Notes under the pieces: generated by a model | The model's input: the letters and a program-made list of their open reading frames with translations, nothing else | What the model was told of the DNA's origin: nothing | Database searches by the model: none | Assembly: GCF_005144885.1 (NCBI RefSeq) | Contig: NZ_CP039690.1 | Location: 1,935,001-1,999,000, forward strand | Direction of reading: 5' to 3' | Source: Phreatobacter stygius | GTDB lineage: Bacteria > Pseudomonadota > Alphaproteobacteria > Rhizobiales > Phreatobacteraceae | Length of the DNA stretch: 64,000 nt | Shown: piece after piece, positions 1 to 64,000 of the stretch | Layout of the letters: each line of letters opens with the position of its first letter | Numbering within the stretch: position 1 is the first letter of the stretch | Program-made: the position numbers and the translations under genes

Positions 1-1
1 C

Positions 2-1486
2 GACATTCCCGAGTTCAATCCGCTGCGCCTGCTTGCCGGCGATCAGCCGGAACGCGCCCAGGAGGCCGAGCCCGATACCGATGGCGAAGTCACCATCGTC
101 AATCGCGACATGGCGAGCCTGCAGCTCGCCGAGCGCAGCATGATGACGCTGACCACCGACGAGATCCTGGCACGGGTCCGTGAGGTGGCGATCCGGCGCG
201 AGCAGGCCATTCCCGTTTCGCTGCCGCAGGCGGCAGCCTTCGTCGATGCGCCGGCGCCCGTCGATGCCAATGCGATCGACCCGGCCGCCTCCAATGTGTC
301 GCGCGTGCCGAAGGCCGTCGCCCAGCCGGCCGCCGCGAGTGCGACCCCGCCGGACCGGGCCGCCATCGCCAAGGCCGGCGACACCATTTCCAGCATTCTC
401 ATGGAGCTCGGCGCGACCCGCGAGGACGCCCGCCTGATCGCCACCGCTTTCGGCCGCGGCGGCCGCGAGATCACGCTGCGCGAAGGCCAGCGTGTCCGCG
501 TGCTGTTCGCGCCTGGCCCGACCGCCCGGCTGCAGCCGGTGCGGGTCATCCTGGTCGGCGACCGCGGCCCGGAATCGGCCGTGGCGCTCTCCGACGAGGG
601 CCGCTATGTCGCCATGGAAGACCCGGCCGACGCCGCCACCATCACCCAGGATTCGGAGGAGGAGGACGACGGCCAGGGCATGCGCCTCTACAACGCCATC
701 TACGAGACGGCGCTGCGCCAGGACATCCCCAAACCGATCATCGACGAGATGATCCGGCTCTATTCCCACGATGTCGATTTCAACCGGCGTGTCGGCCAAG
801 GCGACCTGTTCGAGGTGTTTTACGCGTCCGACGAAGAGGGCGATGCCGGCCGCGGCGACATCCTCTACACATCGCTGACGACCGCCGGCGAGACCAGGCG
901 CTATTACCGCTTCCACTCGACCGCCGACGGCATCGTCGACTACTACGACCAGCAGGGCAAATCGGCCCGCAAGTTCCTCATCCGCAAACCGATCACCTCG
1001 GGCCAGATGCGCTCCGAGTTCGGCATGCGCCGCCACCCGATCATGGGCTATTACAAGATGCATACCGGCGTCGACTGGGCCGATCGCATCGGCACGCCGA
1101 TCATCGCGGCCGGCAACGGCGTCATCGCGAAGGCCGCCTGGTCGAGCGGTTATGGCCGGCGCATCGAGATCGAACACGCCAACGGCTACACCTCGACCTA
1201 TTCGCACATGTCGGGTTTTGCCCGCGGCATCGCCGAAGGCACACGCGTGCGTCAGGGCCAGGTGATCGGCTATCTCGGCAATACCGGCCTCGCCACCGGC
1301 CCGCACCTGCACTACGAGGTCATGGTCAATGGCCGCTTCGTCGACCCGATGCGCGTGCGCGTGCCGCGCGGCCGCGAACTGGAAGGCCGGGTCCTGGCCG
1401 AGTTCATGCGCGAGCGCGAGCGCATCGACAACCTGATGACCCGCGACCGTGCCGAGACGCGCGTCACCGCGCAGAGCGGACGCTAG
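2..1486 (+). CDS. M23 family metallopeptidase, 5' end outside window
   Basis: Zinc endopeptidase of the LytM/M23 type, expected to cut peptidoglycan cross-links in the periplasm. The reading frame is open from base 2 with no start needed, so the gene begins upstream; a Met at 110 is probably internal. About 494 residues are present. A LysM/OapA-like stretch lies near residues 115-175 (DTISSILMELGA). The C-terminal LytM domain carries the metal ligands: HTGVDWAD (H and D) and HLHYEV. It falls between an RSEFGMRRHP segment and a charged tail rich in Arg and Glu. The tail after the peptidase domain (about 50 residues) could contact the cell envelope. The next gene, trmFO, is convergent. Whether it is an active hydrolase or an EnvC-like activator cannot be decided, but the ligands for activity are there. 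Confidence 0.88.
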   Translation, partial: DIPEFNPLRLLAGDQPERAQEAEPDTDGEVTIVNRDMASLQLAERSMMTLTTDEILARVREVAIRREQAIPVSLPQAAAFVDAPAPVDANAIDPAASNVSRVPKAVAQPAAASATPPDRAAIAKAGDTISSILMELGATREDARLIATAFGRGGREITLREGQRVRVLFAPGPTARLQPVRVILVGDRGPESAVALSDEGRYVAMEDPADAATITQDSEEEDDGQGMRLYNAIYETALRQDIPKPIIDEMIRLYSHDVDFNRRVGQGDLFEVFYASDEEGDAGRGDILYTSLTTAGETRRYYRFHSTADGIVDYYDQQGKSARKFLIRKPITSGQMRSEFGMRRHPIMGYYKMHTGVDWADRIGTPIIAAGNGVIAKAAWSSGYGRRIEIEHANGYTSTYSHMSGFARGIAEGTRVRQGQVIGYLGNTGLATGPHLHYEVMVNGRFVDPMRVRVPRGRELEGRVLAEFMRERERIDNLMTRDRAETRVTAQSGR

Positions 1487-1514
1487 AGCCCCCGACCGAA
1501 CCGGCGCCCGTCCT

Positions 1515-2930
1515 CTATTCGGCGGCAGCCAGCCTCGTCTCGCCGAGCCAGGCCTCGAGATCGACCAGCGCCCGCGCGCTCAAAGCCTGCTTGCGCGCCT
1601 GGGTTTTCGCAGTGCCGCGCAGCCTCACGCCGTCCGGCCCCTTGGTCGGACTTTGCTCGAGCGGCGGAAACAGCCCGAAATTGACGTTCATCGGCTGAAA
1701 CGAGCGTGGCCCTTCGTCGATCGTCGTCATGTGACCGCCGGTGATGTGGTTGATCAGGGCGCCATGCGCCGTGGTCACCGGCGGCAGCCGCGCCTCGAGG
1801 CCAAGCCTTTCGGCCGCGGCGAAACGCCCGACCAGGCCACCGATCGCCGCGCTCTCGACATAGCCCTCGCAGCCGGTGATCTGGCCGGCGAAGCGCAGCC
1901 GCGGTTCCACCTTCAGCCGGAGCGTCTCGTCGAGCATTTTCGGCGAGTTCAGATAGGTATTGCGGTGAATGCCGCCAAGCCGGGCGAACTCGGCGTTTTC
2001 GAGCCCCGGGATCATCCGGAACACCCGGGCCTGTTCGCCATATTTCAGCTTGGTCTGGAAGCCGGTCATGTTGAACAGCGTGCCCAGCTTGTTGTCCTGG
2101 CGCAGCTGGACCACGGCATAGGCCTTCTCGGTTGGCTTGTGCCTGTTGGTCAGCCCGACCGGCTTCATCGGCCCCCAGCGCAGGGTCTCGCGGCCGCGCT
2201 CGGCCATCACCTCGATCGGCAGGCAACCGTCGAAATAGGGCGTGCCCTCCCACTCCTTGAACATGGTCTTGTCGCCGGCCAGCAGCGCGTCGACAAAAGC
2301 CTCGTATTCGTCCTTGGTCAAAGGGCAGTTGATATAGTCGGCGCCGGTGCCGCCGGGACCGGGCTTGTCGTAGCGCGACTGGAACCAGGCGATGTCCATG
2401 TTGACCGTCTCGAAATGGACGATCGGCGCGATGGCGTCGAAGAAGGCGAGCGCGGTCTCACCGGTGATCGCCCGGATGCCCTCGGCCAGCGCCGGTGAGG
2501 TCAAGGGACCGGTGGCGATGATCACATTGTCCCAGTCGGCGGGCGGCAGGCCAGCCACCTCCTCGCGTGCGATCGTCACCAAGGGATGGGCCTCCAATGC
2601 CGCTGTCACCCCTTGGCTGAAACCGTCGCGGTCGACCGCCAGCGCCCCGCCCGCCGGCACCTGATGGGCATCGCCCATGCGCATGATGAGCGAGCCCATG
2701 CGCCGCATCTCCGCATGCAACAGGCCGACCGCATTGTTTTCGGCATCATCCGAGCGGAACGAGTTCGAGCAGACCAGCTCGGCCAGGCCTTCGGTCTTGT
2801 GCGCATCGGTCTCGCGCACCGGGCGCATCTCATGAATGACCACCGGCACGCCGGCGGAGGCGATCTGCCAGGCGGCTTCGGACCCGGCGAGGCCGCCGCC
2901 AATGATGCGGATGGGGGAAAAACTTGTCAT
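1515..2930 (-). CDS. trmFO: TrmFO, folate/FAD-dependent tRNA (uracil-54 C5)-methyltransferase
   Basis: Methylates U54 in the T-loop of tRNA using 5,10-methylene-THF and FADH2 in the cytoplasm. 471 residues from the chosen ATG at 2930, the usual family length. The N-terminus [16 protein letters not shown] is the FAD-binding Rossmann motif and starts within seven residues of that Met; the frame is open farther upstream to 3032 but the extra residues are basic and lack family features. The conserved Cys segment [26 protein letters not shown] and a C-terminal INFGLFPPL-type block (here VNFGLFPPL) are visible. It is a single gene between the convergent M23 gene and clpB. Known family biology: TrmFO replaces the SAM-dependent TrmA in many alphaproteobacteria and Gram-positives. 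Confidence 0.95.
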
Positions 2931-3030
2931 GCCCGGCGTTTTAGGCGCCATGGAGCCGGCCGGCAAGGACAACCCGGCAAGCCCAGCGCCACCGCGGCGT
3001 TCATGCGGGTCCCCCCGGAACCTCCGGCGC

Positions 3031-3059
3031 AAAAAAACAAAGGCCTCCCGAAGGAGGCC
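3031..3059 (-). terminator. Rho-independent terminator of clpB
   Basis: Read on the minus strand, a 7-bp GC stem (GGCCTCC / GGAGGCC) with a TTCG tetraloop is followed by TTTGTTTTTTT. It begins 37 nt after the clpB stop codon. The UUCG-type loop and U-run make this a convincing intrinsic terminator. It also separates clpB from trmFO. Confidence 0.9.
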
Positions 3060-3095
3060 CCTGTCGATCTGCGGATGGAGCTCAAGCGCGGCGGG

Positions 3096-5699
<2,604 letters not shown>

Positions 5700-5950
5700 A
5701 TGGTCTCTCCTTTGACCGATCCCGCCGTCTCGGATGAGCCCGGAGGAAACGTCCGACCGAATGAGTGTCCCGGCCCCGAAGCGACCGGCAGGCCCGATAT
5801 GGGGAGGCAGGTTTCAGAGCGGAAGAGGCTTCGGTCACCGCCGCGTGATCCCGGCGGCAGCTCCGCAATCATGAGTGACGGGCTGGCGGCTTGACCGCGC
5901 CGGCGCCTTGCGTCACGTCAAGGCCGCCGACAATCCGCCCAGGACATGCC

Positions 5951-6712
5951 ATGACCGCCCGCATCGCCGCCCTTTATCGCTACCCCGTGAAGGGGCTTTC
6001 GGCGGAACCGCTGATCGAAGCCGAGCTCGCCACCGCCGGCCATTTTCCCGGCGACAGGCTGTTCGCCATCGAGAACGGCCCGTCCGGCTTCGATCCGGCG
6101 GCGCCGGAACACCAGCCCAAGACCAAGTTCCTGGTGCTCGCCCGACAGGCGGCGCTGGCCAGGCTGAAGACCCATTACGACGAGGCGACCGGCGAACTGG
6201 CGATCGCAGCCGACGGCGCCGAAGCCGTCCGGGCCGATCTCGCGACGGCGGAGGGCCGCACCGCGATCGAGACGTTCTTCAAGACGTTCCTGGCCAAGGA
6301 GCTCGCCGGCGACCCGAAAGTGCTGACCGCGCCGATCGGCTTCCGCTTCATGGATTCGCGCTCCGGTTTTGCCTCGATCATCAATCTGGCAACCGTCCGG
6401 GCACTGGAAAAGGTCACCGGCATGGAGCTCGATCCGATCCGCTTCCGCGCCAATATCTACATTGACGGCCTGCCGGCCTTTGCCGAATTTGATTGGGTCG
6501 ACAAGGCCGTCAGCGTCGGCGCAACCTTGCTGCATGGCATCAAGCGCACCGAACGTTGCGCTGCCACCACGGTCAATCCGAAGACCGCCATCCGCGACGT
6601 GATGATCCCGGCGGTGCTGATGCGCACCTATGGACATGCCGATTGCGGCATCTATGTCAGCGTCAGCGCCGGCGGCCGGATCGCGATCGGCGATGCCGTG
6701 GCGGCGCACTAG
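5951..6712 (+). CDS. MOSC domain-containing protein
   Basis: 253 residues from the ATG at 5951. The N-terminal MOSC beta-barrel motif (IAALYRYPVKGLSAEPL) sits right after the start, which supports this Met over one 20 codons upstream. The C-terminal part contains RFRANIYIDGLPAF and IKRTERCAATTVNP, matching the MOSC core with its conserved Cys (CAATTVNP). MOSC proteins handle molybdenum-cofactor sulfur or act as molybdopterin-dependent reductases (YiiM/mARC type). Substrate is unknown. It is divergent from clpB and 38 nt upstream of the following flavoprotein gene, with which it may be co-transcribed. No molybdenum-cofactor genes are nearby. Confidence 0.85.
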   Translation: MTARIAALYRYPVKGLSAEPLIEAELATAGHFPGDRLFAIENGPSGFDPAAPEHQPKTKFLVLARQAALARLKTHYDEATGELAIAADGAEAVRADLATAEGRTAIETFFKTFLAKELAGDPKVLTAPIGFRFMDSRSGFASIINLATVRALEKVTGMELDPIRFRANIYIDGLPAFAEFDWVDKAVSVGATLLHGIKRTERCAATTVNPKTAIRDVMIPAVLMRTYGHADCGIYVSVSAGGRIAIGDAVAAH

Positions 6713-6750
6713 GTGCGGCTGGACCGCCGGTCGCCGGATCGGGCGGGACA

Positions 6751-7947
6751 GTGAGCAAGAGGCCGTCAGTGGAACAGTATGATGTGGTGGTGGTCGGTGC
6801 TGGCGCCGCCGGCATGATGTGCGCCATCGAGGCGGGAAAACGCGGCCGCTCCGTCCTGATCATCGATCATGCCGCCGCTCCCGGCGAGAAGATCCGCATC
6901 TCCGGCGGCGGCCGGTGCAATTTCACCAATATCCATACCAGCCCGCGCCAGTTCATCTCGCAGAACCCGCGGTTCTGCATTTCGGCGCTCAGCCGCTACA
7001 CCCAACGTGATTTCATCGCCTGGATCGACCGGTCAGGCATCGCCTATCACGAGAAGACGCTCGGCCAGCTGTTCTGCGACGGTTCGGCGCGCGAGATCAT
7101 CGATCTCCTGACCACCGAGATGGACCGGCACCATGTCGATCTCAGCCTGAACACCGTGGTCACCGATGTCGCCAGGAGCGCCGGCGGCTTTGATCTGAGG
7201 CTGAGCCACGGCGCCGTGCGCTGCGCCGCGCTGGTGGTGGCGAGCGGCGGCAAATCCATCCCCAAGATGGGCGCCACCGGCTTCGGTTATGAACTGGCCG
7301 CCCGGTTCGGCCTGAACCTGGTCGAGACCCGCCCGGCGCTGGTGCCGCTGACCTTTCAGCCCGACGTGCTGGAACGCCTGAAACCGCTTGCCGGCGTCGC
7401 GGTCGACGCGATCGTCAGCCATGGCAAGACGCGCTTCGAGGAGGCGATGCTGTTCACCCATCGGGGTTTGAGCGGCCCGGCGATCCTGCAGATCTCGTCG
7501 TTCTGGCGCGAAGGCGACGAGATCACCGTCGCCATGTTGCCTGGGCTCAACCTGCTCGACACCTTGCGCGCCGCGCGCGCCAGCAACGGCCGGCAGGCGC
7601 TGCAGACCGTGCTGGCGGCCCATCTGCCGAAGCGCCTCGCCCAGCTGCTGGTCGAGGAACAGGCGATCCAGGGCAATCTCGCCGACCTCTCCGACAAGGT
7701 GCTGGCCCGGGTCGATGCCGCGGTGAACGCCTGGCGCGTCCGCCCCAACGGCTCGGAAGGTTATCGGACCGCGGAGGTGACGCTCGGCGGCGTCGATACC
7801 CGCGATCTCGATTCGCGAACCATGGAGGCCAAGGCGGTTCCGGGGCTCTATTTCATCGGCGAGGTCGTCGACGTCACCGGCTGGCTCGGCGGTTATAACT
7901 TCCAGTGGGCCTGGTCGTCGGGCTGGAGCGCCGGGCAGGTGGTATGA
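6751..7947 (+). CDS. HI0933/YhiN family FAD-dependent oxidoreductase
   Basis: 398-residue flavoprotein. The N-terminal dinucleotide motif VVVGAGAAGMMCAIEAG and the signature RISGGGRCNFTN are diagnostic of the HI0933/YhiN (BaiN-like) family; the C-terminal FAD motif GLYFIGEVVDVTGWLGGYNFQWAWSSG is split across the end of the protein. Family members are NAD(P)H-type reductases with poorly known substrates (one, BaiN, acts on bile-acid intermediates; others are annotated as aminoacetone oxidase). The start is chosen as GTG 6751; a second GTG at 6769 with an AGAGG upstream is equally possible. The frame is open farther upstream into the MOSC gene region, but the flavin motif would then be too far in. 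Likely cytoplasmic. Confidence 0.85.
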   Translation: MSKRPSVEQYDVVVVGAGAAGMMCAIEAGKRGRSVLIIDHAAAPGEKIRISGGGRCNFTNIHTSPRQFISQNPRFCISALSRYTQRDFIAWIDRSGIAYHEKTLGQLFCDGSAREIIDLLTTEMDRHHVDLSLNTVVTDVARSAGGFDLRLSHGAVRCAALVVASGGKSIPKMGATGFGYELAARFGLNLVETRPALVPLTFQPDVLERLKPLAGVAVDAIVSHGKTRFEEAMLFTHRGLSGPAILQISSFWREGDEITVAMLPGLNLLDTLRAARASNGRQALQTVLAAHLPKRLAQLLVEEQAIQGNLADLSDKVLARVDAAVNAWRVRPNGSEGYRTAEVTLGGVDTRDLDSRTMEAKAVPGLYFIGEVVDVTGWLGGYNFQWAWSSGWSAGQVV

Positions 7948-7968
7948 CCCCTGACCGGCAGCCCCGCA

Positions 7969-8925
7969 TCATGCGGCGTGACGCTCGCCGGTCGGGCCGA
8001 AATGACCAATATAGCGGGGGCTGATCGCCGATACCGGCAGCACGATCAGCACATCGGTGGTGCCGAACTGATGGTCGACCACGGCGCCGTCGCCGACATG
8101 CGCGCCGAGCCGGAGATAACCCTTGATCAGCGGCGGCAGGGCATGCAGCGCGCGCTTCACGTCGAGTGCATCCTTGGACAGGCGCCCCATGCCGACATAA
8201 CGCGACGGCAAGGCGCGCGCCGCCCATTCCTCGGGCGCGGCGGCGTGATGGTGCAGGAATGACAGTTCCAGCGACAGGGCCTTCGGATCGGTGCCGTCGA
8301 GGCTGGCGCAGCCGAACATCGCATCGATGCGATGGCGCAGCACATAGGTCCAGATGCCGTGCCAGAGCAGTTCCACCGTGCGCTTGTTGCGATAGGCCGG
8401 CTTGACGCAGGAGCGGCCGAGCTCGAGGAAGCGCAAGCCCTTGTGGCGCTCCAGCAAGCCTGCAATGTCGAATTCGGAGGCGGTGTAGAAGCCGCCGTGG
8501 CGATTGGCGACGTCCTGGCGCAGCAGCCGGTAGGTTCCGACGATGGCCGGGCGCGGCGGCCCGAAGCGCGGCCGCTTGACCACGTCATGATCGATCACCA
8601 CCAGATGGTCGCAGATGGCGTCGAAGGCGTCGATGTCGCGGCGCGCCAGCTTGGACGGACCGTCGGCGATCGCCCGCATCTCCTCGTAGAAGACCTTGAA
8701 GCGCAGTTTCTGCGCCCGGCGCACTTCCGCGGCATTGGCCGCGAGCCGTACTTCGAGCGAACCGATGCGCCCAAGCGTTTCCGGCAATTCCGCCCGGGCG
8801 TCGCGCAGGCGGATGCCGCCATAGGCGCGCACCATCGGGATGATCTTGCGGCCTTGATCGGCCCAGACGGCCGGGTCCCAGGCTCGCATCGGTGAGGCGT
8901 TACGCTTGGCAACCGGCTCGGTCAT
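7969..8925 (-). CDS. OlsB-like GNAT acyltransferase (ornithine-lipid synthesis)
   Basis: 318 residues. The core (about 55-190) resembles the acyl-ACP-using GNAT family that includes OlsB: RFKVFYEEM, VGTYRLLRQ, SEFDIAGLL, and LELGRSCVKPAYRNKRTVELLW (shown in pieces). The C-terminal half has FGCASLDGTDP and a GYLRLGAHVGDG segment found in the same family. OlsB joins a 3-hydroxy fatty acid from ACP to ornithine, giving lyso-ornithine lipid, a phosphorus-free membrane lipid common in Hyphomicrobiales. OlsA is not in the window, so the assignment rests on family alone; other N-acyl amino-acid synthases share the fold. The ATG at 8925 follows a GGGAGA ribosome-binding site. Convergent with the flavoprotein gene. 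Confidence 0.75.
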   Translation of the reverse strand: MTEPVAKRNASPMRAWDPAVWADQGRKIIPMVRAYGGIRLRDARAELPETLGRIGSLEVRLAANAAEVRRAQKLRFKVFYEEMRAIADGPSKLARRDIDAFDAICDHLVVIDHDVVKRPRFGPPRPAIVGTYRLLRQDVANRHGGFYTASEFDIAGLLERHKGLRFLELGRSCVKPAYRNKRTVELLWHGIWTYVLRHRIDAMFGCASLDGTDPKALSLELSFLHHHAAAPEEWAARALPSRYVGMGRLSKDALDVKRALHALPPLIKGYLRLGAHVGDGAVVDHQFGTTDVLIVLPVSAISPRYIGHFGPTGERHAA

Positions 8926-9147
8926 GGCCGCTGTCTCCCGACGGCATGACGACCGACTCGACCGCGTCGATTCGCCTCATGCGCGTATCGCACCTCGTCT
9001 CGCATCAAGCAGACAGGTGAATGACGAAGCTGCGACGGATCAATGACATAGACGGAAGGCGCGGGCATTTTCAAGCAAGGCAGGCGCGACATCGCGGCGC
9101 GGACAGCGCGCGGATCCCAGGCCGGACGCGCTGGACGCCTGTCCCGA

Positions 9148-9408
9148 TTATTCGGCCGTCGACAGTGTCGCGGCGCGGCCCCGGGAGGCGCCGAGTTCGG
9201 CCATATAGGCGCTTGTGGCGACCAGCATGTTGCTCGACGCCTCGGCCAAGCTCGCCAGCACCCGCGACTTCTGCGCATTGCTCAACGGACTGCCGCGAAC
9301 CGCGGCGCCGAACGACGCGATGCCGCTGGTGATCGACCGCAAGGTCTCGATTTCGACGGTATGGGTCGAGCGCTTGATGTCGTCGGTGACGGACGTCGTT
9401 TCGGTCAT
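9148..9408 (-). CDS. Small hypothetical protein, 86 aa
   Basis: Not recognised. 86 residues, no membrane segment or signal peptide. The sequence is helical in character: Thr-rich N-terminus (MTETTSVTDDIKRSTHTVE), then a predicted amphipathic helical pair containing ASLAEASSNMLVATSAYMAEL. A GGGGGG run lies 6-12 nt before the ATG, a plausible ribosome-binding site. It follows pgm on the same strand, 103 nt after the pgm stop, with a hairpin between the two, so it is probably its own unit. Confidence 0.6.
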   Translation of the reverse strand: MTETTSVTDDIKRSTHTVEIETLRSITSGIASFGAAVRGSPLSNAQKSRVLASLAEASSNMLVATSAYMAELGASRGRAATLSTAE

Positions 9409-9471
9409 GCCATGCCCCCCGGCCTGTTCTCTGCCGGAGCCTCACACGACATAGTTAACGTAACGTAAATA

Positions 9472-9499
9472 ACCGGCGGGAAATTCAGCTCCCGCCGGT
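9472..9499 (-). terminator. Hairpin terminator of the phosphohexomutase gene
   Basis: Perfect 10-bp stem (ACCGGCGGGA / TCCCGCCGGT) with an 8-nt loop, starting 13 nt after the stop at 9512 on the minus strand. The following sequence is only moderately T-rich (TTATTTAC), so termination may be partial. Confidence 0.65.
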
Positions 9500-9511
9500 C
9501 TTTGTGACCGA

Positions 9512-11011
9512 TCAGATGGTCTGATTATACTCGCCGACTTCCGGATTCTCGCGGACCACCGCGTCGACCGCCTTGAACATGTCGCGCATCCGCTTCTCCG
9601 ACACCGGGCTTTCCACCACGACGACCAGTTCGGGCTTGTTCGACGAGGCGCGCACCAGCCCCCAGGTGCCGTCGGACGCGGTGACGCGCACGCCATTCAC
9701 CGTGACGATGTCGACAATGGCATGGTCGGCGACGCGCTGGGCATGGTCGCGCATGTCCTGGAAGCGCTTGGTGATCCGCTCGACCACCTCATATTTGATC
9801 TCGTCGGCGCATTTCGGCGCCATGGTCGGCGTGCCCCAGGTCTTCGGCACCTCGGCATAGAGCTCGGCCATCGACTTGGTGGGGTTGCGGTCGAGCATGT
9901 CGAGCACGGCGATCGCGGTGACCACGCCGTCGTCATAACCGCGGCCGACCGGCGCGTTGAAGAAGAAGTGGCCCGACTTCTCGAAGCCGGCCAGCGCATT
10001 GAGATCGCGCACCCGCCGCTTGATGTAGGAATGGCCGGTCTTCCAATAGTCGGTGGTGGCGCCGAGCCGCTTCAGCTCCGGATCGGTGGCGAACAGGCCG
10101 GTCGACTTCACGTCGACGACGAATTGCGAGGGACCGTGCACCTTGGTCAGATCGCGCGCCAGCATGACGCCGATCTTGTCGGCGAAGATTTCCTCGCCGT
10201 GATTGTCGACCACGCCGCAGCGGTCGCCGTCGCCGTCGAAGCCGAGCCCGACATCGGCGCCGTGCTCCTTCACCGCCACCGCCATGGCATGAAGCATCTT
10301 CATGTCTTCGGGATTGGGGTTGTAGCGCGGGAAGGTGTAGTCGAGTTCGGCATCGAGCGGGATCACCTCGCAGCCGAGCTTTTCCAGGATCTGCGGCGCG
10401 AAGGCACCGGCCGTGCCGTTGCCGCAGGCCGCCACCACCTTCAGCTTGCGGCTGAATTTCGGGCGCTCGGTCAGGTCGCGGATATAGCGTCCGGCGAAGT
10501 CCTCGATGAACAGCAGCGAGCCGCCGCCGATCAGGTCGAAATCGGCCTCCAGCACGATCTTCTTCAAGGCCGTCATCTCGTCCGGACCGAAGGTGACCGG
10601 CCGCTGGGCGCCCATTTTGACGCCGGTCCAGCCATTGTCATTGTGGCTGGCGGTGACCATGGCGACACAGGGCACATCCAGTTCGAACTGGGCGAAATAG
10701 GCCATTGGCGACATGGCCAGGCCAATATCGCGCACCTTGCAGCCGGCCGCCATCAGGCCGGTCACCAGCGCCATCTTGATCGAGGCGGAATAGCTGCGGA
10801 AATCATGCCCGACGACGATCTCGCGCTTCACGCCCATGCGGCCGATCAGCGTACCGAGGCCCATGCCGACGGCCTGCACGCCCATCAGGTTCAATTCCTT
10901 GCCGAGGAACCAGCGTGCGTCATATTCGCGAAAGCCCGTGGGCTTCACCATCGGCAGGGATTCATAGGCGGCGGTATTCGGGGTCAGCGACGGCAGCGGT
11001 TTTGGAAACAT
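9512..11011 (-). CDS. Phosphomannomutase/phosphoglucomutase
   Basis: Interconverts hexose-1- and hexose-6-phosphates, supplying GDP-mannose and UDP-glucose for polysaccharide and LPS synthesis in the cytoplasm. 499 residues from ATG 11011; the frame extends 20 codons upstream but without a better start. The alpha-D-phosphohexomutase marks are all present: the active-site phosphoserine loop TASHNDNGWTGVKMG, the metal-binding loop GFDGDGDRCGVVD, a sugar-recognition region around EKSGHFFFNAP and the C-terminal phosphate-binding DGTWGLVRASSNKPEL. The metal loop keeps all three Asp. The length and motif wording fit the AlgC/ManB-like dual-specificity branch, but PMM and PGM activity cannot be told apart from sequence alone. 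Confidence 0.92.
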   Translation of the reverse strand: MFPKPLPSLTPNTAAYESLPMVKPTGFREYDARWFLGKELNLMGVQAVGMGLGTLIGRMGVKREIVVGHDFRSYSASIKMALVTGLMAAGCKVRDIGLAMSPMAYFAQFELDVPCVAMVTASHNDNGWTGVKMGAQRPVTFGPDEMTALKKIVLEADFDLIGGGSLLFIEDFAGRYIRDLTERPKFSRKLKVVAACGNGTAGAFAPQILEKLGCEVIPLDAELDYTFPRYNPNPEDMKMLHAMAVAVKEHGADVGLGFDGDGDRCGVVDNHGEEIFADKIGVMLARDLTKVHGPSQFVVDVKSTGLFATDPELKRLGATTDYWKTGHSYIKRRVRDLNALAGFEKSGHFFFNAPVGRGYDDGVVTAIAVLDMLDRNPTKSMAELYAEVPKTWGTPTMAPKCADEIKYEVVERITKRFQDMRDHAQRVADHAIVDIVTVNGVRVTASDGTWGLVRASSNKPELVVVVESPVSEKRMRDMFKAVDAVVRENPEVGEYNQTI

Positions 11012-11164
11012 GCGGAATGAACCTTCGCGCGACAGGGGACAATGGGCTTGCGAGCTTATAGCGCCAGCCATGCTCGCATGGCCATGCCATGGCCATGATG
11101 AACAGCGGGTGAGCGACGGTGCACCGCAACAATGTCGAAAACGGGAAGGCCCCGATAGCGCCGG

Positions 11165-11389
11165 TCAGGCGGCGCGCTGCAACGGCGGCGCGATGACGTG
11201 ATGCGACAGGATCCAGGGAGCCTCTTCCACCGTCATGAGGCGGATTTCGAGCGCCTCGGTGAACAGGGCACGGACATGGTCCTCGATCGCCACCAGCGAT
11301 CCGGATGACGACCGAAGCGTCAGCCGATCGGTCGCGATCTCCAGAATTCGACCCTGCATGCGCGCATAGATAACGGGTTCATCGGACAT
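11165..11389 (-). CDS. Small hypothetical protein, 74 aa
   Basis: Not recognised. 74 residues from ATG 11389, preceded by GAGG. It looks like a compact beta/alpha protein (VIYARMQGRILEIATDRLTLR followed by SGSLVAIEDHVRAL in separate pieces), no signal or membrane segment. The frame is open 40 codons farther upstream, but that part is Pro/Gly/Arg-rich and looks non-coding. It sits between the response-regulator gene (165 nt away, same strand) and the phosphohexomutase gene. Confidence 0.55.
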   Translation of the reverse strand: MSDEPVIYARMQGRILEIATDRLTLRSSSGSLVAIEDHVRALFTEALEIRLMTVEEAPWILSHHVIAPPLQRAA

Positions 11390-11554
11390 GATTGGCCTCG
11401 CGGTTCGCGGGAATGCGCATGCAAAACCCCACGAACGCCCTCCCCCCGAGACATCGCCAGGGTCGTCCGCCTGACTTGAACGATACGGCTGCCGAACACG
11501 ACCGATCAAGCGGAACTTTCGGCATAGGTCACGGAGATCGCCGGCCGTCGCGCG

Positions 11555-12181
11555 TCAGCGTCGTTCGTCGTAGATCACCCGCACCAGATCGGCGGCGTTC
11601 TTGGCGCCGAGCTTTTCCATGATCCGGGCGCGGTGAACCTCGATCGTCCGCGGGCTGATCCCGAGACTGCGGCCGGCCTCCTTGTTGGAGGCGCCGCGCA
11701 CCAGTTCCTGCAACACGTCGCGCTCGCGCGGGGTCAGCAGGCTCGCGCCATCCGGCCCGAGCGCCGCCACCGGATCGGCCCGTTCGGCACGCCGCCTGGC
11801 ATTGACCGCCAGCGCCTGAATGACCTGAACGATGACCTTGTCGGCATCGAAGGGCTTTTCGACCAGATCGACGGCACCGGCCTTGATCGCTTCCACCGCC
11901 ATCGGAATATCGGCATGGCCTGATATCATCACGACCGGGCCGGTGAATTTGCGCGCGTTGAGCTGTCTCAGCACGTCGAGGCCGCTCGGCCCCGGCAGAT
12001 GGACGTCCAGAAGAATGGCATCCGGTGCGCGATGCTGCAGGGCAATCAGCGTTGCCGGCCCGTCGGCAAAAGTCGTGACCCGAAAACCGGATTGCTCGAA
12101 CAGGATGGCAAGAGCGTCGCGAATGGCGGCATCGTCGTCGACGATGAAAAGGTCGCCCGCATGGCCCGCGTCCGTCGACAT
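11555..12181 (-). CDS. FixJ-family two-component response regulator
   Basis: 208-residue transcription factor: receiver domain (9-125) with acidic pocket DDD 15-17, phospho-acceptor D59 in LLDVHLPGPSG and the conserved Lys in VEKPFDAD, then a LuxR-type helix-turn-helix (about 145-205; LTPRERDVLQEL, SNKEAGRSLGISPRTIEVHR). FixJ-class regulators dimerise on phosphorylation and activate sigma-70 promoters. The ATG at 12181 follows a GGGGGG run. No kinase is next to it: the flanking genes are a small unknown protein and an EamA transporter, so it is an orphan here. Target genes are unknown. Confidence 0.9.
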   Translation of the reverse strand: MSTDAGHAGDLFIVDDDAAIRDALAILFEQSGFRVTTFADGPATLIALQHRAPDAILLDVHLPGPSGLDVLRQLNARKFTGPVVMISGHADIPMAVEAIKAGAVDLVEKPFDADKVIVQVIQALAVNARRRAERADPVAALGPDGASLLTPRERDVLQELVRGASNKEAGRSLGISPRTIEVHRARIMEKLGAKNAADLVRVIYDERR

Positions 12182-12305
12182 GACCAAGCCCCCTGAAATT
12201 CCAAATGGCACCGACCTCACGAGCCGCGGTCATGCTGCCCGAAGCTTCGCAAAACCCTCGTCAGTACATAACCGTATGCGACAAATTGCCCCTGGGTCAA
12301 GCCGC

Positions 12306-13253
12306 TCAGCCGGCGCCCTTCACCACCCGCTCGCGATACAGCAGATAGAGGCCGGAAGCGATGACGATGCCGGCGCCCGCCAGCGTATGCGGCGCCGGCA
12401 CCTGGCCGAAGAACAGCGCTCCGAAAGTCACCATCCAGATGATCTGGGTGTAGATGAACGGCGACAGCACGCCGGCCGGCGCGAAGCCATGGGCCATGAT
12501 CAGCAGCCAGTGGCCGATCGCGCCGAAGGCGCCCGTCGCGACCATGCCGAGAACCACCCAGCCGCTCGACGGCGTGATCCAGACCATTGGCACCAGCGCG
12601 CTCGCCACGACGGCCCCGAACGCAACCGAATAGATCGACGTCGTCGCCGGTGAATCATAATTCGCCAGCACGCGGGTCTGCAGGCTGTAGACCGCGTAGA
12701 AAAACGCGCCGGACAACGACAGCAGCATCGCCCAATGCATGCTGCCGCTCCAGGGATGCGTCACCACGATGACGCCGATGAAACCGACGACCACGGCGGC
12801 CCAGCGCCTTGGACCGATCCACTCGCCGAGAAACGGGCCGGCCAGGATCGCCACCAGGAACGGCGTCGCGAACATGATCGACACGGTCTGGTCGAGTTGA
12901 AGATATTGCAGGGCAATGAAATTGAACGCCGTCGAGCCGAACAGCAGGGCCGAACGTATCGCCTGGATCCATGGTCGCCGCGTCACCAGGACGCGCGGGT
13001 TGCGCCAGGGATTGAACATGATGAGGACCACGACCAAGGCCGCGCAATAACGCGCCCAGACCACCTGGATCGGGTCCATCGCGGTGTTGAGCCACTTGGC
13101 GATGGTGTCGAGACAGGCGAAACAGGCGAGCGCCGTCACCATCAGGCCGATGCCCTTGAGCCGCAGGCGTGCCGCCGCGGGCGCGGCGACGGCCGGCAGC
13201 GGGGCGACCCCATCCAGAGCGACTGGTCCCTCTTTCATGATAGACCAAGCCAT
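12306..13253 (-). CDS. EamA/DMT-family transporter
   Basis: About 315 residues with ten hydrophobic segments in two EamA repeats (roughly 35-165 and 180-310), the drug/metabolite transporter layout of inner-membrane exporters. Recognisable pieces are ALACFACLDTIAKWL, the loop WARYCAALVVVL, GEWIGPRRWAAVVVGFIGV in the first repeat and LIMAHGFAPAGVLSPFIYTQI in the second. Substrate cannot be predicted; members export amino acids, nucleobases or carboxylates. The start is uncertain: ATG 13253 and ATG 13238 are five codons apart and neither has a clear ribosome-binding site; longer forms up to 13364 are open. It reads in the same direction as the FixJ-type gene, 124 nt upstream of it. Confidence 0.85.
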   Translation of the reverse strand: MAWSIMKEGPVALDGVAPLPAVAAPAAARLRLKGIGLMVTALACFACLDTIAKWLNTAMDPIQVVWARYCAALVVVLIMFNPWRNPRVLVTRRPWIQAIRSALLFGSTAFNFIALQYLQLDQTVSIMFATPFLVAILAGPFLGEWIGPRRWAAVVVGFIGVIVVTHPWSGSMHWAMLLSLSGAFFYAVYSLQTRVLANYDSPATTSIYSVAFGAVVASALVPMVWITPSSGWVVLGMVATGAFGAIGHWLLIMAHGFAPAGVLSPFIYTQIIWMVTFGALFFGQVPAPHTLAGAGIVIASGLYLLYRERVVKGAG

Positions 13254-13355
13254 ATCCGATTTGGCTTTGGGCCGAACCGCGCGCCTCCGCATGGGAGACG
13301 TGCACGGTTTGTCGCAACGGCGGTCTGAAATCGCATGCGGCCGACCCCGCCCCGC

Positions 13356-13388
13356 AAAAAGCAAGAAGCCGGCGCTATGGCCGGCTTC
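13356..13388 (-). terminator. Rho-independent terminator of the PBP-activator gene
   Basis: On the minus strand a perfect 9-bp stem GAAGCCGGC / GCCGGCTTC with a 6-nt loop is followed by TTGCTTTTT. It lies 32 nt after the stop at 13421. Confidence 0.88.
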
Positions 13389-13420
13389 CTGATCTCTGGG
13401 TGACGGTGGAATGCTGCCGG

Positions 13421-14647
13421 TCAGGAGCCGCCGCCGAACGAACGCGGCGCCGGGCTGACCACGCGTCCGCCTGCCTGGATCACCGCCAGGCCGCGTTGCG
13501 GCGTGCCGTCGGCGCGGAAGCGGAACAGGCCGTCGACACCGTTGAAGCCCGAGTCGTTGGTCAGCACGCTCTCCGAGAAACGCTGGGTGCCCTGGGTGCG
13601 GACGAGCGCGGCGACGAGCGACACCGAGTCATAGGTGAGCGAGGCGATGCGCGTCGGATCCTGACCGAAGCGGGCGCGATAGCGGCCGGCAAAGCTCTGG
13701 AAGCCGGCGCCATCGGGCGCGGCATAGACGGCGGTCGGGGCCGCCTGCGCGGCGCCGCGATTGCCGACCCAGGTGCTGACGCCCAGCACCTGGACACGCC
13801 GGGTGTCGATGCCGGCCGCCGAGAGCGCGCGGATCGCCGCACCGTCATAGGGATCCGGGACGAAGATGGCATCGATCTGATTGGCGATGCCGGCGAGCTT
13901 GGCCGCCGCTGCCGTGACGCCGGCCGGTTCGAGCGGGAAGGTCTCGATCGCGACGACGCGTCCGCCCGAGCGGCTCACCGCCTCCTGGAACGCGCCCTGC
14001 ACGACCTGTCCGAAAGCCGAGTTCGGCACGAAGGCGGCATAAGAACGCTTGCCCTGCTGGGCCGCATATTGAACGATCCGCTCGACCGTCGCCTGGGGCG
14101 TAATGCTCATCAGATAGACGCCGCGGGTGGCGACGCTGACATCGGTGGAATAGGCCATGATCGGCTTGCCGGCGGGCCGGGCGACGGCCGCGGCGCCGCG
14201 CACCGATTCCGCCAGCAGCGGCCCGAGAATGAGTTCGGCGCCCTCCTGAAGGGCCGCCTGGGTTGCCGCTTGCGCGCCCTCGGTGGTGCCGCCGTCATCC
14301 TTGACCAGGATGGTCAGGTCCGGCCCCTGGAATTCCGCCATGGCCATTTCGGCGGCGTTGCGCAGGCTGGTCGCCGTGCCGCTGGCCGGTCCGCTGGCCG
14401 ACAGCGGCAGCAGGAGCGCGATCTTCACCGAGCCGGTGCCGATCGTCGTGCCCGCGCCTGGCGCGGCTTGCGCGTTCGGCGGCGTCGCTGCCGGGCCGCC
14501 GGGCGCCGAGCCCCCGACATTCAGACCGGAACAACCGGCAAGCCCGAGCACCATGGCGGCCGACAAGAATCCGCGACGCGGAAGATCGAGACGCAAGAAT
14601 CCGGGCGCCCCATTGCGCGCCGGGCCAAAGTCCCGCCGATTAGCCAT
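13421..14647 (-). CDS. Penicillin-binding protein activator lipoprotein (LpoA/LppC-like)
   Basis: 408 residues from ATG 14647. A twin-Arg-like basic start, a hydrophobic segment and the lipobox LGLAGC mark an outer- or inner-membrane lipoprotein; the mature chain begins at the Cys near residue 40. The rest is a periplasmic-binding fold of the Peripla_BP_6/LppC kind (KIALLLPLSASGP, ILVKDDGG, ELILGPLLAESV, IMAYSTDVSVA, FVPNSAFGQ, AIFVPDPYDG). In E. coli LpoA activates PBP1A from the outer membrane; alphaproteobacterial members lack the N-terminal TPR part, as here. It is divergent from rsmI, the arrangement usual for this family in alphaproteobacteria. Direct evidence for PBP activation in this clade is lacking, so the role is by homology. 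Confidence 0.85.
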   Translation of the reverse strand: MANRRDFGPARNGAPGFLRLDLPRRGFLSAAMVLGLAGCSGLNVGGSAPGGPAATPPNAQAAPGAGTTIGTGSVKIALLLPLSASGPASGTATSLRNAAEMAMAEFQGPDLTILVKDDGGTTEGAQAATQAALQEGAELILGPLLAESVRGAAAVARPAGKPIMAYSTDVSVATRGVYLMSITPQATVERIVQYAAQQGKRSYAAFVPNSAFGQVVQGAFQEAVSRSGGRVVAIETFPLEPAGVTAAAAKLAGIANQIDAIFVPDPYDGAAIRALSAAGIDTRRVQVLGVSTWVGNRGAAQAAPTAVYAAPDGAGFQSFAGRYRARFGQDPTRIASLTYDSVSLVAALVRTQGTQRFSESVLTNDSGFNGVDGLFRFRADGTPQRGLAVIQAGGRVVSPAPRSFGGGS

Positions 14648-15019
14648 TCTCGTCACCACGAAAGGCCTCCACATGCCCGAACGCCCCATCCACTATCTCG
14701 CATTAACCGTGTCGCATCGCCAAGGTCAAACCCATGCATGGTAAATGGCGTTGCCCTTGAGCAACAATCGAACCGCGGCGAGCCGGATCATCAATGCCGC
14801 CGCTGACCTGGCGGGGAGCCCGCGGACCGCCCGTCCACCTTGGTTTTACTGCCGCTTCGACGGTCATCCTCGCCCGGTCCGCGACGGGGTCCCGTCACGA
14901 TAGACACAGCGCTTCAATTTTTGGCGTTCTCGGACGTGCCGGCGCCGAGCGGCCCTGCGTCGCGTCACATGACGGCCGCCGGCCGGCAGCTTACAGTGCC
15001 ATTTGGAGATCCATCATTC
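14648..15019. other. Intergenic region between the LpoA-like gene and rsmI
   Basis: 372 bases between divergent genes, so it should hold both promoters. I see no convincing -35/-10 pair, dyad or RNA gene. The only firm signal is the GGAG ribosome-binding site at 15005-15008 of rsmI. Confidence 0.5.
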
Positions 15020-15985
15020 ATGACGCGCCTTGCCGATTCACCTTCGCCCGCACGCCGCTACCTCATCGGCGGCACCGCTTTCACTGCCCGGCCGCTGGAA
15101 CCTGGCCTGCATGTGGTCGCGACGCCGATCGGCAACCTGCGCGACATCACCATCCGGGCGATCGAAACCATGGCCGCGGCCGACGTGCTGGCCTGTGAGG
15201 ACACCCGCATCACCCGCCGCCTGGTCGACCATTTCGGCATGACCGTGCCGCTGGTGCCCTATCACGAGCACAATGCCGCGGAGATGCGCCCGAAACTGCT
15301 GGCCCGGCTCGCGGCCGGCCAGGCGGTCGCGCTTTGCTCCGATGCCGGAACGCCGCTGGTCTCCGACCCGGGCTTCAAGCTGGTCGAGGCGGTGCGCGCC
15401 GCCGACCTGCCGGTCGTTCCGGTGCCCGGACCTTCCGCCGTGCTGGCCGCCCTGGTGGCCGCTGGACTGCCGACCGACGCGTTCTTTTTCGACGGCTTCC
15501 TGCCGGTCAAGACGGTCGGCCGGCGCGGTCGGGCCAAGGACCTGGCCGGCGTCCCCGGCTCGCTGGTCTTTTTCGAGACCGGGCCGCGCCTGGCCACCTC
15601 GCTCGCCGATCTCCTGGCCGAACTCGGCGACCGCCAGGCGGCGGTCTGCCGTGAACTCACCAAGGCTCACGAAGAGGTCCGCCGCGGGCCGCTCAGTCTG
15701 CTTGCCGCGCATTACGCCGCCTCGGCCGACCCGAAGGGCGAGATCGTCCTGGTCATCGCCCCGCCGGGCGAGACCCCGCCGCCGGCCGCCGACGACATCG
15801 ACGCCATGCTGCGCGCGGCGCTCGCCACCGGCTCGGTCAAGGATGCCGCGACCGCGGTCGCGGAGGCCACCGGCCTCGCCCGCCGCGAGCTCTACCAGCG
15901 CGCCCTGGATCTCGCCAAGACCGGGACAGGTGGCGAACCGCCCGCGGCACGCGATGGAGAGCCCGCGGCACGGACCATCCCATGA
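15020..15985 (+). CDS. rsmI: RsmI, 16S rRNA (cytidine-1402 2'-O)-methyltransferase
   Basis: Methylates the 2'-OH of C1402 in the ribosomal P-site using SAM. 321 residues from ATG 15020, which has GGAG 11 nt upstream; an open frame continues to 14840 without family sequence. The tetrapyrrole-methylase fold is plain: LHVVATPIGNLRDIT (SAM-binding loop), ACEDTRITRRLVDHF, ALCSDAGTPLVSDPG, VPVPGPSAVLAAL, and FFETGPRLATSLADL. The extra C-terminal 40 residues (Pro/Ala/Asp-rich) are typical of longer alphaproteobacterial versions. The stop overlaps the yraN start (ATGA), so the two are translationally coupled. Confidence 0.96.
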   Translation: MTRLADSPSPARRYLIGGTAFTARPLEPGLHVVATPIGNLRDITIRAIETMAAADVLACEDTRITRRLVDHFGMTVPLVPYHEHNAAEMRPKLLARLAAGQAVALCSDAGTPLVSDPGFKLVEAVRAADLPVVPVPGPSAVLAALVAAGLPTDAFFFDGFLPVKTVGRRGRAKDLAGVPGSLVFFETGPRLATSLADLLAELGDRQAAVCRELTKAHEEVRRGPLSLLAAHYAASADPKGEIVLVIAPPGETPPPAADDIDAMLRAALATGSVKDAATAVAEATGLARRELYQRALDLAKTGTGGEPPAARDGEPAARTIP

Positions 15986-16377
15986 GCGGCCGTCCGGTCC
16001 GCCGGCGCGAGGCCGACCCGAAGCGCTCCGGTGCCTGGGGGCGGGGCCGGCTCGCCGAGACCGCCGCAGCCGTCCTCCTGATCTTCAAGGGCTATCGCAT
16101 CCTGGCGCGCCGCTGGCGGACACCAGGCGCCGAGATCGACATGGTGGTCCGGCGTGGCAATTGCCTGGTCTTTGTCGAGGTCAAGGCGCGAACCAATCTG
16201 GCCGAGGCCGAGATCGCGCTCGGCAACGCCCAGCGCCGGCGGATCACCGAGGCCGCCGAGCGGTTCTGCGCCGCGCATCCCCGCCATGCCGGCTGCGATA
16301 GGCGCTACGACATGATCCTGGTATCGAAGGGCGCGATGCCACGCCATATTCCAGGCGCCTTCGACGCGAATTTCTGA
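15982..16377 (+). CDS. YraN/UPF0102 family protein, nuclease-like fold
   Basis: 131 residues. The restriction-endonuclease-like core is intact: GRLAETAAAVLLIFKGY, GAEIDMVVRRGNCLVFVEVKAR gives the D-(x)n-ExK pattern (Asp in EIDMV, Glu and Lys in VEVKAR). The function of UPF0102 is not established; a role in Holliday-junction or DNA repair has been proposed from structure. Coupled to rsmI by a 4-nt overlap and followed 12 nt later by gshB, forming the rsmI-yraN-gshB run. Confidence 0.9.
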   Translation: MSGRPVRRREADPKRSGAWGRGRLAETAAAVLLIFKGYRILARRWRTPGAEIDMVVRRGNCLVFVEVKARTNLAEAEIALGNAQRRRITEAAERFCAAHPRHAGCDRRYDMILVSKGAMPRHIPGAFDANF

Positions 16378-16389
16378 AAGGAATGCCCC

Positions 16390-17331
16390 ATGCGGCTCAA
16401 GGTCGCTGTCCAGATGGACGCCATCGAGACCATCAAGATCAAAGGTGATTCCGGCTTCGCGCTGATCCTGGAGGCGCAGGCCCGCGGTCACGAGGTGGGC
16501 TATTACCATCCCGACCGGCTGGCTCTGCGCGACGGCCTGCCGACCGCCTGGGTCGCGCCGCTGACCGTACGTGACGTCGAGGGCGATCACTTCACCGCCG
16601 GCGCGCCCGTGCGCACCCGGCTCGACGCGTTCGACGTGATCCTGATGCGCCAGGATCCGCCCTTCGACCTGCATTACATTACCGCCACGCATTTGCTCGA
16701 GCGCGTCCACCCGAAGACCCTGGTCGTCAATGATCCCTTCCACGTCAGGAATGCGCCGGAAAAGATCTTCGTCACGCTGTTCCCCCAGTTGATGCCGACG
16801 ACCTTGATCACCCGCGACCCCGATGAGGTGCGCGCTTTCCGCCAGGAGATGGGCGACATCGTGATGAAGCCGCTCTATGGCCATGGCGGGGCCGGCGTCT
16901 TCCGGATCCGCGCCGGCGACGAGAATTTCGGCTCGTTCCTCGACACTTTCGCCAGCCTCAGCCGCGAGCCCTGGGTGATCCAGCGCTATCTGCCGGCGGT
17001 GCGTGACGGCGACAAGCGCATCATCCTGGTCGACGGTGTCTTCGCCGGCGCGGTCAACCGTGTCCCCGCGGCCGATGATCTCAGGTCCAACATGGTGCGC
17101 GGCGGCGCCGCCGAGACCACCCAGCTCAGTGAACGCGAGCGCGAGATCTGCGAGACCATCGGGCCCGAACTGAAGGCGCGCGGTCTGGTCATCGCCGGCA
17201 TCGACGTGATCGGCGGCAACCTGACCGAGATCAACGTCACCGCGCCGACCGGCATCCGCGCCATCAAGCGGCTGGGCGGACCGGATCTTGCGGTCGCCGT
17301 CTGGGATGCGATCGAAGCCAGGCGCGGCTGA
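16390..17331 (+). CDS. gshB: Glutathione synthase
   Basis: Joins gamma-glutamylcysteine and glycine with ATP to make glutathione in the cytoplasm. 313 residues, the normal length. It starts with the GSH-S N-terminal domain ([19 protein letters not shown]) and continues into the ATP-grasp domain with [15 protein letters not shown] (ATP-binding glycine-rich loop), [21 protein letters not shown] (20 residues or fewer at a time) and the metal-binding NVTAPTGIR near the end. AAAGGA is the ribosome-binding site. gshA is not in the window. Confidence 0.97.
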
Positions 17332-17633
17332 CGCCCCGCGGCGCGGCAGGCCTGACGCCGAGGGAAGCCGGGCGCCGAGGCGTGTCGACGCGGTCGGCAT
17401 GCCGGCCTCGGCGCAGCAATGGCGCGCAGGCCGAGCCGCTGATGACGCCGGCCCAGTTCCGGCGCCATCGGCGCATGCCGCCGGCCGCCGAACGCGCTCC
17501 CGAGGCGACGGCGATCGAACTCCCTGAACAATGACATCGATCACCGTTGCCACGCCGCTCCAACCAGGCCTGCGATTGACAGACGAGCATTGCCCGCTAG
17601 TCTAACCATCATACAGGTTAGGTTTTGCGGGCA
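17332..17633. other. Intergenic region gshB-azlC
   Basis: 302 bases. The first two-thirds is a GC-rich stretch without a recognisable gene or RNA. The last 60 bases hold a probable azlCD promoter and a dyad, listed separately. Confidence 0.5.
17576..17621 (+). promoter_or_regulatory. Probable azlCD promoter with overlapping dyad
   Basis: A consensus -35 TTGACA at 17576-17581 is followed 16-18 nt later by an imperfect -10 (TAGTCT/TCTAAC). Across and just after it lies an inverted repeat CTAACC-N8-GGTTAG (17602-17607 and 17616-17621), 13 nt before the azlC ATG. A repressor bound there would block the promoter. AzlCD operons are often controlled by Lrp/AsnC-type regulators, but no such gene is present here, so the binding protein is not known. 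Confidence 0.45.
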
Positions 17634-18374
17634 ATGGCGGTTGAAGCGAGCGAGCCCAGCCGGCAGGTGACCTTCACCGGCGCCGGATTTCTGCACGGCG
17701 CCCGCGCGGCGCAGGCGCTTTGCGCCGGCGTCTTCGTTTATGGCGTCGCTTTCGGACTGGTCGCCCAACAGGTTGGGCTGTCGCTGATCGAGGCGGGCCT
17801 GATGAGCGCCGTCGTCTATTCGGGTTCGGCCCAGCTTGCCGCCGCAAGCGCGCTTGGTGGTCGCGGCGCCGGTGGCGCGGTTGCCGTCTCGGCCATCGCC
17901 GCGACGATCCTGGTGATGAACGCGCGCTATATCCTCTACGGCGCCGCGCTCAGGCCCTGGCTTGGCAAGCTTCCGGCCTTCCCGGCCTATGCAACCCTGT
18001 TCTTCCTTGGCGACGGCAACTGGCTCTTGTCGATGAAGGAACATGCCGCGGGCGGAAGGGATGCGGCCTATGTCCTCGGATCGGGCCTTGCGATGTTTGT
18101 CGCCTGGCTGGCCGGGACGATCCTCGGGCAGACCGCCGGCCTGATCGTGCCGGATCCATCCCGGCTCGGCCTTGATTTTCTGCTGGTGGCTTTTGCCGCC
18201 GCCATGGGCGTCGGCATGTTCAAGGGCAAAGGCGATCTGGCCGCGCTCGCGGCGGCCGCTGCAACCGCGATCGTGGTCAATCTTGTCGCCTCGACCGGCT
18301 GGGCGATCGTCGCCGCCGGGATCGCCGGCGCCATCACCGCCGCCATCCGCTTCGCGCCACCGGACGGCGCCTGA
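17634..18374 (+). CDS. azlC: AzlC family branched-chain amino-acid exporter, large subunit
   Basis: 246 residues from ATG 17634 (a TTG three codons upstream is the alternative). An AzlC/YgaZ protein: inner-membrane subunit that, with AzlD, exports branched-chain amino acids or related compounds. Several hydrophobic segments are visible, with the AzlC-typical piece GVFVYGVAFGLVAQQVGLSLIE (in part), MSAVVYSGSAQLAAAS and MNARYILYGAALRPWL. The stop TGA is directly abutted by the azlD ATG, so the two are expressed together. The pair interrupts the gshB-comM neighbourhood usual in related genomes. Confidence 0.9.
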   Translation: MAVEASEPSRQVTFTGAGFLHGARAAQALCAGVFVYGVAFGLVAQQVGLSLIEAGLMSAVVYSGSAQLAAASALGGRGAGGAVAVSAIAATILVMNARYILYGAALRPWLGKLPAFPAYATLFFLGDGNWLLSMKEHAAGGRDAAYVLGSGLAMFVAWLAGTILGQTAGLIVPDPSRLGLDFLLVAFAAAMGVGMFKGKGDLAALAAAAATAIVVNLVASTGWAIVAAGIAGAITAAIRFAPPDGA

Positions 18375-18677
18375 ATGTCGGTCGAACCAACCTTCCTGCC
18401 GCTTCTGCTGGCGATGGCGCTGGCCTCCTTCGCCTGCCGGGCCTCCGGCTTCTGGCTGATGCGCTTCATCCCGATCACGCCGCGGCTCGAGGCCGCGCTG
18501 AAGGCGACGCCGGTCGCCGTGATGGTCGGCATCGTCGTGCCCACCGCGATGCGCGGACAAATCCCGGAACTGATCGCGCTCGGCGTCGTGGCTGTCGCCA
18601 TGCGGCTGACCGGCAATGACCTTATCGCTGCACTGGCCGGCGTCGCGACGGTTGCGGCATGGCGGGTTGTGGCCTGA
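18375..18677 (+). CDS. azlD: AzlD family branched-chain amino-acid transport protein
   Basis: 100 residues, three to four membrane segments, AzlD/YgaH family: LLAMALASFACRASGFWLMRF near the start (in part) and the conserved IVVPTAMRG. Small partner of AzlC in the exporter. Start ATG is immediately after the azlC stop. Confidence 0.9.
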   Translation: MSVEPTFLPLLLAMALASFACRASGFWLMRFIPITPRLEAALKATPVAVMVGIVVPTAMRGQIPELIALGVVAVAMRLTGNDLIAALAGVATVAAWRVVA

Positions 18678-18765
18678 GGCAAGCAGGCGGCCGGCAAGGC
18701 CATCGGGATGTTCCCTTATTGTTCTCAGCCCGCGCCTGTGCAGACTGGCACGCGGGGGTTGAACC

Positions 18766-20301
18766 ATGGTCCAACGCGTCGCGACCGTTGCCTTCCAGGG
18801 GATCGAGGCCAAGCCCGTGGACGTGCAGGTTCATGTGCTGGCCGGCAACGTCGTCTTCAATATTGTCGGCCTGCCGGACAAGGCCGTGAACGAAGCCAAG
18901 GAGCGGGTGCGCTCGGCGCTGGTTGCCTCCGGCCTGGCACTGCCCGGCCGGCGCATCACCGTCAATCTCGCGCCGGCCGACCTGCCCAAGGAAGGCAGCC
19001 ATTTCGACCTGCCGATCGCCCTTGGCCTGATGGCCGCCATCGGCGCCATTCCGCATGATGCGCTGGACGGTTTCGTCGTCCTTGGCGAACTGGCGCTGGA
19101 CGGCCGGCTGACGCCGGTTGCCGGCGTCCTGCCGGCGGCCATGGCCGCCAATGCGCAAGGTCTCGGCATCATCTGCCCGGCGGCCTGCGGCCCGGAAGCT
19201 GCCTGGGCCGGCGAGGCCGTCGAGGTGCTCGCCCCCGACAACCTGGTTCAACTGGCCAATCATTTCAAAGGCACGCAGGTCCTGTCGCGGCCCAAGCCCG
19301 GCATTCGCGCCGTCGATGCGCCGCTCGCCGATTTCCGCGACATCAAGGGCCAGGAGAGCGCCAAGCGCGCGGTCGAGATCGCCGCCGCCGGTGGCCACGC
19401 CCTGTTGATGAGCGGTCCGCCGGGATCCGGCAAGTCCATGCTGGCGAGCCGCATGCCATCGATCCTGCCGCCCCTGGCGCCAGCCGAACTGCTGGAAGTC
19501 TCGATGATCCATTCGGTGGCGGGGGAACTCGAAGGCGGAGCCTTGACCACGCGGCGGCCATTCCGGGCCCCACATCACTCCGCCACCATGCCGGCGCTGA
19601 TCGGCGGCGGCCAAAGGATCAAACCCGGCGAGGTGTCGCTCGCCCATCACGGCGTGCTGTTCCTCGACGAACTGCCGGAGTTCCAGCCACACGTGCTGGA
19701 TGGGCTGCGCCAGCCGATCGAGACCGGCGAGGCGATGATCGCCCGGGCCAACCAGCGTGTCTGCTTCCCGGCCCGGTTCCAGCTGGTCGCCGCCATGAAC
19801 CCCTGCCGCTGCGGTCTGGCGACCGACCCGGGCCATAGCTGCAAGCGCGCGGCCAATGATCGCTGCATGGCCGACTACCAGGCCAAGATCTCCGGCCCGC
19901 TGATCGACCGGATGGACCTGGTCATCGAGGTGCCGGCGGTCTCGGCTGCCGATCTGATCCTGCCGGCGCCGGGCGAAGGCAGCCGCGAGATCGGCGCCCG
20001 CGTCGCGGGCGCGCGCCTGATCCAGGCCGAACGTTATGCAGCCCTTGGCCTGGCGATCCGCCTCAACGCCCATTGCCCGCCTTCGGTGCTGGACGAGGTG
20101 GCAGCCCTCGATGCCGCCGGCCAGGCGCTGTTGCGCGACGCCGCCGACGCGATGCGGTTGACCGCGCGTGGTTATCACCGCGTCCTCAAGGTCGCCCGGA
20201 CGCTCGCCGATCTCGACGGCGAGGCCAGGCTCGGCCGCATTCACCTCGCCGAGGCGCTGACCTATCGGGGCTCGCCCTCAAAGTTGCGCAGCGCGGCCTG
20301 A
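18766..20301 (+). CDS. comM: ComM/YifB family Mg-chelatase-like AAA+ ATPase
   Basis: 511 residues, full length. N-terminal Lon-protease-like S5 fold domain (1-190), then the AAA+ Mg-chelatase domain with Walker A GPPGSGKSM near 218, Walker B LFLDELPEF and the Cys-rich MNPCRCGL segment, then the C-terminal Mg_chelatase_C helix bundle (TARGYHRVLKVARTLADL). In naturally transforming bacteria ComM is a hexameric helicase that promotes branch migration during recombination of incoming DNA. The last 49 codons plus stop (20152-20301) recur at 39505-39654 beyond the secretion block. The gene itself appears intact, so either it was restored by the incoming copy or the second copy is a duplicate. Confidence 0.95.
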   Translation: MVQRVATVAFQGIEAKPVDVQVHVLAGNVVFNIVGLPDKAVNEAKERVRSALVASGLALPGRRITVNLAPADLPKEGSHFDLPIALGLMAAIGAIPHDALDGFVVLGELALDGRLTPVAGVLPAAMAANAQGLGIICPAACGPEAAWAGEAVEVLAPDNLVQLANHFKGTQVLSRPKPGIRAVDAPLADFRDIKGQESAKRAVEIAAAGGHALLMSGPPGSGKSMLASRMPSILPPLAPAELLEVSMIHSVAGELEGGALTTRRPFRAPHHSATMPALIGGGQRIKPGEVSLAHHGVLFLDELPEFQPHVLDGLRQPIETGEAMIARANQRVCFPARFQLVAAMNPCRCGLATDPGHSCKRAANDRCMADYQAKISGPLIDRMDLVIEVPAVSAADLILPAPGEGSREIGARVAGARLIQAERYAALGLAIRLNAHCPPSVLDEVAALDAAGQALLRDAADAMRLTARGYHRVLKVARTLADLDGEARLGRIHLAEALTYRGSPSKLRSAA

Positions 20302-20315
20302 AGCAACCTGCCCTG
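20152..20315 (+). repeat. Left direct repeat: 3' end of comM
   Basis: The last 150 nt of comM (from the ATG triplet at 20152 to the TGA at 20299-20301) plus about 14 nt. By hand alignment it differs from 39505-39654 at 11 of 150 positions with no gaps, and 74 consecutive bases (20173-20246) are identical. Upstream of 20150 the two loci share nothing visible. Confidence 0.92.
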
Positions 20316-20670
20316 GCTTCATAGCCGCCCCAGATCCCGGCTGCGCGTGGCGCCTGTCGATGTAGCCGGAGGCCGGACCGGAACTATTGGCCGGCTGAAC
20401 GTCGTGGAACAAGCCGCCAAATCTGGCTGTAGCGATCAAATCCTGGCTTGCTACCGCAGCTTGTGAACATCGGTGGCCATACCTCCAATGGCTATAACCC
20501 TTTTGCCCAGGGTGCCGGACATCGTTCCTAAGTGTCTCTTTGAGTCTAAACGCCAAAGCCGTGTCGCACGGGCGAACGCGAGGCGGGCATGGGTGTGCCA
20601 GGTGGACCCTGGATGCCAGAGGGACTCCGCAGTTTCCCACACTACGTCCTGGCCGCAAGGGATCTGTCTC
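20302..20670. other. Upstream region of the giant gene
   Basis: 369 bases between comM and the chosen start at 20671. It must contain the promoter of the secretion block unless that block depends on read-through from comM. The frame of the giant gene is open back to 20473, but the predicted residues (many Arg, Cys, His) look unlike the protein. A weak inverted pair GCCAT-N7-ATGGC occurs near 20475-20495. No clear -35/-10 pair or RNA gene. Confidence 0.45.
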
Positions 20671-23600
20671 ATGACCAAGATCAGCCGCGAGATCGCTTTC
20701 ATCGACGTCAAGGTGAATGACCTCACCACGTTGCTGGCGGGGCTTCGACCGGAGGTCGAACCGATCTTGTTGGCGGAGGGCCAGCCGGCGCCGCGGCAGA
20801 TGGCGGAGGCGATGAAGCATCGCGCCGGCCTCGCCGCCATTCACGTCATCGCCCACGGCGGATCGGGCGAGGTATGCTTCGGATCGGGCGCGCTCGCGCT
20901 CGAGACGCTCGACGACCATAGCGAGGATCTTGCCGCGATCGGCGAGGCGCTCGGTGACCATGGCGAGCTGCTGCTGTGGAGCTGCAATAGCGGGCGGGGC
21001 GAGCGCGGGGCGTCTTTCGTCGATGCGCTTGCACGCACGACCGGAGCAAAGGTTGCGTCGGCCGCCGGCCGCGTCGGCGCCGCGGCGTTGGGCGGCTGTT
21101 GGGCGCTCGACAGGTGCTGCGGAACCACCAAGGCCCTGCCGCCGCTGACGGCGAAGGGGATTGCGGCCTATGCGGGCGTGATGGCGACGGTAACCGCAAC
21201 GACAGGGGCCGACAATTTCACCGGGACCGGCGGCACCGGCAACACGACCACGGGCACCGACACGATCAATATTGCCAATGGCACAGTGCAAAGTGGAGAC
21301 GTGTTCAACGGCGGCGGCGGCGCCGACACGATCGCCCTGACGAGCAGCGGCACGACCGCTGATTTCACGGTCGCCACGGTCACCAGCGTCGAGACCCTCA
21401 GCGGCAGCGGCAGCGGCGACACGGTCACGCTGACCGCAGCCCAATTCGCCGGCTTCACGACCATCAATCTGGGCGGCGGGACGGATACGCTGAATGTCGT
21501 CGTGAACGGCACGGTCGATATTTCGGGCAGTGGCTTTCCCATGCTGACGAATATCGAGAACCGCAACATTACCGGCACCGCCGGCGCCGATTCCCTCACG
21601 ATGACGGCTGCGCAATTCTCCCTGTTCGATGCGTCAGGCATCAATTCTTCGATCGACCTCGGTGGCGGGCAGGACTCGCTCACGGTCGTGACCACGGGGA
21701 ACTTCAACTGGTCCAGCGTAGCCCCGGACGCGTTCCTGAACATCGAAAGCGTCACCATCCGCGACACGGGCGGGGGGCACACCATCTCGGGCGGCAACGT
21801 CGCCACGACATTCATCGTAGGCGGCGGTGACACCGTCACCGGCATGACTGCCAACGACAGATTCGACATTGCCGCCGACAACGTGCGCGACGACCTTGAC
21901 GGCGGTGGCGGTTCGGACACGGCGAATTTCTCGGCCTTCACGGCCGGCCTGACTGTCGTCTTGAATGGCAGCAGCCTGGCAACTGTCGGCGGCACCGGCT
22001 CCGGGTCGAACACCGACCGGATCCAGAACATCGAGAATTTCATCGGCGGTTCCGGCAATGATTCGATCACCGGTGACGGCAGCGCCAACATTCTGACCGG
22101 TGGCGGCGGCAACGACACGATCACTGGCGCCGGTGGCACCGATACGGTCGTCTTTTCCGGCAATCGGGCGAACTACCTGATTACGCTGAGCGGCGCGACC
22201 TACACGGTCGTGGATACCCGCGCGGGCTCGCCCGATGGCACCGATACGGTGACCACGGTCGAAAATTTCCAATTCGCCGATGGCACATTCACCGCCGGAG
22301 GGACGCTCGACGTCACGGCGCCTTCGGCCGCCTCGATCACCTCGGTGACCGACGACGTGTCGCCGGTCACCGGCGCGCTGGCGAACGGCGCCAGCACCAA
22401 CGATCCCGACCTGACGGTGAGAGTGAGCCTGACCGGCACCGGCGCGGTGGCCGGCGACGCCGTCCGCCTCTACAACGGCAGCGGCACGGGCAGCCCCTTG
22501 GGCAGCGCCTATACTCTCACCGCCGCCGACATCAGCAACGGCTTTGCCAATGTCCAGACCGGAACGCTGACGAACGGCACCACCTACACGATCACGGCCC
22601 GCATCACCGACGGCCAGGGCAATCAGAGCGCCGTCTCGACCAACAGCTTCACGGTGACCGAGGATACGTCTGCGCCGTCGGCGCCATCGATCACCTCTGT
22701 GACCGACAACGTGTCGCCGGTGACCGGCGCGCTGGCGAACGGCGCCAGCACCAACGATCCCGACCTGACGGTGAGAGTGAGCCTGACCGGCACCGGCGCC
22801 GTGGCCGGCGACACTATACGCCTCTATGACGGCACCGGCACGGGCAGCCCCTTGGGCAGCGCCTATACGCTTACCGCCGCCGACATCGGCAACGGCTTTG
22901 CCAATGTCCAGACCGGAACGCTGACAAACGGCACCACCTACGCCATCACAGCCCGCATCACCGACGGAGCCGGCAACCAGAGCAACGGTTCTGGCGCTTT
23001 CACTGTGACCGAGGACACCACGGCACCTTCGGCCAGCCTGACGGTCAACGCCATCACCGCGGACAATATCCTGAACGCGGCGGAGGCCGGATCGAGCGTG
23101 ACGGTGACCGGCACGGTCGGCGGTGATGTCCAGGACGGCGACATCGTCAGCCTGACGGTCAATGGCACGGTCTATAGCGGTGCGGCCTCGGGCGGCACGT
23201 TCAGCATTGCGGTGTCAGGCAGCGACCTGGCCGCCGACAGCAACACGACGGTCGATGCCAGCGTCACCACGACGGACGCGGCCGGCAACAGCACGACGGC
23301 CAGCACAACTCACGCCTATGCCGTCGACACCACGGCGCCGTCGGCGAGCCTGACGGTCAACGCGATCACCGCCGACAATATCCTGAACGCGGCGGAGGCC
23401 GGATCGAACGTCACGGTGACCGGCACGGTCGGCGGCGACGTCCAGGATGGCGATATCGTCAGCCTGACTGTCAATGGCACGGTCTATAGTGGTGCGGCCT
23501 CGGCCGGCAGCTTCAGCATTGCGGTCGCCGGTTCCGATCTCGCCGCCGATGCCGACACCACCGTTGCGGCCAGCGTCACCACCACGGACGCCGCCGGCAA

Positions 23601-26600
23601 CAGCACGACGGCGACGGCGAGCCAGTCCTATGTCGTCGACACGACGGCACCGGCAGCGAGCATCAGCGTCAACGCCATCACCGCTGACAATATCCTGAAC
23701 GCGGCAGAGGCCGGATCGAACGTCACGGTGACCGGCACGGTCGGCGGTGATGTCCAGGATGGCGACATCGTCAGCCTGACGGTCAATGGCACGGTCTATA
23801 GCGGTGCGGCCTCGGGCGGCAGCTTCAGCATCGCAGTGTCAGGCAGCGACCTGGCGGCCGATGCCGACACCGCCGTTGCGGCCAGCGTCACCACCACCGA
23901 CGCCGCCGGCAACAGCACGACGGCGACGGCGAGCCAGAGCTATGCGGTCGACACGACGGCCCCGGCAGCGAGCATCAGCGTCAACGCCATCACCGCTGAC
24001 AATATCCTGAACGCGGCGGAGGCCGGAACCAATGTCACGGTGACCGGCACGGTCGGCGGTGATGTCCAGGATGGCGACATCGTCAGCCTGACGGTCAATG
24101 GCACGGTCTATAGCGGTGCGGCCTCGGGCGGCAGCTTCAGCATCGCAGTGTCAGGCAGCGACCTGGCGGCCGATGCCGACACCGCCGTTGCGGCCAGCGT
24201 CACCACCACCGACGCCGCCGGCAACAGCACAACGGCGACGGCGAGCCAGAGCTATGCGGTCGACACGACGGCCCCGGCAGCGAGCATCAGCGTCAACGCC
24301 ATCACCGCTGACAATATCCTGAACGCGGCGGAGGCCGGAACCAATGTCACGGTGACCGGCACGGTCGGCGGCGATGTCCAGGATGGCGATATCGTCAGCC
24401 TGACGGTCAATGGCACGATCTATAGCGGCGCGGCCTCGGGTGGCAGCTTCAGCATTGCGGTGGCTGGTTCCGACCTGGCGGCCGACAGCGACACCACCGT
24501 TGCGGCCAGCGTCACCACGACGGACGCGGCCGGCAACAGCACGACGGCCAGCACAACTCACGCCTATGCCGTCGACACCACGGCGCCGTCGGCGAGCCTG
24601 ACGGTCAATGCGATCACCGCCGACAATATCCTGAACGCGGCGGAGGCCGGATCGAGCGTGACGGTGACCGGCACGGTCGGCGGTGATGTCCAGGACGGCG
24701 ACATCGTCAGTCTGACGGTCAATGGCAGCACGTACACGGGTGCGGCCTCGGCCGGCACTTTCAGCATCGCGGTCGCCGGTTCCGATCTCGCCGCCGATGC
24801 CGACGCCACCGTTGCGGCCAGCGTCACCACCACCGATGCCGCCGGCAACAGCACGACGGCCAGCACAACTCACGCCTATGCCGTCGACACCACGGCGCCG
24901 TCGGCGAGCCTGACGGTCAATGCGATCACCGCCGACAATATCCTGAACGCGGCGGAGGCCGGATCGAACGTCACGGTGACCGGCACGGTCGGCGGCGACG
25001 TCCAGGATGGCGACATCGTCAGCCTGACGGTCAATGGCAGCACGTACACGGGTGCGGCCTCGGGTGGCAGCTTCAGCATTGCGGTCGCCGGTTCTGATCT
25101 CGCCGCCGATGCCGATACCACCGTTGCAGCCAGCGTCACCACCACCGACGCCGCCGGCAACAGCACAACGGCGACGGCGAGCCAGAGCTATGCGGTCGAC
25201 ACGACCGGGCCAGCGGCCAGCCTGACGGTCAATGCGATCACCGCCGACAATATCCTGAACGCGGCGGAGGCCGGGACCAATGTCACGGTGACCGGCACGG
25301 TCGGCGGCGACGTCCAGGACGGCGACATCGTCAGCCTGACGGTCAATGGCACGGTCTATAGCGGTGCGGCCTCGGCCGGCAGCTTCAGCATCGCGGTCGC
25401 TGGTTCCGATCTCGCCGCCGATGCCGATACCACCGTTGCGGCCAGCGTCACCACGACGGACGCCGCCGGCAACAGCACGACGGCGACGGCGAGCCAGAGC
25501 TATGCGGTCGACACGACCGGGCCAGCGGCCAGCCTGACGGTCAACGCCATCACCGCGGACAATATCCTGAACGCGGCGGAGGCCGGATCGAACGTGACGG
25601 TGACCGGCACGGTCGGCGGTGATGTCCAGGATGGCGACATCGTCAGCCTGACGGTCAATGGCACGGTCTATAGCGGTGCGGCCTCGGGCGGCACGTTCAG
25701 CATTGCGGTGGCTGGTTCCGATCTCGCCGCCGATGCCGACACCACCGTTGCGGCCAGCGTCACCACCACCGACACCGCCGGCAACAGCACGACGGCCAGC
25801 ACTACTCACGCCTATGCCGTCGACACCACGGCACCTGCGGCCAGCCTGACGGTCAATGCGATCACCGCCGACAACATCCTGAACGCGGCAGAGGCCGGAT
25901 CGAACGTCACGGTGACCGGCACGGTCGGCGGTGATGTCCAGGATGGCGACATCGTCAGCCTGACGGTCAATGGCAGCACGTACACGAGTGCGGCCTCGGC
26001 CGGCACTTTCAGCATCGCGGTGGCTGGTTCCGATCTCGCCGCCGATGCCGACACCACCGTTGCGGCCAGCGTCACCACCACCGATGCCGCCGGCAACAGC
26101 ACGACGGCGACGGCGAGCCAGAGCTATGTCGTCGACACGACCGGGCCAGCGGCCAGCCTGACGGTCAACGCCATCACCGCCGACAATATCCTGAATGCGG
26201 CAGAGGCCGGAACCAATGTCACAGTGACCGGCACGGTCGGCGGTGATGTCCAGGACGGCGACATCGTCAGCCTGACGGTCAATGGCACGGTCTATAGCGG
26301 TGCGGCCTCGGGCGGCACGTTCAGCATTGCGGTCGCCGGTTCCGATCTCGCCGCCGATGCCGATACCACCGTTGCGGCCAGCGTCACCACGACGGACGCG
26401 GCCGGCAACAGCACGACGGCCAGCACAACTCACGCCTATGCCGTCGACACCACGGCGCCGTCGGCGAGCCTGACGGTCAACGCGATCACCGCCGACAATA
26501 TCCTGAACGCGGCGGAGGCCGGATCGAGCGTGACGGTGACCGGCACGGTCGGCGGCGACGTCCAGGACGGCGACATCGTCAGCCTGACGGTCAATGGCAG

Positions 26601-29600
26601 CACGTACACGGGTGCGGCCTCGGCCGGCACGTTCAGCATCGCGGTCGCCGGTTCCGATCTCGCCGCCGATGCCGACACCACCGTTGCGGCCAGCGTCACC
26701 ACGACGGACGCGGCCGGCAACAGCACGACGGCCAGCACAACTCACGCCTATGCCGTCGACACCACGGCGCCGTCGGCGAGCCTGACGGTCAATGCGATCA
26801 CCGCCGACAATATCCTGAACGCGGCGGAGGCCGGAACCAATGTCACGGTGACCGGCACGGTCGGCGGCGACGTCCAGGATGGCGACATCGTCAGCCTGAC
26901 GGTCAATGGCACGGTCTATAGCGGCGCGGCCTCGGGCGGCAGCTTCAGCATCGCAGTGTCAGGCAGCGACCTGGCCGCCGATGCCGACACCACCGTTGCG
27001 GCCAGCGTCACCACCACCGATGCCGCCGGCAACAGCACGACGGCGACGGCGAGCCAGTCCTATGCGGTCGATGCGACCGGACCAGCGGCCAGCCTGACGG
27101 TCAACGCCATCACCGCCGACAATATCCTGAACGCGGCAGAGGCCGGATCGAACGTCACGGTGACCGGCACGGTCGGCGGCGACGTCCAGGACGGCGACAT
27201 CGTCAGCCTGACGGTCAATGGCACGGTCTATAGCGGCGCGGCCTCGGCCGGCAGCTTCAGCATTGCGGTCGCCGGTTCCGATCTCGCCGCCGATGCCGAC
27301 ACCACCGTTGCAGCCAGCGTCACGACGACGGACGCCGCCGGCAACAGCACGACGGCCAGCACAACTCACGCCTATGTCGTCGACACGACGGCACCGGCAG
27401 CGAGCATCAGCGTCAACGCCATCACCGCCGACAATATCCTGAATGCGGCAGAGGCCGGATCGAACGTCACGGTGACCGGCACGGTCGGCGGCGATGTCCA
27501 GGATGGCGACATCGTCAGCCTGACGGTCAACGGCACGGTCTATAGCGGTGCGGCCTCGGCCGGCAGCTTCAGCATCGCGGTCGCTGGTTCCGATCTCGCC
27601 GCCGATGCCGATACCACCGTTGCGGCCAGCGTCACCACGACGGACGCCGCCGGCAACAGCACGACGGCGACGGCGAGCCAGAGCTATGCGGTCGACACGA
27701 CCGGGCCAGCGGCCAGCCTGACGGTCAACGCCATCACCGCGGACAATATCCTGAACGCGGCGGAGGCCGGATCGAACGTCACGGTGACCGGCACGGTCGG
27801 CGGTGATGTCCAGGACGGCGACATCGTCAGCCTGACGGTCAATGGCACGGTCTATAGCGGTGCGGCCTCGGCCGGCACTTTCAGCATTGCGGTGTCAGGC
27901 AGCGACCTGGCCGCCGACAGCAACACGACGGTCGATGCCAGCGTCACCACGACGGACGCGGCCGGCAACAGCACGACGGCCAGCACAACTCACGCCTATG
28001 CCGTCGACACCACGGCGCCGTCGGCGAGCCTGACGGTCAACGCGATCACCGCCGACAATATCCTGAACGCGGCGGAGGCCGGATCGAGCGTGACGGTGAC
28101 CGGCACGGTCGGCGGTGATGTCCAGGATGGCGACATCGTCAGCCTGACGGTCAATGGCACGGTCTATAGCGGTGCGGCCTCGGGCGGCAGCTTCAGCATC
28201 GCAGTGTCAGGCAGCGACCTGGCGGCCGATGCCGACACCGCCGTTGCGGCCAGCGTCACCACCACGGACGCCGCCGGCAACAGCACGACGGCGACGGCGA
28301 GCCAGTCCTATGCGGTCGACACGACGGCACCGGCAGCGAGCATCAGCGTCAACGCCATCACCGCCGACAACATCCTGAACGCGGCGGAGGCCGGATCGAA
28401 CGTCACGGTGACCGGCACGGTCGGCGGCGACGTCCAGGATGGCGACATCGTCAGCCTGACGGTCAATGGCAGCACGTACACGGGTGCGGCCTCGGCCGGC
28501 ACTTTCAGCATTGCGGTCGCTGGTTCCGATCTCGCCGCCGATGCCGACACCACCGTTGCAGCCAGCGTCACGACGACGGACGCCGCCGGCAACAGCACGA
28601 CGGCGACGGCGAGCCAGAGCTATGCGGTCGACACGACGGCACCGGCAGCGAGCATCAGCGTCAACGCCATCACCGCCGACAACATCCTGAACGCGGCGGA
28701 GGCCGGAACCAATGTCACGGTGACCGGCACGGTCGGCGGCGATGTCCAGGATGGCGACATCGTCAGCCTGACGGTCAATGGCAGCACGTACACGGGTGCG
28801 GCCTCGGCCGGCACTTTCAGCATTGCGGTGTCAGGCAGCGACCTGGCCGCCGACAGCAACACGACGGTCGATGCCAGCGTCACCACGACGGACGCGGCCG
28901 GCAACAGCACGACGGCCAGCACAACTCACGCCTATGCCGTCGACACCACGGCGCCGTCGGCGAGCCTGACGGTCAACGCGATCACCGCCGACAATATCCT
29001 GAACGCGGCGGAGGCCGGATCGAGCGTGACGGTGACCGGCACGGTCGGCGGTGATGTCCAGGATGGCGACATCGTCAGCCTGACGGTCAATGGCACGGTC
29101 TATAGCGGTGCGGCCTCGGGCGGCAGCTTCAGCATCGCAGTGTCAGGCAGCGACCTGGCGGCCGATGCCGACACCGCCGTTGCGGCCAGCGTCACCACCA
29201 CGGACGCCGCCGGCAACAGCACGACGGCGACGGCGAGCCAGTCCTATGCGGTCGACACGACGGCACCGGCAGCGAGCATCAGCGTCAACGCCATCACCGC
29301 CGACAACATCCTGAACGCGGCGGAGGCCGGATCGAACGTCACGGTGACCGGCACGGTCGGCGGCGACGTCCAGGATGGCGACATCGTCAGCCTGACGGTC
29401 AATGGCAGCACGTACACGGGTGCGGCCTCGGCCGGCACTTTCAGCATTGCGGTCGCTGGTTCCGATCTCGCCGCCGATGCCGACACCACCGTTGCAGCCA
29501 GCGTCACGACGACGGACGCCGCCGGCAACAGCACGACGGCGACGGCGAGCCAGAGCTATGCGGTCGACACGACGGCACCGGCAGCGAGCATCAGCGTCAA

Positions 29601-32600
29601 CGCCATCACCGCCGACAACATCCTGAACGCGGCGGAGGCCGGAACCAATGTCACGGTGACCGGCACGGTCGGCGGCGATGTCCAGGATGGCGACATCGTC
29701 AGCCTGACGGTCAATGGCAGCACGTACACGGGTGCGGCCTCGGCCGGCACTTTCAGCATTGCGGTCGCTGGTTCCGATCTCGCCGCCGATGCCGACACCA
29801 CCGTTGCAGCCAGCGTCACCACCACCGACGCCGCCGGCAACAGCACGACGGCGACGGCGAGCCAGAGCTATGCGGTCGATGCGACCGGGCCAGCGGCCAG
29901 CCTGACGGTCAACGCGATCACCGCCGACAACATCCTGAACGCGGCAGAGGCCGGATCGAACGTGACGGTGACCGGCACGGTCGGCGGTGATGTCCAGGAT
30001 GGTGATATCGTCAGCCTGACGGTCAATGGCACGGTCTATAGCGGTGCGGCCTCGGGTGGCAGCTTCAGCATCGCGGTCGCCGGTTCCGATCTCGCCGCCG
30101 ATGCCGACACCACCGTTGCGGCCAGCGTCACGACGACGGACGCGGCCGGCAACAGCACGACGGCGACGGCAAGCCAGAGCTATGCGGTCGATGCGACCGG
30201 ACCAGCAGCGAGCATCAGCGTCAACGCCATCACCGCTGACAATATCCTGAACGCGGCAGAGGCCGGAACCAATGTCACGGTGACCGGCACGGTCGGCGGT
30301 GACGTCCAGGACGGCGACATCGTCAGCCTGACGGTCAATGGCACGGTCTATAGCGGTGCGGCCTCGGGTGGCAGCTTCAGCATCGCAGTGTCAGGCAGCG
30401 ACCTGGCGGCCGACAGCGACACGACGGTCGATGCCAGTGTCACCACCACCGATGCCGCCGGCAACAGCACGACGGCGACGGCGAGCCAGAGCTATGCCGT
30501 CGACACGACGGCACCGGCAGCGAGCATCAGCGTCAACGCCATCACCGCCGACAATATCCTGAACGCGGCGGAGGCCGGATCGAACGTCACGGTGACCGGC
30601 ACGGTCGGCGGCGACGTCCAGGACGGCGACATCGTCAGCCTGACGGTCAATGGCACAGTCTATAGCGGCGCGGCCTCGGGCGGCAGCTTCAGCATCGCGG
30701 TGGCCGGTTCCGATCTCGCCGCCGATGCCGACACCACCGTTGCGGCCAGCGTCACCACCACCGATGCCGCCGGCAACAGCACCACGGCGACGGCGAGCCA
30801 GAGCTATGCGGTCGATGCGACCGGACCAGCGGCCAGCCTGACGGTCAATGCGATCACCGCCGACAATATCCTGAACGCGGCGGAGGCCGGAACCAATGTC
30901 ACGGTGACCGGCACGGTCGGCGGTGACGTCCAGGACGGCGACATCGTCAGCCTGACGGTCAATGGCACGGTCTATAGCGGCGCGGCCTCGGCCGGCACTT
31001 TCAGCATCGCGGTGGCTGGTTCCGATCTCGCCGCCGATGCCGACACCACCGTTGCGGCCAGCGTCACCACCACCGACGCCGCCGGCAACAGCACGACGGC
31101 CAGCACTACTCACGCCTATGCCGTCGACACCACGGCACCTGCGGCCAGCCTGACGGTCAATGCGATCACCGCCGACAACATCCTGAACGCGGCAGAGGCC
31201 GGATCGAACGTCACGGTGACCGGCACGGTCGGCGGTGATGTCCAGGATGGCGACATCGTCAGCCTGACGGTCAATGGCAGCACGTACACGGGTGCGGCCT
31301 CGGCCGGCACTTTCAGCATCGCGGTGGCTGGTTCCGATCTCGCCGCCGATGCCGACACCACCGTTGCGGCCAGCGTCACCACCACCGATGCCGCCGGCAA
31401 CAGCACGACGGCGACGGCGAGCCAGAGCTATGTCGTCGACACGACCGGGCCAGCGGCCAGCCTGACGGTCAACGCCATCACCGCCGACAATATCCTGAAT
31501 GCGGCAGAGGCCGGAACCAATGTCACAGTGACCGGCACGGTCGGCGGCGATGTCCAGGATGGCGATATCGTCAGCCTGACGGTCAATGGCAGCACGTACA
31601 CGGGCGCGGCCTCGGGTGGCAGCTTCAGCATTGCGGTCGCCGGTTCCGATCTCGCCGCCGATGCCGACACCACCGTTGCGGCCAGCGTCACCACGACGGA
31701 CGCAGCCGGAAACAGCACCACAGCGACAGCGAGCCAGAGCTATGCCGTCGACATCGCCGGTCCGGCGGTGGCGATCACCACGATCGAGGGTGGCGACACG
31801 ACGATCAGCGCGGCGGAAGCCGCCGGTGGCATCACCGTCGCCGGCACGGCCGAGGCCGGTTCGACCCTGACGGTCAATGGCGTGGCGGTGACGGTGGCCG
31901 GTGACGGCACTTGGACCACCAGCGTGGCGGCCCCCGCGGCCGACGGCGACCTGGTGGTCACCGCGATCGCCACCGACGCGGCCGGCAACAGCCAGTCGGC
32001 GACCACGACGCTGCAGGTCGACATCGCCGGTCCGGCGGTGGCGATCACCACGATCGAGGGTGGCGACACGACGATCAGCGCGGCGGAAGCCGCCGGTGGC
32101 ATCACCGTCTCCGGCACGGCCGAGGCCGGTTCGACCCTGACGGTCAATGGCGTGGCGGTGACGGTCGCCGGTGACGGCAGCTGGACCACCAGCGTGGCGG
32201 CCCCCGCGGCCGACGGCGACCTGGTGGTCACCGCGGTCGCCACCGATGCGGCCGGCAACAGCCAATCGGCGACCACGACGCTGACTGTCGACATCGCCGG
32301 TCCGGCGGTGGCGATCACCACGATCGAGGGCGGCGACACGACGATCAGCGCGGCGGAAGCCGCCGGCGGCATCACCGTCTCCGGCACGGCCGAGGTTGGT
32401 TCGACCCTGACGGTCAATGGCGTGGCGGTGACGGTCGCCGGTGACGGCAGCTGGACCACCAGCGTGGCGGCCCCCGCGGCCGACGGCGACCTGGTGGTCA
32501 CCGCGGTCGCCACCGATGCGGCCGGCAACAGCCAGTCGGCGACCACGACGCTGACTGTCGACACTGCCGGTCCGGCGGTGGCGATCACCACGATCGAGGG

Positions 32601-35600
32601 TGGCGATACGACGATCAGCGCGGCGGAAGCCGCCGGCGGCATCACCGTCTCCGGCACGGCCGAGGTTGGTTCGACCCTGACGGTCAATGGCGTGGCGGTG
32701 ACGGTCGCCGGCGACGGCAGCTGGACCACCAGCGTGGCGGCCCCCGCGGCCGACGGCGACCTGGTGGTCACCGCGGTCGCCACCGATGCGGCCGGCAACA
32801 GCCAATCGGCGACCACGACGCTGACTGTCGACACTGCCGGTCCGGCGGTGGCGATCACCACGATCGAGGGTGGCGACACGACGATCAGCGCGGCGGAAGC
32901 CGCCGGTGGCATCACCGTCGCCGGCACGGCCGAGGCCGGTTCGACCCTGACGGTCAATGGCGTGGCGGTGACGGTGGCCGGTGACGGCACTTGGACCACC
33001 AGCGTGGCGGCCCCCGCGGCCGACGGCGACCTGGTGGTCACCGCGATCGCCACCGACGCGGCCGGCAACAGCCAGTCGGCGACCACGACGCTGCAGGTCG
33101 ACATCGCCGGTCCGGCGGTGGCGATCACCACGATCGAGGGTGGCGACACGACGATCAACGCGGCCGAAGCCGCCGGCGGCATCACCGTCTCCGGCACGGC
33201 CGAGGTTGGTTCGACCCTGACGGTCAATGGCGTGGCGGTGACGGTCGCCGGTGACGGCACTTGGACCACCAGCGTGGCGGCCCCCGCGGCCGACGGCGAC
33301 CTGGTGGTCACCGCGATCGCCACCGATGCGGCCGGCAACAGCCAGTCGGCGACCACGACGCTGACTGTCGACACTGCCGGTCCGGCGGTGGCGATCACCA
33401 CGATCGAGGGTGGCGACACGACGATCAGCGCGGCCGAAGCCGCCGGCGGCATCACCGTCTCCGGCACGGCCGAGGCCGGTTCGACCCTGACGGTCAATGG
33501 CGTGGCGGTGACGGTCGCCGGTGACGGCACTTGGACCACCAGCGTGGCGGCCCCCGCGGCCGACGGCGACCTGGTTGTCACCGCGGTCGCCACCGATGCG
33601 GCCGGCAACAGCCAGTCGGCGACCACGACGCTGACTGTCGACACTGCCGGTCCGGCGGCTGCGGTGGCGATCACCGCGATTTCCACCGACACCGGTGGGT
33701 CGTCGACCGACTTCGTCACCAGCGACACCACGCTGACGGTCAGCGGCAGCAATGGCGCGCTGGGCAGCGGCGAAAAGGTGCAGGTCTCGACCGACGGCAC
33801 CACCTGGGTCGACGTTACGCCGACCGACAGCACGCATTGGAGTTATACCGACCCGGCCATCCACAGCGCGAGCTTCACCTACCTGGCGCGGGTGGTGGAC
33901 GCTGACGGCAATGTCGGCAATACGACCAGCCAGGCGGTCATCATCGATACTGCGGCGCCGGCGGCTGCGGTGGCGATCGCCGCGATTTCCACCGACACCG
34001 GTGGGTCGTCGACCGACTTCGTCACCAGCGACACCACGCTGACGGTCAGCGGCAGCAATGGCGCGCTGGGCAGCGGCGAGAAGGTCCAGATCAGCATTGA
34101 CGGCACCACCTGGGTCGACGTTACGCCGACCGACAGCACGCATTGGAGTTATACCGACCCGGCCGTCCATAGCACCAGCTTCACCTACCAGGTGCGGGTG
34201 GTCGATAGCGCCGGCAATGTCGGCAATACCGCGAGCCAGGCGGTCACCATCGACACCACGGCGTCTGCGGCCACGGTAGCGATCACCGCGATTTCCACCG
34301 ACACCGGGACGTCGTCGACCGACTTCGTCACCAGCGACACCACGCTGACGGTCAGCGGCAGCAATGGCGCGCTGGGCAGCGGCGAGAAGGTCCAGGTCTC
34401 GACCGACGGCACCATCTGGGTCGACGTTACGCCGACCGACAGCACGCACTGGAGTTATACCGACCCGGCTGTCCATGGCACCAGCTTCACCTACCAGGTG
34501 CGGGTGGTCGATAGCGCCGGCAATGTCGGCAATACCGCGAGCCAGGCGGTCACCATCGACACCACGGCAGATTCCGGAACCACGGCATCGGTCGATATCA
34601 CGCCGACAACGATCAATGCCGCCGGCGAGAGCTCTGTCGCCTACACGATTGCGGGTGTCGACCCCGACGCGACCGCGAGTATCACATTCACCAGCAGCGG
34701 TGGGGGATCTGTTACGGTGGCCGGACTCGGCAATGGCTCGTACACCGTCGATCTGACATCGTTGAATGACGGGACGATAACCGCGTCGATCGCACTAACC
34801 GATACGGCCGGTAACAGCGCGATCGGCACCGGCGACACAGCGACACTGAATACCGGTTCCGGTGCCACCATCACGGGCACTTCAGGCCCGGACCTGCTGA
34901 TTGGCACCAACGGCAATGACACGCTGATGGCCCTCGGTGGCAATGACATCCTCATCGGCGGTGGCGGTAACGACAGCCTCCAAGGCCAAGCCGGCAACGA
35001 CACCTTCCTGTATATGGAAGGCGACGGAGCGGACACCACCAATGGCGGCGCTGGCACCGACAGTCTCTACATTACAGGGACCTCGGCGAACGACACGATC
35101 AATGTCGTGACCTCAGGGGGCGAGATTACCGGCCTCGAAGGCGGCACGGTCGCGAGCGTCGAGAAAGTCTACCTGAATCTTGGTGGCGGCAGCGCGGATA
35201 CGCTGAGCTATGCCGGCACGAGCTCGAAAGTGACGGTCAACCTGTCGACCTCGGACGCGACCGGGTTCAACTCGATCGCGGGGGTGGAGAACGTCACTGG
35301 TGGATCCGGAAATGACACGCTCACCGGAGACAACGGCAACAACATACTCGACGGTGGCGCCGGCAATGACCTCATCACGGCCCTTGGCGGCAACGACACG
35401 CTGATTGGCGGAGTAGGAAACGATACGCTGGTCGCCGGTTCCGGCAACGATGTCATTCTTGGCGGCGACGGTAGCGATACGATCCGCTACACGGCCGGCA
35501 GCGGCGTGGATACGATCGACGGCGGCACGGGCACGGACAAGCTCGTCGTTACGGGGACCGGAGGCAACGACACGATCAATGTCGTGGTCACGGGCACGAC

Positions 35601-36252
35601 GATCACCGGTCTTGCCGGCGGCGGTGTCACCGGCGTCGAGAACGTCACGCTCGATCTCGGCGGGGGCGCGAGCGACACGCTGAACTATGCGGGAACGACG
35701 TCAAATGTGACGGTCAACCTGGCGAACGGCAGTGCGACCGGCTTCAGCTCGATCGACGGCGTGGAGAACGTCATTGGCGGTGACGGCAACGACACTCTGA
35801 CCGGCAGCTCGTCCGCTGACCAGCTCAACGGCGGAGCCGGCAACGACACCATCAAGGGAGGTGCCGGAGCCGATGCGCTCACCGGTGGCAGTGGCAGCGA
35901 TACGTTCGTCTACACCAGTCTGGCGAACTCGCGGGCGGCCTCCTTCGACACGATCAGCGATTTCACGACCGGTGTCGACAAAGTCCAGATCGGCCACGCT
36001 CTCAACGGTCTGACCACCGGCATCGTGAAGTCCTCCGGCATCACCGGGAACCTCGCGACCGACCTCGCCAGCGTCCTCAATAGCGCAAACCTCAAAGCCA
36101 ATGGCGCTGCCGAGGTGACCATCAGCAGCGGTGCCGCCGCCGGAACCTACCTCGTCATCAACGATGGAACGGCCGGCTACAACGCGAACAATGACAGCGT
36201 CGTCAAGCTGACAGGCGCGCCGCTCCTGCACACGACCGATTTCATCGTTTGA
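20671..36252 (+). CDS. Giant RTX/Ig-like repeat protein, predicted type I secretion substrate
   Basis: 5,193 residues from ATG 20671, preceded by AAGGGA. Layout: DUF4347-like domain (about 4-150) with H62 in IAHGGSGE and C105 in LWSCNSGRG, a His/Cys pair placed as in clan CD cysteine peptidases; RTX-like segment (171-547; [24 protein letters not shown]); two ~117-residue Ig-like units (550-784); 28 tandem units of exactly 104 residues (785-3696); 7 units of 90 (3697-4326); 3 units of 102 (4327-4632); a last Ig-like unit; RTX nonapeptides (4730-5077; [17 protein letters not shown]); and a C-terminal tail ending in DFIV without a Sec signal. This matches adhesin-like type I secretion substrates exported by the next two gene products. 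Probable role: surface adhesion or biofilm matrix. Unlike LapA-type adhesins, no N-terminal retention module or LapD/LapG gene is seen. Pro, Cys, Lys and Arg are nearly absent from the array. Confidence 0.9.
22318..23022 (+). repeat. Two ~117-aa Ig-like units inside the giant gene
   Basis: Unit 1 is 22318-22671 (354 nt) and unit 2 is 22672-23022 (351 nt). Both carry [15 protein letters not shown] and [15 protein letters not shown]. They differ at few residues, chiefly at the end where the linker changes. They precede and differ from the 104-residue family. Confidence 0.85.
23023..31758 (+). repeat. 28 tandem 312-bp (104-aa) Ig-like units
   Basis: Unit n starts at 23023 + 312(n-1); all 28 are exactly the same length with no indels, and 28 x 312 ends at 31758. 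Each unit reads like [18 protein letters not shown] ... [19 protein letters not shown] ... [11 protein letters not shown]. Variation is confined to about seven short sites (for example [48 protein letters not shown]), shuffled among units. Confidence 0.97.
27861..29765 (+). repeat. Higher-order duplication: two 936-bp three-unit blocks
   Basis: 27861-28829 and 28797-29765 appear identical by eye at a 936-bp (3 x 312) offset, covering units 17-19 and 20-22 with shared edges. The left edge is where the GTVYSG/GSTYTG variants differ, and the right edge is where AVSGS/AVAGS differ. Confidence 0.85.
31759..33648 (+). repeat. 7 tandem 270-bp (90-aa) Ig-like units
   Basis: Starts at 31759, 32029, 32299, 32569, 32839, 33109 and 33379. 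Each contains [35 protein letters not shown] and [14 protein letters not shown] few sites vary ([28 protein letters not shown]). The family differs from the 104-residue units though both end in DAAGNS. Confidence 0.95.
33649..34566 (+). repeat. 3 tandem 306-bp (102-aa) Ig-like units
   Basis: Each unit has [37 protein letters not shown] and [10 protein letters not shown]. These are the first units in the array with Lys and Arg. Confidence 0.93.
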
Positions 36253-36330
36253 GGCGCGCGGGGACAGGCAGTGCATGCGGTTCTGTAGCGGCGATTGTTC
36301 GTCGCCATCGCAATTCGACGAGGTTGCACC

Positions 36331-38118
36331 ATGCAAGCGCAGTTCCGGAGCGAGACGAAATCAAGCGCCAACGGGGCGAAGCGCACGAGCGGTGCAGACC
36401 GCGCGAGGATATACAAGAACAAGGACGAACTGCGAGAACTGCTGTTTTCGTGCAGAGGCTATTTCATCACCGCCGTGATCTTCAGCCTGGCGATCAATCT
36501 GCTGTATCTCGCCGGCCCGCTTTACATGCTTCAGGTCTACGATCGCGTCGTCTCGAGCGGGAGCATGGTCACGCTCCTGATGCTGACGATCTTGCTGCTG
36601 GTCGCCTTCGCAGCCCTGGCCGGTCTCGACCTGGTCCGGACTCGCATCCTGGCGCGCGCGTCGATCCGTCTCGACCAGCGGATGGCGGGGCGCGTGATGG
36701 CGGCGATCGTCGATGCCTCACTCAAGACCGGAACCGCAAAGAGCCAATATCTTCGTGACTTCGATCATGTCCGACAGTGCATTACCGGCGTGGGAATTCA
36801 TGCCCTTCTCGACCTGCCCTGGGCGCCGATCTACATCGCGGTGATCTTTCTCCTTCATCCCCTGTTGGGAGCTTTCGCCCTCGGTGCCGCGATCCTGCTC
36901 ATTCTCGTGGCATTGCTCAACGAATGGTGGGTGCGCGGGCCGCTCGGCGAAGCCAACGAGGCCGGGGTTCGCGGCTACAGCTTCGCCGACATGAGCCTCC
37001 GCAATGCGGAGGTCGTGCAGGCGATGGGCATGCTGGGCGGCCTGCTGCGGCGGTGGAGCCGGGATCGCGATCTGGCCCTTGATCGACAACTGACGGCAAG
37101 CGACCGCGCCGCCGCCATGTCGAGCCTGATCCGCTTCCTGCGCCTGTCGGTACAATCCATCATTCTCGGCCTCGGCGCCTATCTGGTCGTCGAGCGCGCC
37201 GTGACGGTCGGGTCGATGTTTGCGGCCGCGATCCTGCTCGGGCGGGCCATGCAGCCGGTCGAACAGATCGTCGGGGCCTGGCGCACCGTGGTGTCGGCGC
37301 GAAGCGCCTATGGGCGCGTGGGAATGCTTCTCAAGGCCACGCCGGAGCCCGAGCCACGACTGTCGCTGCCCAGACCAGCCGGCAACCTGTCGGTCGAGAA
37401 CGTCAGCTACATGCTTCACGGGAGCTCACGGCCGATCCTGCGCGCGATAGAATTTCAACTGGCGGCAGGTGAACTGCTCGGTGTGGTCGGGCCTTCGGGC
37501 GCCGGTAAATCGACACTGGCCCGCCACATCGTGGGCGTCTTGGCGCCGACCGCCGGTTCGGTACGTCTCGACGGCGCTGACGTATCGACCTGGCCGCGGG
37601 CTTCCTTTGGTTGTCATGTCGGTTATCTCCCGCAGGACATCGAGCTTTTCGCCGACACCGTGGCGGCCAATATCAGCCGGTTTCAAAATGGCGACGATGA
37701 CAAGGTCATCGAGGCCGCGAAGCGTGCCAGCGTGCATGAGATGATTTTGCGCCTTCCGAACGGATATGAGACGCAGGTCGGCGAGGGCGGCGCGATCCTG
37801 TCGGGCGGCTACCGGCAGCGCATTGGATTGGCCCGCGCGATCTATGGCAATCCAAGCCTGGTGGTGCTCGACGAGCCGAGTTCAAACCTTGATGTCGATG
37901 GCGACTCCGCGCTCATGGACTGCCTTGCGCAGCTCAAGAAGGCAGGCACCGCGGTGGTCATCATATCTCATCGACCGAGCACCCTCGGTGTGGCCGATAA
38001 GATCTTGATGATCCGCGATGGTGCTGTCGAGCTGTTCGGGCCGCGCACTGAAATATTGGCGCGCCTGACGCGCCCCGTCGCGGTTCCCGCAACACCTGCC
38101 AGGAGCGCGGAGTCGTAA
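36331..38118 (+). CDS. Type I secretion ABC transporter/ATPase (PrtD/HlyB-like)
   Basis: 595 residues from ATG 36331 with GAGG 9 nt upstream; the frame is open to a TTG at 36295. Six predicted membrane helices in an ABC exporter domain (about 50-320; FSLAINLLYLAGPLYMLQVYDR is the PrtD-type opening, in part), then the nucleotide-binding domain: Walker A GPSGAGKST, Q-loop near GYLPQDIELF, signature LSGGYRQRIGLARA and Walker B LVVLDEPSSNLD. Position 5 of the signature is Tyr rather than the usual Gln. No C39 peptidase is present, so the substrate is not cleaved at a GG leader. It pumps the substrate through an adaptor and TolC channel. Directly follows the giant gene and precedes the adaptor. 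Confidence 0.95.
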   Translation: MQAQFRSETKSSANGAKRTSGADRARIYKNKDELRELLFSCRGYFITAVIFSLAINLLYLAGPLYMLQVYDRVVSSGSMVTLLMLTILLLVAFAALAGLDLVRTRILARASIRLDQRMAGRVMAAIVDASLKTGTAKSQYLRDFDHVRQCITGVGIHALLDLPWAPIYIAVIFLLHPLLGAFALGAAILLILVALLNEWWVRGPLGEANEAGVRGYSFADMSLRNAEVVQAMGMLGGLLRRWSRDRDLALDRQLTASDRAAAMSSLIRFLRLSVQSIILGLGAYLVVERAVTVGSMFAAAILLGRAMQPVEQIVGAWRTVVSARSAYGRVGMLLKATPEPEPRLSLPRPAGNLSVENVSYMLHGSSRPILRAIEFQLAAGELLGVVGPSGAGKSTLARHIVGVLAPTAGSVRLDGADVSTWPRASFGCHVGYLPQDIELFADTVAANISRFQNGDDDKVIEAAKRASVHEMILRLPNGYETQVGEGGAILSGGYRQRIGLARAIYGNPSLVVLDEPSSNLDVDGDSALMDCLAQLKKAGTAVVIISHRPSTLGVADKILMIRDGAVELFGPRTEILARLTRPVAVPATPARSAES

Positions 38119-38154
38119 GCGCCCGGCTTTGACGACCATGTACAGGAGTTGATC

Positions 38155-39501
38155 GTGAGTCAGGCTGCCGTCATTGCAGGCGCACCACCAGCCACCGTCG
38201 CTGATCCGGCGGGCCCGAACGACGCGTTTCGCGGGTCAGCCATCGCGGGGTGGCTCATTATCGCGGCTTTTTTTGGCGGGCTCGGGTTCTGGTCCGTCAC
38301 GGCCCCCCTCAACGGAGCCGTCGTGGCGAGCGCCGTGGTGAAGGTCGATGGCAATCGAAAGAGCGTCCAGCACCTGGATGGCGGCATCGTCAAGCAATTG
38401 CGCGTGAGGGAAGGCGACAAGGTCCAGGTCGGCGATGTCCTCATCGTTCTGGACGACACCCAGGCACGCGCAGAACTGGATGTGTTCTCTGAGCAATTTG
38501 TCGTCTTGCGGGCGACCGAGGAGCGGCTACGGGCAGAGTTCGGCCGTCGTCCCGAACTGGCCATGCCGCGCGACCTGACGACCCTCGAAGACCGCCGGCA
38601 TGTCGCGAGCATATGGGACGGTCAGGTTCGCCAATTTGACAGCAGGCTTGCCGCCCTGGAGGGCCAACGCAGCATCATCAAGGAGAAGATCGCGCAGCTC
38701 GAACATCAGATCGTCGGTGGCGAAGCGCAGGTCAGGGCGTTCAAGGCGCAACTCGATTCCGTTCGCAACGAGATCTTGAGCCTGGCGACGCTCTTGCAGC
38801 AAGGGCTTATCGCGCGGCCTCGCTATTTGCAGCTCGAACGAGCCGCGGCTGGATTGGACGGACAGGCTGCCGACGCGATGGCCAACATCGCCCGATCAAG
38901 GCAGGCAATTGCCGAGCAGCAGCAGCAGATGGCGCAGCTCGACAACGATCGCATGGCGGACATCACGAAGGACCTGAGGGACGTCCAGGCCAAATTGCTG
39001 GAAGTGATTCCGCGGCTGGTGAATGCGCGGGCGGTGCTGAGCCGGATGGAGATCCGGTCACCCTATGGCGGACGTGTCGTTGGTCTGAACGTCTTCTCCG
39101 TCGGCGGAGTGATCCAGCGTGGAGAAAAGATCCTGGACGTGGTGCCGGAACGAGACTCGCTTGTCGTGGAAGCGCAGGTTGCGGTCGACGACATCAGTGA
39201 ACTGCGGCCCGAGATGCGCGCCGAAGTGCATCTGACGGCGTACAAGCAGCGAATCACCCCGATCGTCCATGGGACCGTGTTCCAGATTGCCGCCGACCGG
39301 TTGACGGACACCAGAACCGGCACGCCTTATTACACCGCTTTGCTCCGCATTGACGAAGCTGAACTTGCACAGCTGCCCAATTACCAACTCTATCCCGGCA
39401 TGCCTGCCACGGTCATGATTCCGACAACGCAGCGGACGGCCTTTGAATATCTTGTGGGCCCGCTCATCATGTCGCTCAAACATGGGTTCAGGCAGAAATA
39501 G
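38155..39501 (+). CDS. HlyD-family type I secretion periplasmic adaptor
   Basis: 448 residues. The GTG at 38155 is chosen because AGGAG lies 6 nt upstream; a TTG at 38149 is also in frame. A short cytoplasmic tail and one membrane segment (AGWLIIAAFFGGLGFWSV, about 30-50) are followed by the biotinyl-lipoyl half motif (VQHLDGGIVKQLRVREGDKV), a long coiled coil (110-280) and the C-terminal barrel (IRSPYGGRVVGLNVFSVGG, in part). It bridges the ABC transporter to the outer-membrane TolC channel; no tolC gene lies in the window. Its stop codon is 3 nt before the second copy of the comM 3' end, so it marks the edge of the block. Confidence 0.93.
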   Translation: MSQAAVIAGAPPATVADPAGPNDAFRGSAIAGWLIIAAFFGGLGFWSVTAPLNGAVVASAVVKVDGNRKSVQHLDGGIVKQLRVREGDKVQVGDVLIVLDDTQARAELDVFSEQFVVLRATEERLRAEFGRRPELAMPRDLTTLEDRRHVASIWDGQVRQFDSRLAALEGQRSIIKEKIAQLEHQIVGGEAQVRAFKAQLDSVRNEILSLATLLQQGLIARPRYLQLERAAAGLDGQAADAMANIARSRQAIAEQQQQMAQLDNDRMADITKDLRDVQAKLLEVIPRLVNARAVLSRMEIRSPYGGRVVGLNVFSVGGVIQRGEKILDVVPERDSLVVEAQVAVDDISELRPEMRAEVHLTAYKQRITPIVHGTVFQIAADRLTDTRTGTPYYTALLRIDEAELAQLPNYQLYPGMPATVMIPTTQRTAFEYLVGPLIMSLKHGFRQK

Positions 39502-39504
39502 CTG

Positions 39505-39654
39505 ATGCGGCTGACCGCACGCGACTATCACCGCGTCCTCAAGGTCGCCCGGACGCTCGCCGATCTCGACGGCGAGGCCAGGCTCGGCCGCATTCACCTG
39601 GCCGAAGCGCTGACCTATCGGGGCTCACCCGCAAGGCTGCGCAGCGCGGCCTGA
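39505..39654 (+). pseudogene. comM 3'-end fragment (right direct repeat)
   Basis: 49 codons plus TGA in one open frame, beginning with the ATG triplet. Against the real comM end it has 11 nucleotide and a few residue changes (for example TARDYHR in place of TARGYHR, SPARLR in place of SPSKLR). The altered Gly is normally conserved in ComM proteins, which fits decay. Similarity stops about 14 nt after the TGA. The fragment has no ribosome-binding site of its own and lacks the ATPase domain. Confidence 0.9.
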
Positions 39655-39759
39655 GACAACCCTGCCCTAGGCACCCGGCTCGTATCCTGGTAACCGGTCG
39701 TCAACCACGCCTCTTTACTCTTCCTCGATCTTTTCCGATCCCGCGTGGAGAGACAGCCA

Positions 39760-41841
39760 GTGGATCCGATCGCCCTCGTTGCCGGCATCGCAGCGGCTTT
39801 CGCCGTCGCAGCCATGGCGGGCCTTGCCAGGCTCGTCCATGTCCGCGGCGCGTTGCTGCGCAAGACCGCCGCGCTCGAGGAGACGGTGGAGGGCCTGACC
39901 GACCGCGTCTTCGAGCTCGCCGAAAGCGAGGAACGGCATCGCGACCTGGTCGACGCCCAGGGCGACCTGATCGTCCGCCGCGACCGCCAGGGCATCATCA
40001 CCTTCGCCAACCAGTCCTATGCCGCACTGGTCGGCGAGCCGCCCGACGGCCTGGTCGGCCGGACCACCGGTCATCACGTCATCGCGGTCACCGCTGAACG
40101 CCACGAGCTGGACGGGTCGCACAGCGCCGACGAACGGATCGCGACCGCCGAGGGCGAGCGCTGGATCGCCTGGCGCCACCATCCGGTGCGCGGCAGCGAC
40201 GGACGGCTGGACGAGATCCAGTCGGCCGGCCGCGACATCACCGAACGCAAGGCGACCGAGGCCGAGCTCGCCGAATCGCGGGCGCGCGCCGAGAGCGCCA
40301 GCAGCGCCAAATCGCGCTTCCTCGCGACCGTCAGCCATGAGATCCGCACGCCGTTGAACGGCATCATGGGCATGGCGGCGCTGCTCATCGATACCCGGCT
40401 GACGCCGGAGCAGAAGACTTATGCCGAGGCGGTGAAATCGTCAGGCGAGGCGCTGCTGTCGCTGATCGACGAAATTCTCGACTTTTCCAAGATCGAAGCC
40501 GGACGTCTCGATCTCGACATCGCGCCGTTCGAGCTGGCGGCCCTGGTCGAGGGCGTCGCCGAATTGCTCGGGCCCCGCGCCCATGGCAAGCAGCTCGATC
40601 TCGCCACCGCGGTGGCGCCCGATGTGCCGCAGCGCCTGATGGGCGACGCCACCCGGCTGCGCCAGGTTCTGCTCAATCTTGCCGGCAATGCGGTCAAATT
40701 CACCGAGGCCGGCGGCGTCGCCATTGCCGCCACCCGCGAGGCCGGCCAGCTGGTCGTCGCGATCAGCGACACCGGGCCTGGCATCGCGCCTGACGATGTC
40801 GAACGCATTTTCGACGAGTTCGAACAGGGCGAGGCGACGTTCGCGCGCCGCCATGCCGGCACCGGGCTTGGCCTCGCCATCTCCAGGCGTCTGGTTGCGC
40901 GCATGGGCGGAACACTCGGTGTCGACACCGTGCTTGGCCGGGGTTCGGTGTTCACGCTGCGCCTGCCCTTGGCACCGGCCGAGGAACAGCCGGCCCCGCT
41001 TGGCCGGCTCGACGGATTGACGGTGCTGCTGGTCTCGCCGTCGGCGGTCGAGCCGGAGATCCTGTCACGCCGCCTGAAGGCCCGTGGCGCCGAGGTCCTG
41101 CGCGCCGAGGCGGTGGCCGCAATTCCCGCGGATCGACACTTCGACACCGCGCTCATCGATCACCGCCTGGGGGATGACGCGGTGAGCGCCACGCTGTCCG
41201 CACTCGACGGGCGCGTCGAGCGCACGGTGCTGGTGGTGACGCCCGCCGCCCGCGGTGAGATCGCCGGCTGGCGCGAAAAAGGCATTGCCGGCTGGCTGAT
41301 CTCGCCGGTGCGCGAGGCTTCGCTGGTCGTTCAGATCCCGCCGCGCCAGGCCGGCGGTGCAGCGACGGATCCGCTTGACGCGCGCGAGCAGACCCCGCCG
41401 GTCCGGACCGATCGGCCGCTCAAGGTGCTGGTCGCCGAGGACAACGAGATCAATGCCCTGCTGGTGCGCCGGCTCTTGGAAAAACTCGGCCATGAACCGG
41501 TCTGGGTGCGCGACGGCCGCGCCGCGGTCGAGGCCGCCCTCGACCCGGCGCAACCCTTCGATCTCATCCTGATGGACATGCAGATGCCCGAATGCGACGG
41601 GCTGTCCGCGGCCAAGATGATCCGTGCCCGCGAGGCCGCCGGGCGGCACCTGCCGATCATCGCACTCACTGCCAACGCCTTTGTCGAGGACCGCGCGGCG
41701 GCGATCGCCGCCGGCATGGACGCCTTCGTCACCAAGCCGCTCGACCGCGACCGGCTGGCCGAGACCCTCGCCTTCTACGGCCCGATCACCACGAAAGCCC
41801 GAAACCGCGAAGGGCGGCGGAAAGCGAAGGTGCGTCCGTGA
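39760..41841 (+). CDS. PAS-containing hybrid histidine kinase
   Basis: 693 residues from GTG 39760, which has GGAGAG about 8 nt upstream; the frame extends 5 codons farther. One N-terminal membrane segment (IALVAGIAAAFAVAAMAG), a coiled linker, a PAS domain (about 55-165, RDITERK), HisKA with the phospho-acceptor H193 (TVSHEIRTPLNG), HATPase_c (N box NLAGNAVKFTEAGG, G boxes DTGPGI and GTGLGLAISRR), a degenerate receiver-like part (about 410-530) and a C-terminal receiver (about 550-670) with D606 (LILMDMQMPECDG) and Lys in VTKPLDRDR. Phosphate would pass from H193 to D606 and on to an unseen partner. It begins 105 nt after the comM fragment, so it is the first native gene beyond the block. 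Its last 56 nt overlap the convergent HAD gene. Confidence 0.93.
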   Translation: MDPIALVAGIAAAFAVAAMAGLARLVHVRGALLRKTAALEETVEGLTDRVFELAESEERHRDLVDAQGDLIVRRDRQGIITFANQSYAALVGEPPDGLVGRTTGHHVIAVTAERHELDGSHSADERIATAEGERWIAWRHHPVRGSDGRLDEIQSAGRDITERKATEAELAESRARAESASSAKSRFLATVSHEIRTPLNGIMGMAALLIDTRLTPEQKTYAEAVKSSGEALLSLIDEILDFSKIEAGRLDLDIAPFELAALVEGVAELLGPRAHGKQLDLATAVAPDVPQRLMGDATRLRQVLLNLAGNAVKFTEAGGVAIAATREAGQLVVAISDTGPGIAPDDVERIFDEFEQGEATFARRHAGTGLGLAISRRLVARMGGTLGVDTVLGRGSVFTLRLPLAPAEEQPAPLGRLDGLTVLLVSPSAVEPEILSRRLKARGAEVLRAEAVAAIPADRHFDTALIDHRLGDDAVSATLSALDGRVERTVLVVTPAARGEIAGWREKGIAGWLISPVREASLVVQIPPRQAGGAATDPLDAREQTPPVRTDRPLKVLVAEDNEINALLVRRLLEKLGHEPVWVRDGRAAVEAALDPAQPFDLILMDMQMPECDGLSAAKMIRAREAAGRHLPIIALTANAFVEDRAAAIAAGMDAFVTKPLDRDRLAETLAFYGPITTKARNREGRRKAKVRP

Positions 41842-42397
41842 ACACCACGCCGGCCATGCCCTCGGCCTGCGCCGCCGCGACATTGCCGGGGCTGTCGTCG
41901 ATGAACACCAGGGCGGCCGGATCGAGACCGTAGCGTTCGCACAGAATGCGATAGATGCGCCGGTCCGGCTTGTTCAGCCCTTCGTCCCCCGACAGGACCA
42001 GGCCGGTAAAGGCGCCGAGAAACGGATAGTCCGGCACCGATCGGTCGAACAGTTCGCGCGAGAAATTCGAGATCCCATAGACCGGCCCCTTGGCGGCCAG
42101 CCCCTCGAAGATCGCCCGCGTGCCGGGCACTTCGCCAGGCATGCTGTCGCGGTAATTGTCGTAAAAGCCGGCCATCACATGGGCGTAGTGCGGAAACCGC
42201 GCATGCGCCTCGCCAATGGCCTCGGCGACGCTGCGACCGGCGTCCTGGCGCGCATGCCAGGCCGTGAAGTCGGTTTCCTTGATGAAGCGGTCGAGACCTG
42301 CCGCGTCAGGGAAGAACCGGGCGAGACCGCGGCGCGGTTCCCAGCGCAGCAGAACCTGTCCGATGTCGAACACCGGAATGACCGACCGAGAGACCAT
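41786..42397 (-). CDS. HAD-superfamily hydrolase (HAD-IA, YihX-like)
   Basis: 203 residues. Motif I is VFDIGQVLLRW, the DxG-type variant also seen in YihX/epoxide-hydrolase-like members; motif II ISNFS, motif III Lys in NKPDRRIY, and motif IV FIDDSPGNV are all present. Acts as a small-molecule phosphatase or dehalogenase; substrate unknown. AAGAAGG lies 12 nt before the ATG at 42397. Its 3' end overlaps the 3' end of the hybrid kinase gene by 56 nt. Confidence 0.88.
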   Translation of the reverse strand: MVSRSVIPVFDIGQVLLRWEPRRGLARFFPDAAGLDRFIKETDFTAWHARQDAGRSVAEAIGEAHARFPHYAHVMAGFYDNYRDSMPGEVPGTRAIFEGLAAKGPVYGISNFSRELFDRSVPDYPFLGAFTGLVLSGDEGLNKPDRRIYRILCERYGLDPAALVFIDDSPGNVAAAQAEGMAGVVFTDAPSLSAALRGFGLSW

Positions 42398-42515
42398 ACA
42401 ATGCTACCTTCTTTAGCCCGTGGAAGCCAATTTTCGCGTTGAATTTCACGCGCTTAACGGACTGATAAGTCAAATCTGCCGAAGATCGTGCGACATTTTC
42501 CTCTGGTTCCCGCAG

Positions 42516-45095
42516 ATGGCAGACGACGACACGCCGCATGGTCCGGATGCCTCGAGCACTGCGTCGGCGTCTTTGGCCGGCGACGCCGCGCTGTTGGCGC
42601 GCGCCTTGCACATCGCGCGGATGGGATATTGGAAATCCGACGATCCCAAGACCACCAGGTTCTGGATCTCGCCGGAACTCGCCGACATGTACCAGCTCGA
42701 GACCGATGCCGGCCTGGTGCCGATCGTCGATGTTCGCAAGGGCTATCTCGGCGATGCGCCCGGGCAGCTCGCCGCGAATTATCGGAACTGCTGGGAAACC
42801 GGCATTGCCTATGCCGTCCGGGGCGGCTTCCGGCGCTATGATGGCAGCGTCCTGGAATTCATGGTCCACGGCGAAGCCAAGCGTGACGAACAAGGCCGGG
42901 TCGTCAAGGTGTCGGGCATCGTCCGCGACATCACCGAAGAGACCCTGGCGCTGCGCAAGCTCGCCGAGAGCGAGCAGCGCCTGACCGATTTCGTCAACAC
43001 GGCATCCGACTGGTGCTGGCAGACCGACGCCGAACATCGTTTTGTCGACCTTGCCGCCGGCGCCGCATGGCCAAGCAGCATCACCATGCCGAGCGTCAAC
43101 GGCCTCACCCGGCGCAACCTGCCGATCGTGCCCGAAGACGTGCCGCTCATGGAGCAGCATTTCGCCGATCTGGCGGCGCACCGGCCGTTCCGCGACCTCG
43201 TCTATACGGTCCAGAACCCGGGCGAACCGAGCCGGACGATCCGCTCCAGCGGCAAGCCGATCTTCGACGAGAGCGGCGCCTTTCTCGGCTATCGCGGCAC
43301 GGCCAGCGACATTTCCGAATTGCGGCGTACCGAAAACCTGCTGACCCAGCGTACCGAGGCGCTGCGCGAGGCGCACCGGCTCGGCAAGATCGGCACCTGG
43401 AACTACCGGCTGCGCGCCGAGCGCGTCACCTGGGCCAATGAATGCTTCTCCTTGCTCGGGCTCGACCCGGAGACCTTCGATCCGACCCATGCCAACGTGC
43501 TCGCGCATTTCCTCGACGACGCGGCGGAGCGCATCATCGCCCTGCAGAAGCTGGTCGTGCAGACCAAGCGGACCGAGACCATCGACGTCCAGGCCCGCCG
43601 GGCCGACGACACGGTCGGCGACTTCGCGCTGACCTGCAAGGCGGAGACCGACGTCGACGGCGAGGTGCTTGGCCTGATCGGCACCATGCAGGACATTTCC
43701 GAGCGCAAGGAAGCCGAACGCCGGCTCGAGGTGCTCGCCTATCGCGACCCGCTGACCGGCCTTGCCAACCGCGCCCTGTTCAAGCGCGAACTCGCTTCGA
43801 TGATCGACGCCTGCTTTCGCAAAGGCAGCGGCGGCGCGCTCCTGCTGATCGACCTCGATCGCTTCAAGGAGGTCAATGACTCGCTCGGCCATGCGGCCGG
43901 CGACGAGCTGTTGACCCGTGTCGCCGTGCTGCTGCGCCAGGAGCTCGGTCCGAAAGCCTTCATCGCCCGGCTCGGCGGCGACGAATTCGCCGTGCTGCCC
44001 GAGCGCCTCGGCCACGATACCGATACCTGTGAGATGGCCGATCGCATCGTCAGCCGACTAACCGGCCCGATCGACCTGTCCGACGGCGAGGCTTTCATCG
44101 GCGCGACCGTCGGCATCGCCAACCTGCCCGAGGACGGCTCGACCGTCGACGAGGCAATGCGCAATGCCGACCTCGCCCTCTATATGGCCAAGGAGGCTGG
44201 CCGTGGCCGCAGCATGGTGTTCGCCCCGGCCTATGCCCAGGCCGTCGAGCAGCGGCTCGATCTCGGCCGCCATCTGCGCCACGCCATCGACGAGGGCACG
44301 CTGCACGCCCACTATCAGGCCCAGGTCGAACTGCCGAGCCGCAAGGTCGTCGGCTTCGAAGCGCTGCTGCGCTGGAGCCACCCCGAACGTGGGCCGATCT
44401 CGCCGGCCGAGTTCATCCCGATCGCCGAGAGCTCCGGACTGATCGTCGACCTTGGTCTCTGGGTTCTGCGCGAGGCCTGCAACCAGGCGCGCACCTGGAT
44501 CGACGCAGGCCTGCCGGCACGCAGCGTGGCGGTCAATGTCTCGCCGGCGCAGTTCTGGAACATGGATTTCGAGACGGCGGTCTCGGCGGTGCTGGCCGAA
44601 ACCGGACTGCCGCCACACCTGCTCTGCCTCGAACTGACCGAGAGCCTGTTCGTCGATCATACCGAGCAGCGCATCAGCCGCACGCTGACCGCGCTCTCCG
44701 CACTCGGTGTCCGGCTGGCGCTGGACGATTTCGGCACCGGCTATTCGTCGCTCGGCTATCTCACCCGCCTGCCCTTCGACCGGCTGAAGGTCGACCGGTC
44801 CTTCGTCGACGGCATTGCCACCCGGCCGGAAAAGCGCAAGCTGCTCGGCGGCATCATCGCTCTGTCCCGCGGCCTCGGCATGTCGGTGGTCGCCGAGGGC
44901 GCCGAGCGGGAATCCGAAGTGCAGGTGCTCACCGAGCTCGGCTGCGACTGTGTTCAGGGTTTTGTCTTCGCCCGTCCCGTGCCCCCCGACGCGGCGCCCT
45001 GGATCGCCGAGACGATCGAGGCATCGGTCGCTGCGCCAAGCCTCATTCCGGACAGCCAGGACGCCCATTTCGACGCCGCGCCGATCGGCGTATGA
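42516..45095 (+). CDS. PAS-GGDEF-EAL cyclic-di-GMP protein
   Basis: 859 residues from ATG 42516; a GTG at 42420 would add 32 residues and cannot be excluded, as neither has a strong ribosome-binding site. At least three PAS folds (about 20-135, 145-270 and 285-410; DITEETLAL, GTASDISEL, GTMQDISERK are their ends), GGDEF domain with an intact active site GGDEF at 487-491, and EAL domain with EAL at 615-617 (GFEALLRWSHP) and catalytic pieces ELTES and LDDFGTGYSSLGYL. Both c-di-GMP synthesis and degradation are possible. Separated from the HAD gene by 118 nt in opposite orientation. No membrane segment is visible. Confidence 0.93.
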   Translation: MADDDTPHGPDASSTASASLAGDAALLARALHIARMGYWKSDDPKTTRFWISPELADMYQLETDAGLVPIVDVRKGYLGDAPGQLAANYRNCWETGIAYAVRGGFRRYDGSVLEFMVHGEAKRDEQGRVVKVSGIVRDITEETLALRKLAESEQRLTDFVNTASDWCWQTDAEHRFVDLAAGAAWPSSITMPSVNGLTRRNLPIVPEDVPLMEQHFADLAAHRPFRDLVYTVQNPGEPSRTIRSSGKPIFDESGAFLGYRGTASDISELRRTENLLTQRTEALREAHRLGKIGTWNYRLRAERVTWANECFSLLGLDPETFDPTHANVLAHFLDDAAERIIALQKLVVQTKRTETIDVQARRADDTVGDFALTCKAETDVDGEVLGLIGTMQDISERKEAERRLEVLAYRDPLTGLANRALFKRELASMIDACFRKGSGGALLLIDLDRFKEVNDSLGHAAGDELLTRVAVLLRQELGPKAFIARLGGDEFAVLPERLGHDTDTCEMADRIVSRLTGPIDLSDGEAFIGATVGIANLPEDGSTVDEAMRNADLALYMAKEAGRGRSMVFAPAYAQAVEQRLDLGRHLRHAIDEGTLHAHYQAQVELPSRKVVGFEALLRWSHPERGPISPAEFIPIAESSGLIVDLGLWVLREACNQARTWIDAGLPARSVAVNVSPAQFWNMDFETAVSAVLAETGLPPHLLCLELTESLFVDHTEQRISRTLTALSALGVRLALDDFGTGYSSLGYLTRLPFDRLKVDRSFVDGIATRPEKRKLLGGIIALSRGLGMSVVAEGAERESEVQVLTELGCDCVQGFVFARPVPPDAAPWIAETIEASVAAPSLIPDSQDAHFDAAPIGV

Positions 45096-45128
45096 CCGCC
45101 GTGGCGCGATGTGCCGACACCCGCCGCC

Positions 45129-47414
<2,286 letters not shown>

Positions 47415-47514
47415 GGCTTTTCTTTGGGCGTTCCTGAGCGGGGACGGCGACCTTAAGGGTCCGTCAGCGCTGCGGCAACGGGTCGACCGGCGGATGGGCC
47501 GACCCGCGCCCGGT

Positions 47515-48900
47515 TCAGCGCGGAAAGCGCGCCTTGATCACCTCGAACAACGCGCGACCGGCCTGAAACTCGCCGCCGACCGGCCGGCCGGGCTTCTCCG
47601 CCGGCACCCAGGCATAGATGTCGGCATGGACCCAGCTTTTGGTCTTCTCGACGAAGCGGTCGAGATAGAGTGCGGCGGTGATCGACCCGGCGAAACCACC
47701 GGTCGCGACATTGTTGAGATCGGCGATGCGACTTTCCAGCCCCGCCGCATAGGGGCTCCACAGCGGCAGCCGCCAGAGCGGATCGGCCACCCTCTCGCCG
47801 GCGGCGACCAGGTCGGCGGCAAGCGCATCGTCATGGCTGTAGATCGGCGGCAGATCGGGACCGAGCGCCACCCGTGCGGCCCCGGTGAGCGTCGCGAAAT
47901 CGGCCATCAGCGCCGGCTCGTCCTCGTCGGCCAGCGCCAGCGCGTCGCACAGCACCAGCCGCCCTTCCGCGTCGGTATTGCCGATCTCGACGGAAAGGCC
48001 TTTGCGCGTCGGGAACACGTCGCCCGGCCGGAACGCCTGGCCGGAAATGGAGTTTTCCACCGCCGGCACCAGCAGCCTCAGCCGAACCGGAAGTCTCGCC
48101 GCCATGATCATATGGGCAAGGCCGATGGCCGCGGCGGCGCCACCCATGTCCTTCTTCATCAGCAGCATGCCCGTATCGGACTTGATATCGAGGCCGCCGG
48201 TGTCGAAGCAGACGCCCTTGCCGATCAGGGTCACCTTCGGATGATCCGGATCGCCCCAGGTGAGATCGACCAGCCTCGGGCTGCGCGCCGAAGCCATGCC
48301 GACCGCATGGATCATCGGCAGGTCGGCTTCGAGCAGATCCGGGCCGATGATCGAATAGACATCGGCGCCGTGCCGGCCGGCGAGCTCGCGGATCGCGGCC
48401 TCGAGTTCGGCGGGCCCCAGGTCATTTGCCGGCGTATTGACGAGGTCGCGCGCCAGGCTGGTCGCCTCGATCGCCTGGGTCAGCGCTTCGGCGTCGACGC
48501 CCTCGGGCACGACCAGCAGGACGTCCTTTGCCGTCGCGGTCTTGTAGCGGCCGAAGCGGTATTGCGCGGTGACGAAGGCGAAGGCCGCCCGCTCCGGATC
48601 ATCCGGCCCATCGGCGAAACGGTAGAGCCCCGCCGGCAACTGGCCCGGCAGCTTGCCGGCGAGCATCAGATCCCGATGCCGTGCATCCTCGGCCTCGACA
48701 CCGAACAGCACGGCAGCGACCGCACCGTCGGCATCCGGCAAGACGGCCACCTTGCCCGGCTTCGGCTCGAAGCCGGTGGCCGCCAGATAGGCCCTCTGCG
48801 CCGGCGACAAGCCGGCGCCGGCCGCGTCGAGCGAGACCGGGGTGACGAAGCTGATCGGAATGGCACCGGTGGTGCCGGCGGGCTTCAGGAGCGGATGCAT
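47515..48900 (-). CDS. M17 leucyl aminopeptidase family protein
   Basis: 461 residues. The catalytic half has the two-metal signature: GKGVCFDTGGLDIKSDTGM with the Lys and Asp ligands, KKDMGGAAAA, and the diagnostic NTDAEGRLVL. The N-terminal domain is divergent from E. coli PepA and looks like the shorter PepB-like alphaproteobacterial branch. It removes N-terminal amino acids from peptides in the cytoplasm. Same direction as maeB, 100 nt away. Confidence 0.92.
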   Translation of the reverse strand: MHPLLKPAGTTGAIPISFVTPVSLDAAGAGLSPAQRAYLAATGFEPKPGKVAVLPDADGAVAAVLFGVEAEDARHRDLMLAGKLPGQLPAGLYRFADGPDDPERAAFAFVTAQYRFGRYKTATAKDVLLVVPEGVDAEALTQAIEATSLARDLVNTPANDLGPAELEAAIRELAGRHGADVYSIIGPDLLEADLPMIHAVGMASARSPRLVDLTWGDPDHPKVTLIGKGVCFDTGGLDIKSDTGMLLMKKDMGGAAAAIGLAHMIMAARLPVRLRLLVPAVENSISGQAFRPGDVFPTRKGLSVEIGNTDAEGRLVLCDALALADEDEPALMADFATLTGAARVALGPDLPPIYSHDDALAADLVAAGERVADPLWRLPLWSPYAAGLESRIADLNNVATGGFAGSITAALYLDRFVEKTKSWVHADIYAWVPAEKPGRPVGGEFQAGRALFEVIKARFPR

Positions 48901-48956
48901 GGCAAACCTTGGCTGTCGAGCGAAGCCCCCACGCTAGCGCGTGTGAGAAACGCGGG

Positions 48957-49856
48957 CTAGGACCGGCAGGCCGGGGACGTCACCCCCCTTCCAGGTGGCG
49001 CGCCACCATTCGGCCGAGCGAAGCGTTCCCGGAACGTCGCCTCGATCCACTGGACCACGGCCGCGACGCTCACCGTCCGGCGCCGGTCCGGATGAACGAG
49101 CAGGAACAATTCCCGCTCGGCGGTCGCCTCCTCATCACTGGCGCGCAGGAAACGCGCATCGCCATCGCCGACAAGCTCGGGCAGCATCAGTTCGGCGCCG
49201 AGCGCGACGGCGGCTTCCGCCAGCACGTCCAGCCGTCCCGAACGGAGTGCCACCAGCGCCCGCGGCCGCAGGCGATCGAGCGCCTGCATTTCCGCGACAT
49301 GGGCCAGATCGTCGTCATAGCGCACGACCGGTCGACCCGCCGTCGCGCCGGCGCCGGCGCGATAGAGACGGAACCTGACAGCGCCGAGGCGCTTGGCGAT
49401 CGCCTGGTCGCCGACCGGCCGGGCGAGCCGGAGCGAGATATCGGCTTCGCGACGTTCGAAGCTGGCATTGCGCGTCTCGGCGACGAAATCCAGCGTGATC
49501 CGCGGGTGCGCCGCATGGAAAGCGCCGAGCGCCGGCGCCAGCACGCCGGTCAGCACGAAGCCGATGCTCGACACCCGGACGCGACCGTCGAGCTCTGCCT
49601 TGGTGTGCCTGAGCGCGGCCTCGGACTGGCGTGCGGCATCGGCCATGACGGTGAGATGGTCGATGGCTGCGGCAAGCGCCGGGGTGGCGACAAGCCGCCC
49701 GTCGATCCGGTCGAACAGGGTCACGCCAAGCTGTCGCTCGACCCGCGCCAGGCGCCGCGCGGCCGTGGTCTGGTCAACCCCCAGAACCTTGCCGGCCTGG
49801 GTCAGGGTTCCCGCATCGACGATGCGCCGCAACAGTTCGAGATCGTCCCAGGTCAT
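48957..49856 (-). CDS. LysR-family transcriptional regulator
   Basis: 299 residues from ATG 49856 (MTWDDLELLRRIVDAG, the normal LysR opening); a Met six codons upstream is the alternative. The winged helix-turn-helix (1-60; LTQAGKVLGVDQTTAARRLARVERQLG) is followed by the substrate-binding domain. It is divergent from an isochorismatase-like gene with 89 nt between them that contain two dyads. LysR proteins usually regulate the adjacent divergent gene and themselves, so it probably responds to a substrate or product of that enzyme. Confidence 0.92.
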   Translation of the reverse strand: MTWDDLELLRRIVDAGTLTQAGKVLGVDQTTAARRLARVERQLGVTLFDRIDGRLVATPALAAAIDHLTVMADAARQSEAALRHTKAELDGRVRVSSIGFVLTGVLAPALGAFHAAHPRITLDFVAETRNASFERREADISLRLARPVGDQAIAKRLGAVRFRLYRAGAGATAGRPVVRYDDDLAHVAEMQALDRLRPRALVALRSGRLDVLAEAAVALGAELMLPELVGDGDARFLRASDEEATAERELFLLVHPDRRRTVSVAAVVQWIEATFRERFARPNGGAPPGRGVTSPACRS

Positions 49857-49857
49857 C

Positions 49858-49914
49858 CTGCATTCATGCAGCATCGACAGCCAGAAATACAGATTTACCT
49901 GCGCTGTCGCAGGT
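49858..49914. promoter_or_regulatory. Two dyads in the LysR/isochorismatase intergenic region
   Basis: A first dyad CTGCAT-TC-ATGCAG at 49858-49871 begins beside the LysR start codon. A second, ACCTGCG-CTGT-CGCAGGT at 49897-49914, has perfect 7-bp arms and lies 31 nt before the hydrolase ATG at 49946. LysR regulators bind inverted repeats of this size between divergent genes. The exact T-N11-A spacing is not fully matched, so this is a candidate only. Confidence 0.5.
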
Positions 49915-49945
49915 TCTTGAATGGCCGCGCAGAGGAGATCGCATC

Positions 49946-50536
49946 ATGTCCACCCCCGCCACCCTTTTCACCCTGGCCGGCCGCACGCCGCAGCCGCCGA
50001 AGCTCGCCGGCGCGACGCTGGTCCTGGTCGACTATCAGAACGAATATCTGGAGGGGCCGATCGCCCTGCCCGAGGCACGCGCCGCCGTCGACCGCGCCGC
50101 CGACCTCTTGGCCAGGGCGCGCGCCGCCGGCAGCCGGATCATTCATGTCGCCCACAAGGGCGGCAAGGGCGGGCTGTTCGACCGCGACGACAGGCGCGGC
50201 GCCATCATCGACGCACTCGCACCCCGCGACAGCGAACTGGTGATCGAAAAGCCGAGGCCGAATTCGTTCTCGGGAACCGAGCTTGCGGCCAAGATCGGCG
50301 CGCCGGATGCGCCGCTGATCGTCATTGGCTTCATGACGCATATGTGCGTGTCATCGACGGTCAGGGCGGCGCTCGACCTCGGTTATGCCACGACGGTCGC
50401 CGGTGATGCCTGCGCCACCCGCGACCTGCCCGGTTCGGAAACCGGCGTGGTCAGCGCCAGGACGCTGCACGAGGCCGAACTGGCAGCCCTTGCCGATCGT
50501 TTCGCCGGGGTCTTCCCGGTCTCGGCCTTCGGCTAG
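49946..50536 (+). CDS. Isochorismatase-like cysteine hydrolase
   Basis: 196 residues. Shows the isochorismatase-family triad: Asp in VLVDYQNEYLEG, Lys in VIEKPRPNSF and Cys in GFMTHMCVSST. Known family members hydrolyse nicotinamide, N-carbamoylsarcosine, isochorismate or related amides; the substrate here cannot be assigned. Controlled very likely by the adjacent LysR protein. Confidence 0.9.
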   Translation: MSTPATLFTLAGRTPQPPKLAGATLVLVDYQNEYLEGPIALPEARAAVDRAADLLARARAAGSRIIHVAHKGGKGGLFDRDDRRGAIIDALAPRDSELVIEKPRPNSFSGTELAAKIGAPDAPLIVIGFMTHMCVSSTVRAALDLGYATTVAGDACATRDLPGSETGVVSARTLHEAELAALADRFAGVFPVSAFG

Positions 50537-50558
50537 AGCGGCGGCCTGCCACGATGCC

Positions 50559-50585
50559 GGCGCGAAGCGCATGCCGCTTCGCGCC
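50559..50585. terminator. Bidirectional hairpin between hydrolase and pheT
   Basis: Perfect 11-bp stem GGCGCGAAGCG / CGCTTCGCGCC with a 5-nt loop, 22 nt after the hydrolase stop and 9 nt before the pheT stop on the other strand. No T-run, so its efficiency is uncertain. Confidence 0.55.
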
Positions 50586-50593
50586 GCCTGGCC

Positions 50594-53011
50594 TCAGCCG
50601 CGCAGGCTGCCGCCGGTCTTCTTGGTCACATCGGCGACGATCCGGGCACTCACCGCCTCGATCTCGGCTTCGGTCAGGGTCTTCTCGCGCGGCTGCAGCG
50701 TGACCGCCAGCGCCACCGACTTCTTGTCCGGATCGATGCCCTTGCCCTCATAGACGTCGAACACCGCGACATTGGTGACCAGCTGCCGGTCGGCGCCTTG
50801 CGCCGCCTTGACGATGTCGCCGGCCTTGACCTCGCGGTCGACCACGAAGGCGAAGTCGCGCTCGACCGGCTGGAAGGCCGAAAGCGCGAGCTGCGGCTTG
50901 GCCCGGGTCGGACGCGCCTTGGGCGCCGGAACCTTGTCCAGGATCAGTTCGAAGGCGACGATCGGCCCCTTGGCGTCGAGCGCCTCCAGCACCTTCGGAT
51001 GGAGCTCGCCGAACCAGCCGAAGACGTTCTGCGGCCCCATTTGCAGGGTGCCGGAGCGCCCCGGGTGGAACCAGCCGGGCGCACCTTGCACCACCTGGAC
51101 CGCGGCGATCGACAGGCCGCTCGCGGAAAGCACGGCCAGTGCGTCGGCCTTGGCGTCGAACAGGTCGACCGGACCGGAGCCCTGCCAGTGCCGGCCGGTG
51201 CCTTCGGGCTTTGCCAGGCCGCGCCTGACCCCGGCAGCCGCGACCAGTTGGTCCTCCGGGCGGTCGCCGCGGAACACCTGGCCAACCTCGAACAGGGCGA
51301 CATCGCCATAACCGCGATCGGCATTGCGCTGGGCCGCCGCGACCAGGCCGGACAGCAATGACGGTCGCATGTCGGAAAGATCGGCGGCGATCGGATTGGC
51401 CAGCGCCAGTTCCGGCTGGCCGCCGCCGAACAGCTCGGCCTGGGCCTTGGAGATGAAGCTCCAGGTCACCGATTCGATCAGGCCGCGGCTGGCGAGCGTG
51501 CGCTTGGCGGCGCGCGTGCGCTTCTGGATCGGGGTGAGCACCGGTTTCGGCACGGTGCCGCCGCGATCGAGCGGCACCGCCAGCACCCGGTCGACACCGG
51601 CAATGCGCATGATCTCTTCGGTCAGATCGGCCTTGCCATGGACATCAGGCCGCCAGGACGGCGGCACGACCTTCACCACCGGCGCGTTGCCGGACACCAT
51701 GAAGCCGAGGCTCTCCAGGATGCGCTTCGATTCCCGCTCGGACACATCGAGACCGGTCAGCCGCTTCGTCTCGGCGAAGGGGAAATTGATGATCAGGTCG
51801 GAATCCGGGATCTGGCCGGCGAGCGTCAGCTCAGAGGCCTCGCCGCCGCAGAATTCGATGACCATCTTGGTCGCGAGATCGGCGCCCTCCACCGTGTAGT
51901 TCGGGTCGACACCGCGCTCGAAACGATAGCGGGCATCGGTGATGATGCCGAGATTGCGGCCGGTACGGGCGATGTCGATCGGGTCCCACAGCGCCGATTC
52001 GATCAGCACGTCGGTGGTCGTCTCGTCGCAGCCGGAATGTTCGCCGCCCATGACGCCGGCGATCGATTCCATGCCATTGTCGTCGGCGATGACCGTTTCA
52101 TGGCCGGTGAAGCCGTAGATGCGGCCATCCAGCGCCAGCACGGTCTCGCCCGACCTCGAGCGGCGCACCACCAGCGTGCCCTTGACCTTCCGGGCGTCGA
52201 ACACGTGCAGCGGCCGGCCACGGTCGAAGGTGATGTAATTGGTGATGTCGACCAGCGCGTTGATCGGGCGCAGACCAATGGCCGCCAGCCGCCGCTGCAT
52301 CCATTCCGGCGAAGCGGCGTTCTTCACCCCGCGCACCAGCCGCAGCGCGAAGGCCGGGCAATATTTCTCCTCGCCCGGGGCGAACCGGAGTTCGACCTTC
52401 TGCGGGCAAGGGAAAGTGCCCTTGACCGTCTCGAAGCGCTCGCTCTTCAGCTTGCCGAGACCCGCCGCGGCGAGATCCCGGGCGATGCCGTGGATCGAGG
52501 TGCAGTCCGGCCGGTTCGGCGTCAGGTTGATTTCGATGACCGGATCGGAAAGCCCGGCATAGTCGGCATAACGCTGGCCGACCGGCGCATCGGCCGGCAG
52601 GTCGATAATGCCGTCGTGATCCTCCGAGATTTCCAGCTCCGCCGCCGAGCACAGCATGCCGCGGCTCTCGACGCCCCTGATGGTGCCGACGCCGAGCGTG
52701 ATCTTCTTGCCCGGAATATAGGTGCCGGGTGGGGAGAACACCGACTTCATGCCGGTGTGCGCGTTCGGCGCGCCGCAGACCACCTGGACCGGATCGCCCG
52801 AACCGGTATCGACCATGCAGACCCGCAGGCGGTCGGCATTCGGATGCTGCTCGGCCGAGACCACATAGGCGATGGTGAAGTCCTTGAGCTTCGCGCCGGG
52901 ATCTTCGAGGTTTTCGACCTCGAGACCGATACGGGTCAGCGTCTCCGCGATCTCCGCGAGCGGCGCTTCGGTGTCGAGGTGGTCCTTGAGCCAGGAGAGG
53001 GTGAATTTCAT
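50594..53011 (-). CDS. pheT: Phenylalanyl-tRNA synthetase beta subunit
   Basis: Large subunit of the alpha2-beta2 enzyme that charges tRNA-Phe. 805 residues, full length: tRNA-binding OB fold (1-150; [15 protein letters not shown]-type region), B3/B4 editing domain ([14 protein letters not shown]), B5, the catalytic-like core and the C-terminal FDX-ACB anticodon-binding domain (about 700-795; [13 protein letters not shown]). Start overlaps the ASCH gene stop by 4 nt (ATGA), coupling translation. Confidence 0.97.
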
Positions 53012-53433
53012 CGACGGGATTCCGGTCTTTCGAATACGTCGAGCAGCTTGAAGCGCTCACAGACGACTTGCATGTCTTCGCGATAGGAGCCCTGGCGCTC
53101 GAAATAGCCGCGATGGGCCTGGCGCCAGGAGGCCAACGTCCGGTCGTCCTCGCCCTCCTCGAAGGCGAAGGCCTGGTCGACCTCGGTAAATCGCATCACC
53201 GCGACACCGGTCGTCTCGATGGCGCAGGCGGGCTTACCCGCGCCGTCGAGGATCACGCTGATCTCGCCGGCGCGTGGCATGATGTTGGCTTCGCAGGCGG
53301 CAAGCGATTCGCAGGTCGCCCGTTTCGTGCCGGCAAGCACCAAAGCGAGCAATGCGTCGGCGAGCGCCGGACTGTCGCCGAACGACCATCGTGGCGCATC
53401 GCGATAGCTGTCGGGAATGCCGTCCGCCGTCAT
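53008..53433 (-). CDS. ASCH domain protein between pheS and pheT
   Basis: 141 residues. The ASCH core is recognisable: [24 protein letters not shown] (in parts), a beta-rich middle and [19 protein letters not shown] near the end. ASCH folds bind RNA or act on nucleosides (some are N4-acetylcytidine amidohydrolases), so a role tied to tRNA or translation is conceivable. The ATG overlaps the pheS stop and the stop overlaps the pheT start, each by 4 nt, so all three share one transcript and are translationally coupled. Substrate unknown. The frame is open to 53709 but that part overlaps pheS and is not family sequence. Confidence 0.85.
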
Positions 53434-54512
53434 GAGCTGAGCCCGCCGGCGAGCGTCGGCAGATCGAGTGGCCGGAAGCCGTAATGCGACTGCCAGCGCA
53501 TATCGGCCTCGAAGAACTGCCGGAGGTCGCTGATGCCATATTTCAGCATGGCGATGCGGTCGATGCCCATGCCCCAGGCGAAGCCCTGGTAGACATCGGG
53601 ATCGAGCCCGCAATTGCGGATGACATTCGGGTGCACCATGCCGCAGCCGAGGATCTCCAGCCAGTCCTCGCCCTCGCCGAAGCGGATCTCGCCGCCCTGG
53701 CGGTTGCACTGGATGTCGACCTCAAGGGACGGCTCGGTGAACGGGAAGAACGACGGGCGGAACCGCATCTTGACCTGGTCGACCTCGAAGAAGGCCTTGC
53801 AGAACTCTTCCAGGATCCAGCGCAGGTGGCCGATATGGCTGCCCTTGTCGATGACCAGGCCCTCGACCTGGTGGAACTGCGGCGTGTGGGTGGCATCCGA
53901 ATCGATCCGGTAGGTCCGGCCCGGGCAGATGACCCGGATCGGCGGCTTCTGGGTCAGCATGGTGCGCACCTGCACCGGGCTGGTATGGGTGCGCAGCAGC
54001 ATCCGCTCGCCGTCCGGCTTCGGATTGAAGAAGAAGGTGTCGTGCATCTCGCGGGCCGGATGGCCGAGCGGGAAGTTCAGCTTGGTGAAGTTGAGGTCGT
54101 CGGTCTCGATGTCGGGCCCTTCGGCAACCGAAAAGCCCATATCGGCGAAGATCGCGGTGAGTTCGTCGAGCACCTGCGACAGCGGGTGAATGCGGCCGGT
54201 CTCCGACGGGCTCTCGCGCACCGGCAAGGTGACGTCGACGGTCTCGGCGGCGAGCCTTGCGTCGAGCGCCGCGGCTTTCAGGATGTCGCGGCGGCTGGCG
54301 AGCGCCTCGCTCACCTTGTCCTTGACCGCGTTGATGGCGGCGCCGGCGGTCTTCCGGTCGTCGGGCGCCATCTGGCCAAGGGTCGCCAGCAAGGCCGAGA
54401 CGGAGCCCTTCTTGCCGAGCGCCGCGACCCGCACGGCTTCCAGCGCCGCCTCGTCGGGAGCCGCGGCAACAGCCGCCAGGAGGTCATTTTCGAGAGAAGC
54501 AAGATCGGTCAT
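53430..54512 (-). CDS. pheS: Phenylalanyl-tRNA synthetase alpha subunit
   Basis: Catalytic subunit of PheRS. 360 residues with the N-terminal coiled-coil (1-90) and class II core: motif 2 [20 protein letters not shown] (20 residues) and motif 3 near [21 protein letters not shown] 54512 is followed by [10 protein letters not shown], normal for the family. First gene of pheS-ASCH-pheT. Confidence 0.97.
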
Positions 54513-54576
54513 GGGAAAGGCCGCGAATGAGGAGGCTTCGTTTCGCTTGGGGCGATGGCGGGGTCAAGGGTCATGA

Positions 54577-55635
54577 CTAGCTCCGCCAGCGCAGCGTCAT
54601 CGGCCGCAGCGGATTTTCGAACGGCTTGCCGTCGGCCTGGGCCTTCAGGAAGGCGTCCTTCACCCGCATCCACCAGCGTGCCTGGGTATCGGCATCGTTG
54701 ATCAGCATCAGGTTCGGCTGGTGCATCAGGCCCTCGCGCTGCTGGATCACGACGCGCCGGTCCTGGTCCAGGAACACCCGCATCAGATGTTCGAAGATCG
54801 GCTTGAAGGTCGACATCCAGCCGGCCGAGACCCAGAAGAATTGATGCACCTCGGTTTCGCCCTCGCTGAGCGGGGTCAGCGCGGTCAACCCGGTCGCCTG
54901 GTATTTGGCGCCACGGATATTCTCGATGCGCAGGCCCGGCAGCATATAGCTGATCTCGGTGGTGACCGGCGTGCCCAGGATCTTGTAGGCGATGTTCTGC
55001 GGCGGCAGTTCATGGCGGACCATCGACCAGCCGAGCTCGGAGGGCGCGAACTTCTTCTCTTTCGGCCTGAGTTTCTTGGCGCCCTTCTTGAACCACCAGG
55101 AGGTGTGGACATAGGCCGCATGGGTCGGATCCATCAGGCCGAAGGCGGCGTGATCGACCGAACAGTGGAACGGCAGCATGATGTGGAACCGCGGGCCGAC
55201 CTCATCGGCGAAGTCCGGCATGGCTGGCGGCTCGGGCTGGCCGGCCTCCGCCGGCGTCTCGCCGTTCTTGGCAAAAAAGATCCAGATCAGGCCTTGCCGC
55301 TCGCGGCAGGGGTAGGAGCCGCATTTGATCTTGGCCAGGTCCATCTGCTGGCCTTCGCGCAGCGACGGAATCTCGACGCAGGTGCCCGACGTGTCGAAGC
55401 GCCAGCCGTGGTAGCAGCACTGGATGCTCTGGCCGTCGAACTGGCCGTAATGCAGGGGAATGCCGCGATGCGGGCAGACGTCGCGAATGGCGAAGACCTC
55501 GCCGTTCGCAGCGCGGCCCATCAACACCGGTTCGCCGACCAGCGTCTTGTTCAGCATCTTGCCCGGCTTCAGGTCGCGGCCAGGCGCCGCGACATACCAG
55601 AGACCCTTGATCAGTTCAGCTGTCAGTCCCTGCAT
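54577..55635 (-). CDS. Rieske-type aromatic-ring hydroxylating oxygenase alpha subunit
   Basis: 352 residues from ATG 55635, preceded by GGAGA. The N-terminal Rieske [2Fe-2S] domain is present (CPHRG and CYHGW; Cys-X-His / Cys-X2-His spacing), then the catalytic domain with the mononuclear-iron pattern DHAAFGLMDPTHAAYVH (Asp, His, His). No reductase or ferredoxin gene is adjacent, so electron delivery comes from elsewhere. Substrate unknown; some members demethylate or hydroxylate aromatic acids or quaternary amines. Located between rplT and pheS, where the usual order would have the two touching. Confidence 0.88.
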   Translation of the reverse strand: MQGLTAELIKGLWYVAAPGRDLKPGKMLNKTLVGEPVLMGRAANGEVFAIRDVCPHRGIPLHYGQFDGQSIQCCYHGWRFDTSGTCVEIPSLREGQQMDLAKIKCGSYPCRERQGLIWIFFAKNGETPAEAGQPEPPAMPDFADEVGPRFHIMLPFHCSVDHAAFGLMDPTHAAYVHTSWWFKKGAKKLRPKEKKFAPSELGWSMVRHELPPQNIAYKILGTPVTTEISYMLPGLRIENIRGAKYQATGLTALTPLSEGETEVHQFFWVSAGWMSTFKPIFEHLMRVFLDQDRRVVIQQREGLMHQPNLMLINDADTQARWWMRVKDAFLKAQADGKPFENPLRPMTLRWRS

Positions 55636-55795
55636 GCTGTCTCCGCACCGAAGCATGATCCGGGCCGGCGAAACCCGCCGCCCGTTCGATCACGCGAGAA
55701 CCCTAAATGAACCGCCGCCGGTCCGCCTCAAGACTGTTCGACAAAACCGACTGCCCGATAGAAACGGCTGTTCGATATCACTGGCGTCCAAGAAC

Positions 55796-55833
55796 AAAAA
55801 AGCCCGCGCAACCCCTGAAGGGTCGCGCGGGCT
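55796..55833 (-). terminator. Rho-independent terminator of rpmI-rplT
   Basis: Minus strand: AGCCCGCGC / GCGCGGGCT 9-bp stem extended by an inner CCC/GGG pairing, followed by TTTTTTG. It begins 27 nt after the rplT stop and cuts the ribosomal-protein genes off from the Rieske and pheS genes. Confidence 0.9.
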
Positions 55834-55859
55834 GAATTTTTAGACCTCTTACGTCGAGG

Positions 55860-56225
55860 TCAGGAAGCTGCCGGCAGCGAACCCTTGGCCTTTTCGACCA
55901 GGGCCGTAAAGCCTTCCGGCGCGGTGATGGCGAGGTCCGAAAGAACCTTGCGGTCGACCGCGATGCCGGCACCGATCAGGCCGGCAATGAAACGCGAATA
56001 GGTCAGGCCGTGCTCGCGGACAGCGGCATTGATGCGCTGGATCCACAGGGCGCGGAAATTGCGCTTCTTCACGCGACGGTCGCGCGTGGCGTACTGCATC
56101 GACTTGTCGACGGCAGCCTTCGCGGCGCGGATGGTGTTCTTGCGACGACCGCGGAAGCCGGTAGCGGCCTTCAGGGTCTTCTTGTGCTTGGCGTGTGAGG
56201 TAACGCCTCTCTTAACGCGGGCCAT
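55860..56225 (-). CDS. rplT: 50S ribosomal protein L20
   Basis: 121 residues, typical basic L20: [16 protein letters not shown] at the start, [12 protein letters not shown], and [14 protein letters not shown]. Needed for early 50S assembly and binds 23S rRNA. Follows rpmI by 45 nt. Confidence 0.99.
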
Positions 56226-56270
56226 GACTGATCTCCTTCAAATCCGTTGAGTGTTCCTGAAAACTGCTGA

Positions 56271-56471
56271 TCAGCCGTTCGGCAGGAAGTACTTCTTGAC
56301 GTTGTCGCCGTCGGTTTTGAACAAGATGGCAGTGCCGCGGTGCTCGCGGATCTGCTTGGTCGTCCGCTTGATCATGCCATGCCGCTTGCCGGACTGGGTG
56401 TACTTCACCTTGCCGGTCGCGGTCAGCGAAAAGCGCTTCTTGGCGCCCGATTTGGTCTTCATCTTGGGCAT
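56271..56471 (-). CDS. rpmI: 50S ribosomal protein L35
   Basis: 66 residues, small basic protein; [20 protein letters not shown] is the family signature. Co-transcribed with rplT. infC, the common upstream partner, is not present here. Confidence 0.98.
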
Positions 56472-56646
56472 TTGGCTCTCTTAGACTGTTGCGAGATGTC
56501 CCTTGACCGAACTTTCGAACGGTTGGGTCATCTCAGGAATGCTCAGATTGAGCGTTCGGGACCGCCACGGCAGCCCTTAATCAGCCGGGCGATCCGAAGC
56601 GCGGGCCTATACAGGACAATCGGCTTCCGGACAAGAGCCCGGTGTC

Positions 56647-57048
56647 TCAGCGCAAATCGGCGGGCGCCTGACGGGTGCTCAGCAGATACCAGGCGAACAA
56701 CACCACCCATACCAGGTCGACCGCGACGGCAATCCCCGCCTGGTGAACGAGATAGCGCCCCCCATAGGACAGCACCAAGGCGATGAAGATCAGTTTGCTG
56801 GCGCCGGCGACGGTCAGGACGAGCGAACGAACCTGTGGATTGAACGCGCCATAGATCAGCATCGCGCCCACCAGCGTGATCAGCGCTCCCCAATTGCGCA
56901 CCACGATCTCGCCGAGCGGGCCCTCCAGCGTCTCCCCGAACGTCGCGCGAAGCGCCGCCTGCGGCGCGATCGCAGCATAGACCATGGTTGCGGTCAGGAG
57001 GCCGGACACCAGCATGATCCATTTGATATTGGCTGCAACGATGTTCAT
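56647..57048 (-). CDS. Small four-helix membrane protein, unknown
   Basis: 133 residues, four hydrophobic helices (about 8-28, 50-70, 78-98, 105-125), short charged ends. It may be an inner-membrane protein of unknown function; no family recognised with confidence. It ends 176 nt upstream of rpmI on the same strand. Confidence 0.7.
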   Translation of the reverse strand: MNIVAANIKWIMLVSGLLTATMVYAAIAPQAALRATFGETLEGPLGEIVVRNWGALITLVGAMLIYGAFNPQVRSLVLTVAGASKLIFIALVLSYGGRYLVHQAGIAVAVDLVWVVLFAWYLLSTRQAPADLR

Positions 57049-57338
57049 GGCGGCCCCTCACCTGTGGCTCGCATGGCAAACCAGCACCCGATCATATCCG
57101 CATGCGCGCCGCCCGGCCCGAGAAAGATCGCGCTCGATAAACCCGGCGGGGCCAAGCGCGTGGTCACGGACCAGAAGCCGGAGAGCGGCAGGCCGGCACG
57201 GCCAATGTCTCATGGACGAAGGACGTACGGCCTGTTCCCGATCAAACCATGACGACGCGTTTTGGCCTTGCGCCGCGCGCCAGGTGACGCTTCCGTCCCG
57301 TTACGCTAGCACTGGCGCGTCATCATGGAGGAGACATC

Positions 57339-57647
57339 ATGGCCAAGGGCTATTGGATCGCGCGCGTCGACGTCAACGATGCCGAGTCCTACAAGAATTA
57401 CGTCGCCAAGAACGGCATCGCCTTTGCCAAGTTCGGCGGTCGTTTCGTCGTCCGCGGCGGCAAGTTCGAGACCCTGGCCGGCGTCAGCCGCGCCCGCAAC
57501 GTCGTCATCGAGTTCCCGAGCTACGATCAGGCGCTGGCCTGCTGGCATTCGCCCGAATATCAGGCCGCCAAGGCCGAGCAGAAGGGTGGCGCGATCATGG
57601 ATGCGATCGTCATCGAGGGTTACGAGGGTCCCCAGCCCGGCGAATGA
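57339..57647 (+). CDS. DUF1330 family protein
   Basis: 102 residues; KGYWIARVDVNDAESYKNYV, a central KFGGRFVVRGGKFE, and VVIEFPSYDQALACWHSPEY (20) are typical of DUF1330, a dimeric ferredoxin-like alpha-beta barrel family of unknown function. Strong GGAGGAGA upstream of ATG. Convergent with ccr. Confidence 0.9.
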   Translation: MAKGYWIARVDVNDAESYKNYVAKNGIAFAKFGGRFVVRGGKFETLAGVSRARNVVIEFPSYDQALACWHSPEYQAAKAEQKGGAIMDAIVIEGYEGPQPGE

Positions 57648-57660
57648 GCGCCTTGCAGAG

Positions 57661-57688
57661 GCGCCCGGCCGGATCACCGGCCGGGCGC
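57661..57688. terminator. Bidirectional hairpin between DUF1330 gene and ccr
   Basis: Perfect 12-bp stem GCGCCCGGCCGG / CCGGCCGGGCGC with the loop ATCA, midway between the two stops. No strong T-tract on either side. Confidence 0.6.
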
Positions 57689-57706
57689 GCCTCGCAGTGC
57701 CTGACG

Positions 57707-58984
57707 TCAGCGGCCGGTCGCCTCGATGACGTCGTCGAGCGTGCGCAGACCCGGCCTCGGTGCGTTGACCAGCACGGCCATATTGCCCGGCGCATGCTTG
57801 TTGGCGTGCATCAGCGCATGGGCCGCCGGGATTTTATCCCAGGGAAACAGCTCGCTCATGCAAGGATCGACCCGCCGGTCGAGAACGAACTGATTGGCGG
57901 CGGCGGCCTGCTTCAGATGGGCGAAATGGCTGCCCTGGATACGCTTCTGCCGCATCCAGACATAACGCGCATCGAAGGTGATGTTGAAACCCGAGGTTCC
58001 CGCGCAAAACACCACCATGCCGCCACGCTTGGCCACCAGGCAGGACACCGGGAAGGTCGCCTCGCCCGGATGTTCGAAGACGATGTCGACGTCCTTCTTG
58101 CCGGTAATGTCCCAGATCGCCTTGCCGAACTTGCGGGCTTCCTTGGTCCAGTTGTTATATTCGTCCGAATTGACCTTGGGCATCTGGCCCCAGCAGTCGA
58201 AATCCTTGCGGTTGATCACGCCCTTGGCGCCGAGCTGCATGACATAGTCGCGCTTCGACTCGTCCGAGATGATACCGATCGGATTGGCGCCGGCAGCCGC
58301 CACAAGCTGCACCGCAAACACGCCGAGCCCCCCCGACGCGCCCCAGACCAGCACGTTGTCGCCAGGCTTCAGGGTGTGCGGCGGATGGCCGAACAGCATG
58401 CGATAGGCAGTGGCGAGCGTCAGCGTGTAGCAGGCCGACTCCTCCCAGGAGAGGTGCTTGGGCTTGTGCATGAGCTGGCGCGACTGAATCCGGCAGAACT
58501 GGGCGAAGGCGCCATCCGGCGTCTCATAACCCCAGATCCGCTGCGACGGCGAGAACATCGGGTCGCCGCCATTGCATTCCTCGTCGTCGCCGTCGTCCTG
58601 ATTGCAATGGACGATGACTTCGTCGCCGACCTTCCAGCGCTTGACCTTCGAGCCGACCGCCCAGACCACGCCGGCGGCATCCGAGCCGGCGATATGGAAG
58701 GGGTGCTTGTGGCCGTCGAGCGGCGAGATCGGCTGGCCGAGGCCGGCCCAGACGCCGTTATAATTGACGCCGCCGGCCATCACATAAAGCAGCACTTCTT
58801 CTTCGCCGAGCGTCCAGGTCGGCACGACCTCGACCTTGAACGACTGTTCCGGCGGTCCGTGGCGATCCTTGCGGATCGCCCAGGCATACATATTGGCGGG
58901 CACGTGACCCAGCGGCGGCACCTCGCCGAACTCGTAGAGATCCTTGAGCGGAGTGGTGGAGCGGGCTTGCGCTTCGCCGGCCAT
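57707..58984 (-). CDS. ccrA: Crotonyl-CoA carboxylase/reductase
   Basis: Reductively carboxylates crotonyl-CoA to ethylmalonyl-CoA with NADPH and CO2, the key step of the ethylmalonyl-CoA pathway. 425 residues, full length of the Ccr family, a long-insert MDR dehydrogenase. Visible: LYEFGEVPPLGHVPANMYAW at the start, the N in GGVNYNGVWAGLGQP, NADPH loop WGASGGLGVFAVQL, and FEHPGEATFPV, close to residues that hold CO2 in studied enzymes. Divergent from a GlsB-type gene; the upstream region has TGCA-type half-sites. Confidence 0.96.
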   Translation of the reverse strand: MAGEAQARSTTPLKDLYEFGEVPPLGHVPANMYAWAIRKDRHGPPEQSFKVEVVPTWTLGEEEVLLYVMAGGVNYNGVWAGLGQPISPLDGHKHPFHIAGSDAAGVVWAVGSKVKRWKVGDEVIVHCNQDDGDDEECNGGDPMFSPSQRIWGYETPDGAFAQFCRIQSRQLMHKPKHLSWEESACYTLTLATAYRMLFGHPPHTLKPGDNVLVWGASGGLGVFAVQLVAAAGANPIGIISDESKRDYVMQLGAKGVINRKDFDCWGQMPKVNSDEYNNWTKEARKFGKAIWDITGKKDVDIVFEHPGEATFPVSCLVAKRGGMVVFCAGTSGFNITFDARYVWMRQKRIQGSHFAHLKQAAAANQFVLDRRVDPCMSELFPWDKIPAAHALMHANKHAPGNMAVLVNAPRPGLRTLDDVIEATGR

Positions 58985-59329
58985 AGGTCACCTCTGGTCA
59001 CGAAAACCATTCCCCTCAGGGGGCTGGCAGGGGCAGAAATTATGTGCACTGCAACATGAATGTGCAAGCACGATCTTCGCTGCCTATGACATAATCAGTC
59101 CGGAAAACCCCATCAGACTTTCGGCATATTGCGCAGAGCAATCCGACAAAATAGAGGACAGTTTGGTTTCGCGGGCACTATCGGAAACGCCGCGTGTGCA
59201 TCGCAAACCGGCGACTTCTCCACATGACCCAACGGCCGCCTCTGTTGTCCCGGCCTGCGATGCGCCTATCCTCGATTGCGCCGGAAACACGGCGGGCCCG
59301 TCCAAGGGGATCATGAGGAGGACTTCAGC
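58985..59329. other. Intergenic region between ccr and the GlsB-type gene
   Basis: 345 bases between divergent genes. Next to ccr it holds TGCA-type half-sites (59045-59067, listed separately). The rest has no recognisable gene, RNA or terminator, but AGGAGGAC upstream of 59330 is the ribosome-binding site of the small membrane protein. Confidence 0.5.
59045..59067. promoter_or_regulatory. TGCA half-sites upstream of ccr
   Basis: TGCAC at 59045, CTGCAA at 59049-59054 and GTGCAA at 59062-59067 are spaced so that the two TGCAA cores start 13 bp apart. RamB/PccR-type regulators of related pathways bind TTTGCAAA-N4-TTTGCAAA (12 bp apart); this is similar but not identical. Confidence 0.35.
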
Positions 59330-59584
59330 ATGGCAATCCAAGCATTGATCATCTGGATCATCATCGGCGCGGTCGGGGGCTGGCTCGCGGGCATCCTGAT
59401 GAAGGGGGCGGGTTTCGGCCTGATCGGCAATATCATCGTCGGCATCGTCGGCGCCGCCATCGCCGGCTGGCTGCTGCCGCGTCTCGGCATCTATATCGGC
59501 GGCGGCATCATCGCCGAAATCATCAACGCGGTCATCGGCGCGGTCATCCTTCTGTTCATCATCAGCCTCGTCAAACGGGCCTAG
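59330..59584 (+). CDS. GlsB/YeaQ/YmgE family small membrane protein
   Basis: 84 residues, nearly all hydrophobic with Gly-rich turns: ALIIWIIIGAVGGWLAGIL, GNIIVGIVGAAIAGWLLPR and GAVILLFIISLVKRA. The family is transglycosylase-associated or general-stress inner-membrane protein; function unclear. GGAGG lies 8 nt before ATG. Confidence 0.9.
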   Translation: MAIQALIIWIIIGAVGGWLAGILMKGAGFGLIGNIIVGIVGAAIAGWLLPRLGIYIGGGIIAEIINAVIGAVILLFIISLVKRA

Positions 59585-59649
59585 GGATCGCCGATCGAGG
59601 CCCGCGCCATGGCCCATCCGCCGGATGGGGGTGGCGCGGGCATCTCAGG

Positions 59650-59660
59650 TTGCATTGCAA
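59650..59660. promoter_or_regulatory. TGCA half-sites upstream of ecm
   Basis: TTGCA at 59650-59654 is directly followed by TTGCAA at 59655-59660, 55 nt upstream of the chosen ecm start. The same cores occur before ccr and the acyl-CoA synthetase gene. Confidence 0.3.
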
Positions 59661-59714
59661 TATGACACGGGTCAGCAGACAATAAGGGGCAAATATCCAG
59701 CTCAGGAGCCGATC

Positions 59715-61691
59715 TTGCGCACCAAAGAAACTCGGGAACGTCCCTGGCTCATCCGCACCTATGCCGGCCATTCGACGGCGGAGAAGTCGAACGCACTCTA
59801 TCGGGCCAATCTCGCCAAGGGCCAGACCGGCCTGTCGGTCGCCTTCGATCTGCCGACCCAGACCGGTTACGACCCTGATCATGTGCTGGCACGCGGCGAG
59901 GTCGGCAAGGTCGGCGTGCCGGTCGCCCATATCGGCGACATGCGCAGCCTGTTCGACGGCATCCCGCTCGCCGAGATGAACACCTCGATGACCATCAATG
60001 CCTGCGCCGCCTGGCTGCTGGCGCTCTACGTCGCGGTGGCCGACGAGCAGGGCGTGCCGCGCAACGCGCTCGCCGGCACCACCCAGAACGACATCCTCAA
60101 GGAATATCTGTCGCGCGGAACCTATGTGTTCCCGCCCGAGCCGTCGCTCAAGCTGACCAAGGACACCATCCTGTTCACCACGGCGGAAATGCCCAAGTGG
60201 AACCCGATGAATGTCTGCTCCTATCACCTGCAGGAGGCCGGCGCGACGCCGGTGCAGGAACTCGCCTTCGCGCTCGCCAATGCCATCGCCATCCTCGACA
60301 CGGTCAAGGCCTCGGGCGAGGTGCCGGATGGCGGCTTCGGCGAGGTGGTCGGCCACATCTCGTTCTTCGTCAATGCCGGCATGCGTTTCGTCACCGAGAT
60401 GTGCAAGATGCGCGCCTTCGTCGACCTCTGGGAGGAGATCGTCGAAACCCGCTACGGCGTGACCGACCCCAAGCACAAGCTGTTCCGCTACGGCGTCCAG
60501 GTGAACTCGCTCGGCCTGACCGAGCAGCAGCCGGAAAACAATGTCTACCGCATCCTGATCGAGGCTCTGGCGGTGACCATCTCGAAGAAGGCCCGTTGCC
60601 GCGCCCTGCAATTGCCGGCCTGGAACGAGGCCCTCGGCCTGCCGCGCGCCTGGGACCAGCAATGGTCGCTCAGGCTGCAGCAGATCCTGGCCTACGAAAC
60701 CGATCTCCTGGAATTCGGCGACCTGTTCGACGGCAATCCGGCGGTGACCGCCAAGGTTGAAAGCCTGAAGGCCGAGGCCCAGGCCGAACTGAAGCTGATC
60801 GCCGAGATGGGCGGCGCGATCGCCGCCGTGCCCTATATGAAATCCAAGCTGGTCGAGAGCAATTCCAAGCGGCTCCAGGCGATCGAGGCGGGCGAGCAGG
60901 TGGTGGTCGGCGTCAACCGCTTCACCGAGACCGAACCCTCGCCGCTGACCACGGGCGAAGGCTCGATCATGGTCGTCGATCCGGCGGTGGAAGCCGAACA
61001 GATCGCCAATCTCCAGGCCTGGCGCTCGGCCCGCGATGCCAAGGCCACCGCGGACGCGCTGGCCGAATTGCGCGCCGCCGCCAAGGAGGGCCGCAACATC
61101 ATGCCGGTGTCGATCGCCGCCGCGAAGGCCGGCGTCACCACGGGCGAATGGGGTCAGGTGCTGCGCGAAGTGTTCGGCGAATATCGTGCACCCACCGGCG
61201 TCGGCCGCGCCGCGCGGGCCGATGCCGGCGATCTCGCGCCGATCCGCCTCGAGGTCGAGGCGGTGTCGCGGGCCCTTGGCCGCCGCATCAAGTTCCTGGT
61301 CGGCAAGCCCGGTCTCGACGGCCATTCCAACGGCGCCGAGCAGATCGCCGTGCGCGCCCGCGACTGCGGCATGGAGGTCGTCTATGAGGGCATCCGCCTG
61401 ACCCCCGCCGAGATCGTCAATGCCGCGCTCGAAGAGGGCGTGCATGTGGTTGGCCTGTCGATCCTGTCGGGCAGCCACATACCCTTGGTCACCGAGGTGA
61501 TGGAGCGCATGCGGGCCGAGGGCCTTGGCGACATCCCGGTGGTGGTCGGCGGCATCATTCCGCCCGAGGACGAGGTGACGCTCAAGAAGGCCGGCGTCGC
61601 CGCGGTCTATACGCCGAAGGATTTCCAGCTCAACGCCATCATGGCCGACGTCGTGCGCATCGTCGGCGAGGGCGCGCGCCAGGCCGCGTGA
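59715..61691 (+). CDS. ecm: Ethylmalonyl-CoA mutase
   Basis: Converts (2R)-ethylmalonyl-CoA to (2S)-methylsuccinyl-CoA with coenzyme B12. 658 residues from TTG 59715, chosen because AGGAG lies 6 nt upstream; the frame is open back to an ATG at 59625. Methylmalonyl-CoA-mutase-type TIM barrel (ERPWLIRTYAGHSTAEKSNA at the start; FDLPTQTGYDPDHVLARGEV) and the C-terminal B12 domain with GKPGLDGHSNGAEQ (DxHxxG-type His) and SILSGSHIPLV, GGIIPPED. The wording fits the Ecm/MeaA branch rather than methylmalonyl-CoA mutase. Together with ccr it forms the ethylmalonyl-CoA pathway core. Confidence 0.95.
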   Translation: MRTKETRERPWLIRTYAGHSTAEKSNALYRANLAKGQTGLSVAFDLPTQTGYDPDHVLARGEVGKVGVPVAHIGDMRSLFDGIPLAEMNTSMTINACAAWLLALYVAVADEQGVPRNALAGTTQNDILKEYLSRGTYVFPPEPSLKLTKDTILFTTAEMPKWNPMNVCSYHLQEAGATPVQELAFALANAIAILDTVKASGEVPDGGFGEVVGHISFFVNAGMRFVTEMCKMRAFVDLWEEIVETRYGVTDPKHKLFRYGVQVNSLGLTEQQPENNVYRILIEALAVTISKKARCRALQLPAWNEALGLPRAWDQQWSLRLQQILAYETDLLEFGDLFDGNPAVTAKVESLKAEAQAELKLIAEMGGAIAAVPYMKSKLVESNSKRLQAIEAGEQVVVGVNRFTETEPSPLTTGEGSIMVVDPAVEAEQIANLQAWRSARDAKATADALAELRAAAKEGRNIMPVSIAAAKAGVTTGEWGQVLREVFGEYRAPTGVGRAARADAGDLAPIRLEVEAVSRALGRRIKFLVGKPGLDGHSNGAEQIAVRARDCGMEVVYEGIRLTPAEIVNAALEEGVHVVGLSILSGSHIPLVTEVMERMRAEGLGDIPVVVGGIIPPEDEVTLKKAGVAAVYTPKDFQLNAIMADVVRIVGEGARQAA

Positions 61692-61694
61692 GGC

Positions 61695-61749
61695 TGCATT
61701 GTGCACTTGGCGCCGTGCCATGAGGTGACGGCCGGCGCCGAGTGTGCAA
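61695..61749. promoter_or_regulatory. TGCA half-sites upstream of the acyl-CoA synthetase gene
   Basis: TGCA at 61695-61698, TGCA at 61702-61705 and TGCAA at 61745-61749 in the 89-nt gap between ecm and the synthetase gene. Weak alone; noted for the match to the ccr and ecm upstream regions. Confidence 0.25.
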
Positions 61750-61780
61750 GCTTCGCGGCCCCTTGAGAGAATAGCCTGCC

Positions 61781-63400
61781 ATGCTGCCCGACATTCGCGA
61801 CTATGACGCTCTGACCCGCGCGTTCCGCTGGCAGGTTCCGGCCCGCTACAATATCGGCACCGATGTCTGCACCCGCTGGGCGCTCGCCGACCCGGACCGG
61901 GTGGCGATCCTCTGGAAGAAGCCCGACGGCAGCGTCGAGCCGGTGACCTATGGCCGGCTCGAGGATGCCTCCAACCGGCTAGCCAATGCGCTGACCGCCA
62001 AGGGCATCCGGCGCGGCGACCGGGTGGCGCTGGTCCTGGCGCAGGGAGCCGCCGCCGCCATCACCCATATCGCCATCTACAAGATGGGCGCCATTGCGGT
62101 GCCGCTCGCCGCCCTGTTCGGCATCGACGCCCTGGCCTTCCGGCTGAAGGATTCAGGCGCCCGGGCGCTGATCACCAATGGCGAGGGCCTGGCCAAGGTC
62201 GCCCAGATCCGCGACCAGCTCGGCGAGCTCGCTGTGCTGCTGTCGACCGACGGCCCGGCCGGCGCCGGCATTGGTGGCTTCTACGAGACGCTGGCCGAAG
62301 GTTCCGCGTCTTTTGCGGCGATCGACACCTCGGCCGATGATCCCGCCATGATGATCTATACCTCCGGCACCACCGGCCAGCCCAAGGGCGCGCTGCACGC
62401 CCATCGCGTCTTGCTCGGCCATTTGCCGGGGGTCGAGATGCCGCACGAATTCTTCCCCCAGCCGGGTGACCGCATGTGGACGCCGGCCGACTGGGCCTGG
62501 GCCGGCGGCCTGCTCAACGTGCTCCTGCCGTCGCTCCATTTCGGCGTGCCGGTGGTGGCGCGGAAGTTCGAGAAATTCGATGCCGACGAAGCCTTCGCGC
62601 TGATGGCCGAAATGGAGGTGCGCAACACTTTCGTGCCACCGACCGCGCTGCGCATGCTGCGCTCGGTCGAAAATCCGCGCTCCAAACATGCCTTCAATCT
62701 GCGCACGCTCGGCTCCGGCGGCGAGGCCTTGGGCGCCGAGACCTATGACTGGGGCCAGGCGGCGCTCGGCCTCACCATCAACGAGTTCTACGGCCAGACC
62801 GAATGCAACCTGGTGATCGCCTCCTGCGCCGCCATCGGCATCTCGAAACCGGGCGCCATCGGCAAACCGGTGCCCGGCCATGCGATCGGCGTCATCCGGG
62901 CCGACGGATCGCCCTGCGATATCGGCGAACAGGGCCAGATCGCGGTGAAACGGCCGGACCCGGTCATGTTCCTGGAATATTGGAACCGGCCTGAGGCGAC
63001 CCGCGAGAAATTCATCGGCGACTGGATGACCACCGGCGACCAAGGCATCCGCGACGACGAGGGTTATGTCCATTTCTTCGGCCGCGACGACGATGTCATC
63101 ACCTCGGCCGGCTACCGCATTGGCCCCGGCGAGATCGAGGACTGCCTGCTGAAGCACCCGGCGGTGTCGCTGGCCGCGGCCGTCGGCAAGCCCGACGCGC
63201 TGCGGACCGAAATCGTCAAGGCCTTTGTCGTTCTGAAGCGTGGCGTCGCGCCGTCGGATGCGCTGGCCGCCGACATCCGGGACTTCGTCAGGACGCGCAT
63301 GTCGGCGCATTCTTACCCGCGTGAGATCGCCTTCATCGATGAATTGCCGATGACCACCACCGGCAAGGTCATCCGCCGGCTGTTGCGCGAACGCGCCTGA
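61781..63400 (+). CDS. Acyl-CoA synthetase (AMP-forming), medium-chain/acetyl-CoA synthetase-like
   Basis: Activates a carboxylic acid to its CoA thioester through an acyl-AMP. 539 residues. P-loop MIYTSGTTGQPKGALH, NEFYGQTECNLV (A5 motif), the hinge region GDWMTTGDQGIRDDEGYVHF in part and the C-terminal Lys in TTTGKVIRRLLRERA. The WTPADWAWAGGLLN piece is typical of the ACSM/acetyl-CoA-synthetase-like branch. Substrate may be acetate, propionate or a medium-chain acid. Follows ecm by 89 nt, plausibly the entry step for the C2 pathway. Confidence 0.92.
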   Translation: MLPDIRDYDALTRAFRWQVPARYNIGTDVCTRWALADPDRVAILWKKPDGSVEPVTYGRLEDASNRLANALTAKGIRRGDRVALVLAQGAAAAITHIAIYKMGAIAVPLAALFGIDALAFRLKDSGARALITNGEGLAKVAQIRDQLGELAVLLSTDGPAGAGIGGFYETLAEGSASFAAIDTSADDPAMMIYTSGTTGQPKGALHAHRVLLGHLPGVEMPHEFFPQPGDRMWTPADWAWAGGLLNVLLPSLHFGVPVVARKFEKFDADEAFALMAEMEVRNTFVPPTALRMLRSVENPRSKHAFNLRTLGSGGEALGAETYDWGQAALGLTINEFYGQTECNLVIASCAAIGISKPGAIGKPVPGHAIGVIRADGSPCDIGEQGQIAVKRPDPVMFLEYWNRPEATREKFIGDWMTTGDQGIRDDEGYVHFFGRDDDVITSAGYRIGPGEIEDCLLKHPAVSLAAAVGKPDALRTEIVKAFVVLKRGVAPSDALAADIRDFVRTRMSAHSYPREIAFIDELPMTTTGKVIRRLLRERA

Positions 63401-64000
63401 GCCGGGCAACCAGGGCCTTGGCCCCGGCCTTGGCGGAGCGCCTGGCCGCGATGACGGCAAGCACCAGGCGGTAACGCAGCCCGGCGCGGCCGGGCCGCAG
63501 CGCCACCAGCCGGCTGGTGATGCCGAGCCGGCCGGTCCAGATCCGGTCGATCATCGGATGGCCGGCGATGGCGCAGGAATCGACAAGCCGGATGGCCGGA
63601 TCGGCGCATAGCCTCTCGGTGAGTTCGAGCGTCATCAGCGCCCCCGGCGAATAACGGGCATGAGCTTCGCCATAGGCCGTCTTCCAGTACCAGGCGCGAT
63701 CGCCCGCCCGCAGCACGACGGCGCCGGCGACCGCCTTACCGTCCAGCAGCATGAGGTCGATCTGGGCCTGGCCGGAGGCAGCAAGCCCGCTCATCGCCTC
63801 ATCGAAAAACCGCCGGCTGTCGGCCGAAACCGCCAGCGCGCTGCCCTTCCGGCCCTTCCAGCCTTCGGCCTCGAGCCTGAGGAAAGCCTCGGTGGCGTCA
63901 GCCAGCGCAAGGCCGCTGGCCGTCGAAACGACGACGAGTTCGCCCTGTTCGGCAAGCCGGCGACCGAGCCGGCGCAGCTCCTTGGAGGGACGCGGCGGAT
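63369..64000 (-). CDS. GNAT-like acetyltransferase (BioF2/CelD-like), start outside window
   Basis: About 210 residues to the window edge, frame open at 64000. Matches the Acetyltransf_6/BioF2-like family: FLRLEAEGWKGRKGSAL, RFFDEAMSGLA, AGAVVLRAGDRAWYWKTAY (in part), YSPGALMTLEL. Family members acylate cell-surface polysaccharides or peptidoglycan precursors. The stop overlaps the end of the acyl-CoA synthetase gene by 32 nt, convergent. Confidence 0.8.
   Translation of the reverse strand, partial: PPRPSKELRRLGRRLAEQGELVVVSTASGLALADATEAFLRLEAEGWKGRKGSALAVSADSRRFFDEAMSGLAASGQAQIDLMLLDGKAVAGAVVLRAGDRAWYWKTAYGEAHARYSPGALMTLELTERLCADPAIRLVDSCAIAGHPMIDRIWTGRLGITSRLVALRPGRAGLRYRLVLAVIAARRSAKAGAKALVARLRRVRATAGG

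Follow-up and report, generated by a model that had tools for sequence, protein, structure and literature searches.

The comM gene of Phreatobacter stygius raises a simple question: how did its 3' end come to lie in two places, 19 kb apart, with a set of type I secretion genes between them? We addressed it in a window of 64,000 nucleotides (the whole stretch of DNA that was analyzed, whose numbering is used below unless another locus is named) from a complete genome of one contig (7,354,671 bases; G000), and by comparison with genomes of the same genus, order, and class.

Layout of the comM locus

The initial annotation had noticed that the last 150 nt of comM are present again at positions 39505-39654, and its hand count of 11 gap-free differences from positions 20152-20301 was exactly reproduced. 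When the comM region (17501-21500) was compared with the window by blastn, this was the sole repeat besides the self-match: positions 20151-20317 aligned with 39504-39672 over 169 columns at 91.1% identity, with 13 mismatches and two gap openings (E value, 5e-61). There is no third copy, as a 150-nt comM-end query matched only these two places in its own genome (E <= 0.001). The second copy begins 2-3 nt past the stop codon of the hlyD gene (39501), in agreement with the 3 nt given earlier. As annotated, the block between the copies comprises just a giant open reading frame (ORF), an ABC transporter, and an adaptor, the last two being of the PrtD and HlyD types, respectively. The features of the locus are as follows.

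18766-20301, + strand: comM (yifB), whole, 511 aa (TIGR00368, 506.6 bits against a cut-off of 362.4; 96% identity to the ortholog in L003 over 511 aa)
20151-20317, + strand: repeat copy 1, the 3' end of the live comM (last 49 codons and stop) and about 16 nt past the stop (blastn); probably island-borne, with the derived state at 6 of 8 polarizable sites
20203-20223, + strand: perfect 7-bp inverted repeat with a 7-bp spacer within copy 1; a possible, weak candidate for a recombinase core, in conserved coding sequence that is also present in L003
20318-20670, + strand: left end of the insert, absent from the empty site of L003 (junction alignment)
20473-36252, + strand: giant repeat protein gene, 5259 aa from a GTG start, the ATG at 20671 being the likelier start; N-terminal DUF4347 (PF14252) and RTX nonapeptide motifs (PF00353), with residues 1-609 scanned
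36295-38118, + strand: type I secretion ABC permease/ATPase of the PrtD type (TIGR01842, 690.2 bits against a cut-off of 510.15; PF00005, PF00664)
38149-39501, + strand: type I secretion periplasmic adaptor of the HlyD type, whose stop is the right end of the insert (TIGR01843, 363.4 bits against a cut-off of 208.65; PF13437)
39504-39672, + strand: repeat copy 2, the displaced comM 3' end, probably native, beside the kinase gene (blastn and L003 junction alignment; derived state at 2 of 8 polarizable sites)
39556-39576, + strand: the 21-nt inverted repeat of copy 1, present again in copy 2
39745-41841, + strand: hybrid histidine kinase (PAS, HisKA, HATPase, receiver; domain search), the native right neighbor; in all nine genus genomes examined, its ortholog comes immediately after comM

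The block is thus bracketed by direct repeats, one of which restores comM: the gene is whole, its 511 residues align end to end with those of the L003 ortholog, and it is not interrupted internally. We found no noteworthy inverted terminal repeat joining the two ends of the insert, and neither a sigma-70-like promoter nor a terminator-like site between positions 20000 and 20800. The earlier statement that the block has no visible recombinase also holds: its genome has six matches to the tyrosine recombinase model PF00589, none of them inside the block. Serine recombinase and Tn7-like protein queries had no match in the window by tblastn, and the TnsA/TniA/TniB/TniQ set of locus L197 found nothing there at E <= 1e-4. 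Elsewhere in the genome, two weak tyrosine recombinase matches lie near both ends of the numbering of the circular contig (G000:C1, 26514-27074 and 7352221-7352781).

The empty site and the native copy

The genus is represented by 11 other genomes, of which nine were examined at the locus; G004 and G008, each with a single comM end, were omitted. None of the nine has the block, and each has the kinase ortholog immediately after the comM 3' end. Only the 3' part of comM is at the locus in G009 and G003 (from residues 271 and 277), and in G010 the contig ends inside comM. The comM end is single in 11 of 11 genomes, and none has a doubled comM end without cargo. The nearest relative, L003 (G006), encodes a ComM with 96% identity and has about 117 nt between comM and the start of the kinase frame. 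Sequence to the right of copy 2 matches the L003 gap between comM and the kinase gene as well as the kinase gene itself, and sequence to the right of copy 1 does not. The empty site in the genus and the alignment with L003 at the junction establish that a block of about 19 kb (19.2 kb) was inserted at the 3' end of comM, which is what the initial annotation had suggested.

The 11 differing sites of the 150 nt were polarized with ten ortholog sequences, some genomes being represented twice (L003/G006, L004/G007, and L029/G011). The odd, derived state is found in the live copy at six sites and in the displaced copy at two, and three sites are ambiguous. The copies are identical to each other at 139 of 150 positions and to L003 at 125 and 131 of 150, and their differences show no clean switch along the repeat. 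On these small numbers, the live comM end was probably imported and the displaced right end is probably native, because more changes would be expected in a dead duplicate, yet the live copy is the more derived.

Cargo of the block

The three genes form a type I secretion cluster, in which the ABC and HlyD proteins score above the curated cut-offs and a gene for an RTX-type substrate is adjacent. The giant gene contains three long tandem DNA arrays, with units of 312 bp (23014-31768), 270 bp (31747-33658), and 306 bp (33652-34568). Judged by its gene content, the cargo should produce and export a giant surface or secreted protein of the RTX type; we take this export function to be that of the families concerned. 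In LapA-like systems, giant RTX adhesins are secreted by the type I route with ABC and HlyD partners. The block has the same set and order of genes (substrate, PrtD-type ABC transporter, HlyD), but it differs in being an insert at comM and in having no gene for an outer-membrane channel among its three genes.

Within the 11 other genomes of the genus, relatives of the HlyD adaptor do not exceed 41% identity. A search of 397 genomes of the order brought up five others with matches reaching an E value of 1e-110, three in one genus of another family (69-70% identity) and two in another genus (47-48%). Given these identities, the cargo is foreign to its present genus. Among plasmids, the closest DNA match to the ABC-HlyD pair is on one from Ensifer adhaerens (67% over 77%); for 16 kb on either side of this match, the feature table of the plasmid, which is incomplete according to PLSDB, names neither a comM end nor a recombinase. 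Overall, the host genome has seven matches to HlyD-type adaptors, compared with one to three in the matching genomes of the genus.

Doubled comM 3' ends in other genomes

A 51-aa query from the comM C-terminus matched 371 of 397 genomes of the order, and only G000 and G186, a member of another family, gave two matches. Of other inserts between such repeats, for which the initial annotation had proposed a search, there is none in the genus, and there is one, in G186, at the same comM/kinase junction. Here a whole comM is followed by about 3.4 kb of unrelated cargo (small AHSA1-type, HTH, reductase-like, and kinase-like ORFs, with no recombinase on reading of the ORFs), then by a second comM end (197 nt, 90%), and then by the kinase ortholog. 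The site is empty in its relative G262, where some 300 nt separate the kinase gene from the only comM, which is 95% identical. With G262 as the reference, agreement is found at 12 of 15 informative sites for the comM-attached copy in the left part of the G186 repeat, and at four of five for the kinase-attached copy in the right part (12:3 turning into 1:4; Fisher test, P = 0.03, which is optimistic as the split was chosen by eye post hoc). Decay of the displaced copy could account for part of this pattern.

Alignment of comM C-termini against 385 genomes of the class matched 313, seven of them twice. Local doubling on one contig was seen in G000, G621, G440, and G410; left out of the count were G743 (a likely case, with two contig ends sharing 125 nt), G415 (contig edge), and G495 (10% contamination, with a second comM). 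The repeat in G621 (561 nt, 94%) encloses a 2.4-kb insert that has an HTH gene and encodes a small serine recombinase. That in G440 (293 nt, 96%) has a DUF3800 gene as cargo, and its comM runs off the contig start. In G410 (L183, 7496-8353), the repeat (142 nt, 99%) encloses 0.8 kb, and comM begins only at residue ~210. A whole comM thus stands beside the doubled end in G000, G186, and G621 only. Because the repeats of the five 3'-end cases start at about 31, 50, 66, 51 or more, and 164 codons upstream of the stop, these cases have no shared crossover site.

Two further records have a comM end in an unusual setting. A metagenome-assembled genome (MAG) of Rickettsiales has the comM end in a cargo-free tandem copy of 172 nt (L074, 4719-5060). 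The 21.5-kb IMG/VR contig L167 starts inside the comM 3' end, at residue 468 (positions 1-121), and no integrase was seen on reading the ORFs of its first 10 kb.

Displaced comM 5' ends

For the N-terminal part of comM, an alignment search of the same 385 class genomes gave matches in 314. At least two matches were present in ten genomes, nine of which were placed. Two of them, G624 and G680, were dropped from the counts owing to contig ends. In the other seven (G474, G590, G447, G433, G577, G733, and G560), a displaced 5' piece lies upstream of comM on the same strand. The DNA repeats span 213 nt in G474, 198 in G590, 111 in G447, 176 in G433, and 891 in G577; the repeat of G733 is just 76 nt at 80%, and G560 has none. 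The displaced pieces of G590, G447, G433, and G560 end at similar residues, 34-38. Their cargo is varied: a short ORF, cytochromes, an NAGPA-type protein, a DUF4279 protein, a dGTPase-type protein, and a methylase/specificity pair. In G560 (L189, 8187-9758), where the N-terminus of comM is altered, the stretch between this gene and the displaced 5' piece (residues 1-36) encodes a large serine recombinase and a methylase.

Comparable inserts therefore recur at both ends of comM in other alphaproteobacteria. Repeat lengths are 142-561 nt at the 3' ends and 111-891 nt in five of the 5' cases, and their edges vary and extend beyond the gene end. Over both ends, recombinase genes were recognized in two of 12 inserts (G621 and G560) by ORF reading and Pfam searches of chosen ORFs, which is less than a full scan. 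Eleven of the 12 inserts are 5.5 kb or smaller, the exception being the 19-kb block.

The locus of G577 (L192) has two other peculiarities. A second repeat of 201 nt (97.5%; 3280-3480 and 9523-9723) lies near the doubled 5' part of comM, and this doubled part ends at residue ~218, near the serine recombinase site of other genomes.

Is comM a preferred site?

As a control, the C-terminus of gshB was searched in the same 385 genomes. It matched 284, nine of them with two or more matches; six neighborhoods were inspected, and G486, G505, and G670 were left out. One of the six, G562 (L203, 9561-11235), has a local partial copy: its gshB 3' end is doubled over 121 nt (88%), the two ends lying some 1.4 kb from each other. 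By Fisher test, comM and gshB did not differ significantly (P = 0.38 for the 3' end, 0.13 for the 5' end, and 0.19 for both). Forty arbitrary 20-kb regions contained three qualifying repeats, including those of L216 and L227. When nine of 314 genomes for comM are compared with three repeats per 760 genes, the latter being an assumed gene number, P is 0.0013. In 80 comM-centered loci (1.38 Mb) there were two qualifying repeats, both in Rickettsiales MAGs and neither at comM, and the corresponding comparison (P = 2e-6) assumes one gene per kb. Taken together, enrichment of such inserts at comM is suggestive.

The doubled-end structure is not confined to comM and may be wider. In L227 (13984-15673; G405), the same structure occurs at another gene: the 3' end of a gene for a 136-aa membrane-protein-like product is doubled (136 nt, 88%) around a sigma-factor-like gene and a second small gene. 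We also considered 3'-end doubling as evidence of a comM-specific site and dropped this idea, since the queries were the comM end itself, so that every match contains it, and the 5' control gave more cases, not fewer.

How the block entered

With comM whole on the left and a native-looking end on the right, a comM end must have been part of the incoming DNA. We consider it probable that a 19.2-kb foreign cassette entered comM at or within its last 49 codons with its own copy of them, and that it did so by a single homologous crossover. The incoming DNA would have brought its own version of these codons and of about 16-18 nt more, which would now complete comM on the left, and the resident comM end would have been pushed rightward, next to the kinase gene. 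The crossover, by homologous recombination of the RecA type, would have joined the resident comM to a circle or an imported fragment with a comM end. The repeats would then be both product and vehicle of movement: later recombination between them would free a circle with one comM end, able to enter another comM. Because comM and the upstream region of the kinase gene stay intact, the insertion should have almost no cost for the host, to which it adds a giant secreted protein.

We favor a homologous single crossover over site-specific integration because the repeats are long, vary in extent, and run past the gene ends, and because the cargo is mostly devoid of recombinases. Repeats of variable length and edge are more readily explained by homology that the incoming DNA carried than by a single fixed att core, and a crossover inside the repeat predicts the copy switch of G186. 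Several points count against this reading: a 168-nt arm at ~92% identity is short for efficient RecA recombination, the differences in G000 lack a clean switch, an integrase that was lost or acted in trans predicts the same layout, and the repeat includes the 21-nt inverted repeat. Nor did we find the block as a circle or in a donor together with a comM end, phages giving no match to the comM end and plasmids giving partial ones. Plasmids were rejected as carriers: the ten partial matches are on large records (0.9-4.6 Mb in every case), with a YifB annotation (two features) or none, and we read them as resident comM genes.

Site-specific integration would have required a recombinase of the tyrosine or serine type, afterward lost or else acting in trans, that joined a comM-end attP to an attB in comM; we regard this as rather unlikely. 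Islands that an integrase drives into gene 3' ends (SGI1-like) have a repeat at both ends, a restored gene, and a displaced native end. The block shares this textbook arrangement of repeat, restoration, and displacement, but it differs from such islands in that no integrase was found in it, by the PF00589 or the tblastn tests, and in that the long repeats of the various cases have no common edge. Nor do the five 3'-end cases share a site, and 142-561 nt is long for att sites. The perfect 7-7-7 inverted repeat of 21 nt within the repeat might suit a recombinase, but it is conserved coding sequence. On the other hand, elements with large serine recombinases do use comM, near residue 215 (G045, G581, and G771) and beside the codon-36 piece (G560), and the similar ends of four displaced 5' pieces (G590, G447, G433, and G560), at residues 34-38, are in keeping with such a mechanism. 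The start of L167 in the comM 3' end at residue 468 points the same way, although no integrase is visible in the first 10 kb of that contig.

A third possibility, that the comM 3' end was first doubled in tandem and that cargo was later inserted between the copies, is improbable. The cargo-free 172-nt tandem of L074 offers a precedent, and the copies in G000 share many states against L003. However, all 11 other genomes of the genus are single-ended and none is doubled without cargo, and the live copy should be the less derived one, when it is the more derived. Furthermore, the repeats of G440 and G621 pass the comM stop and the 5' repeats reach upstream of the start, so that each would need a seam-exact insertion. 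Finally, the long tandem arrays of the region are hard to assemble, but an assembly error is scarcely credible and chance similarity is excluded, given the E value of 5e-61, the differences between the copies at 11 of 150 sites, the joining of each copy to its own native flank in a one-contig genome, and the occurrence of the layout in independent genomes.

Entry by a homologous crossover also allows a more general reading, which we offer as a doubtful one. The ends of comM may be docking points for recombinase-free cassettes that bring along a spare comM end, keep ComM functional, and spread by the host homologous recombination that ComM promotes, through transformation or gene transfer agents. 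If so, comM-sparing cassettes would be the mirror image of comM-breaking elements, passengers that spare the gene by which they move, and the 11 of 12 inserts of 5.5 kb or smaller would be of a size that imported fragments could carry.

comM as a target of insertion

Passages of two reports (PMC11472951, PMC4774983) describe AbaR and other elements that break comM in several genera, often with defense genes, and read comM inactivation as a defense of these elements against curing by recombination. With the AbaR/Tn6022-type Tn7-like islands, as outlined in PMC11472951, the block shares comM as the target gene, a large foreign cargo, and recurrence in many lineages; however, those islands cut comM in mid-gene and carry transposition genes, whereas here comM is whole, the break is at its 3' end, and no such protein was matched in the window. 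Likewise, Croucher et al. (2016; PMC4774983) present comM as a recurrent target of mobile elements across species, and the intragenomic-conflict model set out there explains inserts that break comM, whereas the block spares it. Because the layout spares comM, blocking recombination cannot be the benefit that the block derives from its position. The comM-sparing inserts extend the known targeting of comM. Being at odds with the anti-recombination reading, the comM-restoring ones raise the question of what sparing the gene gains them. A passage of PMC10883770 names ComM among the proteins that help DNA of gene transfer agents into recipient cells in alphaproteobacteria, and comM is listed in a table entry of PMC10218006; a class of cassettes that spares comM might depend on the gene-transfer-agent route. 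Our search of the open-licence PMC literature found no report of comM-sparing inserts, which is no proof of absence. The window offers a clean example with an empty site in a complete genome, and G186, with a close empty-site relative, offers a second.

The initial annotation had spoken of a second route to comM. This was right but too modest, as at least four kinds of insertion into comM were seen. In G045 (L193, 4786-6390), G581 (L196, 3976-5562), and G771 (L199, 11943-13793), which represent three families, elements with large serine recombinases split the gene near residue 215, at about the Walker A stretch; the recombinases are 33-43% alike over four proteins. In G752 and G766, inserts with an IS1595-like transposase (protein read by eye) split comM near residues 243 and 305. 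Within the genus itself, a TnsA-TniA-TniB-TniQ set, confirmed by Pfam, borders a comM truncated at residue ~277 in G003 (L197, 11533-16223), and ORFs that look like Tns/Tni genes lie at a comM cut near residue 271 in G009 (L198, 9534-14347).

Viral contigs were searched for comM as well. A search with a single comM C-terminus sequence was discarded, as none of its 50 pattern matches was confirmed, and the exact 21-nt inverted repeat is absent from the viral contigs. An alignment search found 25 IMG/VR contigs with a comM end, 18 of which show only the C-terminal part by BLAST. Serine recombinase matches are present in three of the comM contigs (L146, L147, and L149), and in two of these (L147, 8617-9576, and L149, 8241-9575) the match directly adjoins a comM piece that starts at residue ~332.
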